Source of the DNA: a virus
Direction: 5' to 3' (one strand)
IMG/VR virus record: IMGVR_UViG_3300036770_006776
Coordinates: 1 to 48,564 of that record
Length of the DNA stretch: 48,564 bases
Of this stretch, positions 1-48,564 are shown one piece after another; the first letter of the stretch is position 1, and every line of letters starts with the position of its first letter. Position numbers and translations under genes: made by a program. The notes beneath the pieces were generated by a model that saw only the letters and a list, made by a program, of their open reading frames with translations, was not told where the DNA came from and searched no databases.

Positions 1-2
1 AT

Positions 3-230
3 ATTTGGGGGGCGTATGTAATGCAACATTACTTCCCTAATTCAGTAATTTTTACAAAGGCATCTGTTTATCAAGCAAGAAATCCACAAGACCTTGTTAA
101 AAATTTGGAAAATGAAGTGATTGGGTATAGAGGTACTTTGAATCTAATAGACAATATAAAAGATTATAGGGATTTACTTCCTGAGAAAACTGTCGAATAT
201 TTTGACATATACCAAAAATATTTTTTATGA
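3..230 (+). CDS. 3' end of a gene cut by the window edge
   Basis: The reading frame is open from base 3, with no stop before it, so this is the C-terminal end (about 75 residues) of a longer protein. The first internal ATG is at 21, but codons upstream of it are also open. The visible part is mixed alpha/beta in composition and ends in an aromatic, basic tail. Its stop codon overlaps the start of the FkbM-like methyltransferase in an ATGA arrangement, so the two are translationally coupled. By context it may belong to the sugar-modification group that follows. No family was recognised. Confidence 0.6.
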   Translation: MWGAYVMQHYFPNSVIFTKASVYQARNPQDLVKNLENEVIGYRGTLNLIDNIKDYRDLLPEKTVEYFDIYQKYFL

Positions 231-853
231 AACTAGTAATTGATATCGGAGCAAATGTAGGAAACACTGTAGAACAATTTCTGTTAAGCTCGGAAAAAGT
301 AATTTGTTTTGAACCCAACCCTGCATTAGTTAAACATTTAACTCATAGATTTTCTAATAGACCTGTTGTGGTTGATGGAAGAGGAGTATCTAATAACAAA
401 GGAACACAAACTTTCAAAATTTCGAATGCCAATACTATTTCAACATTCTCTGAAGATTGGATACATAATTCGAGATTTACCAATTCTTATAATTGGGATA
501 GAACAGTTGAAGTTCAAACTGTAACATTGGATGACATAATTGATGAATATGGGATTCCCGATTACATTAAAATAGATATTGAAGGATATGAATATGAAGT
601 TTTAACTTCATTCTCAAAATTACTTCCTGATACCGTGTTTGCGTTTGAATGGGCGGAAGAACAAAAAGATAAAATTAGCTCAATCATAAACCATTTGATA
701 AATTTAGGATATCATAAATTCAGTCATACTGAAGCGGATTCAATAAGATTAGATAAAGATATTGATTGGAAATCTTATAATGAATTTAACTTACTTCAAG
801 AATTAAACCCTGAAAAAAAAGAAAAGTGGGGTATGATTTACTTCAAAAAATAA
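227..853 (+). CDS. FkbM-family SAM-dependent methyltransferase
   Basis: 208 residues. The N-terminus has the SAM-binding Rossmann start (LVIDIGANVGN, residues 3-13) followed by an acidic strand end (CFEPNP). A second core motif, YIKIDIEGYEYEVL (about residues 113-126), is typical of the FkbM/Methyltransf_21 family, which O-methylates sugars and related small molecules. The start at 227 overlaps the previous stop (ATGA), and the next gene begins 5 nt after this stop. With an epimerase and two glycosyltransferases close by, it probably methylates a sugar on a phage or host glycan; the substrate is inferred only. Confidence 0.82.
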   Translation: MKLVIDIGANVGNTVEQFLLSSEKVICFEPNPALVKHLTHRFSNRPVVVDGRGVSNNKGTQTFKISNANTISTFSEDWIHNSRFTNSYNWDRTVEVQTVTLDDIIDEYGIPDYIKIDIEGYEYEVLTSFSKLLPDTVFAFEWAEEQKDKISSIINHLINLGYHKFSHTEADSIRLDKDIDWKSYNEFNLLQELNPEKKEKWGMIYFKK

Positions 854-858
854 AAAAA

Positions 859-1953
859 ATGAAAAAAATTGTAGTTTTAGGTGGAGGAGGGTTCATAGGT
901 GGGCACCTTGCCAAAAGATTAAAAGAAGAAGGTAATCACGTTAGAATATGTGATATTAAAAAACATGAATATTTCTTTCAAGATGAAATTTGTCATGAAT
1001 TCATTTTAGGTGATTTAACGGACCCTAAAGTCGTTGAATTAGTTATCGAAGAAGGTGTTGATGAAGTTTACCAACTTGCCGCGGATATGGGTGGTGCATT
1101 ATACATCTTTACGGGTGAACATGATGCAGACGTTATGTACAACTCAGCAACAATCAATCTTAATGTCGCTCGTGAAGCCGTGAAGAAAAAAGTTGGAAAA
1201 CTATTTTATTCATCATCGGCCTGTATGTATCCTGAACATAACCAATTAGACCCTGATAACCCTAACTGTGAAGAATCATCGGCGTATCCTGCGAATCCTG
1301 ATTCCGAATACGGATGGGAAAAATTATTTTCAGAAAGATTATATTTGGCATTTAGTAGAAACTATGGATTGAATGTTAGGGTTGGAAGATTTCATAATAT
1401 TTTTGGACCACAAGGAACATGGACTGGTGGTAGAGAAAAATCACCAGCGGCTATGTGTAGAAAAGCTGCTGAAACAGAAGATGGTGGTGAGATAGAAGTT
1501 TGGGGTAATGGATTACAAACTCGTTCATTCTTATATGTAGATGAATGTGTTGAAGCGGTAATTAGATTGATGGAATCAGAATTCGAAGGACCTGTGAATA
1601 TCGGTAGCGAGGAAATGGTTACGATTAATCAATTAGCTAAAATGGCTATTGATATTGCAGGAAAAGACATCACTATTAAAAATATTGAAGGGGAAGAATT
1701 TGTTCAAAAATATGGATTCAAATGTCCATTAGGAGTAAAAGGTAGAAATTCAGATAACAAATTATATAAAGAAAAAATTGGATGGGAAGTTAGCCAACCT
1801 TTGTCAGTTGGATTACAAAAAACTTATCAATGGATTAAGACACAAGTTGATAAAAAAAAACTAGAAACTAAATGGATTTATGAAAGTCCAGATGGAGGGA
1901 AAACAATCTATAAAAGAGAACTTATGGATTCTGAAAGACATAAAGTTAAATAA
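859..1953 (+). CDS. NAD-dependent sugar epimerase, GDP-mannose-3,5-epimerase-like
   Basis: Extended SDR enzyme of 364 residues from the ATG at 859; an upstream in-frame ATG at 826 lies inside the methyltransferase gene and is unlikely to be used. The glycine-rich NAD motif GGGGFIGG is at residues 8-15, the catalytic serine region SSSACMYP at 118-125, and the Tyr-x3-Lys pair at Y151/K155 (YGWEK). The segment AADMGG (74-79) and the ACMYPE region closely resemble plant GDP-mannose-3,5-epimerases. The expected role is making a nucleotide-sugar donor for the glycosyltransferases at 3.6-5.4 kb. Substrate identity is inferred from these motifs. Confidence 0.85.
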   Translation: MKKIVVLGGGGFIGGHLAKRLKEEGNHVRICDIKKHEYFFQDEICHEFILGDLTDPKVVELVIEEGVDEVYQLAADMGGALYIFTGEHDADVMYNSATINLNVAREAVKKKVGKLFYSSSACMYPEHNQLDPDNPNCEESSAYPANPDSEYGWEKLFSERLYLAFSRNYGLNVRVGRFHNIFGPQGTWTGGREKSPAAMCRKAAETEDGGEIEVWGNGLQTRSFLYVDECVEAVIRLMESEFEGPVNIGSEEMVTINQLAKMAIDIAGKDITIKNIEGEEFVQKYGFKCPLGVKGRNSDNKLYKEKIGWEVSQPLSVGLQKTYQWIKTQVDKKKLETKWIYESPDGGKTIYKRELMDSERHKVK

Positions 1954-1959
1954 TTAAAA

Positions 1960-2694
1960 ATGGGTAGATTAACAAAACCAAAACCAACAGCGACTTTACC
2001 AAGTGAAGAAGCACCAATTAAAAATAAAAAACAGCAAATCTGTTCCATAATCAAACGAAAAACAAAAGAAAAGTTTTTATCTGACAGTCAGAAAGAATAT
2101 TATGAAAAATTAGTAAATAACCAAATTAGTATTTGTTCGGGGCCTGCGGGTGTGGGAAAAAGTTATATTGCTATGAAATGTGCGGTTGATTTGTTATCAG
2201 ACCCTAATACTCCTTATGAGAAAATCATAATTGTTAGACCCGCAGTTGAAGCTGAAGAAAAATTAGGTAGTTTACCAGGTGGTGTCGAAGAAAAACTTGA
2301 CCCATATATTTTTCCATCCTATTATCTATTAAATAAGATAATAGGTAAAGATACTAGAGAAAAATTAAAGGAAATTGAAGCCATAGAAGTATTTGCATTG
2401 GCATATATGAGGGGTATGAATATTGATAATTCTATTTTGATTTTTGAAGAGGCACAAAACTCAACTCCAAGTCAGATGAAATTATTGTTAACTAGAATTG
2501 GATTTAACTCCAAGTTTTTCATATCGGGTGATTTGGATCAATTTGATAGACATAAAGACAAGACTCAAACTGGTTTGTGGGATGTTTTGAAAAAATTCCA
2601 AAACATGAACGATATCGGAGTTTTTGAATTCAAGTCTACAGACATCGTAAGAAACCCATTAATATCAAAAATATTAGAAAAATACGAAGAATGA
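1960..2694 (+). CDS. phoH: PhoH-like ATPase
   Basis: 244 residues. Walker A is GPAGVGKS (61-68), Walker B is around residues 158-165 (SILIFEEA, followed by QN), and ISGDLDQ (188-194) is the sensor-like motif found in PhoH and PhoH2 proteins. IIVRPAVEAEEKLG is also a family hallmark. PhoH proteins are cytoplasmic, helicase-like P-loop ATPases that are very common in marine phages; their role in infection is unsettled (RNA metabolism or phosphate stress). The gene starts 6 nt after the epimerase and its end overlaps the next start by 4 nt, so it is part of the same transcription unit. Confidence 0.93.
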   Translation: MGRLTKPKPTATLPSEEAPIKNKKQQICSIIKRKTKEKFLSDSQKEYYEKLVNNQISICSGPAGVGKSYIAMKCAVDLLSDPNTPYEKIIIVRPAVEAEEKLGSLPGGVEEKLDPYIFPSYYLLNKIIGKDTREKLKEIEAIEVFALAYMRGMNIDNSILIFEEAQNSTPSQMKLLLTRIGFNSKFFISGDLDQFDRHKDKTQTGLWDVLKKFQNMNDIGVFEFKSTDIVRNPLISKILEKYEE

Positions 2695-3290
2695 GAATCG
2701 GCATTGAATTAAATGGGGTCTTGAGGGATACATTAAAAAAAATACAACAAGAATATGAAAAGTGGTATTTGAACAATCCATTCAAAGAAGAAAATGAAGA
2801 AGATAGTTTTGAGTATGAAGTTTTGTCTGATTTAATATCTTTAGATATTAGGAAACATTTGAAATTCAAAGATGAAGACGAGTTGTATGATTTTTTATAT
2901 AAAGAGCACACAATGGAAATTTTTGGTCACGCTGGTTCAGTAGAGCCTTCAGGACTATTGGACTTGAACGAATTTTATTTGGATATGAGAGATTCTCATG
3001 ATATCATTATTGTTTCGGATGAAATAGGAAAATCAAAACCATCCTCATTATTTTTCATTTCTAAGTTTGGATGTTTAGTCGAATCGATTAGATTTTATAG
3101 TGAAAGTACAATTAATTCATTGTGGGATTCCGTAGACATTTTACTTACCGCAAATCCTAAACTATTATTAGACCATCCACAAAACAAAATGGTAATTAAA
3201 TTCAACACAACGTATAATACTGATGTCGAATCTAATTTTCATATTTCAAGTCTTAAGGAGTTAAAAACAAAAATACAAGAAATATTATGA
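2691..3290 (+). CDS. HAD-like protein, possibly inactive
   Basis: 199 residues. The N-terminus (RIGIELNGVLRDTL) is laid out like the first strand and DxDG loop of HAD phosphatases, but the expected Asp nucleophile is replaced: the motif reads ELNGV rather than DxDG. A second HAD-like motif (IIIVSDE, around residue 106) and a later LLTANPK stretch agree with a Rossmannoid HAD fold. If this is a HAD protein, the missing nucleophile suggests a binding or regulatory role. It overlaps both neighbours by 4 nt (ATGA). The fold is inferred from pattern, with no search to support it. Confidence 0.5.
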   Translation: MRIGIELNGVLRDTLKKIQQEYEKWYLNNPFKEENEEDSFEYEVLSDLISLDIRKHLKFKDEDELYDFLYKEHTMEIFGHAGSVEPSGLLDLNEFYLDMRDSHDIIIVSDEIGKSKPSSLFFISKFGCLVESIRFYSESTINSLWDSVDILLTANPKLLLDHPQNKMVIKFNTTYNTDVESNFHISSLKELKTKIQEIL

Positions 3291-3571
3291 TACAGGTATT
3301 AGGTGAGAATTATTTTATCGACTTAGATGAAATTGAAAATTATCTCGATATGAGTCAAGCTGACAACGGTGAAGATTCAGAGTCAGGAATGACAGAAACA
3401 AAAATTAATATTATCAAATTCGAAATGGTTAAAATGTTATTAGACACTGTTTTGAATGAACAAGAAATTGTTGACGAAAAACTTGGAATGAAATCTAACG
3501 CACAAGTTAGTATACCTTTTAGGTTAGCATTCAATAGTTTATTAAATAAAAAACTTATCAATCATTATTAA
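3287..3571 (+). CDS. Small acidic hypothetical protein
   Basis: 94 residues, acidic in the first half and mostly helical. It has no signal peptide, membrane segment or recognised motif. The start overlaps the previous stop (ATGA), and the next gene begins one base after this stop, so it is embedded in the operon and very likely real. Its position just before the glycosyltransferases is the only functional hint. Confidence 0.72.
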   Translation: MIQVLGENYFIDLDEIENYLDMSQADNGEDSESGMTETKINIIKFEMVKMLLDTVLNEQEIVDEKLGMKSNAQVSIPFRLAFNSLLNKKLINHY

Positions 3572-3572
3572 T

Positions 3573-4625
3573 ATGGAAAACCAACTTCAAGAAAAAGTAA
3601 AACAGTCCATTAAGATATTAAGAGACAAACAAGCTAGAATATATTTTTTAGTTCAGGATACTAAAGGTAACGCAAAGGCTTCGGTAAGACTCATATATCA
3701 AATGGCGAAAGCATTAAAAGATAATGGATTTAATCCAATAATACTTCACGAAAAAGTCGATTATGCAGGAGTTGTTGCATGGTTAGATGAAGAATATATG
3801 TCAATTCCTCACCGTGCGATTGAAGGACAAAATTTAGAAATTTCTCCAGAGGACTTTTTGGTCATCCCTGAAATTTTTGGATATGTGATGGAACAAGTAA
3901 AACAACTTCCTTGTGCTAAAATTGTGTTAACACAACAATATGCTCACATGTTAGAAACCTTACAGCCAGGTCAAACTTGGAACCAATTTGGGTTTTTGAA
4001 GTGTATTACAACATCAAGTAAACAAATGGAATATATCGAAAGAGTAATGAGACAAATTTCTTTCGATATTATTGATCCTTTAATTAGTGAAGAATTTACA
4101 CCTAAATCAAGTCCCGCGATGCCTATCATTGGTGTTCATGCGAAAGAACAAAGTGATGCAATCAATTTGATTAAAACTTTCTACTTGAAATTCCCTCAGT
4201 ATCGATGGTTTACGTTTAGAGATTTACGAGGATTGTCTGAAAAAGAGTTTGCAAATTCTTTGAGAGATTGTTTTTTGAGTGTATGGATTGACGACCATAG
4301 TGCGTTTGGTACTTTCCCATTAGAATCTATGAAATCAAATATTCCCGTAATTGGTAAAGTTCCAAACCTTTCACCTGATTGGATGAGTGAAGAAAATGGT
4401 ATTTGGGTTACTGACCAAACTTTATTACCTGATTTAGTTGCAGACTACGCCCAAAATTGGTTAGAAGATAATATTGACCCACAAATTTTCGAAAAAATGA
4501 AAGAGACCGTTGAAAGATATTCGGATAAACAAAAGTTTGAATCGACCGTAGTTTCCTTATTTGAAGGATATTTGACTACAAGAGCAGATTCATTCGAAAA
4601 TCAAATTTCCAAAACAGAAGAATAA
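3573..4625 (+). CDS. Glycosyltransferase, GT-B (group 1-like)
   Basis: 350 residues. The N-terminal half has a GT-B style layout: a strand, then KASVRLIYQMAKALKDNGF, like the "go up the hierarchy" helix of glycogen-synthase-type transferases. The C-terminal half has the sugar-nucleotide region, including FSVWIDDHSAFGTFPLESMKS-like spacing (around residue 240-260), where a conserved Glu in an E-x(n)-A/S context contacts the donor. There is no signal peptide, so it should act in the cytoplasm. Neighbouring glycosyltransferase and epimerase genes suggest modification of virion protein, phage DNA or a host glycan. The exact family is uncertain. Confidence 0.65.
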   Translation: MENQLQEKVKQSIKILRDKQARIYFLVQDTKGNAKASVRLIYQMAKALKDNGFNPIILHEKVDYAGVVAWLDEEYMSIPHRAIEGQNLEISPEDFLVIPEIFGYVMEQVKQLPCAKIVLTQQYAHMLETLQPGQTWNQFGFLKCITTSSKQMEYIERVMRQISFDIIDPLISEEFTPKSSPAMPIIGVHAKEQSDAINLIKTFYLKFPQYRWFTFRDLRGLSEKEFANSLRDCFLSVWIDDHSAFGTFPLESMKSNIPVIGKVPNLSPDWMSEENGIWVTDQTLLPDLVADYAQNWLEDNIDPQIFEKMKETVERYSDKQKFESTVVSLFEGYLTTRADSFENQISKTEE

Positions 4626-4626
4626 T

Positions 4627-5433
4627 ATGAATAATACACTATCACTATCAGTAATACTACCTATAAAATCATCTAAAGCAAAAGATTTTGATGAGTATTT
4701 TGAAAAAGCAATTTTATCTCTTAAAAATCAACAAGTAGGATTTGAAGAATTAGTAATTGTGCACTCACAAGAACAATCTCTAATTGACTTCTTGAATTCA
4801 TATGATTTTGGAGATTTAAATGTCACAAAATTGTTGTGGGACCAAGAACCTAATTATGCAAATCAGGTAAATTTCGGTATCAAGAACTCTAAAGGAACTT
4901 GGATATCTCTCTTCGAATTTGACGATGAGTATTCATCTATATGGTTCAAAAATGTTAAAAAGTATGTAGAATCATTTCCTGACGTTCAAATGTTTTTACC
5001 TGTTGTGGTGGAAACAGATGAAAAGGGTTTATTTGCAGGTTTCACAAACGAAGCAACATTTGCAGCTAATTTCTCACAAGAAATGGGTATATTAACAAAT
5101 GATACTTTACAAGAATATCAAAACTTTCAAACCGCAGGTTCCGTAATCAAAAAATCAGTTATCGAAGATTTTGGTGGTTTCAAACCATCAATCAAACTAA
5201 CTTTTATATATGAATTTTTATTGAGATTGACCTATAACTCCGTTACAGTCATGACAATTCCAAGACTAGGTTATAAACATGTAAATCTTCGTGAAGGTTC
5301 TATTTTTTGGAATTACAAATTTGGAGATAGTAAAATGGTTGAAGATGAGGTGAAGTTTTGGATTCAAGCGGCTAAAAGAGAGTATTTTTTCACGGACGAC
5401 AGATCCATAAAATATCAATCTGAAAATGCTTAA
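4627..5433 (+). CDS. Glycosyltransferase family 2-like
   Basis: 268 residues. It starts with the GT-A pattern SLSVILPIKSS and continues to a nucleotide-sugar strand ending in SLFEFDDEYSS (about residues 96-106), which supplies a DxD-like acidic pair for metal-diphosphate binding. The Gly/Phe-rich acceptor region around residues 170-180 (FGGFKPS) is also usual for GT2. It lies 1 nt after the GT-B gene, and its stop overlaps the sigma-factor start by one base. It probably transfers the sugar made by the epimerase and modified by the FkbM methyltransferase; the acceptor is unknown. Confidence 0.72.
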   Translation: MNNTLSLSVILPIKSSKAKDFDEYFEKAILSLKNQQVGFEELVIVHSQEQSLIDFLNSYDFGDLNVTKLLWDQEPNYANQVNFGIKNSKGTWISLFEFDDEYSSIWFKNVKKYVESFPDVQMFLPVVVETDEKGLFAGFTNEATFAANFSQEMGILTNDTLQEYQNFQTAGSVIKKSVIEDFGGFKPSIKLTFIYEFLLRLTYNSVTVMTIPRLGYKHVNLREGSIFWNYKFGDSKMVEDEVKFWIQAAKREYFFTDDRSIKYQSENA

Positions 5434-6179
5434 TGCAAACTTCAATCTCTGCTACAACAGAGGATATTTTATCAAAAAAAAGAGGTAGAAAGGCTGTTAA
5501 AGAAAATTATTTTGATGTAAGAGAAGAGGAGGCGGTTAGAAAATTTCTGATTGCCGAATCGTCCTACGAAAAAAATAAAATCTATAATCAGTTTTTAAGG
5601 CATCCTTTAGATAAAATGATTTCCTCAATTATTCGACGATATAAATTATATCGTAAAGATATGGATTTTGAGGAAATTCATACAGATACACATTCCTTCC
5701 TTATGACGAAAGTCGATAAGTTTAAGCCCGATAAAAATAAAAAGGCGTATTCTTATTTTGGAACTATATGTAAAAATTACTTAATGGGCCAAATCATAAA
5801 AGACCAAAAAGAAACTAATCGAAAAATATCATACGAGGATATTTCATCAAGTTTAGAGGAAAGACCTGATTTGACTTATAGAATTGACGATGATGTAGTT
5901 GAAACCGATTATGTGATTAATCAATATTTAGATGAGTTAAAAAATTACATTGAGTTAGAACAACTAAATGACAATGAAAAAAAATTAGGTTATGCACTAA
6001 TTGATTTGTTTGATAATTACGAAACAATTTTTTCAGGGGCGGACAATAATAAATTCAATAAGAATGTAATATTATTATCACTGAGAGAGATGACTAATTT
6101 AAGTACTAAAGAAATACGTAGTTCAATCAAAAGATTCAAAAAATTATATATCGTAATTCAATCAAGAATCAAAAACTAA
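5433..6179 (+). CDS. Phage late sigma factor, T4 gp55-like
   Basis: 248 residues, basic and helical. The central segment (about residues 65-125) has the sigma region 2 layout seen in T4 gp55 relatives: a helix with IRRYKLY, an acidic turn, then FKPDKNKKAYSYFGTICKNY, the aromatic-rich stretch used to recognise and melt the -10 box. An acidic linker follows, and then a C-terminal basic helix. It probably directs host RNA polymerase to late promoters; the TATTTAT boxes upstream of the virion genes are candidate targets. The start overlaps the previous stop by one base. The assignment rests on pattern recognition. Confidence 0.72.
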   Translation: MQTSISATTEDILSKKRGRKAVKENYFDVREEEAVRKFLIAESSYEKNKIYNQFLRHPLDKMISSIIRRYKLYRKDMDFEEIHTDTHSFLMTKVDKFKPDKNKKAYSYFGTICKNYLMGQIIKDQKETNRKISYEDISSSLEERPDLTYRIDDDVVETDYVINQYLDELKNYIELEQLNDNEKKLGYALIDLFDNYETIFSGADNNKFNKNVILLSLREMTNLSTKEIRSSIKRFKKLYIVIQSRIKN

Positions 6180-6187
6180 TAAAAAAG

Positions 6188-6194
6188 TATTTAT
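6188..6194 (+). promoter_or_regulatory. TATTTAT late-promoter-like box
   Basis: TATTTAT lies 4 nt before the ATG of the next gene, in the 19-nt gap after the sigma-factor gene. There is no TTTG/-33 element about 20 nt upstream. It belongs to the recurring box in front of virion genes. The very short distance implies a near-leaderless transcript or a different role. Confidence 0.45.
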
Positions 6195-6198
6195 AGAT

Positions 6199-6567
6199 AT
6201 GCCGAGACCTCAAAGAAAAGAAATCAATTTTACCAAAGATTCTATATTATCACTCATGCAAGAAATCTATAATGAACTTGTAGAACAAAGACAAACTGCG
6301 ATTAGGATACAGAATAAGATGTTAGCAATGTTAAAGGATCCATCTGATATGACTACTATTGGTCCTGTGATTGAAAAACAACAAAAAATCGTAAATGATT
6401 GTGTTGAAAAAAAACTTAATTTATCGAAATTACAATCAAGTATTTGGGAAAAATCTAATAACAACAAGGAGGAATCATTTTCTCTCGCAGATTTGGACGA
6501 TGATTTAATACAGAATCTCATTGAAAAAGATGTTTCCAAAGATGAGGAATCATATAAAATGAGATAA
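6199..6567 (+). CDS. Small helical protein at head of tail gene group
   Basis: 122 residues, almost wholly helical, with coiled-coil-like heptads in residues 12-75 and an acidic C-terminal end. It has no signal peptide, membrane segment or recognised domain. It follows a TATTTAT box and sits 3 nt before a large structural gene, so it may be a tail or baseplate assembly factor or chaperone. That role is inferred from position alone. Confidence 0.65.
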   Translation: MPRPQRKEINFTKDSILSLMQEIYNELVEQRQTAIRIQNKMLAMLKDPSDMTTIGPVIEKQQKIVNDCVEKKLNLSKLQSSIWEKSNNNKEESFSLADLDDDLIQNLIEKDVSKDEESYKMR

Positions 6568-6570
6568 AAT

Positions 6571-8649
6571 ATGCCATTAGATATAAATTCAGCTCAGCAA
6601 ACAATTCAAAGTAAAATTGATGCATACAAAACTTACAGGGAGGTTTCACAATCCGAAAAGAGTTTATTGGGTAAAGCGGGAAATTCAGCATCAGAAGCAA
6701 CATCGCAAATATCCAGTGCATTAGATAAGGTAAGTGAATTTCAAAAAAGATTTCAAAGAGATCCTCCGAATTCGATGGATCAGTTGTTGGGATTCTTGGG
6801 GCAAACTCAAGGGAACGGTAGTTCTACTCTAAGATATTTAAGAAGTAAAATATTACAGGCTGCGGCACAAATTGAGCCAAAAATGGAGGATATCCTCAAA
6901 AGGGAAACGATAAATGCCCTTGGGTGTTCTGTCGAACAAACATACAATGGTGTGAGCGCGGAAAGTTTATCGTTTCAACCATTACCTCTAAGACCTCAAC
7001 AAGAAGGTATATACATACCTGTAAGTTCATTAGATTTTTTTTCGAATCTCAAACAATCTCCCGAAACTAATTTTGGTAGAGTTTATTACGAGAAAGAAGA
7101 ACCATCTGCAGATTCAACATTTCGTCCTTATGGTGGGCCGATACCATTTCCAATGAATCGGCAATTGTTTGGATTAATGACTTCTGACAACAAAGATAGG
7201 TCGTATAGTCAAATTAATGGTAAGAATTATTTAGGAAAATCAGGACAAAATCTATTCGACATACAATACACTCAAATGAATAGTTTTGGTGTAACGGGGG
7301 ATTACTATCGAGTTTTTTTAATTGACCGTGAGGATAATCAAGGAAACATTACAAACAACGTTGGAGAATTTATTTCTGATTATTATAGTACTATAAAAAT
7401 AGTTGATTCTGTAGATATTGGCGCCCAAATTGTAAATTTAATTTCTGGTGCCATGAACATCGACGCACAAGTTGGGTTTGGTGAATTAAACAATCAAAGT
7501 AGATTTAGTTTAATTGCTTCTAGAATCCTTGGATTATGTTTTGATGAAAGAAGAGAAATCGATGTCAGCGGTGTCTCTAAAGTTGGTGAATTAGATGGTG
7601 TTGACGAATCTTTTTTCGAACTTAACGAGATTGATTTACGAAATATTGAAATTGAAATTTCGAATGTTCAAAATGGCATCATAGAATTTGAAGATTGTGA
7701 TAATATTCAATTACCTGTTAATTCTGAAACATTAGTGTCACAATTAATTGAGTTCCGAAATAATTTAAGTGGAGAAACTGTTGAAGAACAAGCGGAAAAT
7801 ATTGGGGAAATTATCGATGCAATATCAGAGAATCCTGCATGGTCTTTAACCGCTCCTTCGAATTTGAACGTAAAACTTTCTATTGATAAAAGTGTAATTA
7901 AAAAAATACCATTGGCAGTTGCTGCGGCCGTATTGACACCAAAAAATCTATTACCACTTTATACTTTATTATCTATAGTTCAATCAGGATCAACATACAC
8001 CTATAATCAGGCAGTAACTGAAATTAATGAGACCGGTGAATCGATTAATTCTCAAGGAAACGCTGGATCGAGTATTGGGTCACAAGGGAGTAATATTGTA
8101 ACTAGTGGTGAAGACTTCTTAAAAAAATATAAAACGTTTGCAATTCAGGTTATTTCTCAAATTAATGCGGAGTTCCTTCAAGTTCTTTACGAAATATTAA
8201 AAAAAGATATTGTTAATTTAGTTTCTATTATAATTTCTGATGTTCAAAGATCGGCAATATTGAAACAATATGCAATAATAATTAGATTAGCTCAAATTGC
8301 TTTGGTTGTGTCTCAATTAATAAACGATTATCGAAAATGTAAAAGTCTTTTAGATAACATCTTACTTTTACTAAATCTAATTGGTCAAACAGTTCCAATA
8401 CAAATACCACTACCATTATTATCTTTGGCGGCATTATTACCAGGAACTTCACCTGAAAGAGCGTCAATTAATGTTATCGAAGGTCTACAAAAAGTAGGAA
8501 TACCAACAGGAACTTTACCCGATGGTTCACCAAACTTAATGGCACTATATGATTTAATCAGTAAAAAAGGAAGTGATAAAGAAGAAGCGGAAAACGGAAA
8601 AATTTTAGTCGCAACCGCAACAGGCCCTGGATACGGAAAAAAATTATAA
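6571..8649 (+). CDS. Large putative baseplate/tail structural protein
   Basis: 692 residues. The N-terminal 130 residues are helical and Gln/Ser-rich; the middle is a beta-rich region with many aromatic residues (around 150-260). The C-terminal third has hydrophobic helices (around residues 440-470 and 560-620), and the end is Gly/Lys-rich. There is no signal peptide, so the hydrophobic stretches may be buried packing surfaces or membrane-penetrating elements rather than simple membrane anchors. It lies 3 nt after a small helical protein and 2 nt before another, with a gp5-like hub gene next. No specific T4 homologue was recognised. Confidence 0.65.
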   Translation: MPLDINSAQQTIQSKIDAYKTYREVSQSEKSLLGKAGNSASEATSQISSALDKVSEFQKRFQRDPPNSMDQLLGFLGQTQGNGSSTLRYLRSKILQAAAQIEPKMEDILKRETINALGCSVEQTYNGVSAESLSFQPLPLRPQQEGIYIPVSSLDFFSNLKQSPETNFGRVYYEKEEPSADSTFRPYGGPIPFPMNRQLFGLMTSDNKDRSYSQINGKNYLGKSGQNLFDIQYTQMNSFGVTGDYYRVFLIDREDNQGNITNNVGEFISDYYSTIKIVDSVDIGAQIVNLISGAMNIDAQVGFGELNNQSRFSLIASRILGLCFDERREIDVSGVSKVGELDGVDESFFELNEIDLRNIEIEISNVQNGIIEFEDCDNIQLPVNSETLVSQLIEFRNNLSGETVEEQAENIGEIIDAISENPAWSLTAPSNLNVKLSIDKSVIKKIPLAVAAAVLTPKNLLPLYTLLSIVQSGSTYTYNQAVTEINETGESINSQGNAGSSIGSQGSNIVTSGEDFLKKYKTFAIQVISQINAEFLQVLYEILKKDIVNLVSIIISDVQRSAILKQYAIIIRLAQIALVVSQLINDYRKCKSLLDNILLLLNLIGQTVPIQIPLPLLSLAALLPGTSPERASINVIEGLQKVGIPTGTLPDGSPNLMALYDLISKKGSDKEEAENGKILVATATGPGYGKKL

Positions 8650-8651
8650 CT

Positions 8652-8864
8652 ATGAAAGACGAAAAATTTAAGGAAATATTAGATAGTCAATTATTACTCA
8701 AAGACTTACCAAATACAAAGTTGGTGGAATATATGGATTTATTATCATCGGATTTCGAATCAACAAAAGAATCTATAATAAAAAGTACTTTATACTTAGA
8801 TAAAGTTGAAGAATTATACGACAGAGTATTAAAGGTTTATCAAGAAAGAAATAATGGAAAATAA
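8652..8864 (+). CDS. Small helical protein between tail genes
   Basis: 70 residues, charged and entirely helical. It begins 2 nt after the large tail gene, and its end overlaps the next gene's start by 11 nt, which points to tight translational coupling. No motif was recognised. It may be an assembly chaperone or a minor tail component. Confidence 0.65.
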   Translation: MKDEKFKEILDSQLLLKDLPNTKLVEYMDLLSSDFESTKESIIKSTLYLDKVEELYDRVLKVYQERNNGK

Positions 8865-10389
8865 CTCAATATTTTTTCAGTGTAGGGTATTGAATACTGA
8901 AGACCCAATGATGTTGGGTAGAATCCGAGGTGTTAGACTTATCGACAATTATGACGATATCTTGAAAAGTATCAGTGATCCTCCATGGAATGAGGAAAAA
9001 GATATATGGACATCAAGAGACCCATTTGTATTCAACGCGCTACTTCCCTATTTTGTATACTCTGTACCTAAAGTAGACGAATTAGTACAGGTTATTTACG
9101 TAAACAAAGATTTCCAATATCAAAATCAGTACTACGTTCAGAATACCTTCTCGACCCCAACAGCAACATTCAAAGAATTTTATTTTGGTGGAAATAAATT
9201 TACTGGCACGGGTATGCAAATCAAAAACCCAAAACCACTTAAAAATCAAGATGGTACTTTTACCGACCAATCTATACATAAAGGAGTTTTTCCACAACCA
9301 GGGGATAATGCTCTCTTAGGTAGAGGAAGTGCGGATGTAATCATCAAACAAGATGAAGTTTTAATCAGAGCGGGTAAATTCAAAGGGGAACAATTACAAC
9401 CTAACGTAATACCTGTTGCAAACCAACAAAGAGGGTTTTTACAACTTTCTAAATTTCAAAGTACATTACAGAATTTAGAACCAAAAACGTATTTTGAATT
9501 ACAAGAAAATGTTTTACTTACAAAATACTTAATCGAATGGACTTTAACCAACCCTGAAAATGCTCAAGATAGATTTACAGGGGCGGTATATTTGTACCAA
9601 CTAAAACCTGACGTTTCGATAAATTCCAAAAATATAACTGTTGATAGTGAAATTTCGGAAAACCTAAAAAAGTTAGTGGCAACCGAATCGTTTGTAATGT
9701 TGTCTAAAACACAAACTATTAAATTTATAAATGATTTTATAAATACATGTAATGAAACAAATGTGACTAAAAGTGGTATTCAATTGTTTAGTGATAACAA
9801 CGCTTCAAACAAATTTCCGATTTACTATCGGCCTAATTCATTAATGTATTCAAAATTAAATCCCTCCACTCCTTTGGGGTCATCGGCCACACCAATAGAA
9901 GTTAGTAACATCAGTGACATTTATAAGGGGATAAAATTAAATCCATCACTAAAAGGTGGATATGGATTAATTTATGCAAAAGGGAAGGTCGGAAATCCAA
10001 GAACACCAGTAAAAAAAGTAGTTAAACAACAAAAATACATCAATCAGGAATCTTCTTATGGGGCTTTAGGTAGTGATGTGCTATTTTTAGTTTCACACAA
10101 TTCACAAGTACCTGGAAAAGGGAAAATCAATTTTGATGATACTTTATATGGGATTACTCCTGAGAAATTTGCTAATGAATTTCTTCCAAAAACTTCAAGT
10201 ATGGTTAGAGGTGAGGAACTTTTGGAATTGATTAACTTGATTGTAAAATTCTTGGTAACTCATACTCACGCATACCCAGGTCTACCACCAGTACCGGTAA
10301 CTCAAGACGGTACAAACGTCCAATCTATCCTGACCGAACTCAATAATGCGGTTAACAAAATTCTAAGTAAAAATATTCGACTTAATTGA
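8854..10389 (+). CDS. Baseplate hub protein with gp5-type OB fold
   Basis: 511 residues. The N-terminus has the gp5/VgrG OB-fold signature: a short strand then DPMMLGRIRGVRLID (about residues 16-30), with a proline-rich loop and further strands to about residue 90. The C-terminal part ends with THTHAYPGLPPVPVT, a His/Gly/Pro segment common near the end of phage baseplate assembly proteins. No lysozyme domain is visible, unlike T4 gp5, so this would be the hub/spike part only. A separate M23 peptidase (42.4 kb) could supply the cell-wall-cutting function. It acts at the tail tip during injection. Confidence 0.72.
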   Translation: MENNSIFFQCRVLNTEDPMMLGRIRGVRLIDNYDDILKSISDPPWNEEKDIWTSRDPFVFNALLPYFVYSVPKVDELVQVIYVNKDFQYQNQYYVQNTFSTPTATFKEFYFGGNKFTGTGMQIKNPKPLKNQDGTFTDQSIHKGVFPQPGDNALLGRGSADVIIKQDEVLIRAGKFKGEQLQPNVIPVANQQRGFLQLSKFQSTLQNLEPKTYFELQENVLLTKYLIEWTLTNPENAQDRFTGAVYLYQLKPDVSINSKNITVDSEISENLKKLVATESFVMLSKTQTIKFINDFINTCNETNVTKSGIQLFSDNNASNKFPIYYRPNSLMYSKLNPSTPLGSSATPIEVSNISDIYKGIKLNPSLKGGYGLIYAKGKVGNPRTPVKKVVKQQKYINQESSYGALGSDVLFLVSHNSQVPGKGKINFDDTLYGITPEKFANEFLPKTSSMVRGEELLELINLIVKFLVTHTHAYPGLPPVPVTQDGTNVQSILTELNNAVNKILSKNIRLN

Positions 10390-10396
10390 TATTTAT
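10390..10396 (+). promoter_or_regulatory. TATTTAT late-promoter-like box
   Basis: TATTTAT, extended as GATATTTATAA, starts directly after the hub gene's stop codon and lies 14 nt before the next ATG. It has no matching -33 element. It belongs to the family of boxes before virion genes. Confidence 0.5.
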
Positions 10397-10410
10397 AAGA
10401 TAAAAGATAA

Positions 10411-11913
10411 ATGTCGATCTTAAGGTCTTATATAAATAAAAACAATACCATCATTTCAAACTCATATGTTAATACGGGAAGAAACCCTGTAATTGAGTTG
10501 AATTTTGGTGCTTCGGATTTAATTGTCCCAAACTTTGGTTTCACAAGATTTATCTTCGATTTAGATTTATCTTTATTAGAAGAAAACATAAGTTCAGGTG
10601 TCATATCTACAGGATGTACTTCCGCAATGACACACACTCTTAAAATGACTAACACATCTTCATTTGATAATGAATTATTAAATTCATTTATGTCAAATGA
10701 AAGACGAAGAGCAACTTCATTTGACCTAATATTATGGAGAATTCCTAATTTTTCAGGAACCACAGGCGAACCTCAATATTGGGATGAAGGCGTTGGTTAT
10801 GACTACAATGACTTCAACATTGCACAAAATAGTGCAAATGGTGGAATTTCCCCTTTAACGTACGTTGACAGTCGAGCATATTCCACACGACCATCTAACT
10901 GGTATCAGACGACAACTCTCTCTGGATGGTCTCAAAATGGTATCTACAACAATAAGAATGAGGGGTCTGTAAACTATTCAGGTTTGACCATCGTGGCAAG
11001 ACAACATTTCGAACTCGGAAACGAGGATTTGAACATGGATATGACCGCTGAGATTAATGGTATATTGAATGGTTCTATAACTGGTGTTACAGGTTGGGGT
11101 ATTTCATATCTTCCTCAAATCGAAAATATCACAGGTCTTACGGAAAGTTACAGTGTAGCATTTTTCTCAAGACATACTCAAACCTTCTACCAACCTTATC
11201 TTTTAACAAATTACAATGATTTTGTAGAGGACGATAGAAATCTATTCCTCAAGAACCAAGAAAATAAGTTATTCTTGTACGTTTATGAGAATGGAGACTT
11301 TGCAAATCTTGATTCTGGCCCATTCGTTAGAATCGAAGATAGAAATGGTACCGCAGTAACAGGTATGGGGGCATTAACCACCTGTCTTAAAACTAAAGGG
11401 ATATACGAAGTTACAGTACCTAATGGGTTTGCCAACTATCCAACACCATGTATTTTTTATGATGTATGGTCTGGTCTTACAATTAACGGTCAATCCGTTC
11501 CAAATGTGACAAATCAATTCACATTACAACCATATACATCAGGTATTCAAATCGGGTCTGTTTCTAAAGACCCTGAAATATACGGATTTGATTTCTATGG
11601 TATTCTACAAAATGAAAAAATTCTTAGTACAGATATTCGTAAAGTTGGTGTTACAATAAAGAAGGCCTACACAGGTCAACAACTTCTATTAGACGTTTCA
11701 GGATTCTACAGAGTTTATGTAATGGAGGGAACCACAGAAGTCCAAGTACAAGATTGGACTCCGTTGAATCGTACTCCAAATGAATACTATTTCATATTTG
11801 ATATGAGAGACAAGATACCGAATCAATATTTTGTTGATATTCAAGTGAATACTTCGGGAGAAAAAGATACTTATAAAAGACAATTAACATTTTCAATCGT
11901 AAATACAAAATGA
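10411..11913 (+). CDS. Large beta-rich virion protein, likely tail or baseplate
   Basis: 500 residues, rich in Gly, Thr, Ser, Tyr and Asn, with alternating hydrophobic strands and almost no helix prediction by eye. There is no signal peptide or transmembrane segment. This composition is typical of tail fibre, baseplate wedge or other virion surface proteins. It has its own TATTTAT box, follows the hub gene, and overlaps the next start by 4 nt (ATGA). The specific role is unknown. Confidence 0.65.
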   Translation: MSILRSYINKNNTIISNSYVNTGRNPVIELNFGASDLIVPNFGFTRFIFDLDLSLLEENISSGVISTGCTSAMTHTLKMTNTSSFDNELLNSFMSNERRRATSFDLILWRIPNFSGTTGEPQYWDEGVGYDYNDFNIAQNSANGGISPLTYVDSRAYSTRPSNWYQTTTLSGWSQNGIYNNKNEGSVNYSGLTIVARQHFELGNEDLNMDMTAEINGILNGSITGVTGWGISYLPQIENITGLTESYSVAFFSRHTQTFYQPYLLTNYNDFVEDDRNLFLKNQENKLFLYVYENGDFANLDSGPFVRIEDRNGTAVTGMGALTTCLKTKGIYEVTVPNGFANYPTPCIFYDVWSGLTINGQSVPNVTNQFTLQPYTSGIQIGSVSKDPEIYGFDFYGILQNEKILSTDIRKVGVTIKKAYTGQQLLLDVSGFYRVYVMEGTTEVQVQDWTPLNRTPNEYYFIFDMRDKIPNQYFVDIQVNTSGEKDTYKRQLTFSIVNTK

Positions 11914-12380
11914 GTAAAGTAGTTAAGCTAACAGAAACCGATTTGACCCATTTGGTCAACAGAGTATTAAAAGAACAAGATGAAGAACAGGCAAATTACA
12001 TGTTTTTTAGCAATTTGAAACAGATTGCTAGACAATGTAAAATGTTACTCGAAATGGACCCTGAAATGATTGACCAAATTTTACTTGATGGTCATGATTG
12101 GGCTGATGACCACGTCACAGAAGCTAAAGTAAACATGGACCAAGTTTTTGATTTCATTATGAATGAAAAAAGAAAAATGGATCAATACGTAGACTATGAA
12201 GAAATGAATGAGGGTAGAAAGAAAACAGGTACTAAACTTTGTGCGAGAGGTAAATCGGCAGCAAAGTCAAAATTTAAGGTCTATCCTTCAGCATATGCCA
12301 ACGGTTACGCGGTTCAAGTGTGTAAAGGAAAAATGCCAGGTTTAGATGGGAAGAAACATTGCTCGGGGGCATATTGTTAA
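11910..12380 (+). CDS. Tagged protein with Cys-containing basic C-terminal domain
   Basis: 156 residues. The first 20 residues (VVKLTETDLTHLVNRVLKE at 4-22) form an amphipathic helix resembling short leader helices on several other proteins here, possibly a capsid-targeting tag. The C-terminal 45 residues are basic with three Cys and the pattern LCARGKSAAKSKFKVYPSA, a small domain I recall from phage and algal-virus proteins. The start overlaps the previous stop (ATGA), and a strong terminator follows. It may be packaged in the head and injected; this is inferred. Confidence 0.65.
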   Translation: MSKVVKLTETDLTHLVNRVLKEQDEEQANYMFFSNLKQIARQCKMLLEMDPEMIDQILLDGHDWADDHVTEAKVNMDQVFDFIMNEKRKMDQYVDYEEMNEGRKKTGTKLCARGKSAAKSKFKVYPSAYANGYAVQVCKGKMPGLDGKKHCSGAYC

Positions 12381-12390
12381 AAAATAAATA

Positions 12391-12416
12391 GGGAATCTTA
12401 AGGTTCCCTTTTTTTT
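12391..12416 (+). terminator. Rho-independent terminator ending the left plus-strand operon
   Basis: Hairpin GGGAATC-TTAA-GGTTCCC (one G-U pair) followed by eight T. It lies 10 nt after the stop of the preceding gene. Confidence 0.9.
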
Positions 12417-12431
12417 ACTTAACAATTTTCA

Positions 12432-12439
12432 TATCTTTG
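12432..12439 (+). promoter_or_regulatory. Possible host-type promoter (TAnnTTTG)
   Basis: TATCTTTG matches the Bacteroidetes -7 consensus TAnnTTTG and lies 27 nt before the ATG at 12467. No clear TTTG is 19-21 nt upstream; that region is the T-tract of the terminator. Confidence 0.4.
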
Positions 12440-12466
12440 AATAGTTATTATATCTCACAAAAAGAC

Positions 12467-12862
12467 ATGAAAAGATTTTTCAGAAAATTATGGTTAAGAT
12501 TTTTTATAAGAATGAATCGAACAATTCAACCGAAAGTCAATTTTGATGATAATGAGAAAACCGGATCATCAATTTGTCGAAAATTAATAAATCATGAGAA
12601 TTCTAAATTTTTGATTGCACCTCTATCTCAAAAAAGATATATAAAGAATGAAACTTTAGAAATGTTTGTGATAATTCAAGAAGATAGAATAAACATCACC
12701 AATCACATTTACAATTATGATATTACAATTTCATTACAAATGGGAGAAAAACTTGGAAGGTTGTTCGATAATAAAGTGGAAGAGGCAAGAATGAAATTCG
12801 AAAAGGAAATACATAGCCAAGTACAACACTCACTGAAAAAAATCTTAGAAAAACTTATTTAA
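12467..12862 (+). CDS. Hypothetical basic helical protein
   Basis: 131 residues from the ATG at 12467; the frame can also be read from a TTG at 12437, which would overlap the possible promoter. The first 20 residues are basic and aromatic (KRFFRKLWLRFFIRM), either a short amphipathic/membrane-associated helix or a nucleic-acid-binding end. The C-terminus is a charged helix. The gene converges on the next one, with overlapping stops. No family was recognised. Confidence 0.55.
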   Translation: MKRFFRKLWLRFFIRMNRTIQPKVNFDDNEKTGSSICRKLINHENSKFLIAPLSQKRYIKNETLEMFVIIQEDRINITNHIYNYDITISLQMGEKLGRLFDNKVEEARMKFEKEIHSQVQHSLKKILEKLI

Positions 12863-13550
12863 TACTTTCTTTCAAAATTTTAGTAATTAAATCCCTTAAT
12901 GTTTCATTTTGGGATTTTTTTGGTTTATAACTTGTCATAGTTGGAGAATTTCCTGTACCTGCCTTTGGGTTCGCCTTTTCGGCTTTTCTTTTTTGTGAAC
13001 ATGCTGCTTTTTTCTGAGCATCTGTCATTTTGGAAGCAACACCCGCAGCTCTACATTTTGGATATCCTTTACTATCCGCTTCAGGTCTGCCACATGGAGG
13101 ATGTCCTCCTCCTTCCTTTTTTCTACAAATGTTAACCCACGGACCTTTAGGTTGCTTGGACCCTTTTGGTTTTTTCTTTGTACCGAACCATACTGCTAAG
13201 TCTTCTTTTACCAACTTTTCTTTCAACGGTTCTCCACTCATAGTTGGATTTATTGCCGACCCATCCTCATCATTTTGACCTTTATAAGTTTTTTTCTTTT
13301 GCATGTTAATTTTACTCATTAATTTGGTCCTTTTTTCAATTTTTTCCCTTTCTTCGGGTGATTCAGTAAAATCTCCATCCGCCTCTTGATAGGCAAGTTG
13401 TGCATTAGTATATTTGTATACTGGATCTGTGAAAGGACCAACTTGGTTATCTTTCCAAATTTGTGGTCCGAGTACAACTGGTCCTGAATAAGCACCGGTC
13501 AAACCTGCACCACTTACCTCTTTTATTATTTTTCTTATAATATCTTTCAC
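12855..13550 (-). CDS. Lys/Pro/Cys-rich tagged protein (DUF5872-like domain)
   Basis: 231 residues, very basic, starting at GTG 13550 (the adjacent ATG is followed by a stop). The N-terminus (KDIIRKIIKEVSG) and the C-terminal end (RDLITKILKES) are short amphipathic helices. Residues around 130-195 form a Cys/Lys-rich module with HPPCGRPEA, YPKCRAA and AACSQKRK, which matches what I remember of a small phage/virus domain (DUF5872). It may bind metal or nucleic acid, and is perhaps a packaged internal protein. A TATTTAT box lies just upstream. Confidence 0.65.
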   Translation of the reverse strand: MKDIIRKIIKEVSGAGLTGAYSGPVVLGPQIWKDNQVGPFTDPVYKYTNAQLAYQEADGDFTESPEEREKIEKRTKLMSKINMQKKKTYKGQNDEDGSAINPTMSGEPLKEKLVKEDLAVWFGTKKKPKGSKQPKGPWVNICRKKEGGGHPPCGRPEADSKGYPKCRAAGVASKMTDAQKKAACSQKRKAEKANPKAGTGNSPTMTSYKPKKSQNETLRDLITKILKESIK

Positions 13551-13554
13551 ATTA

Positions 13555-13561
13555 ATAAATA
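13555..13561 (-). promoter_or_regulatory. TATTTAT late-promoter-like box
   Basis: On the minus strand it reads TATATTTATTAAT, ending just ahead of the GTG start at 13550. This is one of the recurring boxes; no -33 element is evident. Confidence 0.45.
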
Positions 13562-13579
13562 TACAATTAACTCGAAATT

Positions 13580-13804
13580 ATGGAACAAAAACAACCTTTG
13601 GGTCTACTATTTGGAAGTGTTGGGTACTACAGCCCTAACGATATAAACTCTATCTGCGACGACATGAATTTAGAACAAGCCTATTTCATGATTATCAAGG
13701 CATTAGAATATTCTCACAATTCTAGTTTGTTTACACTACAGGAGTCAGAAATAGTTTCTAAATCACTTCGAATAATGAATATTCATTTTACTGAAGAAAA
13801 ATAA
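13580..13804 (+). CDS. Small hypothetical protein
   Basis: 74 residues, helical, starting shortly after the divergent gene's upstream region. No motif was recognised. Its stop overlaps the next start by one base (TAATG), so it is coupled to the CAP-domain gene and probably real. Confidence 0.6.
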   Translation: MEQKQPLGLLFGSVGYYSPNDINSICDDMNLEQAYFMIIKALEYSHNSSLFTLQESEIVSKSLRIMNIHFTEEK

Positions 13805-14325
13805 TGAAAAAAATAATTTTCATTTTGTTTTTATTTTTATTGACGGGTTTCAAAAACCCAAATAATAATGATGGACCCATCATTATTCATTTCGAACAAA
13901 TCCTGAATGAATATAGGATTTCAAATGGATTAAATCCGGTCAAAATTGACCCCTCCATGAAAGAATTTACTGATTTACGCAGTAAAAATTTATTAACGTA
14001 TTTTAGTCACAATGGTTTCACTGAAAACATACATTCGTATATTTCTGGTTTTACATATGGAGGGGAAAATATTGCGAAAATATTTATTCCAGAAAAAAAT
14101 GATTCGAAAAATTGGTTCTCAAACATGAAAGAAATCCAAGAAATTTTTAACAAGATGTTCTCAGGGACCACAACAAATTACGACATTGCAAAATATTGTT
14201 TTTTGGTGTGGAAACGTTCTGAATCACACAATGAACAACTTCTCGATGAAAAAGTAAAAAGATTTTACCTTTCTTATCAAAAAACTGAAAATCATTATTA
14301 TTTCTGTTTTATTGCGTTGAACTAA
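13804..14325 (+). CDS. Secreted CAP/SCP-domain protein
   Basis: 173 residues with an N-terminal signal peptide (basic KK, hydrophobic core IIFILFLFLLTGF, residues 4-16). The mature part fits the CAP (SCP/PR-1-like) superfamily: a first helix ILNEYRISNGLNPVKID (about 37-53), then SHNGF (His at about 70), GGENIA (about 86-91), and a late WKRSESHNEQLL (about 138-149), the usual second-His motif. Bacterial CAP proteins are exported and have poorly defined roles (lipid binding, protease or adhesion). On a phage it may act on the host envelope or be a moron. Assignment by motif order. Confidence 0.7.
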   Translation: MKKIIFILFLFLLTGFKNPNNNDGPIIIHFEQILNEYRISNGLNPVKIDPSMKEFTDLRSKNLLTYFSHNGFTENIHSYISGFTYGGENIAKIFIPEKNDSKNWFSNMKEIQEIFNKMFSGTTTNYDIAKYCFLVWKRSESHNEQLLDEKVKRFYLSYQKTENHYYFCFIALN

Positions 14326-14330
14326 TATAG

Positions 14331-15542
14331 TTAATAAACTTTCTTTACCTCTTTTGCATACCATTCCATCGGGTAATTACTCCACACTTCTTTTTGTTTT
14401 TCAATCGATGTATTTTGTATTTGTTCACCACTACTCTGTAGTTGTTCCAAATCAATCAAATTCCAATCTACATTTTCAGGTTTGTTTGCAATAAATTTCC
14501 AATCTTGGGGGAACCCTTTTTTGATATACCAATAAATAAATAACCATGCAGATTGAAATTCTTTGCTGTCACTTGCAAATGGAATCTCGAGGGTATATGA
14601 GTCAGAAACATATGCTTTCCATTCACTCCATTTTGGATTTACCATTACACCATTTCGGAACTTCGCTACATAATTCAAAACTATTACGGGAACCTCTTGT
14701 CCACCATTAGGAATTATATTCATCGTAAAAGGTTGAAGATTTAATTTTTCTATAGGAGTTTGAACTTGAAAGTATCTATTCATAGTTAATAATGCCCCAG
14801 GTAAAGACTCGGCTTCAGACTGACTCATCCCAAGGACAGCGGCTGGTGCATAACTATAGTTATAAAATAATGCCGCATTATATTGAGATTTTGCCGAACC
14901 CTTTGTTCTCGCGGTTACTACTTTTGAAAACTCAGGGGTAAAAACAGTTTTTCTTTTTATAATGTTTTCTCCTGTCGCGTCTATTTCAATTTCAACAAAC
15001 TGGTGTTTAGTATATTTTGGATCTTTGGCGAGTGCCGAAATTTGTGATGAAGTTAATCCTGGACTAGGGTTCCAAGGTGTGGTTGTGTCGATTTGTGGTT
15101 CGGTATCAACAAATTCTGGTATCGTAGTTATTATACCTTTCGAAATAAGACCATTCAACCAATTCGTCATAAAAGTTCGGATGGTTTCATACCTCATTTT
15201 ACTCAAATCACCAGGATTTAATTTTTTCTTTGGTTCAACCTCTCTATTGTAATTTGGGACTTGTGACTCACTCGATTTCAGTTTGATAATAATTTTTTTA
15301 TCATCATATTTTTTTAGAAATTCTTCGATTTCCGATAAATCGATGAGATTTGCAAGATTTACTGATGATGCACTGTGTAATCCAGATGGAAATTCTACTC
15401 TGTCCGTCAAACTTTTTGAACCTGTTTCAATCTCTCCAGTATTTTGTTCTGACATCAAGTAAAGATTCTTTGTTGCCGATTCATGAAGAGATAAAATTCT
15501 ATTTCTTTCGTCGTTTGATATTTCCCAAGTTTGCTTAATCAT
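14331..15542 (-). CDS. Tagged putative virion-associated protein
   Basis: 403 residues, taking the ATG at 15542; the frame is open further upstream but would cross the capsid gene's terminator. The N-terminus (ISNDERNRILSLHESATKN) is a short helical leader of a type repeated across phage proteins, compatible with a capsid-targeting or head-packaging tag. The rest is a soluble, mixed alpha/beta protein with a Pro/Thr-rich linker around residues 145-170. A TATTTAT box lies 14 nt or so upstream. Its function is unknown. Confidence 0.65.
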   Translation of the reverse strand: MIKQTWEISNDERNRILSLHESATKNLYLMSEQNTGEIETGSKSLTDRVEFPSGLHSASSVNLANLIDLSEIEEFLKKYDDKKIIIKLKSSESQVPNYNREVEPKKKLNPGDLSKMRYETIRTFMTNWLNGLISKGIITTIPEFVDTEPQIDTTTPWNPSPGLTSSQISALAKDPKYTKHQFVEIEIDATGENIIKRKTVFTPEFSKVVTARTKGSAKSQYNAALFYNYSYAPAAVLGMSQSEAESLPGALLTMNRYFQVQTPIEKLNLQPFTMNIIPNGGQEVPVIVLNYVAKFRNGVMVNPKWSEWKAYVSDSYTLEIPFASDSKEFQSAWLFIYWYIKKGFPQDWKFIANKPENVDWNLIDLEQLQSSGEQIQNTSIEKQKEVWSNYPMEWYAKEVKKVY

Positions 15543-15557
15543 AGTACACAATTTATT

Positions 15558-15564
15558 ATAAATA
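15558..15564 (-). promoter_or_regulatory. TATTTAT late-promoter-like box
   Basis: Minus-strand GATATTTATAATA, 15 nt upstream of the ATG at 15542 and directly after the capsid gene's terminator. Confidence 0.5.
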
Positions 15565-15571
15565 TCCGGAT

Positions 15572-15603
15572 AAAAAAAAAGGGACAATTTCTTGTCCCTT
15601 TTT
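15572..15603 (-). terminator. Terminator of the major capsid gene
   Basis: Stem GGGACAA / TTGTCCC with a 4-nt loop and a 9-T run in the minus direction, 20 nt past the capsid stop. A T-tract also follows on the plus strand, so it could stop transcription both ways. Confidence 0.88.
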
Positions 15604-15621
15604 ACCATATCGAAATTTCGA

Positions 15622-17412
15622 TTATCTCAATTCTCTCAAGTCGAATGTTCTAACTCCATCAACTGTGATTCTACCGTAGAATCTGTTATTAACCATTTTC
15701 TTAGCGTATCTAGTCATGATACCTTTGATTGGTGTAAAGTTGAATGGATTGTACATTGTAGGAGTTAATTGTAGAGGTACATACGGTGCGTAGATGTAAC
15801 CAGTGTCCAATAGAGAAGTTCCTTTGTGCCCCATCAATACTTGGTTTGGTGGGAAGTAAGGGTCTCTATACACTTGATAACGACCTGCTAATGTACCAAC
15901 TCTTTCAATACCCATGTTGTACTGATCCTGCTCAGGAGCTGCGTTTGATACGTGGAAGTATTCCAAGTCATCAAAGATAGCACTGATTTCAGAAGAAACA
16001 ACGATCCAGTTAGCTCCACCTCTTAATGTAGATTTGTGGATTTGTGCTGAAATTTGGTTGATTGCTGTGATAAGAGTTTGGTTCCAGTCTTTCTGAGTAT
16101 AAGGAACTGCGTTAGATCCTAATCTCTTCCATCCATTGTAATCCCATCTTAAGTTCCAAGCCGCTCCTTTTCTAAGGTCTCTCAAGATTTCTCTATCGAT
16201 TTCAGCAGCAACTTGCTCAGACAACAATGCAGTTAATTCAGCTTCAGCGTCGATGTTGTGGAATGCCGCAACGTCCTGCGCCATTTCTGGAGACCACTGT
16301 GCTCTTAATTTTCTTTCAGTTACAGAAACTGTTACTGACATAAGGTCGAATGAAACTTCACCAATCTTATCTTCGAATTCCAAGTTCTTATAGATTCTAT
16401 AAGTTGCTGTGAATGCGTTGTCAGCCGCTGCACTAGATTCGAAAGTAGAACCTGTGTAACCATCTAATGAACCACCACAAGTGATACATACTGGTACTTG
16501 AAGGTCAACTTCCAAATAGATTTTACCTTCAGCGTCACATAGGTTGTCATACTGACCACCATCTGTCTTACTGTTAGGGAATACCAACGTAGCGTTGTTG
16601 TTACCATACTGAACGATACCTTTACCATATCTCTGAGTTACAACTCTGAACAAGTAAGGGTTAGAAGTGTTTGCAGAAGTGTAAGCGTTTCCAGCAACAC
16701 CATATACAGTCAAATCAGATAAGAATGCTTCATTATCCATTGGTTGACCATCAGGACCGATTAACTTACCTGCTCCATCAGAAGCGAAACCTGACATAAC
16801 TACCAATACTTTTCTGTAGTTATCCAAAGTGTAAGCTGAAGGTACCAAGTTGTCTGCTAACCATGCTACAGTTCCAACTTCAGCGGTGATTGCTGAATAT
16901 TGTCCTTTAGAATAGTCGAACAATCCAGGAGGATCCAAAGCTGGTTCGTTACCTTCATAGAATCTGTCGTAAAGATCCTTAGTATTATTGTAGTCATAAC
17001 CACTGTTCGGAGTTTGACCAGCCGCAGCGTTTGGAGAACCATAAGGTGCGTAGTGCTCAGAAGTACCTGGTTGGTAAGACTGAATGTTAGGTACGAAGTA
17101 GAACAATTTACCGATAGGTAAGTTCATAGCTTGTACTGAAACGATATCGTTTGCTAATAATTTAGAGAATACTCTTCTAACGATAGGGAAAACAACTGTT
17201 TCAAATGCACCTGTATCAGATGTAGATGATGCTTCGTTAATTAAGTGAGAAGCTTGGTTTTCATAAAGTTGAGCTACGTTTTCTCTCATGTGACCCTTAA
17301 GACCCTCAAGGAATCCTAATTTGTCCCATTTGTTGATTGTGTCTTCTTTGATAACTTTAAGGTGCTTAAGACCGATGTTACCTACAAGACCTGATTCTAA
17401 TAATGCTCCCAT
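15622..17412 (-). CDS. Major capsid protein, T4 gp23-like
   Basis: 596 residues, close to the gp23 family length. The N-terminal portion (about the first 65 residues) is helical and likely removed by the prohead protease; the rest is the HK97-like fold. It sits directly downstream of the acidic scaffold gene and two genes past the protease, as in T4 (21-22-23). Codons and amino-acid use look optimised (Gly/Ala/Thr/Tyr/Asn-rich, few rare residues), as expected for the most abundant virion protein. It is followed by a strong terminator. It lacks a clear TATTTAT box in the 40-nt leader and is probably transcribed with the scaffold gene. Confidence 0.88.
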   Translation of the reverse strand: MGALLESGLVGNIGLKHLKVIKEDTINKWDKLGFLEGLKGHMRENVAQLYENQASHLINEASSTSDTGAFETVVFPIVRRVFSKLLANDIVSVQAMNLPIGKLFYFVPNIQSYQPGTSEHYAPYGSPNAAAGQTPNSGYDYNNTKDLYDRFYEGNEPALDPPGLFDYSKGQYSAITAEVGTVAWLADNLVPSAYTLDNYRKVLVVMSGFASDGAGKLIGPDGQPMDNEAFLSDLTVYGVAGNAYTSANTSNPYLFRVVTQRYGKGIVQYGNNNATLVFPNSKTDGGQYDNLCDAEGKIYLEVDLQVPVCITCGGSLDGYTGSTFESSAAADNAFTATYRIYKNLEFEDKIGEVSFDLMSVTVSVTERKLRAQWSPEMAQDVAAFHNIDAEAELTALLSEQVAAEIDREILRDLRKGAAWNLRWDYNGWKRLGSNAVPYTQKDWNQTLITAINQISAQIHKSTLRGGANWIVVSSEISAIFDDLEYFHVSNAAPEQDQYNMGIERVGTLAGRYQVYRDPYFPPNQVLMGHKGTSLLDTGYIYAPYVPLQLTPTMYNPFNFTPIKGIMTRYAKKMVNNRFYGRITVDGVRTFDLRELR

Positions 17413-17452
17413 TTTTAGTATTTTGTTTTGTTTTGTTTATTTGTTTATTTAA

Positions 17453-19156
17453 TTACCCAATTTTACTCATCAAATCTTTCATTCTTAAGAACTGAGGATT
17501 CTCATAAGTTTTTGACTCAATTAGGGTAGTTGATGACCCAGTAGAAACACTCTTGTTTAATTTAGTTTCTACCGACTCATTGATTGGTGTACTTTCAGTT
17601 TTAGACAATTCATCCTTAATTGACTTATAAAGGTTTTTAGATTCTTTCAAAGTATCTACATTATCGAATCTTCTAAGAATGTTAATTTTTTCTTTTTTAG
17701 TAGTCGAATGTTCAGTGAATAATCTTGTAGCATATGCCAAGTTTGAATTGAAGATAGCAACTTCATTAAGTTTCTCTCTAAAAACATTTAACGCTTTTCT
17801 GTATTCTTCATTTTTCTCTCTCAACGTTGCAACTTCTGATTCTGCGGATTCAACTTTTACTCCGTTATTACCATAAACATAATTTCTGTTATTAGTAATA
17901 CCTTTTCTAAGTCCTCTTCCTTCTTTTGAACCCATTCCATAAGTTCTAGCAGCTTCTTTTGTTTCTCTTTTTTCGAAACCTGCGTCATCTCTACGAGCCT
18001 TAGTAGTTTTAAGATCTTTTGAAGCAATTTTACCATGCTTCATTGCCAATCTTTCATCCTCTTTGTCCTTGTATCCTTGACCTTCTTTTGTTTCTCTTTT
18101 TTCGAAACCTGCATCATCCCTACGAGCCTTAGTAGTTTTAAGATCCTTTGAAGCGATTTTACCATGCTTCATCGCTAATCTTTCATCTTCTCTATCGTCG
18201 TATCCTTGACCTTCTTTTGTTTCTGCCTTAACAACTTTGGATTTTTGTTCCATATTTTCACCTTTCTTGTATTCGAATTTCGGTTTACCAGTACCTACTG
18301 ATTTTGGTCCTTCTTTCTTATTTTCATCGAATCCACCTTTAGCTTTATCTTTGTAAGTGAATTTAGGTCCAGACCCAATTCCAACACCTTTAGGTTTTAC
18401 TGTCGATTTTGACTCTCTAACAGCTCTTCTATGGTTGTAAGATTCGTCCAAATCTTCTTCTTCCATCATGTCGTCATCTTCTTCTTCCATCATGTCGTCA
18501 TCTTCTTCTTCCATCATGTCTTCGTCTTCTTCCATCATCTCGTCATCTCCTTCGTACATTTCTTCTTCTTCGAATTCAATTTCGTACATAACTTCTTCTT
18601 CTTGGTCCATGTCAAAATCTTCAACATCTCCGTCTTTTGAGAAAATAGCATTGATTACATCTTCTGTATCAACATCCATTTCATCGATTTCATCTACATG
18701 CATAGTTTCATCTAATTCTTCCTCTTCCTCGGACTCACCAAGCTTAACTAAATATTCTGAGTCAGTGTCAGTATCGCTTAAGTGAATATCTTCACCGTCT
18801 TTTTTAACGATGATACCATCTTCTTCACCCATAGCCTTGAACACCTTAAGAATTTCTTCGTCTGAAGCGTCAGTCAAATCTATTGGACTCTCTTCTGAAT
18901 CCATATCCATGTCCATATCAAATTCCATGTCCATTTCCATATCATCATCATTATCAACAGGCATATCGGTATCGATATCTGTATCTAATTCAATCTCATC
19001 TTCCATATCTTGCTCTGACAGAGATTCTTTTACTAATTGGTTGATTTCTTCCTTCATAGTTGAAGCAAGTATTCCTTTTGCATTCTGGGCGATTGCTTCT
19101 TCAACATTTCTCATTTGAATTAACGCCTCTTGTACTAAGTTTTTATTTTCTTGCAT
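17453..19156 (-). CDS. Prohead core scaffold, gp22-like, with repeats
   Basis: 567 residues. Residues about 45-240 are extremely acidic (Asp/Glu/Met runs, with EEEDDDMM repeated), as in many phage scaffolds. Residues about 300-390 hold two near-identical copies of a roughly 35-residue charged block (core DERLAMKHGKIASKD). The C-terminus is helical (KNEEYRKALNVFREKLNE) and ends near SKTYENPQFLRMKDL, the sort of end that contacts the capsid protein. Its position between protease and capsid genes matches T4 gene 22. It acts inside the prohead and is expected to be degraded by the protease. A TATTTAT box lies upstream. Confidence 0.82.
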   Translation of the reverse strand: MQENKNLVQEALIQMRNVEEAIAQNAKGILASTMKEEINQLVKESLSEQDMEDEIELDTDIDTDMPVDNDDDMEMDMEFDMDMDMDSEESPIDLTDASDEEILKVFKAMGEEDGIIVKKDGEDIHLSDTDTDSEYLVKLGESEEEEELDETMHVDEIDEMDVDTEDVINAIFSKDGDVEDFDMDQEEEVMYEIEFEEEEMYEGDDEMMEEDEDMMEEEDDDMMEEEDDDMMEEEDLDESYNHRRAVRESKSTVKPKGVGIGSGPKFTYKDKAKGGFDENKKEGPKSVGTGKPKFEYKKGENMEQKSKVVKAETKEGQGYDDREDERLAMKHGKIASKDLKTTKARRDDAGFEKRETKEGQGYKDKEDERLAMKHGKIASKDLKTTKARRDDAGFEKRETKEAARTYGMGSKEGRGLRKGITNNRNYVYGNNGVKVESAESEVATLREKNEEYRKALNVFREKLNEVAIFNSNLAYATRLFTEHSTTKKEKINILRRFDNVDTLKESKNLYKSIKDELSKTESTPINESVETKLNKSVSTGSSTTLIESKTYENPQFLRMKDLMSKIG

Positions 19157-19181
19157 AGAAAAAAATTGTTTAATTTAACAT

Positions 19182-19188
19182 ATAAATA
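19182..19188 (-). promoter_or_regulatory. TATTTAT late-promoter-like box for scaffold and capsid
   Basis: Minus-strand CACTATTTATATG, about 25 nt upstream of the scaffold ATG and downstream of a terminator, so this probably starts the scaffold-capsid unit. Confidence 0.55.
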
Positions 19189-19229
19189 GTGCCAAAACTA
19201 AAAAAATTCATTTAACGATATCTCTAAAA

Positions 19230-19256
19230 TAAAAAAAGTGGTCATTTGACCACTTC
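19230..19256 (-). terminator. Terminator between protease and scaffold units
   Basis: Perfect stem AAGTGGTCA / TGACCACTT with a 2-nt loop and a following T-run on the minus strand. It separates the upstream protease unit from the scaffold-capsid unit. Confidence 0.87.
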
Positions 19257-19279
19257 ATTTGTTTCAGTTTGATTATTGA

Positions 19280-19489
19280 TTACTCAATTACTTCGTCGAT
19301 TTTACTTTCAGATACTGCAGTGATTCTCCAATCATGAGTGAATCCTTCGTATTTTTTAGTCACTTTAGCTTCCACATCTGTGACAGAGTAACCTTTAACA
19401 AGTTTCTCTTCTCTAACTTTTTTAATCTTACCCGTGTTTTCATCAGGGAAATCATACTGAATTTTTGCTACAAAATATTTTTCGTCCAT
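19280..19489 (-). CDS. Small DUF4494-like phage protein
   Basis: 69 residues. The pattern (FVAKIQYDF...KKVREEKLVKGYSVTDVEAKV) resembles the DUF4494 small proteins I recall from Bacteroidetes phages: two strands, a basic turn, then a helix after a Ser/Thr-Val-x-Asp cap. It begins 4 nt downstream of the prohead protease stop and is followed by a terminator, so it belongs to the protease transcription unit. Function unknown. Confidence 0.65.
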   Translation of the reverse strand: MDEKYFVAKIQYDFPDENTGKIKKVREEKLVKGYSVTDVEAKVTKKYEGFTHDWRITAVSESKIDEVIE

Positions 19490-19493
19490 AATT

Positions 19494-20210
19494 TTATTTT
19501 CCTAAAAAATCGTCTAATTTTCTCATTAAGTCAACTGACTTTCCAACGTAGTCGTTATTTTGTTTAGATTTTATTTCTTCCTCTAAATTTTCTTCATACT
19601 TACTTCTTTCGTCAGGGTTAGAAAATAAATAAGCTCCGGGTGTTGAAGGAGATGACACCAAATCAAAACATATTAATTCAAAATCATCTTGTACTTCATT
19701 TCTTTCCCCAACTTTTTTTAATGAACCAACTCCACGAGAAGAGATACCTAATGTTACTCCTTGTCTCATTAAGTTCGCCGCTTGGTCTCCTTTGGTTGAA
19801 ACGATTCCTCTTTCGTGAAACCCTGGAGATGTCAATAATTTGAGTTTTCCCATTAGTATATTTTTATCCCACCATATGTCTGTGATGATGTGGGATACTC
19901 TATCTAAGTCTATTAACGATGACTCAGGGTGGTTTAATTCTGATGTGGATAACCCTTTAGAAATTGCTTGCTTATATCTTTCAGATTCCCTTTTCAAAAT
20001 CCTTTCAGGATACGTTCTACCATTTCTATTTGGTGTGTCGTATTTTTGAAGAACCGCATAAAATTCAAATGGATTTCTATAATCTAAATTGGCGGCTTCT
20101 TTCAGAACATCAATATTATGAGTGTCTTTGGGAGAAACCCAACCTGCATCCATTTCAATCAATATACCATGACCAAGCTCGCTCGCTTCTAAAATTCTTA
20201 AATTTTTCAT
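19494..20210 (-). CDS. Prohead core protease, T4 gp21-like
   Basis: 238 residues. Typical features are RNGRTYP (residues 62-68), the catalytic His in LNHPESS (H94), and the Ser in LGISSRGVGS (S157/S158). These match the phage prohead serine protease family related to gp21 and herpesvirus assemblins. It processes scaffold and capsid proteins inside the prohead. Its first residues (MKNLRILEASE) look like a self-cleavable head-targeting tag. The gene order portal-core-protease-scaffold-capsid agrees with T4. A TATTTAT box lies just upstream. Confidence 0.9.
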   Translation of the reverse strand: MKNLRILEASELGHGILIEMDAGWVSPKDTHNIDVLKEAANLDYRNPFEFYAVLQKYDTPNRNGRTYPERILKRESERYKQAISKGLSTSELNHPESSLIDLDRVSHIITDIWWDKNILMGKLKLLTSPGFHERGIVSTKGDQAANLMRQGVTLGISSRGVGSLKKVGERNEVQDDFELICFDLVSSPSTPGAYLFSNPDERSKYEENLEEEIKSKQNNDYVGKSVDLMRKLDDFLGK

Positions 20211-20223
20211 CTAATCTTTTAAG

Positions 20224-20230
20224 ATAAATA
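20224..20230 (-). promoter_or_regulatory. TATTTAT late-promoter-like box for protease
   Basis: Minus-strand GTATATTTATCTT, about 13 nt before the protease ATG, within a 45-nt gap after the previous gene. Confidence 0.5.
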
Positions 20231-20255
20231 TACGGATTTGGATTGTTTGTTATTT

Positions 20256-20687
20256 TTAGTCTTTTTTAGAAATAGAAAAATCGAAGTATTTGTTTTGAAT
20301 CACGTTATTTTTATAGATGGATTTTACTATAGTTTTTATGGATTCTTTGAGTTCATCACACTTGAAATCCATATCACGTTGAGTATATAGATTGATTTCT
20401 AAATTAAAAAATGACTTTTTACCTTTTGATATCCCACTTGTTCGAAGGTCCAAATCTACAATATTTTTTTCTTGGAAAATTTTACAATCTATCGATTCAT
20501 AAACGGAATTTTTTATTTCTCGTCCCAAACCTGATACAACTCGGTTCCAATTATTTAACTCTTCTTTTGGTGTAACCCATGATTGAATGTTTATGTAAAC
20601 TGATTTTAAGTTTTTAGAATCTACTGTCCCATACTGTGATTTTATGGGATTGAACAGGTTAAGTTTAACACTTTTTCCTTTTTTCAT
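20256..20687 (-). CDS. Hypothetical protein in head cluster
   Basis: 143 residues, basic, mixed strand/helix, with no signal peptide or membrane segment. It lies between rpsU on the opposite strand and the prohead protease gene. Residues 27-55 (SVYINIQSW-like) suggest a compact beta-rich fold. It may be a head or neck component by position; nothing specific was recognised. Confidence 0.6.
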   Translation of the reverse strand: MKKGKSVKLNLFNPIKSQYGTVDSKNLKSVYINIQSWVTPKEELNNWNRVVSGLGREIKNSVYESIDCKIFQEKNIVDLDLRTSGISKGKKSFFNLEINLYTQRDMDFKCDELKESIKTIVKSIYKNNVIQNKYFDFSISKKD

Positions 20688-20724
20688 TAATAATGATATT
20701 ATGTACGTTTATTAATGAAATTAT

Positions 20725-20739
20725 ATACATAATATGTAT
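20725..20739. promoter_or_regulatory. Perfect 7-1-7 palindrome upstream of rpsU
   Basis: ATACATA-A-TATGTAT, located 17 nt upstream of the TATATTTG box, where a -33 element would normally lie. It is also just upstream of the divergent gene ending the head block. It could be an operator controlling rpsU transcription. Confidence 0.45.
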
Positions 20740-20756
20740 GATTGTCAAAATTTTTT

Positions 20757-20764
20757 TATATTTG
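20757..20764 (+). promoter_or_regulatory. Host-type -7 box for rpsU
   Basis: TATATTTG matches the Bacteroidetes TAnnTTTG box and lies 16 nt before the rpsU ATG. The -33 position is occupied by the palindrome rather than TTTG, which suggests regulated expression. Confidence 0.55.
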
Positions 20765-20780
20765 TGGATATTTCTAATAT

Positions 20781-20972
20781 ATGATAATAATAAAAATAAA
20801 TCAGGGTAATCCCCTTGAGAAGGCACTCAAGACCCTAAAGTCAAAAGTAATTAAAACAAAACAAAATCAAATTTTATTTGATAGGAAACAATATACAAAA
20901 AAATCTGTACTTAGAAGAGCACAGATTTTGAAGGCAAAACATATTCAAAGTCTTAAAGACAAATCAAATTGA
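20781..20972 (+). CDS. rpsU: Ribosomal protein bS21
   Basis: 63 residues, highly basic. The bS21 pattern is clear: N-terminal strand (IIIKINQGNPLEKALK), then an Arg/Lys-rich long helix with SVLRRAQILKAKHIQSL (about residues 43-59). bS21 binds the 30S platform near the 3' end of 16S rRNA. In flavobacteria bS21 with bS18 and bS6 is reported to hide the anti-Shine-Dalgarno sequence, so a phage copy could change start-site choice. It lies alone on the plus strand inside a minus-strand head block, with its own promoter, and its end overlaps the convergent gene by 9 nt. No Shine-Dalgarno sequence precedes it. Confidence 0.93.
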   Translation: MIIIKINQGNPLEKALKTLKSKVIKTKQNQILFDRKQYTKKSVLRRAQILKAKHIQSLKDKSN

Positions 20973-21662
20973 TTCTTCCAAATTTTTTAATTTCAAAAAG
21001 TTTAATTGGTCGAATTTTTCAGATTTAATTTTGTCAATCGTTTCTGAAATTTTTGTTTTCATATCCTGTGAGTCTTCATTGTTTTGAAGATTAGTTAGTT
21101 TGGATATTGTACTTTCTCTTAATGTCTCAAATTTTGTCTCCAAAGTTTTGGTATCTTCAGAAACTATTTGGAAAAATTCTTTTTTAGAATTTTCATCCAA
21201 ACCAAGAATATAGTTATTAATGGTTTGATTTGCGACCGCAACCATAGAACTAATTGGAATATTTATATTTTCCTTGATTGATTCTTTTTTTGATGTAATA
21301 ACCTTTAGAATATTTTTCTTCGCATTAACCCTTTCAAGTAAATCCACCCCTTGTGTGTAAACTAAAGTGTCAATATCGGAATAATTATTTTCAGTTTTTT
21401 CGGAAAGTGTGATTGGAAGTTTAATACTTGGTAAAACTTTGTTTAATAGACTAATCCCTTCTTCAATAAAATATTTTGCGTCCTGTTCACTTAACCCTTG
21501 TGGTGAACTCAGTTGATCATATATCGCGTATGCTTTAGACATAGCTTTATTACTCAAAACGTTGTGTTTGAATTCTCGCAAAGTCTTCTTGAATTCCATT
21601 TCATTTTTGTAGGATTCCAAGAGATTTTTTTCAATTAGGGATTTTACTGTTCCGAAGGTCAT
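20964..21662 (-). CDS. Putative prohead core/head protein between portal and protease
   Basis: 232 residues, nearly all helical with long charged stretches, resembling a coiled-coil core component. The first 60 residues (VKSLIEKNLLESYKNEMEFK) form a leader-like amphipathic region. T4 has small prohead core genes (67, 68) in this slot between portal and protease, so a core or head-assembly role is the best guess. A TATTTAT box lies about 14 nt upstream. Its 3' end overlaps rpsU on the other strand. Confidence 0.62.
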   Translation of the reverse strand: MTFGTVKSLIEKNLLESYKNEMEFKKTLREFKHNVLSNKAMSKAYAIYDQLSSPQGLSEQDAKYFIEEGISLLNKVLPSIKLPITLSEKTENNYSDIDTLVYTQGVDLLERVNAKKNILKVITSKKESIKENINIPISSMVAVANQTINNYILGLDENSKKEFFQIVSEDTKTLETKFETLRESTISKLTNLQNNEDSQDMKTKISETIDKIKSEKFDQLNFLKLKNLEESI

Positions 21663-21676
21663 TGTGTCTTTTTCAA

Positions 21677-21683
21677 ATAAATA
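21677..21683 (-). promoter_or_regulatory. TATTTAT late-promoter-like box
   Basis: Minus-strand AATATTTATTTG, directly after the portal stop codon and 14 nt before the next ATG. Confidence 0.5.
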
Positions 21684-23534
21684 TTATGAATTTAATAACT
21701 TATCTAAGTGTTTTGAAATTTCTCCTAAAGAATCTTGTGCTTGTCCCAAATTTATTACCTGAGATCCTTCAATTAAATTATTTTCCACTAATATGTTAAG
21801 GTCTTTTTTCTTTGATTCTGGTGTTACTTCAGTTGGTGGGGATTCTTCTGTTCCGCCTGCCGGTGGTAATTCTGGCTCTCCTCCAGGAATTTCTCCTCCA
21901 CCACCGAATGATGGTGGTGGGCCCAATTCTTCTCCACCATCCGTAGTTGTCGCGGCTCCAGCCGTCGGAGTCGATCCTGTTTGACTACCATACAATTTGT
22001 CGATATTATCGAACAAACCTGTTTTGGTTATCACAGTTGGAGTTGCTTTAAGTTCTTCACCAACAGCTCTTTCAATTCTTTGTTGTTGTAAGTCTAAACG
22101 AACTTCGTCATCAGACCATCCAAATATGTGTTTCTTAGCCCATGTAGATGAGGTCGCCTGAATTCCATTTCCTGGATCTGAAACTAAATCTTTATACAAT
22201 AATACTTTTTCTTTCCAAACGTCAATCTTTAACAAATCTGCTTGAGTTGATGGGTTTGTTAATCCGAGTGTAAAATTGGATAATTCATCTTCAAATCCTA
22301 ATAAAAATAAATGTACGATAGCAATCTTATTCAGTTCCGCCAACATACTTTTTTGAATTCTATTTATTGTACGAGCAAATCTAATATCTTGTAACGCCAA
22401 GTTTTTACCATCACCTACCACTTCTTCAAAACCCAAGAATGCCTTTGGTACTCGTAATGCAGTTAATAACTTTTTTTGAATATATTCAATATCGGCAATT
22501 TCAGACAAGTTAGTTGCTCCAGGTAGTGTGGTAATTGGATCTGGAGCTGCGGGGTCACGAACAGGAATAAAATAATCTTGGTCAACAGCCATTTGGTTGA
22601 ATCTCATATCAACATTACCTGTCTTACTATCCACTACTTGTTCTCTTTTGAACTTGTTTGCAACTCGTTGTACATATGCTTCAACATCGTCATCATTCAT
22701 GTTTCCAACAAACACTTTGAACATTCTTCTTTCGGGAGCTCTTGACGTACGGTAAATCAACATCGCATCTTCGGAAAGTAAAAGTTGTTTCCAAATACGT
22801 CTAGCTTTTTCCAACATAGATGTTCCGTATGGTAGTTTTCTGTCATCACCTAATAATCTGAAGTGAGCAATTTCCCATGACTGAAATTCCATATTTTTAT
22901 TCTTCCAAGTGAAGTGTAATGCTTTTCTGTCTTTATCAACTTCATTTTTAACATCAACAGATATTTTACCACTAGCACCAACTTCATGTCGTTCAATTTC
23001 TATGGTCGGTAATTGTTGGCATCCAACAATTCCTTTCTCAGGGTCTAATTTAAGATACACAAAATTGTCACCATATTTACAGGTGTTCCGTGTCCACATT
23101 GGAAGGTTGGTATTAACATCTAAAGCATTGTTGAACAAATCCGCTAATACCCCTTTTATTCTTTTTGATTCAGAATAAATTTGTAGAATAAATCCATCTT
23201 CATTTGTTGTTGTGGATTCTTCGGCATAAATGTCTAACGCGGCTGAAATCTCAGGAGTATATTCCATCGACTCATAATCGTATTGTGCGGACAACCTTGT
23301 TGGTTCATAGTAAATTGCCTGTGAATAAAGGTTGTTTTCTACCTTTGACCATTGATTGGTAAGGTAATATGTTTGTTGTGCTTGGAGTTTTTCTTTTTCG
23401 TATTCTTCTCTACTTTTGGTTCGCAGAAGTTCCTTTTTATCAAACTTGAATGTCGGATAGTCTTGATTGAGAAGTGAATTAGGTCCAAATGTTTGTGACA
23501 ATCGTTGCCAAACTGTCATATTTTGTTCTGCCAT
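21684..23534 (-). CDS. Portal protein, T4 gp20-like
   Basis: 616 residues, a little longer than T4 gp20. The body has the portal layout: an N-terminal region leading into YEPTRLSAQYDYESMEYTPE (about 75-95), the conserved ALDIYAEEST region (about 97-106), and RTSRAPERRMFKVFVGNM (about 262-280) of the clip/stem. A Pro/Gly/Thr-rich linker (around residues 525-575) precedes a helical C-terminal end. It forms the DNA entry vertex with the terminase encoded just upstream. The low-complexity C-terminal insertion is an addition relative to T4. Confidence 0.9.
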   Translation of the reverse strand: MAEQNMTVWQRLSQTFGPNSLLNQDYPTFKFDKKELLRTKSREEYEKEKLQAQQTYYLTNQWSKVENNLYSQAIYYEPTRLSAQYDYESMEYTPEISAALDIYAEESTTTNEDGFILQIYSESKRIKGVLADLFNNALDVNTNLPMWTRNTCKYGDNFVYLKLDPEKGIVGCQQLPTIEIERHEVGASGKISVDVKNEVDKDRKALHFTWKNKNMEFQSWEIAHFRLLGDDRKLPYGTSMLEKARRIWKQLLLSEDAMLIYRTSRAPERRMFKVFVGNMNDDDVEAYVQRVANKFKREQVVDSKTGNVDMRFNQMAVDQDYFIPVRDPAAPDPITTLPGATNLSEIADIEYIQKKLLTALRVPKAFLGFEEVVGDGKNLALQDIRFARTINRIQKSMLAELNKIAIVHLFLLGFEDELSNFTLGLTNPSTQADLLKIDVWKEKVLLYKDLVSDPGNGIQATSSTWAKKHIFGWSDDEVRLDLQQQRIERAVGEELKATPTVITKTGLFDNIDKLYGSQTGSTPTAGAATTTDGGEELGPPPSFGGGGEIPGGEPELPPAGGTEESPPTEVTPESKKKDLNILVENNLIEGSQVINLGQAQDSLGEISKHLDKLLNS

Positions 23535-23562
23535 ACGTAATTTTACTATTTACCCTGATAAT

Positions 23563-23569
23563 ATAAATA
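23563..23569 (-). promoter_or_regulatory. TATTTAT late-promoter-like box for portal
   Basis: Minus-strand AACTATTTATATT, just past the terminase stop and 28 nt before the portal ATG. Confidence 0.48.
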
Positions 23570-23570
23570 G

Positions 23571-25331
23571 TTATTTAGCACCAAATAACCAACCATATTT
23601 TTGATAATCCGCTTTGCTGGCCCCATTATTATTTAGGTTTGGGTCTCTGCCCATTTGAGGCACCATTGGATTAAAAAATTCTGAAGTATTTTTATTCTCA
23701 TTTACAACTGATGCCCATGAATTCAACATTGCCTTAGTATGGTTAACAACTTTTGTTAATGATTGAAATGATTTTTCCGCAATATAAATTGCCATTGATA
23801 ATCCCATAATACAGTCATCATGTTGGCCCTTTTGGTGGTCTGGTCTTCCATTTATGTAGACGAAAGTATTCATCTCGTTATATGTTCTATGAGAATATAT
23901 TTTGAATCCATGTCTAACACCTTCTTCAAATGCCGCAATAATCTGAACTCGTTTTGTATTAAAGTTAATTCCAGGAATTTTGTCATTAATTTTCGGATCC
24001 CATTTCCACTTATTAGATGTATCAACCCCGTCAACATAAAGTCCCGCTTGGTATTGTAATTCTTGCATTTTTCTTGCAGTTGAAACTCCCATACCACCAG
24101 TGATATCAATTACACAAAATGCGTTATACATCGTTCCCCACTTGTAAGCAATTTCCGCCAACACATCGGGTGGAACCTTTCCAACATATTCTAAAACTTG
24201 TTCTCTTTCATCAAAATCTATAATTTGTATTGATGAAAAATCTTCAGAGTCCCCACGAGAAACGTCAACACCCATTACATACTTGTGACCATTTACAGGT
24301 TCCTTGAAAATCCATAAAGCATTCCCCATAAGTTTTGCTTGTGGGTCTCTTAATTGATTTTTTGCAATATTTTGCATTAATTCAGAATCGAATACGTTAT
24401 CACCCGATCCTAAGAAATTACATTCCAATTCTTGAGCAACTTTACGTCTATCGTATTTAAGTTTTTTTACCATTCCCTCAAACCATGATGAACAAGGTTT
24501 GTAACCCTTTTCAATATAATCCGTGACTATACCGTGGTCTCTTTCGTAGGGGCTATCTGTGCTTAAATCAATAATTGTATCTATTGGATAATCTTCTCTG
24601 TTAAGTAAGTAATGAACCAAATCATTTGTTTTAACCATATACAAATCTCTTGTATATCTCGGGTCTCTATACCAAAACATTTCAGAGATTTTGAAATCAT
24701 TCATCCCTCTCAATGATTGGTCATAAATTTCATAATAGATCGGGTCATATCCATTTGGGGTTGAAACCACAATAACTTTACCTCCTGTAGAGAGGGAAGC
24801 CATACAAGCTGACCAAAAATCTCCGTCGGCCTCGATGAAGGCAGCTTCGTCAAAAATAAGAATGGTAGGGGTATATCCTCTCAAGGCATCTTTTGAGGTT
24901 GCAACAGATTTTACTTCACATCCGTTGTTGAGCTTGAAATGTCTTTGAGAATTTTTTTCAGCAGAGAATGCTATTCCGACCCAAGCGGGCCATTGTTCAA
25001 TAAACCCTCTAATCTTGTTTGCCATTTCAACAGAGGTATCCAACTTGTTGGCAATGATTAGAATTTTCTCAGGTTTTTCTTTTCTCGCAAAGGCTAATTT
25101 TTTTGAAGACCAAGCGGCGGTTACGGTTGATACACCTGCCTGTCGGTACTTAAGCGCAATATTTTCGTTGTATTTTTCGTAATCTTCAAGTAGAGAAACT
25201 TGGTCAGGAAAAAGTTCTAATGGGACATATTTTGATACCGTATTATCGTATGTCTGTAAATAAGTACGAAGTGCATAAGGGGTATTTCTCATGCACTTCG
25301 TATATTCTATTATTAATTGTTCTTTGTTCAC
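23571..25331 (-). CDS. Terminase large subunit, T4 gp17-like
   Basis: 586 residues, the usual length for gp17. The ATPase domain has a variant Walker A RQAGVST (63-69) and Walker B ILIFDEAAF with D161/E162. The nuclease domain begins around residue 350 with the first acidic metal ligand in MGVDVSRGD, and further acidic residues follow (VIDITGG, then the QHDDCIMG region, about residue 500). It packages DNA through the portal. The start codon is GTG at 25331, 21 nt after the previous gene. No small terminase subunit was identified. Confidence 0.95.
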   Translation of the reverse strand: MNKEQLIIEYTKCMRNTPYALRTYLQTYDNTVSKYVPLELFPDQVSLLEDYEKYNENIALKYRQAGVSTVTAAWSSKKLAFARKEKPEKILIIANKLDTSVEMANKIRGFIEQWPAWVGIAFSAEKNSQRHFKLNNGCEVKSVATSKDALRGYTPTILIFDEAAFIEADGDFWSACMASLSTGGKVIVVSTPNGYDPIYYEIYDQSLRGMNDFKISEMFWYRDPRYTRDLYMVKTNDLVHYLLNREDYPIDTIIDLSTDSPYERDHGIVTDYIEKGYKPCSSWFEGMVKKLKYDRRKVAQELECNFLGSGDNVFDSELMQNIAKNQLRDPQAKLMGNALWIFKEPVNGHKYVMGVDVSRGDSEDFSSIQIIDFDEREQVLEYVGKVPPDVLAEIAYKWGTMYNAFCVIDITGGMGVSTARKMQELQYQAGLYVDGVDTSNKWKWDPKINDKIPGINFNTKRVQIIAAFEEGVRHGFKIYSHRTYNEMNTFVYINGRPDHQKGQHDDCIMGLSMAIYIAEKSFQSLTKVVNHTKAMLNSWASVVNENKNTSEFFNPMVPQMGRDPNLNNNGASKADYQKYGWLFGAK

Positions 25332-25352
25332 ACAGTTAAATCATATTCTGAT

Positions 25353-26630
25353 TTATGGTCTTGGAATTCCCAAATCTCTATAAAGTTGGTCATAATCATC
25401 ATCGTCATCACCTTCAGAACCTTCTTCTCCTTTGAAATCATCATACTCACTCTTTGACTGTTGAGCTTGTTTCATGATTTCTTTGAATTTTGCAGTTGCC
25501 TTTCTTACTTTCGATTCATCTTCCGAAATTGCATTACCAATGATATCTAAAAATTCTTTAGCTTCTGTCTTGTAAAGAATTGAATAAAACCAAGGTACCA
25601 ATCCTTTGTTTTCATCATCGAACATCTCGTCAGGTAACGCAAACCTTATTTTTTCTACAATTTCAGGCCCAATTCTAAGTTGCATCGGTTCGTTTGATAA
25701 AACGTCCGTCACACCTCTAACTTGTTGAGACATTTCAGGGTCTTCAGGTAATCCGTGTCTTGCGATAGATTCCTCTAACCCTTTGATTATTTCGTGACAC
25801 AAAATTGGGAATATTAAACCTTCCGCAACAATTTTTGTATCAGGTTCATCTTCACCTTCTCCACCCTCTTCTTCGTCTTCATCTTTATTTTCTAACTTAA
25901 CTTTTCCAGCAACACCTCTACCTGTTTGAGACATCATTTCAATCATTTGTTCCATAGAAAAATACATGAAATCATTGATTGACATAATTTTCAAATAAGC
26001 AGGGTATAATTGTGGGTCAATTTCATCCAACCTTTCTTTAATTTCAGGTTTTTGAAAAATATAATGTCCCTTTTTTGCCGCCCCTTGAACAAGAGCGTTA
26101 ATCATGTTTCTTTTATGAATTTCCAATTCCATTACTTCTTCATCGGTCAAATCTTCAACATCAAACGATGGGATTTCAGGGGATTCTTCATCTTCCTTTT
26201 TCTTTGGTTTAGTAGCCTGCATTCTGAAATCCGAAATATTAATAGGTGATCTATTCAATAATGCCTCAATCGTAAACCAATCAGCAGGAACTTGTGTTTC
26301 TTCTAAACATGCGTCGATTGCGAGTTGTTCTAATTCTTCTCTATGCCGGCCTTCGATTCTTGTTATTCCTGGAACTATACTCATCATTTCTTGAAAAAGC
26401 ATTCCTTGAACCTGTTGAGAACTAATATCTTGCACACCAGTCACTTGCTTCAACTTATCTGCAACTTTTCCGAATCTCGAACTTACCAATCTTTGAACAT
26501 CCGCTGCCCCCTTTTTCATTGCAGGATTAGTTGCATACAAACTTTCAGGACTTCCCAATTTTCTTTCTAATCTTGGGTCCATTCTTTCGGGTCTATCCCC
26601 GTAATTTATTTGTTCTTTAATCTTCGCCAT
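25353..26630 (-). CDS. Virion/packaging-associated protein upstream of terminase
   Basis: 425 residues. Charged and mainly helical, with an acidic low-complexity loop (about 245-265) and an acidic C-terminal tail. The N-terminus (YGDRPERMDPRLERKLGS) is Arg-rich. It sits immediately upstream of the terminase gene in the same unit, where neck, head-completion or small terminase genes can occur. It is too long for a typical small terminase and has no clear motif. Neck or head-completion function is a positional guess. Confidence 0.6.
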   Translation of the reverse strand: MAKIKEQINYGDRPERMDPRLERKLGSPESLYATNPAMKKGAADVQRLVSSRFGKVADKLKQVTGVQDISSQQVQGMLFQEMMSIVPGITRIEGRHREELEQLAIDACLEETQVPADWFTIEALLNRSPINISDFRMQATKPKKKEDEESPEIPSFDVEDLTDEEVMELEIHKRNMINALVQGAAKKGHYIFQKPEIKERLDEIDPQLYPAYLKIMSINDFMYFSMEQMIEMMSQTGRGVAGKVKLENKDEDEEEGGEGEDEPDTKIVAEGLIFPILCHEIIKGLEESIARHGLPEDPEMSQQVRGVTDVLSNEPMQLRIGPEIVEKIRFALPDEMFDDENKGLVPWFYSILYKTEAKEFLDIIGNAISEDESKVRKATAKFKEIMKQAQQSKSEYDDFKGEEGSEGDDDDDYDQLYRDLGIPRP

Positions 26631-26631
26631 T

Positions 26632-27519
26632 TTATTTATTCAATAAATTTAAGATAACATCAATCACTTCTTGTTTTGCGTCTTCGGGAGAAATTCTTCC
26701 CGCTTTTGGGTCAATTTGTTCTCCCGGTCTTGGATTTTTTCCTGGATGTGCAGGTCTTGTCCGAGGTTTGGTATCAGGTTTAGTAATTGGTTTAGTCGGT
26801 GCAGTTGTTGGTTCTGCGGCTTTAGGGTCTATTTGTTCTCCTGGTCTTGGATTTTTTCCTGGATGTGCAGGTCTTGTCCGAGGTTTGGTATCTGGTTTAG
26901 TTGTAGGTTTTACAGGCGCCGTCAGAGGCGAATTTGCTTCTGAAAGATATTTCAATAAGTCACCTTTGGTAATTCTCGGAGGTAAGTTTCTTTCCACGAT
27001 TTTTGTAATTTCTGATTCTATAAACAAAGATACAGGATTTTTTCCTTCTTCCAACTGTTTTTTTACAGATTTTACACATCTTTCAAACTTTCTTGTTTTC
27101 TTCGGTCCAAGTTGTGCGTGGCAAATTGCCCAAGGATTTTTTTCTTGTTCCTCACTCATTCCCATCATTTTTCTATTATCGTCCGAATCATCGTCCATTC
27201 CATCAGGAGCCATATCGTTTGCGTCGTGTGGAGCGTCTTGTCCTGTCAAACTTTGTAAAGCATCAGCCCCCAAAGCGTTTTTATCATCCACGTCATCAGT
27301 CTCGGTTTCTTTCATTTCACCGTCCTTTTCATAAACCTCAAAAGGTTTTTTCTGACTTTTTAGAGTATTGATAGTCCCCGCATCATCTTTAGACACCATT
27401 GTGACTTCATTAACAAGTTTGGAGTGTAAGATACTGATTTGAGATTCTGTTAGTTTACCAACAGTTTTCGCAGATAATCCTTTTTCAATTAATTCGAGGG
27501 CTTTTTTATTAATTTTCAT
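26632..27519 (-). CDS. Pro/Lys-repeat protein with helical leader
   Basis: 295 residues. A leader helix pair (residues 1-38, KLTESQISILHSKLVNE) is followed by acidic linker sequence, then a small module NPWAICHAQLGPKKTRKFER (about 128-147) seen in other phage proteins. After that come two tandem copies of a Pro/Lys/Arg-rich block of about 37 residues (core KPRTRPAHPGKNPRPGEQ). The repeats look like an extended linker. Its place beside the terminase group suggests a structural or head-internal role. The end overlaps its upstream neighbour by 11 nt. Confidence 0.6.
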   Translation of the reverse strand: MKINKKALELIEKGLSAKTVGKLTESQISILHSKLVNEVTMVSKDDAGTINTLKSQKKPFEVYEKDGEMKETETDDVDDKNALGADALQSLTGQDAPHDANDMAPDGMDDDSDDNRKMMGMSEEQEKNPWAICHAQLGPKKTRKFERCVKSVKKQLEEGKNPVSLFIESEITKIVERNLPPRITKGDLLKYLSEANSPLTAPVKPTTKPDTKPRTRPAHPGKNPRPGEQIDPKAAEPTTAPTKPITKPDTKPRTRPAHPGKNPRPGEQIDPKAGRISPEDAKQEVIDVILNLLNK

Positions 27520-27904
27520 AAACTACTTTTTTTTCGAATTCTAATATCAAATCTCTTTCGTAGAGTTTGTCTTTTATTTGTTGTTCGGTCATTCCAAATC
27601 TGAAAACCATTCTTTTATGATTTTCATGTTCTTCGATTTCCCAGGCTAATGCAACCACATCGTCGATTGCATCTTCCATACAAAAAAAATCGGAGTTCTG
27701 AATCAATTCCAATTTTACATCAGTATTTCTCAGAACTCCTACCTTTTTAATATGATGTAATTCTGGAGGCCCAGGATAACCATTAGATGGTCTACTTTCC
27801 CAAGAATCTCCCCAAACATCAAGACTATCAGAGAAAATGAATTCGTAAAGATTGTCTCCCTTATAATTGGGACCTAAACCATTTACGTATATCAAATAAC
27901 TCAT
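27509..27904 (-). CDS. Hypothetical head-cluster protein
   Basis: 131 residues with a Gly/Pro/aromatic-rich first half (YVNGLGPNYKGDNLYEFIF) and an acidic helical second half. No signal peptide, membrane segment or recognised family. It overlaps both neighbours (4 and 11 nt), so it is tightly coupled to the operon and clearly expressed. A head or neck component is plausible from position only. Confidence 0.62.
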   Translation of the reverse strand: MSYLIYVNGLGPNYKGDNLYEFIFSDSLDVWGDSWESRPSNGYPGPPELHHIKKVGVLRNTDVKLELIQNSDFFCMEDAIDDVVALAWEIEEHENHKRMVFRFGMTEQQIKDKLYERDLILEFEKKVVYEN

Positions 27905-29106
27905 ACTAATAATCCTTCAGGTGATATTTTTACTTGTTTTCCTTTATTTTCAAATACTAAGTTTTTCTTATTTGTTACTCCAACAATTTTTGCTGAAGAA
28001 TTTTCTTCTAAGAATTTTTTAGCAGATAATTCTTGTTCAATAGTTTCACTTAATTTTACAACTTCTTTCATTTGTTTTCTAACTTCAGAAGTTGATGTAC
28101 TTTTTTCCTTACTTTCAAGAATTTCTTTTTTCGTAATTTCAAAATATTTAGAAATTACTTTTTCAATTTTGGATTCTCCAAAAATACTATCGATGATGGC
28201 ACCATTTCCATATCCGCCTTCTTCCATTTCATATCCCTCAACAGGAACGTCCATATCAGCTTGAATGTCTTCAACTTCACTATCATCAGTCATATCTAAT
28301 CCATCCATGTCATCACCACCCAAATCTTCAGATTCTTCATCAAATTTAGACAGTATATCTTCTCTATCCTCTTCAGATAATGACTTAAGGTCTAATGAAG
28401 ATAATACCATGTTAATAACATACTTTATATCCTCAGAAGTCATTGGTTCACGACTATCTAAAGTTCTAATTTTTTGAGTCAGTTTTCCAGTTAACTTTTG
28501 AATTGTTTTGAAAGATACCTGTTCTTCTTCTCCAGGAGTTTCAACATCCATAGATATGTCAGTATCGACTTCTCCTTCAGGACCCATGTCTTCCATACCC
28601 ATATCGATATTCAACTCATCTTCTCCCGCTGGCATTTCATCACTTGGAGATGCTGGCAAAGATGGTGCAGGAACTGCTGGTGGTGTTGCAGGTACATCAG
28701 ATGCTGGCATTGGTTCTGCTGCTGGTTTAGGAGTTTTTAACGTGAATCTTTTTTGTTCTCCGTATAAAGAAACTTCCTCTTCGTTTTCATTGATTCTGTT
28801 CAACTCTCCAGCGACTAAATTTAATCTTTTGAATGCCTGAGAATATGAAGAATAGTATTTTCTATTTTTCATTGGCTCAATATAATCAGTCTCAGATTCT
28901 GAAATGGTTTTCTTGATGATATAACCCTGTCTTTCTTTAACTATCTCATATTGGTTACCATCCGCTAAAGAAATAGAGTATTCACTTCTCGCGGTCTCAT
29001 TAATATTAGATGGAATTACTTCGTTAAAACGAGCAATTTCCATAATTCTTTTTATTTTATCTTGTCCAGTTAATTTTTCACTGCCAAGTGGTTTCAAATC
29101 TCCCAT
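27901..29106 (-). CDS. Acidic Pro/Ala-linker virion-associated protein
   Basis: 401 residues. Residues about 1-125 are a folded domain (SISLADGNQYEIVKERQGY suggests a small beta module); 125-160 is a Pro/Ala-rich linker; 160-300 is very acidic with Asp/Glu/Met/Gly; the C-terminal 100 residues are Lys/Glu-rich helix. The overall plan resembles head-internal or scaffold-like proteins. It overlaps the next gene by 4 nt (ATGA). It also resembles the scaffold gene in acidic composition. Confidence 0.6.
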   Translation of the reverse strand: MGDLKPLGSEKLTGQDKIKRIMEIARFNEVIPSNINETARSEYSISLADGNQYEIVKERQGYIIKKTISESETDYIEPMKNRKYYSSYSQAFKRLNLVAGELNRINENEEEVSLYGEQKRFTLKTPKPAAEPMPASDVPATPPAVPAPSLPASPSDEMPAGEDELNIDMGMEDMGPEGEVDTDISMDVETPGEEEQVSFKTIQKLTGKLTQKIRTLDSREPMTSEDIKYVINMVLSSLDLKSLSEEDREDILSKFDEESEDLGGDDMDGLDMTDDSEVEDIQADMDVPVEGYEMEEGGYGNGAIIDSIFGESKIEKVISKYFEITKKEILESKEKSTSTSEVRKQMKEVVKLSETIEQELSAKKFLEENSSAKIVGVTNKKNLVFENKGKQVKISPEGLLV

Positions 29107-29135
29107 ATTACGATTTATTTATATTTTTTGTTTTT

Positions 29136-30383
29136 TTAATTATTTAATCCTTGAAATCCTCCTAAAGATATTGCATTTAATTGAACTATTGTTACATTCC
29201 CATTTTCATCTGTCATTTCTTGGTATGGAACAGTTGAACCAGCTGGAGCGGTTCCTCCACTAAATGACCCTAACATATCAATAGTATATTGGTATTGTTG
29301 ATTAACCTCAATAGTATAATCAGGTGTCACACTCGGAGTAGGTGTTGCGGTTGGAGTTGATGCCGGAGTCCCCGTTGGTGTCGGAGTTGACCCTGCAGTG
29401 CCTGTTGGTGATGCGGTAATACTCGGTGTTGGTGAATTAGTTGCAGTATTTGTTGGAGTTGACGTTTGAGTTGTAGTCACACTTGGTGTTGGAGTGGTGG
29501 TTGAAGTTGTTGTATTAGTAGGTGTTTGAGTTTGTGTCGCAGTATTAGTAGGTGTTTGAGTTGTGGTTGGTGTTGGTGTTACTTCCGCAGTTCCTGTTTG
29601 AGTTGGTGTCGGTGTTTGTGTAGATGTTGTAGTCGGAGTTGGAGTATTAGAGGCGGTAGGCGTTGGAGTAATGTCTCCAAGACACTCAACACAAGTATTC
29701 CATGGTCCGTTGAAAATAGTAACAGTTGCTGCTAATGGAGTTTCAATTCCGTTAACAACAGTATAACATTGATGACTACCATCCGGTAATGATAAGTCAT
29801 ATATTTTATCATTTATTAAACTACCTATAAACTTGGCATAAAACGCATCTCCTCCTGAACATGGTGTTATAATATAATATGTAAACGGTAGTGGAGATTT
29901 CGTTGGTGTAACCGTATTAGTCGGTGTAACTGTAGGTGTGGATGTGTTTGTTGCCGTTACAGTCGCAGTTGGGGTATTAGTTGCGGTATTCGTCGGAGTT
30001 GCAGTATTTGTTGGTGTCACAGTTGGAGTTGCGGTATTCGTTGCGGTTTGAGTATTTGTTGGTGTATGAGTATTAGTCGGAGTCGCGGTATTTGTTGGAG
30101 TTATAGTATTTGTTGGAGTTTGTGTTGGTGTTGCGGTATTAGATGCGGTAGGAGTTGGAGTAACATCTCCAAGACACTCAATACAATTATCCCATGGCCC
30201 ATTAAATATTGTTGCAGTCGCGGCTAAAGGAGTGTCAAAACCAGGTCCAATAGAATAACATCCGTTAGAACCTCCTCCGATGATAAGGTCGTAGATTTTA
30301 CCTACAATGAGATTTTCTTCCGACTTTATGTATAAAGTATTAGAAGAATTACAAGAAGACGCAATATAATAATTAAAAGCCAT
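29136..30383 (-). CDS. Thr/Pro-rich mucin-like virion surface protein
   Basis: 415 residues. A module of about 70 residues with four conserved Cys (CYS..., NCIECLGD) occurs twice, near residues 4-75 and 166-235, each followed by a long Thr/Pro/Asn tract of repeated PT units. A hydrophilic C-terminal domain of about 65 residues ends the protein. There is no signal peptide, so it is probably a virion part (fibre, whisker or decoration). Thr/Pro tracts of this kind can be O-glycosylated in other systems; the glycosyltransferases at 3.6-5.4 kb make that worth testing. A TATTTAT box lies upstream. Confidence 0.68.
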   Translation of the reverse strand: MAFNYYIASSCNSSNTLYIKSEENLIVGKIYDLIIGGGSNGCYSIGPGFDTPLAATATIFNGPWDNCIECLGDVTPTPTASNTATPTQTPTNTITPTNTATPTNTHTPTNTQTATNTATPTVTPTNTATPTNTATNTPTATVTATNTSTPTVTPTNTVTPTKSPLPFTYYIITPCSGGDAFYAKFIGSLINDKIYDLSLPDGSHQCYTVVNGIETPLAATVTIFNGPWNTCVECLGDITPTPTASNTPTPTTTSTQTPTPTQTGTAEVTPTPTTTQTPTNTATQTQTPTNTTTSTTTPTPSVTTTQTSTPTNTATNSPTPSITASPTGTAGSTPTPTGTPASTPTATPTPSVTPDYTIEVNQQYQYTIDMLGSFSGGTAPAGSTVPYQEMTDENGNVTIVQLNAISLGGFQGLNN

Positions 30384-30397
30384 TTAATTTTTTCTTT

Positions 30398-30404
30398 ATA
30401 AATA
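30398..30404 (-). promoter_or_regulatory. TATTTAT late-promoter-like box
   Basis: Minus-strand ATATATTTATAAAG, 14 nt before the ATG at 30383. Confidence 0.52.
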
Positions 30405-30436
30405 TATGGTTATTCACATTTATTAAGGTGTAAGTA

Positions 30437-31180
30437 TCAGTCTTCCAATTTTCTCTCAATAGAAAGTTCTTTATCGAGAGCTTTATTTGACATATCAAAC
30501 AATCTTTCAATGTGACCTGATCTTCTTAAAAACTTAAAAACCAAGTTTTCATATGAAAGTTCACCCTCTTTTTCCAACCCTGATTTTCTATAATTTTTCA
30601 ATTTTTCTTTAATCGAATCTATCAACTTAATATCATCTTCCGAACTTTCAGATTCAATTACTTTATCAATTTTTTCAGTCCAATTTTTGATTTTCTTTTC
30701 CAAAACTGATTTATCAATTTCATTTTCTAACTGTTTAGGTTTTGTTACCCACTCATCATTCATCACTGAATAAACACCTGTTGCGAAATGTGGCTCTTCA
30801 TTATCTTGTGCATATAATTCAACATCATATCCAAATATTTTAATGTCGTGTTTGTCGTTGAATACTTGTTTCTTTAGATTATATAATTCTTTATACAATG
30901 TTGCTTCGTCTTCGAATTGTTGTAAATCTACTAAAATGTGCAAATCAAAATCAGAATATTCTGACCAATTAAAATTTGCCAACGAACCAGTCAAAACGAT
31001 ATCTTCAACAAAAACCTCTTCACCAAGATAATCGATGAATTTTTCAGCAATCTTCAATAAAGCGTTTTTCACCTTAGGAACCATTGTTGCTTTCTGTGGG
31101 TTCTCAGGATTCTCCCAAATTTTTGGATTGAGAGTTTCTTGTACTGAAAAACTATTAAGGATTTTTTGAAAATTATTCAT
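30437..31180 (-). CDS. Nucleotidyltransferase-fold protein
   Basis: 247 residues. The polymerase-beta-type NTase motif is present: G-S at 65-66 (LTGSLANF) followed by a DxD pair at D77/D79 (SDFDLHI), with a strand before. The C-terminal half is helical and charged. The first 15 residues (NNFQKILNSFSVQE) look like a short leader. Such proteins transfer nucleotides to RNA, protein or antibiotics; the substrate is unknown. A TATTTAT box lies just ahead. It might be a phage enzyme modifying host tRNA or proteins. Confidence 0.68.
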   Translation of the reverse strand: MNNFQKILNSFSVQETLNPKIWENPENPQKATMVPKVKNALLKIAEKFIDYLGEEVFVEDIVLTGSLANFNWSEYSDFDLHILVDLQQFEDEATLYKELYNLKKQVFNDKHDIKIFGYDVELYAQDNEEPHFATGVYSVMNDEWVTKPKQLENEIDKSVLEKKIKNWTEKIDKVIESESSEDDIKLIDSIKEKLKNYRKSGLEKEGELSYENLVFKFLRRSGHIERLFDMSNKALDKELSIERKLED

Positions 31181-31184
31181 CTAG

Positions 31185-31191
31185 ATAAATA
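31185..31191 (-). promoter_or_regulatory. TATTTAT late-promoter-like box
   Basis: Minus-strand TAGTATTTATCTAG, 4 nt before the ATG at 31180. Confidence 0.45.
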
Positions 31192-31434
31192 CTATAATTT
31201 CTTATACTTGAATGTCTTTGATATGTCCGTAGTAAAAAATTTTCCTTGCGACTCCGACATTCTGAATTTTGTATACACTTGGTGAGGGACATCATCATAC
31301 TCATATTTGAACCCGTTATTAAATTCTACTACAAGTTTTTTCGTTTCCGTGTCGTATTCTGTTTTTTTAATGTTGGAAGATTTTATTTCATTAATAATCT
31401 TCGTCCCCTGAATCTCTTCTTTCAGTATTGCCAT
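31192..31434 (-). CDS. KTSC-domain protein
   Basis: 80 residues. It fits the KTSC domain: SSNIKKTEYDTETKKLVVEF (about 19-38) then a Tyr-rich strand and VPHQVYTKF, ending near SQGKFF. KTSC proteins are small and common in phages and bacteria, and are proposed to bind RNA or protein. It overlaps the upstream gene by 44 nt, so the two are co-translated. Confidence 0.8.
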   Translation of the reverse strand: MAILKEEIQGTKIINEIKSSNIKKTEYDTETKKLVVEFNNGFKYEYDDVPHQVYTKFRMSESQGKFFTTDISKTFKYKKL

Positions 31435-31723
31435 CTTTAAGTGGGGTTAATTCGTTTATTTTTAATAGTTGCGGCATAATAAAATCCGCGATTTCGTCTC
31501 TAGTCGCATCAAAACCATAATTCTGAATAAATCTAACCACTTCGTTAAATTCATTATTAAACTTTTCTTGTAGACTCATCATCTTAAAAGTGTATGTTGG
31601 GGGATTGTCTAGTTCTGATTCACTAAATCCCATCTCCTGTAAATGTTGTCTCAATCTTAAATAAATGTCCAAGAGATCTCTTAAATGAGAAGAATGAGTT
31701 AGATATTTTTCAAAAGGTTTCAT
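31391..31723 (-). CDS. Hypothetical helical protein
   Basis: 110 residues from the ATG at 31723; the frame stays open upstream but reads as low-quality hydrophobic sequence, so the first in-frame MKP start is preferred. Mostly helical and charged, with an acidic, Arg-rich C-terminus. It overlaps the KTSC gene by 44 nt. A TATTTAT box lies immediately upstream, giving almost no leader. No family recognised. Confidence 0.6.
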   Translation of the reverse strand: MKPFEKYLTHSSHLRDLLDIYLRLRQHLQEMGFSESELDNPPTYTFKMMSLQEKFNNEFNEVVRFIQNYGFDATRDEIADFIMPQLLKINELTPLKDGNTERRDSGDEDY

Positions 31724-31727
31724 AAAT

Positions 31728-31734
31728 ATAAATA
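31728..31734 (-). promoter_or_regulatory. TATTTAT late-promoter-like box (tandem)
   Basis: Minus strand reads ATATTTATATTTATG, two overlapping copies with the second running into the ATG at 31723. Confidence 0.42.
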
Positions 31735-31765
31735 TTATAAAAATTTTTTGTATATAAAGTACCGC

Positions 31766-31801
31766 AAAAATAAAAAACCCCCACATTTGTGTGAGGGTTT
31801 A
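31766..31801 (-). terminator. Terminator after the UVR-domain gene
   Basis: Minus-strand hairpin AAACCCTCACA-CAA-TGTGGGGGTTT (one mismatch) followed by a T-run, just past the stop at 31805. Confidence 0.82.
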
Positions 31802-31804
31802 TGA

Positions 31805-32176
31805 TTACTTCAACTTCTTGAGTTGGTCTCGGATTTCAATCGATTTTTCAAAATTTTGTTCTTCGATTGATTTTTTAAGTTCCTCTTCAAGTTTGTCGAT
31901 TTCCTTTTGGTTAGATTCCAATTTCTTGATTTGGTCTCTTAGTTCAACCGCCCTTTCAAAATCTTCATTTTCGATTGCAATTTCAAGTTGTTGTTTCAAA
32001 TTTTTTGAAGTTGGGTTTGTTTTAGTGTTGTCGTAGTAATACGTAGTTATTTTCATTGTCCCATCTTCTGAAACTTTAGTTTGAGTTTTCCACTCACCGT
32101 TATTTGGGGTTAATTGTGTGAACATTTCATCGAATGCTCTAAAGATGTCATTATAAGATCTTCTGTTACCAAACAT
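31805..32176 (-). CDS. Two-UVR-motif protein, possible ClpC adaptor
   Basis: 123 residues. The C-terminal half has two UvrB/UvrC (UVR) motifs in tandem (NEDFERAVELRDQIKKLE and EQNFEKSIEIRDQLKKL). The N-terminal 55 residues are beta-rich. In firmicutes the UVR protein McsA works with ClpC, and this gene is divergent from a ClpC-like gene that carries its own UVR segment. The likely role is to bind or feed the unfoldase. It shares the 177-bp divergent region with two palindromic operator-like sites. Confidence 0.75.
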   Translation of the reverse strand: MFGNRRSYNDIFRAFDEMFTQLTPNNGEWKTQTKVSEDGTMKITTYYYDNTKTNPTSKNLKQQLEIAIENEDFERAVELRDQIKKLESNQKEIDKLEEELKKSIEEQNFEKSIEIRDQLKKLK

Positions 32177-32245
32177 AATTTTAATTTTTTGTTTTAAGTT
32201 TATTTGTTATCTTTGTATTCAAGATTGGTGCCGACCATAATAATA

Positions 32246-32298
32246 TGACAATCTGTCAGAAAAACAAAGTTTTTTTACTTTTTTTATGACAACTTGTC
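32246..32298. promoter_or_regulatory. Paired TGACAAnnTGTC operator-like sites
   Basis: Two palindromic sites, 32246-32258 (TGACA-ATC-TGTCA) and 32287-32298 (TGACAACTTGTC), 41 nt apart (about four helical turns). They lie between the divergent UVR and ClpC-like genes. Their spacing suggests a dimer pair or looping repressor. A possible TATCTTTG box lies at 32208-32215. Confidence 0.5.
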
Positions 32299-32353
32299 TT
32301 TTTATTTGGAAAAGAATAAATTTTGATATTACTTTGTAAAAACTAAAAAACGT

Positions 32354-34366
32354 ATGAACGACTTAATGGACGACGAAGACAAAATGATGAGTAAAAAACA
32401 GAAGTCAGGAGATACCTCGACACCTGTGCTAGACAATTTCAGTAGAGACTTGAATAAACTTGCAGAGGCGGGTAAATTGGACCCTGTCATCGGAAGAGAC
32501 CGAGAGATTCTACGAATCGCTCAAATTCTTTCCCGAAGAAAGAAAAATAACCCAATTATTCTTGGTGAACCTGGTTGTGGTAAGACCGCAATCGTTGAAG
32601 GTTTGGCAATGAAAATTGTTAATGGTGATTGTCCTCGTAATCTCTTGGATAAGAGATTGGTTAACCTTGACCTAACTTCAGTTGTTGCCGGTACAAAGTA
32701 TCGTGGACAATTTGAAGAAAGAATGAAGGTTATCATTGAAGAACTTCAAGCTAATCCTAACATCATCGTATTCATTGATGAGATTCATACGTTGGTTGGT
32801 TCAGGTAATTCCTCAGGTTCGATGGATGGTTCCAACATTTTCAAACCAGCATTGGCACGTGGTGAACTACAAGTAATCGGTGCAACCACTTTGGATGAAT
32901 TCAGAAAGAACATCGAAAAAGATGGGGCATTGGAACGTAGATTCCAAAAAGTCATTGTTGACCCATCTACAGTGACTGAGACAATCCAAATTTTGAAAAA
33001 TGTTCGGGACAAATACGAAACATATCACAAAGTGACTTATTCCGATGAAGTCATTGAAACTTGTGTTAAGTTGGCGGATAGATATATCACCGACCGTGAA
33101 TTCCCTGACAAAGCATTCGACATCTTGGATGAAGTTGGAGCTAGAATGCAAACCGAACTTAAGGTTCCCGAAGCAATCGAAGAGTTGAAGCGTAAGGCTG
33201 CAGAGCTGAAACAACAGAAGTTGGATGTAGTTAAAAAACAGAATTACGAACAAGCGGCACAACTCAGAGACAAGGAAAAAAAGTTGTTGGACAAATTGGA
33301 ACAAGAAAAACAAAAGTTCGAGGAACAAATGTCCAAAGACAAACAAAAGGTCGGAATGGATGATGTTTATGATGTTGTTTCAAACATGACTAAAATCCCT
33401 GTTAACAAAATGTCTACAGATGATACCAAAGCGTTGTTGAACTTAGATAAACACATTGTTGGAACTGTCATTGGTCAGGATGCTGCGGTCATCAAGGTTG
33501 CAAAATCTATCAAGAGAAACCGACTTGGTATCAAAGATCCAAATCGTCCGATTGGTTCATTCGTTTTCTTGGGTTCAACTGGTGTTGGTAAAACTCACCT
33601 TGCAAAACAACTTGCAAAAGAAATGTTTGGAAGTGAGGACGCACTAATCCGTGTGGATATGTCTGAGTACCAAGAGAAACACACCGTATCCAAATTAGTT
33701 GGAGCTCCTCCAGGCTATGTTGGATATGAAGAAGGTGGGTTGTTGACTGAGAAAGTTAAGAACAAACCTTACTCTGTTATCTTGTTCGATGAGGTTGAGA
33801 AAGCTCACAAGGACGTATTCACGGTGTTACTACAAATCTTGGACGATGGTCACGTTACAGATAGTTTGGGTAGAAAGATTAATTTCAAAAACACTTTGAT
33901 TATCTTAACATCAAATCTTGGAGTTAAAAAACTACAGGACTTCGGGACTGGTATTGGATTCTCAAATAATACCTATAGTAACGAAGAAGCGAAGAAAGAT
34001 ATCTTGATGAAAGAAATGAAAAATTTCTTTTCTCCTGAGTTTATTAATCGTATCGATGACACCATCGTTTTCAATTCTCTATCTCAAGAGGATATCAAGA
34101 AAATCACTGACATCGAACTTAAGAAGTTGATGAATCGTCTTGACGAAATGAAGTATAAGATTACTTATGATGAATCACTTTTGAATTACCTATCAAAAAT
34201 CGGATATGATGAGGTATACGGTGCAAGACCACTCAAGAGAGCGATTCAGGATAAAGTTGAAGACTTATTATCTGAAGAAGTTCTGACCGACAAAATTATC
34301 GTAGGAAAAACCTACGTGATTAAAGTCGAAGATGAAGTAGTCAAAGTAGTCAAGAAAGGTCGGTAA
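32354..34366 (+). CDS. ClpC/ClpA-type AAA+ unfoldase lacking the N-domain
   Basis: 670 residues with two AAA+ modules. D1 has Walker [10 protein letters not shown] (71-79) and Walker [11 protein letters not shown] (about 138-147). Residues about 280-320 hold a UVR-like coiled segment. D2 has Walker A GSTGVGKT (407-414). The loop GIGF (533-536) matches the ClpP-docking IGF/VGF loop, so docking to host ClpP is possible. The usual N-terminal Clp_N repeats are absent; the protein starts about 50 residues before the D1 Walker A. It unfolds proteins, probably with ClpP and the divergent UVR protein. A terminator follows. Confidence 0.92.
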
Positions 34367-34370
34367 ATTA

Positions 34371-34396
34371 AAAAGGGGAGAAATCCCCTTTTTTTT
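34371..34396 (+). terminator. Terminator after the ClpC-like gene
   Basis: Stem AAAAGGGGA / TCCCCTTTT with loop GAAA, 4 nt after the stop and followed by eight T. Confidence 0.92.
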
Positions 34397-34397
34397 A

Positions 34398-34404
34398 TAT
34401 TTAT
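34398..34404 (+). promoter_or_regulatory. TATTTAT late-promoter-like box
   Basis: TATATTTATAATC, in the T-tract of the preceding terminator and 4 nt before the ATG at 34409. Confidence 0.5.
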
Positions 34405-34408
34405 AATC

Positions 34409-35017
34409 ATGAGTAATTTCTCCCGACTGTTAGACAAATTCAAAAATTCATTTCCAGAAGATTTACAATCAAAAGTTGATGTAATTGAAAATTACGTGGC
34501 AAACTACATCCAAGAAAATAACATCAATGTAAAATTTTTGAATTCTTGTAATGCGGGATTCAAAGGAGTTAGAACAAGAGACCAAATTATTATTTGTTCT
34601 CCTTTTGGTATGGAAACCATAGGGGATTTTTTATATACCATATTTCACGAAATTAGGCATGAACAGCAGATTAGAGATTTGAAAATGTTAAATCCTTTAA
34701 CGGATTTTGATTTAGAGGATTTCGAGGCTCTTTACGAACAATACTGGAATATGGAGTTGGATGCCGACAAATTCGCAAAAGAAATGGTGGCAAAACTGGT
34801 AATCAAATTGGGGATTCCAATCGACATTGCGAAAAAATTATTTTCGTTATCACTATACGTTCAGCAATATCCAACCATGTCAAACATGGTTCGTGGAGGG
34901 ATTCAACAAATTATTAACGACATTAAGAGAATAAAAAAATCGGGTGGAGAATATACTGACATTCAAGACCACCCGGTAGTACAAAGACACATAGATAAGT
35001 TAGAAGATTTTATTTAA
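34409..35017 (+). CDS. Zinc metallopeptidase-like (HExxH) protein
   Basis: 202 residues. The zincin motif FHEIRHEQQ places H80-E81-x2-H84, and the downstream helix MELDADKFAKEM (about 115-126) supplies a candidate third acidic ligand (E116 or D118). No signal peptide, so it acts inside the cell. Phage zincins of this kind may cleave repressors or host regulators, as ImmA-like peptidases do. It lies between ClpC and an M20 peptidase. It ends one base before the convergent gene. Confidence 0.72.
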   Translation: MSNFSRLLDKFKNSFPEDLQSKVDVIENYVANYIQENNINVKFLNSCNAGFKGVRTRDQIIICSPFGMETIGDFLYTIFHEIRHEQQIRDLKMLNPLTDFDLEDFEALYEQYWNMELDADKFAKEMVAKLVIKLGIPIDIAKKLFSLSLYVQQYPTMSNMVRGGIQQIINDIKRIKKSGGEYTDIQDHPVVQRHIDKLEDFI

Positions 35018-35851
35018 TCAAAACGGATGAAACTGTCCTCTTGGTACTGACTTTTTGAAATGTAATTTATAACCCAACTCTTCAATCATTTTTCTTCCCA
35101 TTTCTATACCGTTGAATACGTCCTCGATGATTACATATTCTTCAGGACTATGATAATCATAATAACCAATAGAAAAATTAATACAAGAAAAATCGAATTT
35201 ACTTCTCAAAGCATAAACGTCAGTATATGGGTGAACCATATATCGCATTTGTTCGGTAATCATTCCTTCAGTCAAAACTTTATCAATTTTTTCGAAGAAC
35301 TCGGTACCTCTGTCGAATAACACTTGCCCAAAACATGTCTCAGTAATCATCCAATTTTCCGGAGCATCGAACTGAATACCATATCCAACATTTTCAAAAA
35401 ATTTGGAATCGGCCGCTTTTGAACCATGGCATCCAGTTTCTTCTGAAACAAAGAATGCTGCTTTAAGGTATGGTAATTCTTTTAGTAAAGTTAAACAAGC
35501 AAACACTCCACACTTATCGTCTCCTCCAATACCTGTCGGCATCTCGTTATCATTGAATGCCTTTAACGCTGGTTTCAATTCCCCTTGAGCGTTTTTTAAC
35601 ATCATTTCTTTAACGTTGATTGTATCAATATGGTGAACTGTATCGGTATGCGATATTACACAAGGAAAATAAAAATCTTCGGGAAGTTCAGTTGTTTCTT
35701 TTTTGGTTGCGTAGATATTCATTTTGTCATCAACATAATGTTCTATATTGTTTTCGGTTAACCAATTAACCAAAAATTCAACCATACGATGTTCTTGGTA
35801 AGTTTTTGTGGGTACGCTCAAAACTTCTTTGAGTAACGTTATATCTTTCAT
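35018..35851 (-). CDS. M20-family metallopeptidase (PepT-like)
   Basis: 277 residues. The expected metal ligands can be placed: H68/D70 in ISHTDTVHH, D111 in GGDDKCG, E137-E138 in SEETGCHG, D162 in FDAPE, and H234 in YYDYHSPEE. This is the tripeptidase/aminopeptidase pattern. It is shorter than full-length PepT (about 400), with a reduced lid domain. It acts in the cytoplasm, probably recycling peptides from proteolysis; the ClpC and tmRNA neighbours fit. The box ahead of it combines TATTTAT and TATCTTTG. Confidence 0.87.
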   Translation of the reverse strand: MKDITLLKEVLSVPTKTYQEHRMVEFLVNWLTENNIEHYVDDKMNIYATKKETTELPEDFYFPCVISHTDTVHHIDTINVKEMMLKNAQGELKPALKAFNDNEMPTGIGGDDKCGVFACLTLLKELPYLKAAFFVSEETGCHGSKAADSKFFENVGYGIQFDAPENWMITETCFGQVLFDRGTEFFEKIDKVLTEGMITEQMRYMVHPYTDVYALRSKFDFSCINFSIGYYDYHSPEEYVIIEDVFNGIEMGRKMIEELGYKLHFKKSVPRGQFHPF

Positions 35852-35855
35852 TTTA

Positions 35856-35869
35856 CAAAGATATAAATA
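35856..35869 (-). promoter_or_regulatory. Combined TATTTAT / TATCTTTG box
   Basis: On the minus strand it reads TATTTATATCTTTG, joining the phage-type box to a TAnnTTTG element, 4 nt before the ATG at 35851. It might serve both polymerase forms. Confidence 0.45.
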
Positions 35870-35871
35870 AA

Positions 35872-36915
35872 TTAGATTTCATCCAAACTAAATAATGAAG
35901 GTTGGTATAATAAATTGTAAAAATTTTGTTCACTCATTAATATACTTTTTTGCTTCAATCCCTTTGATAATGTTACCACCACTTTCATCTCAGGAAACTT
36001 AAATCCTTCAATTTTGAACCTTGTTTCTTTTTTGGGGTCTTTTGGTAAAAAGTAGTATTCTTCTTGTCTGAATTTTTTCAAAATTCTAGAAGTCATGTCA
36101 GTGAAATCTTTGAAGCTAACTCCTTCCTCTTCTCCATCTTCCTGAATCGTATCCAAAATTTCAGTAAAAATTGTGTTTGCGGTTCTATTGAAACTTGCAG
36201 AATCAAAATCATCAGGGTCTTGGTATGCATAATAATCTTCTTGCCAACCACCTGGTGCTTGCTTTCTACCAAAAATTCTTTCTAATAATTCTTTCGAAGA
36301 AATGTGAAGGTCACCCTCGTTAATATATAATGCTATCAAGTCCGCCACCGTAATTCTAAATCCATCTGTATAAGCGTCGATACCCAACTCATCGAAATAC
36401 TCATCCATCTCTTTATTCATCGCGGTCGAAAGAGATCTTTGGAACGCGTGATTTTTTTCGTAGACATAATCTTCGATGACATACTTTATTTTTTTTCCAA
36501 AATTATCCATCAATACTCGGGATAACTCTTTTCTGTATTCGTCATCTGAAAAGTCGACTTTCATGGGAAGTATTGCTCTAGAAATTTCAGATAATATTTG
36601 TTTATTTTCGTCATCTAAAGTATAGTAAAAACTATACCCTTCCATAAAATCTTCTGTGGAGGAATAATGGTCTATAAATTCATAATCGTTATACGGGGAA
36701 TTAATCACTTGATAAAACCAAACATCATCTTCCGATAATCCCAACGCCTCTAAAAATTCTTGTTGATTTTTGAACTCAACACTTATAACACTTTGACCTG
36801 GCGTATTTCGGTCCTCTCTCATGTACGAGAATAAATCATCCGAAGATAATAATTCATCTTTAGTTATTTTTCTTTTAGCATAATTCCTTAATGATCTGAA
36901 AGTTTCGTAATTCAT
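35872..36915 (-). CDS. Hypothetical protein next to the protease genes
   Basis: 347 residues from the ATG at 36915; a TTG at 36933 would extend it by six residues, but the TATTTAT box lies there. It is acidic and aromatic-rich, mostly helical in the middle, with no signal peptide or membrane segment. The C-terminus (KVVVTLSKGLKQKSILM) is beta-rich. It is transcribed in the same direction as the M20 peptidase and ends 20 nt before it. No domain recognised. Confidence 0.6.
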   Translation of the reverse strand: MNYETFRSLRNYAKRKITKDELLSSDDLFSYMREDRNTPGQSVISVEFKNQQEFLEALGLSEDDVWFYQVINSPYNDYEFIDHYSSTEDFMEGYSFYYTLDDENKQILSEISRAILPMKVDFSDDEYRKELSRVLMDNFGKKIKYVIEDYVYEKNHAFQRSLSTAMNKEMDEYFDELGIDAYTDGFRITVADLIALYINEGDLHISSKELLERIFGRKQAPGGWQEDYYAYQDPDDFDSASFNRTANTIFTEILDTIQEDGEEEGVSFKDFTDMTSRILKKFRQEEYYFLPKDPKKETRFKIEGFKFPEMKVVVTLSKGLKQKSILMSEQNFYNLLYQPSLFSLDEI

Positions 36916-36922
36916 ACTACAA

Positions 36923-36929
36923 ATAAATA
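36923..36929 (-). promoter_or_regulatory. TATTTAT late-promoter-like box
   Basis: Minus-strand TGATATTTATTTG, 7 nt before the ATG at 36915. It lies back to back with the tmRNA promoter on the plus strand. Confidence 0.5.
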
Positions 36930-36938
36930 TCAATTCTG

Positions 36939-36969
36939 TTGGATTTGGAAATATTTATACATACATTTG
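36939..36969 (+). promoter_or_regulatory. Host-type promoter for tmRNA
   Basis: TTG at 36939, a 20-nt spacer, and TACATTTG at 36962-36969, matching the TTTG-N19-21-TAnnTTTG pattern. A start about 7-10 nt downstream would coincide with the mature 5' GGGG of the tmRNA. Confidence 0.65.
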
Positions 36970-36978
36970 TAAAACAAT

Positions 36979-37390
36979 GGGGTAGACAGGTATCGATTGG
37001 CATTGTTGGGGATAAGTGGCACGTAGTCAGAATTCATCTATGACTTAAATCTATGGTGAAGAAAGTAAACGGCAATACTCTTGCTAAGATGTCTGCTCTA
37101 GGTTTAACTAGAGAAGCGTCTGTTGTAACTGCTTAATTAGTTGATACAACGTCAGGTCGAATGGGCATATAACCTAGGAACAGAAGCCCTCTAAGGTGTG
37201 ATACCACCCGAAGCGTATCGAAGGTCACGTTCAGAGGACTACCTTAGTATAAGTGAACTCGACACAGTTGTTGGTAACGATGTCAAAATAGGAACCAAAT
37301 ATTTCGGAAGGTATAACAAACCTTGACCTAAACGTGTAGTCATTTATTGTCAAGGTGAGCAAGACCGGAGTTCGACTCTCCGCTACTCCA
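36979..37390 (+). ncRNA. ssrA: Transfer-messenger RNA (tmRNA) with unusual tag region
   Basis: About 412 nt, starting GGGGUAG at 36979 and ending with its partner CUACUCC plus discriminator A (CC then U follow, so CCA is not fully encoded). The T-arm CGGAG-TTCGACT-CTCCG is at about 37373-37383. Two tag frames are possible. One starts at GGT 37055 and reads GEESKRQYSC before TAA; it begins like Bacteroidetes tags (GE...). The other, from 37053, is 27 codons ending ASVVTA. A 6-bp hairpin (37096-37113) just after the shorter frame fits the helix that normally follows the tag. The resume codon was not determined. Trans-translation rescues stalled ribosomes. Confidence 0.88.
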
Positions 37391-37400
37391 CCTTCAACAA

Positions 37401-37428
37401 AAAAGGGAGTCAATAACTCCCTTTTTTA
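37401..37428 (+). terminator. Terminator of tmRNA
   Basis: Stem AAGGGAG / CTCCCTT with a 7-nt loop, followed by six T, 10 nt downstream of the tmRNA 3' end. Confidence 0.9.
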
Positions 37429-37506
37429 TTTTCGAACTTGACAATTAACATAAACTTAATATTTTTAATTAAAATTTTTAATACTTATCAGTAACTTCAT
37501 AATATT

Positions 37507-37560
37507 ATGAAAAAAAATTATTATAACCTTACCACAAATAATTTTCCACAAGAAAAATAA
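37507..37560 (+). CDS. Possible 17-residue leader peptide
   Basis: ATG to TAA gives 17 residues (MKKNYYNLTTNNFPQEK), with 5 of 17 Asn/Tyr. The stop is immediately followed by a hairpin and T-run, and then the long receptor gene. This order (tiny ORF, terminator, large gene) is what attenuation leaders look like. The coding call is weak on its own. Confidence 0.4.
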   Translation: MKKNYYNLTTNNFPQEK

Positions 37561-37562
37561 GT

Positions 37563-37595
37563 TCCCGCGTATTGATTTACTCGGGATTTTTTTTT
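37563..37595 (+). terminator. Candidate attenuator upstream of the receptor gene
   Basis: Stem TCCCG / CGGGA (14-nt loop) followed by nine T, starting 3 nt after the 17-codon ORF and 41 nt before the receptor ATG. A strong terminator here would reduce receptor transcription unless relieved. Confidence 0.7.
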
Positions 37596-37635
37596 ATAAA
37601 TAAACAATCAAATAAATAACAAAAAAACAAAAACA

Positions 37636-40600
37636 ATGAAAAAAAATCTATTACAAGGGGTTTTATCATTCTTGGTTTTACTGATGTCGTTTGGACTGAC
37701 GTATTCTCAAGGGGTAACAACATCAAACATTTCAGGTAAAGTTGCAACCGATACGGGTGAGACATTACCAGGGGCGTTAGTACTAGCTACTCACACTCCA
37801 TCGGGAACAAAATATTCTACAGTCACTAATAATGAAGGAAGATATTTAATTCCAAACACAAGGATTGGTGGTCCTTACACAATCACTGTATCATTCATAG
37901 GATATAGTACATCATCTACTGATGGAGTATTTTTATCTTTGGGTGTTACTTCAAATATCAATATCCAACTTAAGTCAGAAGATATTGGTATTGCGGAAGT
38001 ACTTGTAATGGGAGATAAAAATCCAGTATTTAGCTCCGATAGAACTGGTGCGTCTTCTGCAATTACAAATCAAAACTTAACTAGATTACCAACCATTTCA
38101 AGAAGTATCAATGATTTTACAAGGTTATCACCACAAGCATCAGGTAACTCTTTTGCAGGACAGGATGGTAGATTGAATAATATTACTGTTGATGGTTCTT
38201 ATTTTAACAACTCATTCGGTTTGGGTTCAGGTTCTAATCCAGGTGGTAGAACAGGTGTATCTCCAATCTCTTTGGATGCTATTGACCAAATCTCAATTAA
38301 CGTAGCACCTTATGATGTAAGACAAGGTAACTTCGTTGGTGCTGGTGTAAACACAGTAACTCGTTCGGGTACTAACGAACTATCTGGTTCGGTTTATGGG
38401 TTTAGTAGAAACAACAATTTAGTTGGAACTGAAGCAGGTGAAAAGAAATTTAATCCTGGGCAATTTGATTACAAACAATTCGGTTTCCGTTTAGGTGGAC
38501 CAATCATTAAGGATAAATTATTCTTCTTTGGTTCATTTGAAGATGAAAAAACTACTCAACCAGGAACTACTTTTAGAGCAAACAAAGGTGGAGAACCTGC
38601 GTCTGGTAATGTTACAAGAGTATTGGCTTCTGATTTAGACCAATTGAGTTCATTCTTAAAAACCAAATATGGATATGAGACAGGACCTTATCAGGGATAC
38701 GATAACACTACCGCAGCTACCAAGTTTTTGGGTAAGATTGACTGGAACATTAGTGATAAAAACAAATTTAGTTTAAGATATACACATTTGGACTCTAATA
38801 CCGATGTTCTTGCATCTGGTTCATCTTCATTAGGTTTTGGTGGAAGAAACTTTAACCTTAACGCACTTAACTTCCAAAATTCAAATTACATTATCAACGA
38901 AAACATCCGTTCAATTGTAGGTGAATTGAATAGTAGATTATCCGATAAAGTTACAAACAACTTTATTATTGGATACACTTATCAGGATGAGTCACGAGGT
39001 TCGAGAGGTGATTTCTTTCCGTTGGTGGATATTCTTAAAGATGGAGCAACTTACACCACTTTTGGTTTTGAGGCTTTCACTCCAAGCAACGAATTGAGAT
39101 ACAAGACGTTCCAAATCCAAAACAACTTACAAATCTTTAGAGATAGAAGTACTTGGACATTTGGTGGTAGTTATGAAAAATATCAATCTGAAAACGTGTT
39201 CTTTCCAGGTTCCCAATCCGCTTATGTATTTAACTCTTTAGAAGATTTTTACGCATCTGCAGGTGGAAATGAGGATATCACACTCCGAAGATTTCAGGTT
39301 AGATACAACAACATTCCTGGTCAAGAAAAACCAGTACAACCACTTTCAGTTGATTACTTTGGTTTGTATGGACAGAATGAATTGAGAGTTAGTGATAACT
39401 TTACAACTACACTTGGATTGAGAGTTGATGTACCCATCTTTGGTGAGACTGGATTTAGAAATACCGAAGTTGAAGGTATGAACTTTGTTGACGCAGATGG
39501 TAATACTACAAAGTATAGAACTGATAAACTACCTGATGCAAATCTATTGTGGTCTCCACGAGTTGGTTTTAACTATGATGTAAAAGGTGATAAGACCCTT
39601 CAATTAAGAGGTGGTACCGGTATCTTTACTGGTAGACCTGCGTATGTATGGGTATCCAATCAAATCGGTAACAACGGTATCCTAACTGGATTTGAGAGAT
39701 TGGATAATACTAAATCAAGACCTTTTTCACCTGATCCAGAAACTTATAAACCACAAGATGTGACAGGTGCTCCGGCTAAAAACTATGAATTGGCGCTAAG
39801 TGATACAGATTTTAAGTTTCCACAAGTATGGAGAACGAACATCGCGGTTGATAAGAAACTACCTGGCGGAATTATCGGTACAGCTGAATTCATTTACTCA
39901 AAAGATGTAAATGGAGTATCTTACCACAACGCAAACCTTGCTCCATCTAACGGAGTATTTGCAGGACCAGACCAGAGAGTAAGATGGGTTGGTGGAAACA
40001 CAGCAACAAGAATTAATGGTAAGATTGATAATGCTGTAACTTTGGGTAACCAAGCAATCGGTTCATCTTATGTAGCATCCGTTTCTTTGGAAAAACCATT
40101 TACTAATGGATTGTACGCAAAAGCAGCATACTCTTATGGTATTACCGAAAACACAGTTGATGCAGGTTCAATCGCATTCGGTTCTTGGAATAACAGACCT
40201 CATAGTGGAAACCCGAATAATAATGAATTAGGATTATCCTCAAACTCAATGGGACATAGAGTATTTACTGCATTGAGTTACTCTAAAGATTTCTTCTCAT
40301 TCGGTAATACATCCGTTGGTTTGTTTTGGGAAGGTAGAACTATCGGTAACTACTCTTATGTATATGGCGGTGACTTGAATGGAGATGGTGGATTTTCTAA
40401 TGATTTGATTTACATTCACAAAGATAAGAGTGAAATGAGATTTGTACCATTCACATCTTCAGGAAAATCATTCACTGCGGAAGAACAAGCATCCGCATGG
40501 GAAGCGTTTATCCTACAAGATAAATACCTAAGTGCAAATAGAGGTTCAGTAGCGGAAAGAGGAGCGGCATTCTTACCTATGGTATTCCGTGCTGATTTCA

Positions 40601-40884
40601 ACTTTACCCAACAACTATTCACCAACATCGGTGGTAAGAGAAATACCTTAGAGTTTAGAGCAGATGTTCTAAATGTTGGTAACCTATTGAATAGTGCATG
40701 GGGTGTTGGACAATTTGTAACATCTACTTCACCATTAGTTCCAGCAGGAACAACTTCAAGTGGTGAACCACAATTCAGATTAAGAAATCTTGGTAATCAA
40801 TTGATTACACAAACATTTCAACCAACCGTTGGTGTAGGAGATGTTTGGAGAGCTCAATTTGGATTGAGATATAGTTTTAATTAA
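37636..40884 (+). CDS. Oar-like TonB-dependent outer-membrane receptor
   Basis: 1082 residues, full length. There is a signal peptide (MKK then hydrophobic core, about residues 1-25), a carboxypeptidase-regulatory-like repeat (about 28-115, SGKVATDTGETLPGALV), and a plug with NNITVDGSYFNNSFG and AIDQISINVAPYDVRQG (about 180-225). A long 22-strand type barrel with many Gly/Asn/Tyr/Phe turns follows, ending in an aromatic strand (QFGLRYSFN) as porin-type C-termini do. Oar/TonB receptors are bacterial surface proteins; one on a phage is very unusual. It would be inserted in the host outer membrane, perhaps for uptake, superinfection exclusion or receptor masking. It has its own upstream leader and terminator. 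Confidence 0.93.
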   Translation: MKKNLLQGVLSFLVLLMSFGLTYSQGVTTSNISGKVATDTGETLPGALVLATHTPSGTKYSTVTNNEGRYLIPNTRIGGPYTITVSFIGYSTSSTDGVFLSLGVTSNINIQLKSEDIGIAEVLVMGDKNPVFSSDRTGASSAITNQNLTRLPTISRSINDFTRLSPQASGNSFAGQDGRLNNITVDGSYFNNSFGLGSGSNPGGRTGVSPISLDAIDQISINVAPYDVRQGNFVGAGVNTVTRSGTNELSGSVYGFSRNNNLVGTEAGEKKFNPGQFDYKQFGFRLGGPIIKDKLFFFGSFEDEKTTQPGTTFRANKGGEPASGNVTRVLASDLDQLSSFLKTKYGYETGPYQGYDNTTAATKFLGKIDWNISDKNKFSLRYTHLDSNTDVLASGSSSLGFGGRNFNLNALNFQNSNYIINENIRSIVGELNSRLSDKVTNNFIIGYTYQDESRGSRGDFFPLVDILKDGATYTTFGFEAFTPSNELRYKTFQIQNNLQIFRDRSTWTFGGSYEKYQSENVFFPGSQSAYVFNSLEDFYASAGGNEDITLRRFQVRYNNIPGQEKPVQPLSVDYFGLYGQNELRVSDNFTTTLGLRVDVPIFGETGFRNTEVEGMNFVDADGNTTKYRTDKLPDANLLWSPRVGFNYDVKGDKTLQLRGGTGIFTGRPAYVWVSNQIGNNGILTGFERLDNTKSRPFSPDPETYKPQDVTGAPAKNYELALSDTDFKFPQVWRTNIAVDKKLPGGIIGTAEFIYSKDVNGVSYHNANLAPSNGVFAGPDQRVRWVGGNTATRINGKIDNAVTLGNQAIGSSYVASVSLEKPFTNGLYAKAAYSYGITENTVDAGSIAFGSWNNRPHSGNPNNNELGLSSNSMGHRVFTALSYSKDFFSFGNTSVGLFWEGRTIGNYSYVYGGDLNGDGGFSNDLIYIHKDKSEMRFVPFTSSGKSFTAEEQASAWEAFILQDKYLSANRGSVAERGAAFLPMVFRADFNFTQQLFTNIGGKRNTLEFRADVLNVGNLLNSAWGVGQFVTSTSPLVPAGTTSSGEPQFRLRNLGNQLITQTFQPTVGVGDVWRAQFGLRYSFN

Positions 40885-40891
40885 AAATTAA

Positions 40892-40922
40892 AAATCCCTC
40901 GAATATTCGGGGGATTTTTTTT
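40892..40922 (+). terminator. Terminator of the receptor gene
   Basis: Stem AAATCCCTC / GGGGGATTT around GAATATTC, 8 nt after the stop, followed by eight T. Confidence 0.88.
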
Positions 40923-40923
40923 A

Positions 40924-40930
40924 TATTTAC
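40924..40930 (+). promoter_or_regulatory. Weak TATTTAC box
   Basis: TATATTTACAAA directly before the ATG at 40934; one base away from the TATTTAT box. Probably the same element in a weaker form. Confidence 0.35.
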
Positions 40931-40933
40931 AAA

Positions 40934-41281
40934 ATGGATATAACCAAAATACTACTAGCCACCCTCTTTATGATTTTAGGACAAATTGGGTCTTTTATGC
41001 AATTACAAGGGTCAATTAAATATGGTTGGTCGGAAAAATACCTTTGGTTACTTCTACTGTCAGGAATTCCAATCAGTTATTTATATATAAAGTCTGTAAA
41101 TCTTTACGTACAAGGTTTTGGTGGCCAGATCTGGCCAAGCAGATTGGTTGGGTTTGCATTAGGTGTTGTAATATTTACAATATTGTCTTCAGTTCTTTTT
41201 CAAGAACACCTGAACCTCAAAACGGTCATAAGTTTAGTTCTTGCATTCACTATTGTTGGAATACAAATATTTTGGAAATGA
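40934..41281 (+). CDS. Small four-helix membrane protein (DMT/SMR-like)
   Basis: 115 residues with four hydrophobic segments at about 5-25, 36-53, 70-88 and 95-113, separated by short loops with KYGWSEKY and a QIWPSR turn. The size and layout resemble small multidrug-resistance/DMT membrane proteins. It could move small molecules or act as a phage membrane factor. It overlaps the next gene by 4 nt (ATGA). Confidence 0.65.
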   Translation: MDITKILLATLFMILGQIGSFMQLQGSIKYGWSEKYLWLLLLSGIPISYLYIKSVNLYVQGFGGQIWPSRLVGFALGVVIFTILSSVLFQEHLNLKTVISLVLAFTIVGIQIFWK

Positions 41282-41883
41282 AAGTAATATTCTTAGATAA
41301 CGATGGAGTTATCTGTTTAAGTAGTAATTGGGGTTCCCGTCACAAAAAACAAAAAAAGTGGGGTGGAAGGAAACTATCCATGTCTATATCATCTATTCCT
41401 GTAGAATATCGTTTCGATAATTTTGACAAAAAGGCGGTAAAAGTTCTAAATCAAATATTAGAAACCACAGGTGCTGAAATCGTGGTTAGTTCTGATTGGA
41501 GATTACATGCCACTTTGGAAGAATTGGGAGAATACTATACATCTCAAGGTGTCATCAAAAAACCAATCGGATTTACCGAAATATTTCACTACAAAAATTG
41601 GTTGGAAGAAGGTAGAATTCCTTCCGATTTTGATTGGAACAGAACTGACGGTCGAGAACAAGAAAGACACTTTGAGATTAAAGATTGGTTGAAATCACAT
41701 CCCGAAGTTACACATTGGGTAGCCGTTGATGACCTTCATATGGGCATTCATGTTACAAACAGCTCTTATGGTCCATTTGACAGAGATTGGGGGTTAGAAC
41801 ACTTCGTATGGACACCTAGAATGTGGGAGGGTATTAAACAAAGTGGAATTAAACAAAAAATAATAAAACATTTATTATGCTAG
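41278..41883 (+). CDS. HAD-like phosphatase, RNA-repair (Swiss-Army-Knife) type
   Basis: 201 residues from the ATG at 41278 (a much longer frame begins upstream, but its N-terminus is the membrane gene read in the wrong frame). It has FLDNDGVI (about 4-11), VVSSDWR (about 70-76) and WVAVDDLHM (about 147-155), the HAD motif set including the trailing acidic pair. This matches the HAD domain found in Swiss-Army-Knife RNA repair proteins. A 5' or 3' phosphatase role on RNA is plausible. It overlaps both neighbours. Confidence 0.75.
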   Translation: MKVIFLDNDGVICLSSNWGSRHKKQKKWGGRKLSMSISSIPVEYRFDNFDKKAVKVLNQILETTGAEIVVSSDWRLHATLEELGEYYTSQGVIKKPIGFTEIFHYKNWLEEGRIPSDFDWNRTDGREQERHFEIKDWLKSHPEVTHWVAVDDLHMGIHVTNSSYGPFDRDWGLEHFVWTPRMWEGIKQSGIKQKIIKHLLC

Positions 41884-42071
41884 TTAACATTAAAAAAGTA
41901 TTGGAAGAAAGAGGAGAAGTTGGAAAATTTGACGGAGTTGCTCCCGAAGGGTTTGTTTTAGTTCACGAGAAAGCATTAGAACAACTTAAAGATTTTGACA
42001 CATGGAAAATGTGGAAACATAATCAAATCACCATAAAAAAATTGAATAAAACTAACTTTAATAATAGTTAA
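41877..42071 (+). CDS. Small hypothetical protein
   Basis: 64 residues, acidic and helical, with a Lys-rich C-terminus. It overlaps the HAD gene by 7 nt and ends 6 nt before the next gene, so it is co-translated. No motif recognised. Confidence 0.6.
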   Translation: MLVNIKKVLEERGEVGKFDGVAPEGFVLVHEKALEQLKDFDTWKMWKHNQITIKKLNKTNFNNS

Positions 42072-42077
42072 TAATAT

Positions 42078-42410
42078 ATGATAGATTTTATTAAAATTTC
42101 ACCCAAAAGAGATATCTTAAAAACAATAAGTTATAGAATTGCAAGTAGTGTTATTGGTTTTTTTGTACTGTGGATCTTCTTCGGAATAATGGTGGGAGTC
42201 TCATTCAGTTTATTTGAGTTATTTTGTAAACCATTACTATACTATATTCACGAAAGAATGTGGTATAGATATATAAAGTTCGGTGTTACAAAAGTTGAAG
42301 ATCCTATTAAACCTGATTTCCGTATTATGGATTCAATATCTACTGAGGTTGCGGAAAATGTAACAACTACAGGGCCAAAAAGATTAGTTTATACAAAGAA
42401 GACCGAATAG
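42078..42410 (+). CDS. DUF2061-like membrane protein
   Basis: 110 residues. Two membrane helices (about 19-37 and 41-57) are followed by YYIHERMWYRYIKFG (about 55-70), the hallmark of the DUF2061 family. The C-terminus is soluble and charged. Its stop lies inside the terminator hairpin that follows, so translation may protect that end. Confidence 0.75.
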   Translation: MIDFIKISPKRDILKTISYRIASSVIGFFVLWIFFGIMVGVSFSLFELFCKPLLYYIHERMWYRYIKFGVTKVEDPIKPDFRIMDSISTEVAENVTTTGPKRLVYTKKTE

Positions 42411-42427
42411 CTCGGTCTTTTTTTTTG
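42399..42427 (+). terminator. Terminator overlapping the DUF2061 stop
   Basis: Stem AAGACCGA / TCGGTCTT with a 5-nt loop and a T-run; the stop codon TAG is within the loop. Confidence 0.88.
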
Positions 42428-42433
42428 TCTTGA

Positions 42434-42440
42434 TATTTAT
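42434..42440 (+). promoter_or_regulatory. TATTTAT late-promoter-like box for the M23 peptidase
   Basis: GATATTTATTAAG, 5 nt before the ATG at 42446 and just after the terminator. Confidence 0.5.
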
Positions 42441-42445
42441 TAAGT

Positions 42446-43153
42446 ATGAGTATCGAAAAAAATATTTTTAGAATTTTAGAAGAGATTAAGAAATCGGAAG
42501 AACTTATATCAGAAGCCATCATTTTGAGTGAATCGAGCACCTTTTCACCACCCCTTAATAAACTTAAAGTGACCTCTGGTTTCGGCCCAAGATGGGGAAA
42601 ACATCATGATGGAGTTGATTTAGCGGCAGTGGACGAACCAGTCAAATCTCTCGCAGATGGAGTTGTAGTTACAACTCATCCCGATAAATATCCTTGTGGA
42701 GGAACCATTGTCATTCAACACTCAAATGGATATACCACAGGTTTTTGTCATATGCAAAAAATAAACGTACAAGTTGGACAAAATGTAAAAAAGGGAGATA
42801 TAATCGGAATCACTGGAGGTGGCAAAAATGATCCAGGTAAAGGTAGAAGTGATGGGAAACACTTACATTTGACTATAAGAAAAGACGGAAAACCTTTAGA
42901 CCCTATGAAATTCATAGATAAAGAAGGTGTATTAGTTGGTACAGTACCTATATCACCAATATCTGGTACTGACGTATCAACTGATTCAACATCAAGTTCG
43001 GACAGTAAAGGTACCGCACCGGAATTTGGAATTGCTGACTTTGATTTCTTAACGGGAAATATTAAAGGGAATATTGCCGATTTTGATTTTATTAAAGGAA
43101 TTAAAGAACGAAAAATTTCGGAAAATATAGAAAGAATAAAAAAAATGTTATAA
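42446..43153 (+). CDS. M23 (LytM) peptidoglycan endopeptidase, tagged
   Basis: 235 residues. The metal site is complete: H54-x3-D58 (GKHHDGVDLAA) and H139-x-H141 (GKHLHLTI), with GDII and the surrounding beta-strand pattern. It cuts peptide crosslinks in the cell wall, for entry or lysis. The first 30 residues (IFRILEEIKKSEELI) are an amphipathic helix and not a signal peptide, which fits a virion-packaged tag rather than export. The C-terminal end has two copies of a short ADFDF motif. It is a candidate for the missing lysozyme function of the hub protein. Confidence 0.88.
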   Translation: MSIEKNIFRILEEIKKSEELISEAIILSESSTFSPPLNKLKVTSGFGPRWGKHHDGVDLAAVDEPVKSLADGVVVTTHPDKYPCGGTIVIQHSNGYTTGFCHMQKINVQVGQNVKKGDIIGITGGGKNDPGKGRSDGKHLHLTIRKDGKPLDPMKFIDKEGVLVGTVPISPISGTDVSTDSTSSSDSKGTAPEFGIADFDFLTGNIKGNIADFDFIKGIKERKISENIERIKKML

Positions 43154-43156
43154 AAA

Positions 43157-43186
43157 AACCCACCTTATGGTGGGTTATTTTTTTTG
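43157..43186. terminator. Bidirectional terminator
   Basis: Perfect stem AACCCACC / GGTGGGTT with a 4-nt loop and T or A runs on both sides, between the convergent M23 and lipoprotein genes. Confidence 0.87.
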
Positions 43187-43198
43187 GTTAAGTTGAGA

Positions 43199-43405
43199 TT
43201 ACTTTACTGCCTCACCTTGAGCGGCTTCAACTTCCACGCCTTCAGCTCCACCACCAACTTCAACTGCTACTGTGTCAGCAACAACTGCAGTTGAATCTAC
43301 AACTACCTCTGTGGAATCAGCTGCAACAGTTTCAACTGCTTTACCTCCACAAGATGCAAGAATCATGGTAGAAAGGATTGCGAATACTACTAAATTTTTT
43401 TTCAT
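43199..43405 (-). CDS. Small predicted lipoprotein
   Basis: 68 residues. A lipoprotein signal (KKNLVVFAILSTMILASCGG) has the lipobox LASC with Cys19, followed by GGK. The mature part is a repetitive Val/Ala/Glu/Thr stretch (EVVVDSTAVVADT). It would be lipidated and exported to the envelope. The gene converges on the M23 gene with a shared terminator and has a host-type promoter. The role may be surface modification or exclusion. Confidence 0.75.
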   Translation of the reverse strand: MKKNLVVFAILSTMILASCGGKAVETVAADSTEVVVDSTAVVADTVAVEVGGGAEGVEVEAAQGEAVK

Positions 43406-43445
43406 TTTTTTGTGTTTTTTTGTTTTTTATTTAATTTACGAACTA

Positions 43446-43477
43446 TAAATATACGAAAGTTTATTGAGTTGGTCAAA
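43446..43477 (-). promoter_or_regulatory. Host-type promoter for the lipoprotein gene
   Basis: On the minus strand TTTG at 43477-43474, 20-nt spacer, then TATATTTA at 43453-43446, close to TTTG-N19-21-TAnnTTTG. It lies 41 nt before the lipoprotein ATG. Confidence 0.6.
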
Positions 43478-43504
43478 TTTTTTGTATTTTTCACAAAACT
43501 TTTT

Positions 43505-43843
43505 TTAAGATAAAATCTGTATAAAGTAATATGATAGCTTATATCCTGTGAAAGCCCCTAATGTAGATGGAATTGGAAATACTATTAACTTACCCAAATC
43601 TGTAACATATTTAGGTCTGTTAACAATTTTACCCATAAAGAAATAATAAGTTAGATAACCTATTAAAACCGCCAAATCAGTTTTAGTTGCAATAAACACA
43701 ATTAAAGTTGCAGCAATGAATCCAAAGATAAAATTATCTCGGACTCCTTCCCAAATCTCATAAGGGCTCGCGTCTTTATATTCTTTTATAATCTTGTTGA
43801 ATTTGGTTTTGTTACCAACCTTCCTTTTTATTTCAATTTCCAT
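43505..43843 (-). CDS. Small membrane protein
   Basis: 112 residues with three hydrophobic segments (about 36-50, 54-70 and 92-108). The first 30 residues are basic and soluble. It ends about 28 nt before the upstream region of the lipoprotein promoter. The first tRNA gene begins 2 nt upstream of its start. Function unknown. Confidence 0.6.
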   Translation of the reverse strand: MEIEIKRKVGNKTKFNKIIKEYKDASPYEIWEGVRDNFIFGFIAATLIVFIATKTDLAVLIGYLTYYFFMGKIVNRPKYVTDLGKLIVFPIPSTLGAFTGYKLSYYFIQILS

Positions 43844-43844
43844 G

Positions 43845-43918
43845 TTGGGATAGGTGGACTCGAACCACCAACCTTTCGCGTATCAGACGAATGCTCTAAC
43901 CAATTGAGCTATATCCCA
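43845..43918 (-). tRNA. tRNA-Ile (GAU)
   Basis: All four arms fold. The acceptor pairs TGGGATA/TATCCCA with discriminator A; the anticodon stem is TTCGT/GCGAA with loop CTGATAC (anticodon GAU). The T-arm is standard (TTCGAGT). CCA is not encoded. Confidence 0.93.
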
Positions 43919-43934
43919 TTATTGTAAGTAAAAG

Positions 43935-44008
43935 AGCGGGTAGTGAGATTCGAACTCACAACTTCCGACTTGGAAGGACGGCACTCTAGCCAATTGAGCT
44001 ATACCCGC
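43935..44008 (-). tRNA. tRNA-Gly (UCC)
   Basis: Acceptor GCGGGTA/TACCCGC, D-arm GCTC/GAGT, anticodon stem with one mismatch and loop CTTCCAA (anticodon UCC), T-arm GTGAG-TTCGAAT-CTCAC. Confidence 0.9.
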
Positions 44009-44017
44009 TTTTTTGTG

Positions 44018-44168
44018 CTGTAAGAGGTGGATTCGAACCACCACGAGGAGATTCAACAAATAACATATCGCCGGCCGGCTGGTGGTCTACCCCCTCATAT
44101 TATTTGTCTATTTCTTAATCCCCACCCCCGAGACAGGAGGGCTTGTCTGCCAATTTCAACACCTTACA
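44018..44168 (-). tRNA. Atypical tRNA (GUC-like) with a giant variable arm
   Basis: About 151 nt. Acceptor TGTAAGG/TCTTACA pairs, the D-stem TTG/CAA and T-arm GGTGG-TTCGAAT-CCACC are normal, and an anticodon arm CCCTC-CTGTCTC-GGGGG reads GUC (Asp). The variable region is about 85 nt instead of 4-20, and folds as a long arm: GGGGAT/ATCTCC at its base, then ACAAATAA/TTATTTGT, with a GCCGGCCGGC palindrome inside. D-loop spacing resembles Leu/Ser-type tRNAs. It might be a long-variable tRNA or a tRNA-like RNA; an intron is not excluded. Confidence 0.55.
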
Positions 44169-44173
44169 AAATG

Positions 44174-44258
44174 CAGAGAGTATTGGATTCGAACCAATGC
44201 ATCCCTTTCGAGATGACAGATTAGCAATCTGCTCCTTTAACCACTCAGGCAACTCTCT
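44174..44258 (-). tRNA. tRNA-Ser (GCU)
   Basis: Type II tRNA of 85 nt. Acceptor AGAGAGT/ACTCTCT, loop TTGCTAA (anticodon GCU), a normal variable arm (CATCTCGAAAGGGATG), T-loop TTCGAAT. Confidence 0.93.
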
Positions 44259-44266
44259 ATTAATGT

Positions 44267-44297
44267 TCCAAAACTCACTTTTTTTTAATGTTTTGGA
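44267..44297 (-). other. Intercistronic hairpin in the tRNA cluster
   Basis: Perfect 8-bp stem TCCAAAAC / GTTTTGGA with a 15-nt A/T loop between Ser and Gln tRNA genes. It may be a processing or stability element. Confidence 0.5.
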
Positions 44298-44311
44298 CCC
44301 TGAATAACTTG

Positions 44312-44382
44312 ATGTCTCATCAGGATTCGAACCTGAAATAACTGAACCAAAATCAGTTGTGTTACCGTTACACCATGAGACA
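44312..44382 (-). tRNA. tRNA-Gln (UUG)
   Basis: Acceptor TGTCTCA/TGAGACA; D-arm GTGT/ACAC; anticodon stem ACTGA/TCAGT with loop TTTTGGT (anticodon UUG); T-arm TCAGG-TTCGAAT-CCTGA. Confidence 0.92.
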
Positions 44383-44386
44383 GTTT

Positions 44387-44461
44387 AGACAGACCTTAGG
44401 AGACGTATTATTCTCTTCATTATCCTTGTACTTTAACACCGTGGGAAGCGTGTGTCTGTCT
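44387..44461 (-). ncRNA. tRNA-sized stem-closed spacer element
   Basis: About 75 nt closed by a perfect 8-bp stem AGACAGAC / GTCTGTCT. It lies between Gln and Tyr tRNA genes, has no TTCGA T-loop, and holds internal hairpins. It may be a structured spacer or a degenerate tRNA. Confidence 0.4.
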
Positions 44462-44463
44462 TG

Positions 44464-44545
44464 TGGGAACGATAGGACTCGAACCTATGAACTCCGAAGA
44501 GAGGGGTTTTACAGACCCCGGCAATTGCCGCTATGCGACGTTCCC
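44464..44545 (-). tRNA. tRNA-Tyr (GUA)
   Basis: Type II tRNA of 82 nt. Acceptor GGGAACG/CGTTCCC, anticodon arm GGGGT-CTGTAAA-ACCCC (anticodon GUA), short variable arm, T-loop TTCGAGT. Confidence 0.93.
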
Positions 44546-44554
44546 AAAATAAGG

Positions 44555-44587
44555 AAAGGAGAAGATGGTTCCGTGGACATCTCCTTT
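44555..44587 (-). other. Intercistronic hairpin
   Basis: Stem AAAGGAG / CTCCTTT extended by GATG/CATC (one small bulge), between Tyr and Trp tRNA genes. Like the other spacers, it may guide RNA processing. The rest of the 44588-44681 gap shows nothing clear. Confidence 0.4.
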
Positions 44588-44681
44588 TACGATTGGCATT
44601 ACTACGATGATTCCAAACTCCAAATGTACCACCTCCATCATCAGGTTAACATACATTCCTTCCCCAATCAACCTTTATAAC

Positions 44682-44756
44682 TAGCACACCCACCAAGACT
44701 CGAACTTGGAACAACGGTTTTGGAGACCGGTATGATGCCATTTCACCATAGATGCT
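44682..44756 (-). tRNA. tRNA-Trp (CCA)
   Basis: Anticodon arm GGT-CTCCAAA-ACC (anticodon CCA) is clear and the T-arm CCAAG-TTCGAGT-CTTGG is normal. The acceptor pairs imperfectly (mismatch/bulge near position 6), so this copy is divergent. The 5' A lies on the last base of the preceding gene's stop codon. Confidence 0.75.
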
Positions 44757-45172
44757 TACTTGTTCAACAACCAAGATGACGATTGAATTTTATCTCCTAG
44801 TCCATCAATTAATTTAACCCCTAACCAATCACAAATCGGTGTCTCAGGGATGCTATTATTGTTTTGGTCTCCACCATTAGCGAATAGGAATTCGTCGTCC
44901 CTATCCCCCAAAGAATGAATCAATTCGATTGTCTTACACACAGTTCGATCTGTGTCAACTGAAAGAAATACTCTGTCAACCATTTTCAGATTTTGGATGA
45001 TTAACATTCTCTCATTCTCATCTTGGAATTCTTTACTACCCTTCAACTCCCTCTGTTTGTCATTGTTGACAATGACATAGAGTTTGTCACCATGTTCTTT
45101 GGACTTATTGAAATATTCAATATGTCCCTTATGAACAGGATTAAAATATCCGCTTACAATTACAATTTTCAT
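44756..45172 (-). CDS. Cytidylyltransferase-like nucleotidyltransferase
   Basis: 138 residues. The N-terminal strand and HxGH motif (GYFNPVHKGHIEY, H14/H17) define the cytidylyltransferase/NMN-adenylyltransferase-like superfamily. The pattern matches glycerol-3-phosphate cytidylyltransferase or RfaE-type enzymes; the ISSSxxR-type end appears altered (QSSSWLLNK). It activates a small molecule such as a sugar phosphate or cofactor. The stop overlaps the tRNA-Trp 5' end; the start overlaps the next gene by 4 nt. A link to the sugar genes at the left end is possible but not shown. Confidence 0.78.
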   Translation of the reverse strand: MKIVIVSGYFNPVHKGHIEYFNKSKEHGDKLYVIVNNDKQRELKGSKEFQDENERMLIIQNLKMVDRVFLSVDTDRTVCKTIELIHSLGDRDDEFLFANGGDQNNNSIPETPICDWLGVKLIDGLGDKIQSSSWLLNK

Positions 45173-45357
45173 TTCGTTTCGTAGGTTAAAGTTTCTAATT
45201 CCAATTCACTTTCATAGAAATATGGACAAGCCCACCTAGGTTTATCACATTTAAGTTTTACCATCGATCCTCTGTAAAATCCAACCGCTACGACTGTCGC
45301 CCATCCTGAACATCTTGTTTTAACTCTATCTCCAACTTTTAATTCACTAAATGTCAT
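45169..45357 (-). CDS. Small beta-barrel-like protein
   Basis: 62 residues, with SELKVGDRVKTRCSGWATVVAV, suggesting an SH3-like beta-barrel of KOW/SH3 type, and several aromatic residues. It overlaps both neighbours, so it is translated with them. It may bind nucleic acid or cell-wall material. No certain family. Confidence 0.6.
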   Translation of the reverse strand: MTFSELKVGDRVKTRCSGWATVVAVGFYRGSMVKLKCDKPRWACPYFYESELELETLTYETK

Positions 45358-45655
45358 CTTCTACGGTGTTTAATTCAAAGTTACTAAATTTTAGTCCCCA
45401 CATCAAAGAAATCATAGACATTTCTCTTTCAGCCATTTTAGCATACAAACGAAGTTCTTTCATAAGGTATTTTTTACCCCACTTTTTCCATTCTTCGTTT
45501 TGTTCCATAGTCATAGTCCAATCAGTATACCAACTATCCTTACGGTCCTTGATATCGTCATAGGTCACAGGATGACCTGCAATTTCGAACATCTTGTTTA
45601 TCATATCGATAACCATTTTTTGTTTTTTCTGTTCTTTAGATAATCTTGGTTTCAT
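45347..45655 (-). CDS. Hypothetical helical protein
   Basis: 102 residues, Lys/Glu/Met-rich, mainly helical. It is the first gene of the trio ending in the nucleotidyltransferase and overlaps the next start by 11 nt. A tRNA-Cys gene lies about 26 nt upstream of its start. No motif recognised. Confidence 0.58.
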   Translation of the reverse strand: MKPRLSKEQKKQKMVIDMINKMFEIAGHPVTYDDIKDRKDSWYTDWTMTMEQNEEWKKWGKKYLMKELRLYAKMAEREMSMISLMWGLKFSNFELNTVEDDI

Positions 45656-45680
45656 AATTTTCTTTGTTTATTGGTTGATG

Positions 45681-45754
45681 AGGTCAGAATCGGATTCGAA
45701 CCGATGGATACTTGTTTTGCAGACAAGCCCCTTAAGCCACTTGGGTATCTGACC
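45681..45754 (-). tRNA. tRNA-Cys (GCA)
   Basis: Acceptor GGTCAGA/TCTGACC, anticodon arm CTTGT-CTGCAAA-ACAAG (anticodon GCA), T-arm ATCGG-TTCGAAT-CCGAT. All arms pair. Confidence 0.93.
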
Positions 45755-45763
45755 ATTTATAAT

Positions 45764-45831
45764 GTGTCAGGACGGGTTTCTAACCCGCTCCTCAGTTAAC
45801 TACTGTGTGCTGCCATTTACACCACCTGACT
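45764..45831 (-). tRNA. Divergent tRNA-Asn-like gene (GUU), short
   Basis: 68 nt. Starts AGTCAGGTGGTG, as the tRNA-like family does, and D-arm GTGT/GCAC is fine. The anticodon arm CAG-TAGTTAA-CTG would read GUU but lacks the usual U33 (A there). The T-loop is TTAGAAA instead of TTCGAAA, and acceptor position 1-72 mispairs. It could be degenerate or a special tRNA. Confidence 0.5.
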
Positions 45832-45835
45832 ATTG

Positions 45836-45907
45836 TGTGACCGAAGAGAATCGAACTCTTACCTGAAGTGCCACAAACTTCCGCCCTCCCACTAGGCTAC
45901 GGCCACC
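45836..45907 (-). tRNA. tRNA-His (GUG)
   Basis: Acceptor GTGGCCG/CGGTCAC fully pairs; a G precedes position 1 as required of His tRNA; anticodon arm GAAGT-TTGTGGC-ACTTC (anticodon GUG); T-loop TTCGATT. Confidence 0.92.
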
Positions 45908-45978
45908 ATATAATAATTTAGATTTCTAAAACTCATCCTCGAAAGGGTAAAGAAACTCCATCTTATTTGTTTTTTGCG

Positions 45979-46125
45979 TAGTCAGGACAGGATTCGAACC
46001 TGTATTTGTGGAGCACCATCTCCAACGTCTGAATCGAACAGAACCAATCAATCCTCTACGGGTGGTACATCTGCAGCTGTACCACTTATTCAAGAACAGC
46101 GTCTAACCAATTCCGCCACCTGACT
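45979..46125 (-). ncRNA. Long tRNA-like RNA, copy 1 (147 nt)
   Basis: Begins AGTCAGGTGGCGGAATTGGT and ends CAGGTTCGAATCCTGTCCTGACT: a standard acceptor, D-arm and T-arm shared with four other copies. The middle, about 100 nt, is different in each. Here it contains a perfect 8-bp hairpin GTGGTACA/TGTACCAC and a second TTCGATT T-loop-like arm, plus TGGAG/CTCCA. It is much longer than a tRNA, with no clear anticodon arm. Confidence 0.6.
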
Positions 46126-46132
46126 ATCCTAA

Positions 46133-46339
46133 TTATTTACCTCCTCCGTCACCATCAAGATATATCAATCTTACTGTTTCACCACTACCTATATTATGAA
46201 TAGTAAAGGTAGGATATGAACCGTCTTCATTTCTTTTGTTAATAGTGTCAGTTGGCCAAATTTCAAAACCATGTTCCCAACACAGATGGTCTAATTTATC
46301 AATAAACTCATCAGTTTCTTTACTTATTTCTTTTTCCAT
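46133..46339 (-). CDS. Small acidic protein
   Basis: 68 residues, acidic, with a Gly/Asp-rich C-terminal end (DGDGGGK). The context AAAAGTTATG at the start is repeated before several neighbours. It lies 7 nt after the tRNA-like RNA and precedes a 33-codon gene. Function unknown. Confidence 0.6.
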   Translation of the reverse strand: MEKEISKETDEFIDKLDHLCWEHGFEIWPTDTINKRNEDGSYPTFTIHNIGSGETVRLIYLDGDGGGK

Positions 46340-46348
46340 AACTTTTAA

Positions 46349-46450
46349 TTACAAAAGTCTATACCAAATCTTAATTGTCATATCTCTTTGAGGGGATGGT
46401 TTTAGTTTTGACCATCTGTCAATCCATTCTTTAATTTCTTCTTTACTCAT
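46349..46450 (-). CDS. 33-residue micro-protein
   Basis: ATG at 46450 to TAA at 46349 gives 33 residues, charged with several Trp and Arg (KEWIDRWSKLKPSP-like). The start context is the same AAAAGTTATG used by its neighbours. It is probably a real small gene, but the length leaves doubt. Confidence 0.45.
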   Translation of the reverse strand: MSKEEIKEWIDRWSKLKPSPQRDMTIKIWYRLL

Positions 46451-46465
46451 AACTTTTAATTTTTT

Positions 46466-46483
46466 CACCTGACTATCCTAATT
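46466..46483 (-). other. Truncated tRNA-like 5' end
   Basis: Minus-strand ATAGTCAGGTG with flanking AATTAGG matches the 5' end of the tRNA-like copies but has no D-arm, T-arm or 3' end. The stop codon of the adjacent micro-gene lies inside it. Confidence 0.55.
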
Positions 46484-46610
46484 TCCACCACCTACCACAT
46501 TTTTGACATTCTTGTGGTCCATATGCTTTATGCATTTTATGTTTATCTAAAACAAAATCATGTACAAATAAACACCATACGTTTCCAAATTGTCTAATAA
46601 TCCATTTCAT
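46473..46610 (-). CDS. 45-residue zinc-ribbon-like micro-protein
   Basis: ATG at 46610. 45 residues, with C35-x2-C38 (PQECQKCGRWWK) and C13 plus His residues, resembling half of a zinc ribbon. The stop TAG forms part of a truncated tRNA-like 5' end (TAGTCAGG). The start is preceded by an A-rich run, not a Shine-Dalgarno sequence. Probably expressed, but short. Confidence 0.5.
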   Translation of the reverse strand: MKWIIRQFGNVWCLFVHDFVLDKHKMHKAYGPQECQKCGRWWKLG

Positions 46611-46621
46611 ATATTTTTTAA

Positions 46622-46786
46622 TTAAAATATAATACTTAATAAATGACCTATAAAAATACCTGTTGCTAAGGCTGATAACGATAGACTTACAAGTGTTTTT
46701 TTAGATAAATCTTTAATAAATGATGGTAGTATCCAGCTTGATATTAATACTAACCATCCCACAATTACAGCAATTTCTATTTCCAT
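46622..46786 (-). CDS. 54-residue two-helix membrane micro-protein
   Basis: ATG at 46786. 54 residues: helix one residues about 5-24 (IAVIVGWLVLISSWIL), a charged loop (KDLSKK), helix two residues about 32-53. No signal cleavage expected. The start context AAAAGTTATG recurs in this region. A phage membrane factor (for example lysis or exclusion) is possible. Confidence 0.55.
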   Translation of the reverse strand: MEIEIAVIVGWLVLISSWILPSFIKDLSKKTLVSLSLSALATGIFIGHLLSIIF

Positions 46787-46804
46787 AACTTTTATTTTTA
46801 GTTG

Positions 46805-46882
46805 TAGTCAGGACAGGATTCGAACCTGTGATAGACGCTCCTTAGAGTCCGCTATCATGGCAACCAATTCCGCCACCTGACT
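46805..46882 (-). ncRNA. tRNA-like RNA, copy 2 (78 nt)
   Basis: Same 5' and 3' ends as copy 1 (AGTCAGGTGGCGG and CAGGTTCGAATCCTGTCCTGACT). The D-arm is changed (GGC/GCC) and the middle forms one long hairpin, GATAG-CG-CTC-TAAG-GAG-CG-CTATC, in place of separate anticodon and variable arms. No 7-nt anticodon loop with U33 could be placed. Confidence 0.55.
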
Positions 46883-46905
46883 ATGTTGAGAATGAGAAGT
46901 CCTCT

Positions 46906-46986
46906 GTGTTGTAGTGCACGATTATGTTTTCCATAATTCAAGTAATGTCACTCATCTTTATGTCTCCTTTCTCAAGGGTACAACAC
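46906..46986 (-). ncRNA. Stem-closed leader element, copy 1
   Basis: 81 nt closed by a perfect 8-bp stem GTGTTGTA / TACAACAC, located 5' of tRNA-like copy 2. It contains a TTGAGAA/TTCTCA-type pairing. The bases next to copies 2 and 3 are near identical (CTCTGTGTTGT region). Confidence 0.4.
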
Positions 46987-46991
46987 ATTTG

Positions 46992-47111
46992 TAGTCAGGA
47001 CAGGATTCGAACCTGTACGAAGAGTATGTGTGTCTCTTCTCCTATGGGTTTACCTCAAGGGTTTCCACCTGCCATCGCACGTTGTAGCGTCTACCATTCC
47101 GCCACCTGACT
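46992..47111 (-). ncRNA. tRNA-like RNA, copy 3 (120 nt)
   Basis: Same acceptor, D-arm (GCG/CGC) and T-arm as copy 1. The middle has a GAAGAG/CTCTTC hairpin next to the T-arm, plus unpaired or weakly paired sequence. No convincing anticodon arm. Confidence 0.58.
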
Positions 47112-47134
47112 ATGTTGAGGATGAGAAGTCCTCT

Positions 47135-47194
47135 GTGTTGTAGAGTTTGTTTACTCTCTTATATGATAGCATTTCTTTCTCAAGGAAACAACAC
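47135..47194 (-). ncRNA. Stem-closed leader element, copy 2
   Basis: About 60 nt closed by a 7-bp stem GTGTTGT / ACAACAC, 5' of tRNA-like copy 3. It shares flanking sequence with leader copy 1. Confidence 0.4.
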
Positions 47195-47247
47195 GTTGTA
47201 ATGGAGTGGGTCTATTCCCCACAGTCAACAGAACTTAAAACTTACCT

Positions 47248-47321
47248 ACGAGAGAGAGGTATTCTGTATGATCGTTCCCATTGCCTAAACAGTGTCTAGT
47301 ATGCCTTCGGTTGTCTCTCGT
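47248..47321 (-). ncRNA. tRNA-sized stem-closed element
   Basis: 74 nt closed by 8 bp (ACGAGAGA / TCTCTCGT), with an internal CTAGA-TTTAG hairpin and no T-loop. It lies between leader copy 2 and tRNA-like copy 4. A further small hairpin GTGGG-GAATAGA-CCCAC lies at about 47207-47223. No gene is apparent in 47195-47326. Confidence 0.35.
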
Positions 47322-47326
47322 GTCAG

Positions 47327-47465
47327 TAGTCAGGACAGGATTCGAACCTGTATGCACTATTAAGGTAATGCTTTTGTATGTTTTTCAGTGTCCACTACAA
47401 GTTTCCTTAATTTTGTAGTAACTACTTTCATCCTCACATAACGTCTACCATTCCGCCACCTGACT
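47327..47465 (-). ncRNA. tRNA-like RNA, copy 4 (139 nt)
   Basis: Same 5' half and 3' T-arm/acceptor as the other copies. The middle includes an ACTACAA/TTGTAGT stem and a GTAG-TTA-CTAC hairpin. Much longer than a tRNA. No clear anticodon. Confidence 0.58.
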
Positions 47466-47497
47466 AAATTACTTGTTTTCGATTATCAAGTTGATAG

Positions 47498-47821
47498 TTA
47501 CAATTCGTAACGAGCCAATGCTGCGTCTGTGATTTCCTTTGCTTTTTTACAAATCAACACATCTTCTGAATAAATATGATAAATTGAATCAGCTCCCAAT
47601 TCGCTGAGTAATTGTGTTAACGCAACTGCGTATAATTCAATATCGTCAGCCGTGTGAGACGAAGCAACTTCGCTTCTTGACATATTTCCGAAAACTTTAG
47701 AATGAGATCGTAAGTAATCGTGATGATATGTATATGGAACTCGGCTTTTGCTATGTGGCAATTTATCAATTACTTCTAGAAACCGTTGAGGCAATGTACT
47801 ATCTTCTTCTTTTCTGAACAT
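47498..47821 (-). CDS. Hypothetical protein
   Basis: 107 residues. Basic first half with His/Tyr/Ser (YHHDYLRSHSKVFGNMS), then an acidic helical region and a basic end. A truncated tRNA-like 5' end lies in its leader. No motif recognised. Confidence 0.58.
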   Translation of the reverse strand: MFRKEEDSTLPQRFLEVIDKLPHSKSRVPYTYHHDYLRSHSKVFGNMSRSEVASSHTADDIELYAVALTQLLSELGADSIYHIYSEDVLICKKAKEITDAALARYEL

Positions 47822-47850
47822 ATTTTCCCCTATTTAGATATTACTATTTC

Positions 47851-47864
47851 ACCACCTGACTATT
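47851..47864 (-). other. Second truncated tRNA-like 5' end
   Basis: Minus-strand ATAGTCAGGTGGTG, matching the first bases of the tRNA-like family (and of the Asn-like copy), just upstream of the gene at 47821. No T-arm or acceptor 3' half is nearby. Confidence 0.5.
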
Positions 47865-47865
47865 T

Positions 47866-48075
47866 TTATTTTTCCAAAACGTACTTCATCATCTCTTGCA
47901 TCTTGATAATCAAAAGTTCCATTTCATCCTTATTAAGATACAACCTACCGTTTAATGTTTTATCATCCAACTCTTTGACTTCAACGATGATACCACCGAA
48001 ACACTCAGTTGGATAAATTTCAACATTCTGTTCTTCGGTCGCAATAACTGTTTTGTTCCAAACTTTGTTTTTCAT
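47866..48075 (-). CDS. Small beta-rich hypothetical protein
   Basis: 69 residues: KTVIATEEQNVEIYPTECFGG, then beta-rich acidic sequence and a C-terminal helix rich in Met/Glu. No motif. Its ATG lies 3 nt after the upstream gene's stop, so they are translated together. Confidence 0.6.
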   Translation of the reverse strand: MKNKVWNKTVIATEEQNVEIYPTECFGGIIVEVKELDDKTLNGRLYLNKDEMELLIIKMQEMMKYVLEK

Positions 48076-48078
48076 AAC

Positions 48079-48348
48079 TTATTTATTTTTGAATTGTTCA
48101 AACCATTGTTCTAATGTTATCTTCTTTCCTGCTAACAAATCTTCTGTATGCTTATAAAGTATATTTAATACTTCTTCCTCGCTATACATTTTTTCTTGTT
48201 GTAATCTAGCAATGTGAATAAACATTGATTTTATCCAAGTTTTTTCGTGAGGCTGTATTGTTTTTGCTTCTAATAACTCTAAGCTATAATTTTCAGCTGC
48301 TTCCTCAAGCTTGAATGCTTGTTCGTAAGGAATAAATTCGGTTTTCAT
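48079..48348 (-). CDS. Small helical hypothetical protein
   Basis: 89 residues, charged and helical throughout (EEAAENYSLELLEAK, then EEEVLNILYKHTEDLL). No domain recognised. It precedes the gene ending at 47866 and lies about 100 nt downstream of the tRNA-Lys gene. The leader between them forms a TTTTAC-ATCC/GGAT-GTAAAA hairpin. Confidence 0.6.
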   Translation of the reverse strand: MKTEFIPYEQAFKLEEAAENYSLELLEAKTIQPHEKTWIKSMFIHIARLQQEKMYSEEEVLNILYKHTEDLLAGKKITLEQWFEQFKNK

Positions 48349-48452
48349 TTCTCTTTACAGTTTAAGTTTCTCTCTTATTACTCCACTAATGTCCGAAAAA
48401 GATTTTACATCCACAAGGGATTTGTAAAATATTTTATTTTTTTTTTTGGTAG

Positions 48453-48526
48453 TGACCCCGCCGAGATTCGAACTCGGGACTCCTTCATTAAAAGTGAAGT
48501 GCTCTAGCCAACTGAGCTACGAAGTC
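48453..48526 (-). tRNA. tRNA-Lys (UUU)
   Basis: Acceptor GACTTCG/CGGGGTC (G-U pairs), anticodon arm CTTCA-CTTTTAA-TGAAG (anticodon UUU), T-arm CCGAG-TTCGAAT-CTCGG. Confidence 0.9.
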
Positions 48527-48531
48527 ATTTG

Positions 48532-48564
48532 TAGTCAGGACAGGATTCGAACCTGTATGTAGAT
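48532..48564 (-). ncRNA. tRNA-like RNA, copy 5 (3' end only)
   Basis: The shared 3' end (T-arm plus acceptor) runs off the window edge, so the family continues beyond it. Confidence 0.55.

Follow-up and report, generated by a model that had tools for sequence, protein, structure and literature searches.

The stretch of DNA analysed (the window, 48,564 bp, from a viral record) carries a gene for an Oar-type TonB-dependent receptor among phage genes. The genes and features of the window are as follows.

1960–2694: PhoH gene
15622–17412: major capsid gene
19494–20210: protease gene
21684–23534: portal gene
23571–25331: terminase gene
35872–36933, minus strand: gene for a 353-aa phage protein, conserved left flank of the receptor site
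36979–37393, plus strand: tmRNA gene (Rfam E 1.2e-26), left border of the site
37445–37461, plus strand: PHO-box-like direct repeat TTAACA-TAAAC-TTAATA (12/12), 191 bp upstream of the Oar gene
37507–37560, plus strand: possible leader ORF, MKKNYYNLTTNNFPQEK*; similar-sized ORFs precede five other phage receptor genes
37562–37595, plus strand: hairpin resembling a terminator, with a T-run, within the leader (RNA fold z −2.8)
37591–37598, plus strand: TTTTTATA, a one-mismatch copy of the phage's TATTTATA motif, overlapping the leader hairpin/T-run
37599–37635, plus strand: A-rich leader just before the start codon, resembling the leader of the major capsid gene
37636–40884, plus strand: gene for the Oar-type TonB-dependent receptor, 1082 aa (signal peptide, CarboxypepD_reg domain, plug and β-barrel)
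37996–38013, plus strand: TonB-box-like segment EVLVMG (residues 121–126), between the N-terminal domain and the plug
40890–40919, plus strand: terminator-like hairpin after the receptor gene
40934–41281, plus strand: gene for a 115-aa small membrane protein, conserved right flank
41287–41883, plus strand: HAD-family phage gene, conserved right flank

The receptor gene started with ATG and had no internal stop codons. Pfam placed a CarboxypepD_reg domain at residues 32–113 (1.7e-18) and OMP_b-brl_4 at residues 241–1020 (6.9e-49). The N-terminus, MKKNLLQGVLSFLVLLMSFGLTYSQ, is hydrophobic and looks like a signal peptide, and the C-terminus, FGLRYSFN, agreed with those of host Oars. An AlphaFold model, built from a 45-row alignment of window and locus sequences, had a mean pLDDT of 87.5 and a pTM of 0.83, and a Foldseek search with this model returned TonB-dependent transporters, FusA being the best (E 4.7e-35) and YddB also being found. 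The N-terminal CarboxypepD_reg domain, the plug and a large β-barrel were all present by Pfam and AlphaFold/Foldseek. EVLVMG aligned with EVV(I/V)MG or similar segments of host receptors, and residues 118–128 around it had low pLDDT and were flexible or disordered in the model; this segment may be the TonB box of the receptor. No PHROGs family was found for the receptor, and Pfam detected no SusD domain to make up a SusC/SusD pair. The uninterrupted ORF, the Pfam domains, the transporter fold and the capsid-to-terminase genes bore out the preliminary description of the locus, that of a complete Oar-type receptor with a normal C-terminus on a phage genome.

Phage genome and junctions of the receptor gene

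The nearest relatives of the window's phage were T4-like phages, including Flavobacterium phage immuto; these relatives and the capsid, protease, portal and terminase genes identified it as a T4-like phage. It infects freshwater Bacteroidota. The whole window was contained without a mismatch in a 169,854-bp contig, IMGVR_UViG_3300035670_010555 (designated G001), of which it formed positions 89123–137686 (window position 1 being 89,123). Since G001 might derive from a related assembly, two independent contigs from other metagenomes, G006 and G009, were taken as stronger evidence, and both had an Oar gene (71%) flanked on both sides by the same phage genes. Chimerism was excluded by the exact containment in G001 together with the presence of Oar at the same site in G006 and G009. 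A chimeric junction at the edges of the receptor gene, a concern raised beforehand, was looked for and not found, the flanks being shared with relatives. Both junctions of the window's Oar were spanned, and this gene of host origin lies in a genuine phage genome.

The receptor site in related phages

The site bounded by the 353-aa gene and tmRNA on one side and by the gene for the 115-aa membrane protein on the other is a cargo hotspot. The tmRNA gene, correctly noted upstream of the receptor in the preliminary description, was detected by Rfam and not by ARAGORN, and also adjoined the site in G009 and G027. At this site, G002, G005, G012 and G022 carried a gene for an 825–833-aa TonB receptor (designated TBDR2; OMP_b-brl_3, PF14905; Plug, PF07715; CarbopepD_reg_2 or CarboxypepD_reg), followed by one for a ~400-aa lipoprotein. 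Both TBDR2 with lipoprotein and Oar were found in G006 and G009, and neither in G026. Other occupants were a 1020-aa protein of a further Oar type (L408), a third receptor family, TBDR3 (L432), and a small outer-membrane protein (L443). Among 55 site-spanning loci, which were picked by similarity to the window and included some near-duplicates, 5 had an Oar-type receptor, 13 had TBDR2 with the lipoprotein (two of them with Oar too) and 39 had neither.

The supposition that phages rarely carry such receptors was wrong for this clade: TBDR2 was found in at least 103 IMG/VR viral contigs. Matches to human-gut ‘Bacteriophage sp.’ fragments (MT83...) were left out of the evidence. The lipoprotein gene adjoined TBDR2 in 67 of the 81 loci listed, most exceptions being cut by contig ends, and the pair was also present in the 635-kb phage LR745206. 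A search of PDB by sequence gave nothing useful for Oar or the lipoprotein, and a fold search was needed. The lipoprotein was modelled as a β-helix (pLDDT 87), not a SusD; its PDB fold matches, to β-helices of pectate and alginate lyases, were weak (best E 0.009), and for this reason no enzyme activity is claimed.

TBDR2 (e.g. in L303–L310) occurred in ~827-aa and ~750-aa forms, the short form being without most of the N-terminal domain. In another phage (L003, positions 1–5795), an Oar gene (68–70%) was located elsewhere than the hotspot; the genes beside it encode a clamp-loader subunit, GroES and an enzyme resembling IMP dehydrogenase/GMP reductase. In the window, a gene for a 670-aa ClpA/B-type AAA+ protease ATPase (32354–34366), 84–99% conserved across relatives, adjoined the hotspot.

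Origin of and selection on the phage Oars

The window's Oar was 65–73% identical to cellular copies of Algoriphagus and YHN15. In a tree of 29 phage and cellular Oars, it was sister to that of Cyclobacteriaceae YHN15 (support 100/98), the Oars of G006, G009 and G040 formed a clade inside the Algoriphagus group, and those of L345, L327, L342 and G027 formed a third, deep clade. A single phage-Oar clade was rejected (AU p 7.6e-50). By this tree, which requires at least three changes, the phage Oars are polyphyletic, pointing to at least three separate captures; topology alone fits gain or loss, gain by phages being the simpler direction in the two nested groups. Judged in the same way, the source of the window's Oar is a Cyclobacteriaceae-type host and not the flavobacteria that had been named before. 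The tree and the phage search also answered the earlier concern that the gene might be confined to one host genome, as phage copies of Oar exist elsewhere. Among the copies of G006, G009 and G040, dN/dS was 0.058–0.072, and by this estimate the phage Oars are under purifying selection and maintained in phages. GC3 of the window's Oar (0.247) was like that of its phage neighbours; host copies were higher (0.35–0.44).

The leader and promoter motifs

A leader like that at 37470–37635 of the window was also located upstream of the Oars of G006, G009, L441 and L327 and of TBDR3 of L432. Its ORF had 17–42 codons, mostly starting M(x)0–2N[YCF], and stopped at or within a terminator-like hairpin, with an A-rich stretch after it. 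This shared leader is a possible attenuator.

An unbiased motif search found TATTTAT[AC] upstream of 28 of 74 G001 genes (4.0 expected), many of them structural, and this motif is probably the late promoter of this phage group. It was exact before L441 Oar and L432 TBDR3, had one mismatch before the window's Oar, was likewise inexact before the Oars of G006, G009 and L327, and preceded 0 of 51 TBDR2 genes. The T4 late promoter TATAAATA, considered as a candidate at the Oar leader, was not enriched before G001 genes (5 against 5.5 expected). The Bacteroidota promoter element TAnnTTTG was found in 54 of 95 cellular Oar upstream sequences (5.4 expected) and in none of 10 from phage Oars. As an early host-type promoter for TBDR2 it was rejected, its occurrence (5/51 against 3.9) not being significant.

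A PHO-box-like repeat upstream of the receptor gene

TTAAYA-N5-TTAAYA, of which the element at 37445–37461 is a copy, is a direct repeat with an 11-bp period, the geometry of PhoB boxes. The motif was first read off sequences upstream of TBDR2 and was scored at a threshold of 11/12 or better. It was found in 54% of 46 non-redundant TBDR2 upstream sequences against 4% of shuffles, with a strong peak at spacer 5; this enrichment was not independent, because the motif was derived from the same set, whereas the test on Oar and TBDR3 was. Applied unchanged upstream of phage Oar and TBDR3 genes, the motif was found in 6 of 10 (0.38 expected), other spacers being at background. The window's copy was the sole exact match in the 169,854 bp of G001, both strands included, and ~374 kb of related phage segments gave one, in G027, located between tmRNA and Oar on the opposite strand. 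The repeat was absent before the Oars of G006, G009, L003 and L345 and before the nearest cellular ones, those of Algoriphagus and YHN15.

Among cellular Oars 16 of 95 had the repeat (1.3 expected), several of these being one Hymenobacter lineage and not independent; box-bearing Hymenobacter Oars adjoined a cysK-like gene, not phosphate genes. Two further cellular controls were weak: PhoX-family promoters (4/15 against 0.65 expected) and phytase-linked receptors (2/18 against 0.55). Pst/PhoX genes, sought in Cyclobacteriaceae as controls for the box, were not found. We regard the window's repeat as a putative PhoB site.

Comparison with known systems

The phoBR operon of F. johnsoniae encodes a TonB-dependent transporter, Fjoh_0545 (PF07715, PF13715 and PF14905), and a pectin-lyase-fold lipoprotein, Fjoh_0546, which were strongly induced at low phosphate, as was an orphan receptor with pf13620 only, Fjoh_3841 (PMC8115612). 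Fjoh_3841 could be Oar-like. Phage TBDR2 and its lipoprotein share the domain architecture of Fjoh_0545/0546; the latter are cellular, and the phage proteins were ~25–45% identical to the cellular copies examined. The window's phage, unlike its relatives with this pair, had no TBDR2 within its known 169.9 kb.

Megaphages Mar_Mega_1 and LR745206, the latter matching TBDR2 and its lipoprotein, have a putative SusC-like TonB receptor, which was proposed in 2021 to be an auxiliary metabolic gene for carbohydrate uptake (PMC9723777). That work mentioned one receptor in passing; the present phages have an Oar-type receptor, several captures into a single site, a lipoprotein paired with TBDR2 and a regulatory repeat, and these four features appear to be undescribed in the literature searched. 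Cellular Oars (those of Cyclobacteriaceae, and Myxococcus Oar as the studied member) had the same full-length domain order as the window's Oar; they often carry TAnnTTTG, whereas the phage Oar has instead a phage-type leader and the PHO-box-like repeat. Cyanophage phosphate genes pstS and phoA run under host PhoB. The logic proposed below, a phage nutrient gene under a host phosphate regulator, would be the same, but with an outer-membrane transporter, Bacteroidota and a putative regulator in place of a periplasmic binding protein and cyanobacteria.

Proposed role of the receptor

We propose, at about an even chance, that the phage has captured a working transporter into its cargo site for uptake of a scarce nutrient, most likely phosphorus, under a PhoBR switch. 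A Cyclobacteriaceae-type host gene would have entered the site; the host would make the receptor during infection, export it by Sec and BAM and energise it with its own TonB-ExbBD; uptake of the nutrient would increase, and the host PhoBR system would turn the gene on in low-phosphate water, in parallel to the use of pstS by cyanophages. The intact gene, predicted fold, phage context, independent captures, purifying selection and upstream repeat are the evidence for this role. Phosphorus uptake is the leading hypothesis because of the Fjoh_0545/0546-like architecture, Fjoh_3841 and the PHO-box-like repeat; we infer PhoB binding of the repeat, phosphorus as the cargo and a benefit of uptake to the phage. 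The PhoH gene at 1960–2694 also accords with this hypothesis. Some leaders have a late-type motif, and late expression would fit uptake less well. Of three roles suggested in the preliminary description, nutrient uptake gained specific support from the PHO-box-like element and a neighbour module like low-phosphate-induced proteins; superinfection exclusion and receptor replacement stayed at the level of plausibility.

That the receptor arose by chimeric assembly, is contaminating host DNA or is a neutral passenger is extremely improbable: its host-like sequence (73% to YHN15) would suit contamination, but the containment in the 169.9-kb contig and the same site with both flanks in contigs of other metagenomes are against a chimera, already refuted above, and repeated capture and strong constraint are against a neutral passenger. 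Uptake of a nutrient other than phosphorus (a metal complex, peptide or glycan), the repeat serving another OmpR-family regulator, is rather unlikely; it would accord with the siderophore and ferredoxin receptors among the fold neighbours, the cysK-like gene beside box-bearing Hymenobacter Oars, the weak support for the box from cellular low-phosphate promoters and the likeness of the partner lipoprotein to pectate/alginate lyase β-helices, but TBDR2 and its lipoprotein match a phoBR-operon pair induced only at low phosphate. TonB receptors are commonly used by phages as receptors, and unrelated outer-membrane proteins (TBDR2, L432 TBDR3 and the L443 small protein) use the same site, so a new surface receptor might titrate, mask or replace the receptor of competing phages. 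Such exclusion or receptor alteration is distinctly unlikely, as a decoy would need neither the plug, the TonB-box-like segment nor the host-like sequence that are kept, an extra host-type receptor would tend to raise adsorption, no blocking domain was present and selection was purifying, not diversifying.

Myxococcus xanthus Oar is required for secretion of the protease PopC (PMC6434023). This functional precedent counts against the uptake reading, and the window encodes peptidase-like proteins (M20/M42-like, 35018–35851; M23, 42446–43153), but export of a phage or host protein by the phage Oar is very unlikely: no cargo was conserved with Oar, and both peptidase genes occur in relatives without it. 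About as improbable is a receptor made with the virion proteins and acting late at the envelope (e.g. in lysis or progeny release). The exact TATTTAT[AC] motifs before L441 Oar and L432 TBDR3, the one-mismatch copy in the window and its capsid-like A-rich leader would agree with late synthesis; against this, the motif was inexact in the window, G006, G009 and L327 and absent before TBDR2, and we know of no late role for TonB receptors.

Extending phosphorus uptake to the whole T4-like Bacteroidota phage clade, we suggest tentatively, at somewhat less than an even chance, that exchangeable TonB receptors (Oar, TBDR2 with lipoprotein and others) occupy one tmRNA-side slot as a PhoBR-controlled phosphorus module, with a possible leader-peptide/terminator switch. 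If so, whole outer-membrane uptake systems would be carried by the phage. Most phage nutrient genes known so far act in the periplasm or the cytoplasm; in the present case the phages appear to provide the transporter of the outer membrane, and to do so repeatedly at one fixed position. Should the cargo be phosphorus, the evolution of freshwater Bacteroidota phages would be shaped by phosphate supply, much as in cyanophages. As phage copies move between cells, they could allow hosts to exchange transporters.

Other features of the window

At least nine tRNA genes were located on the minus strand at 43844–48526, with repeated spacer sequences. An overlapping pair of 143-bp direct repeats (17953–18224), 92% identical, was located within the ORF at 17453–19156.
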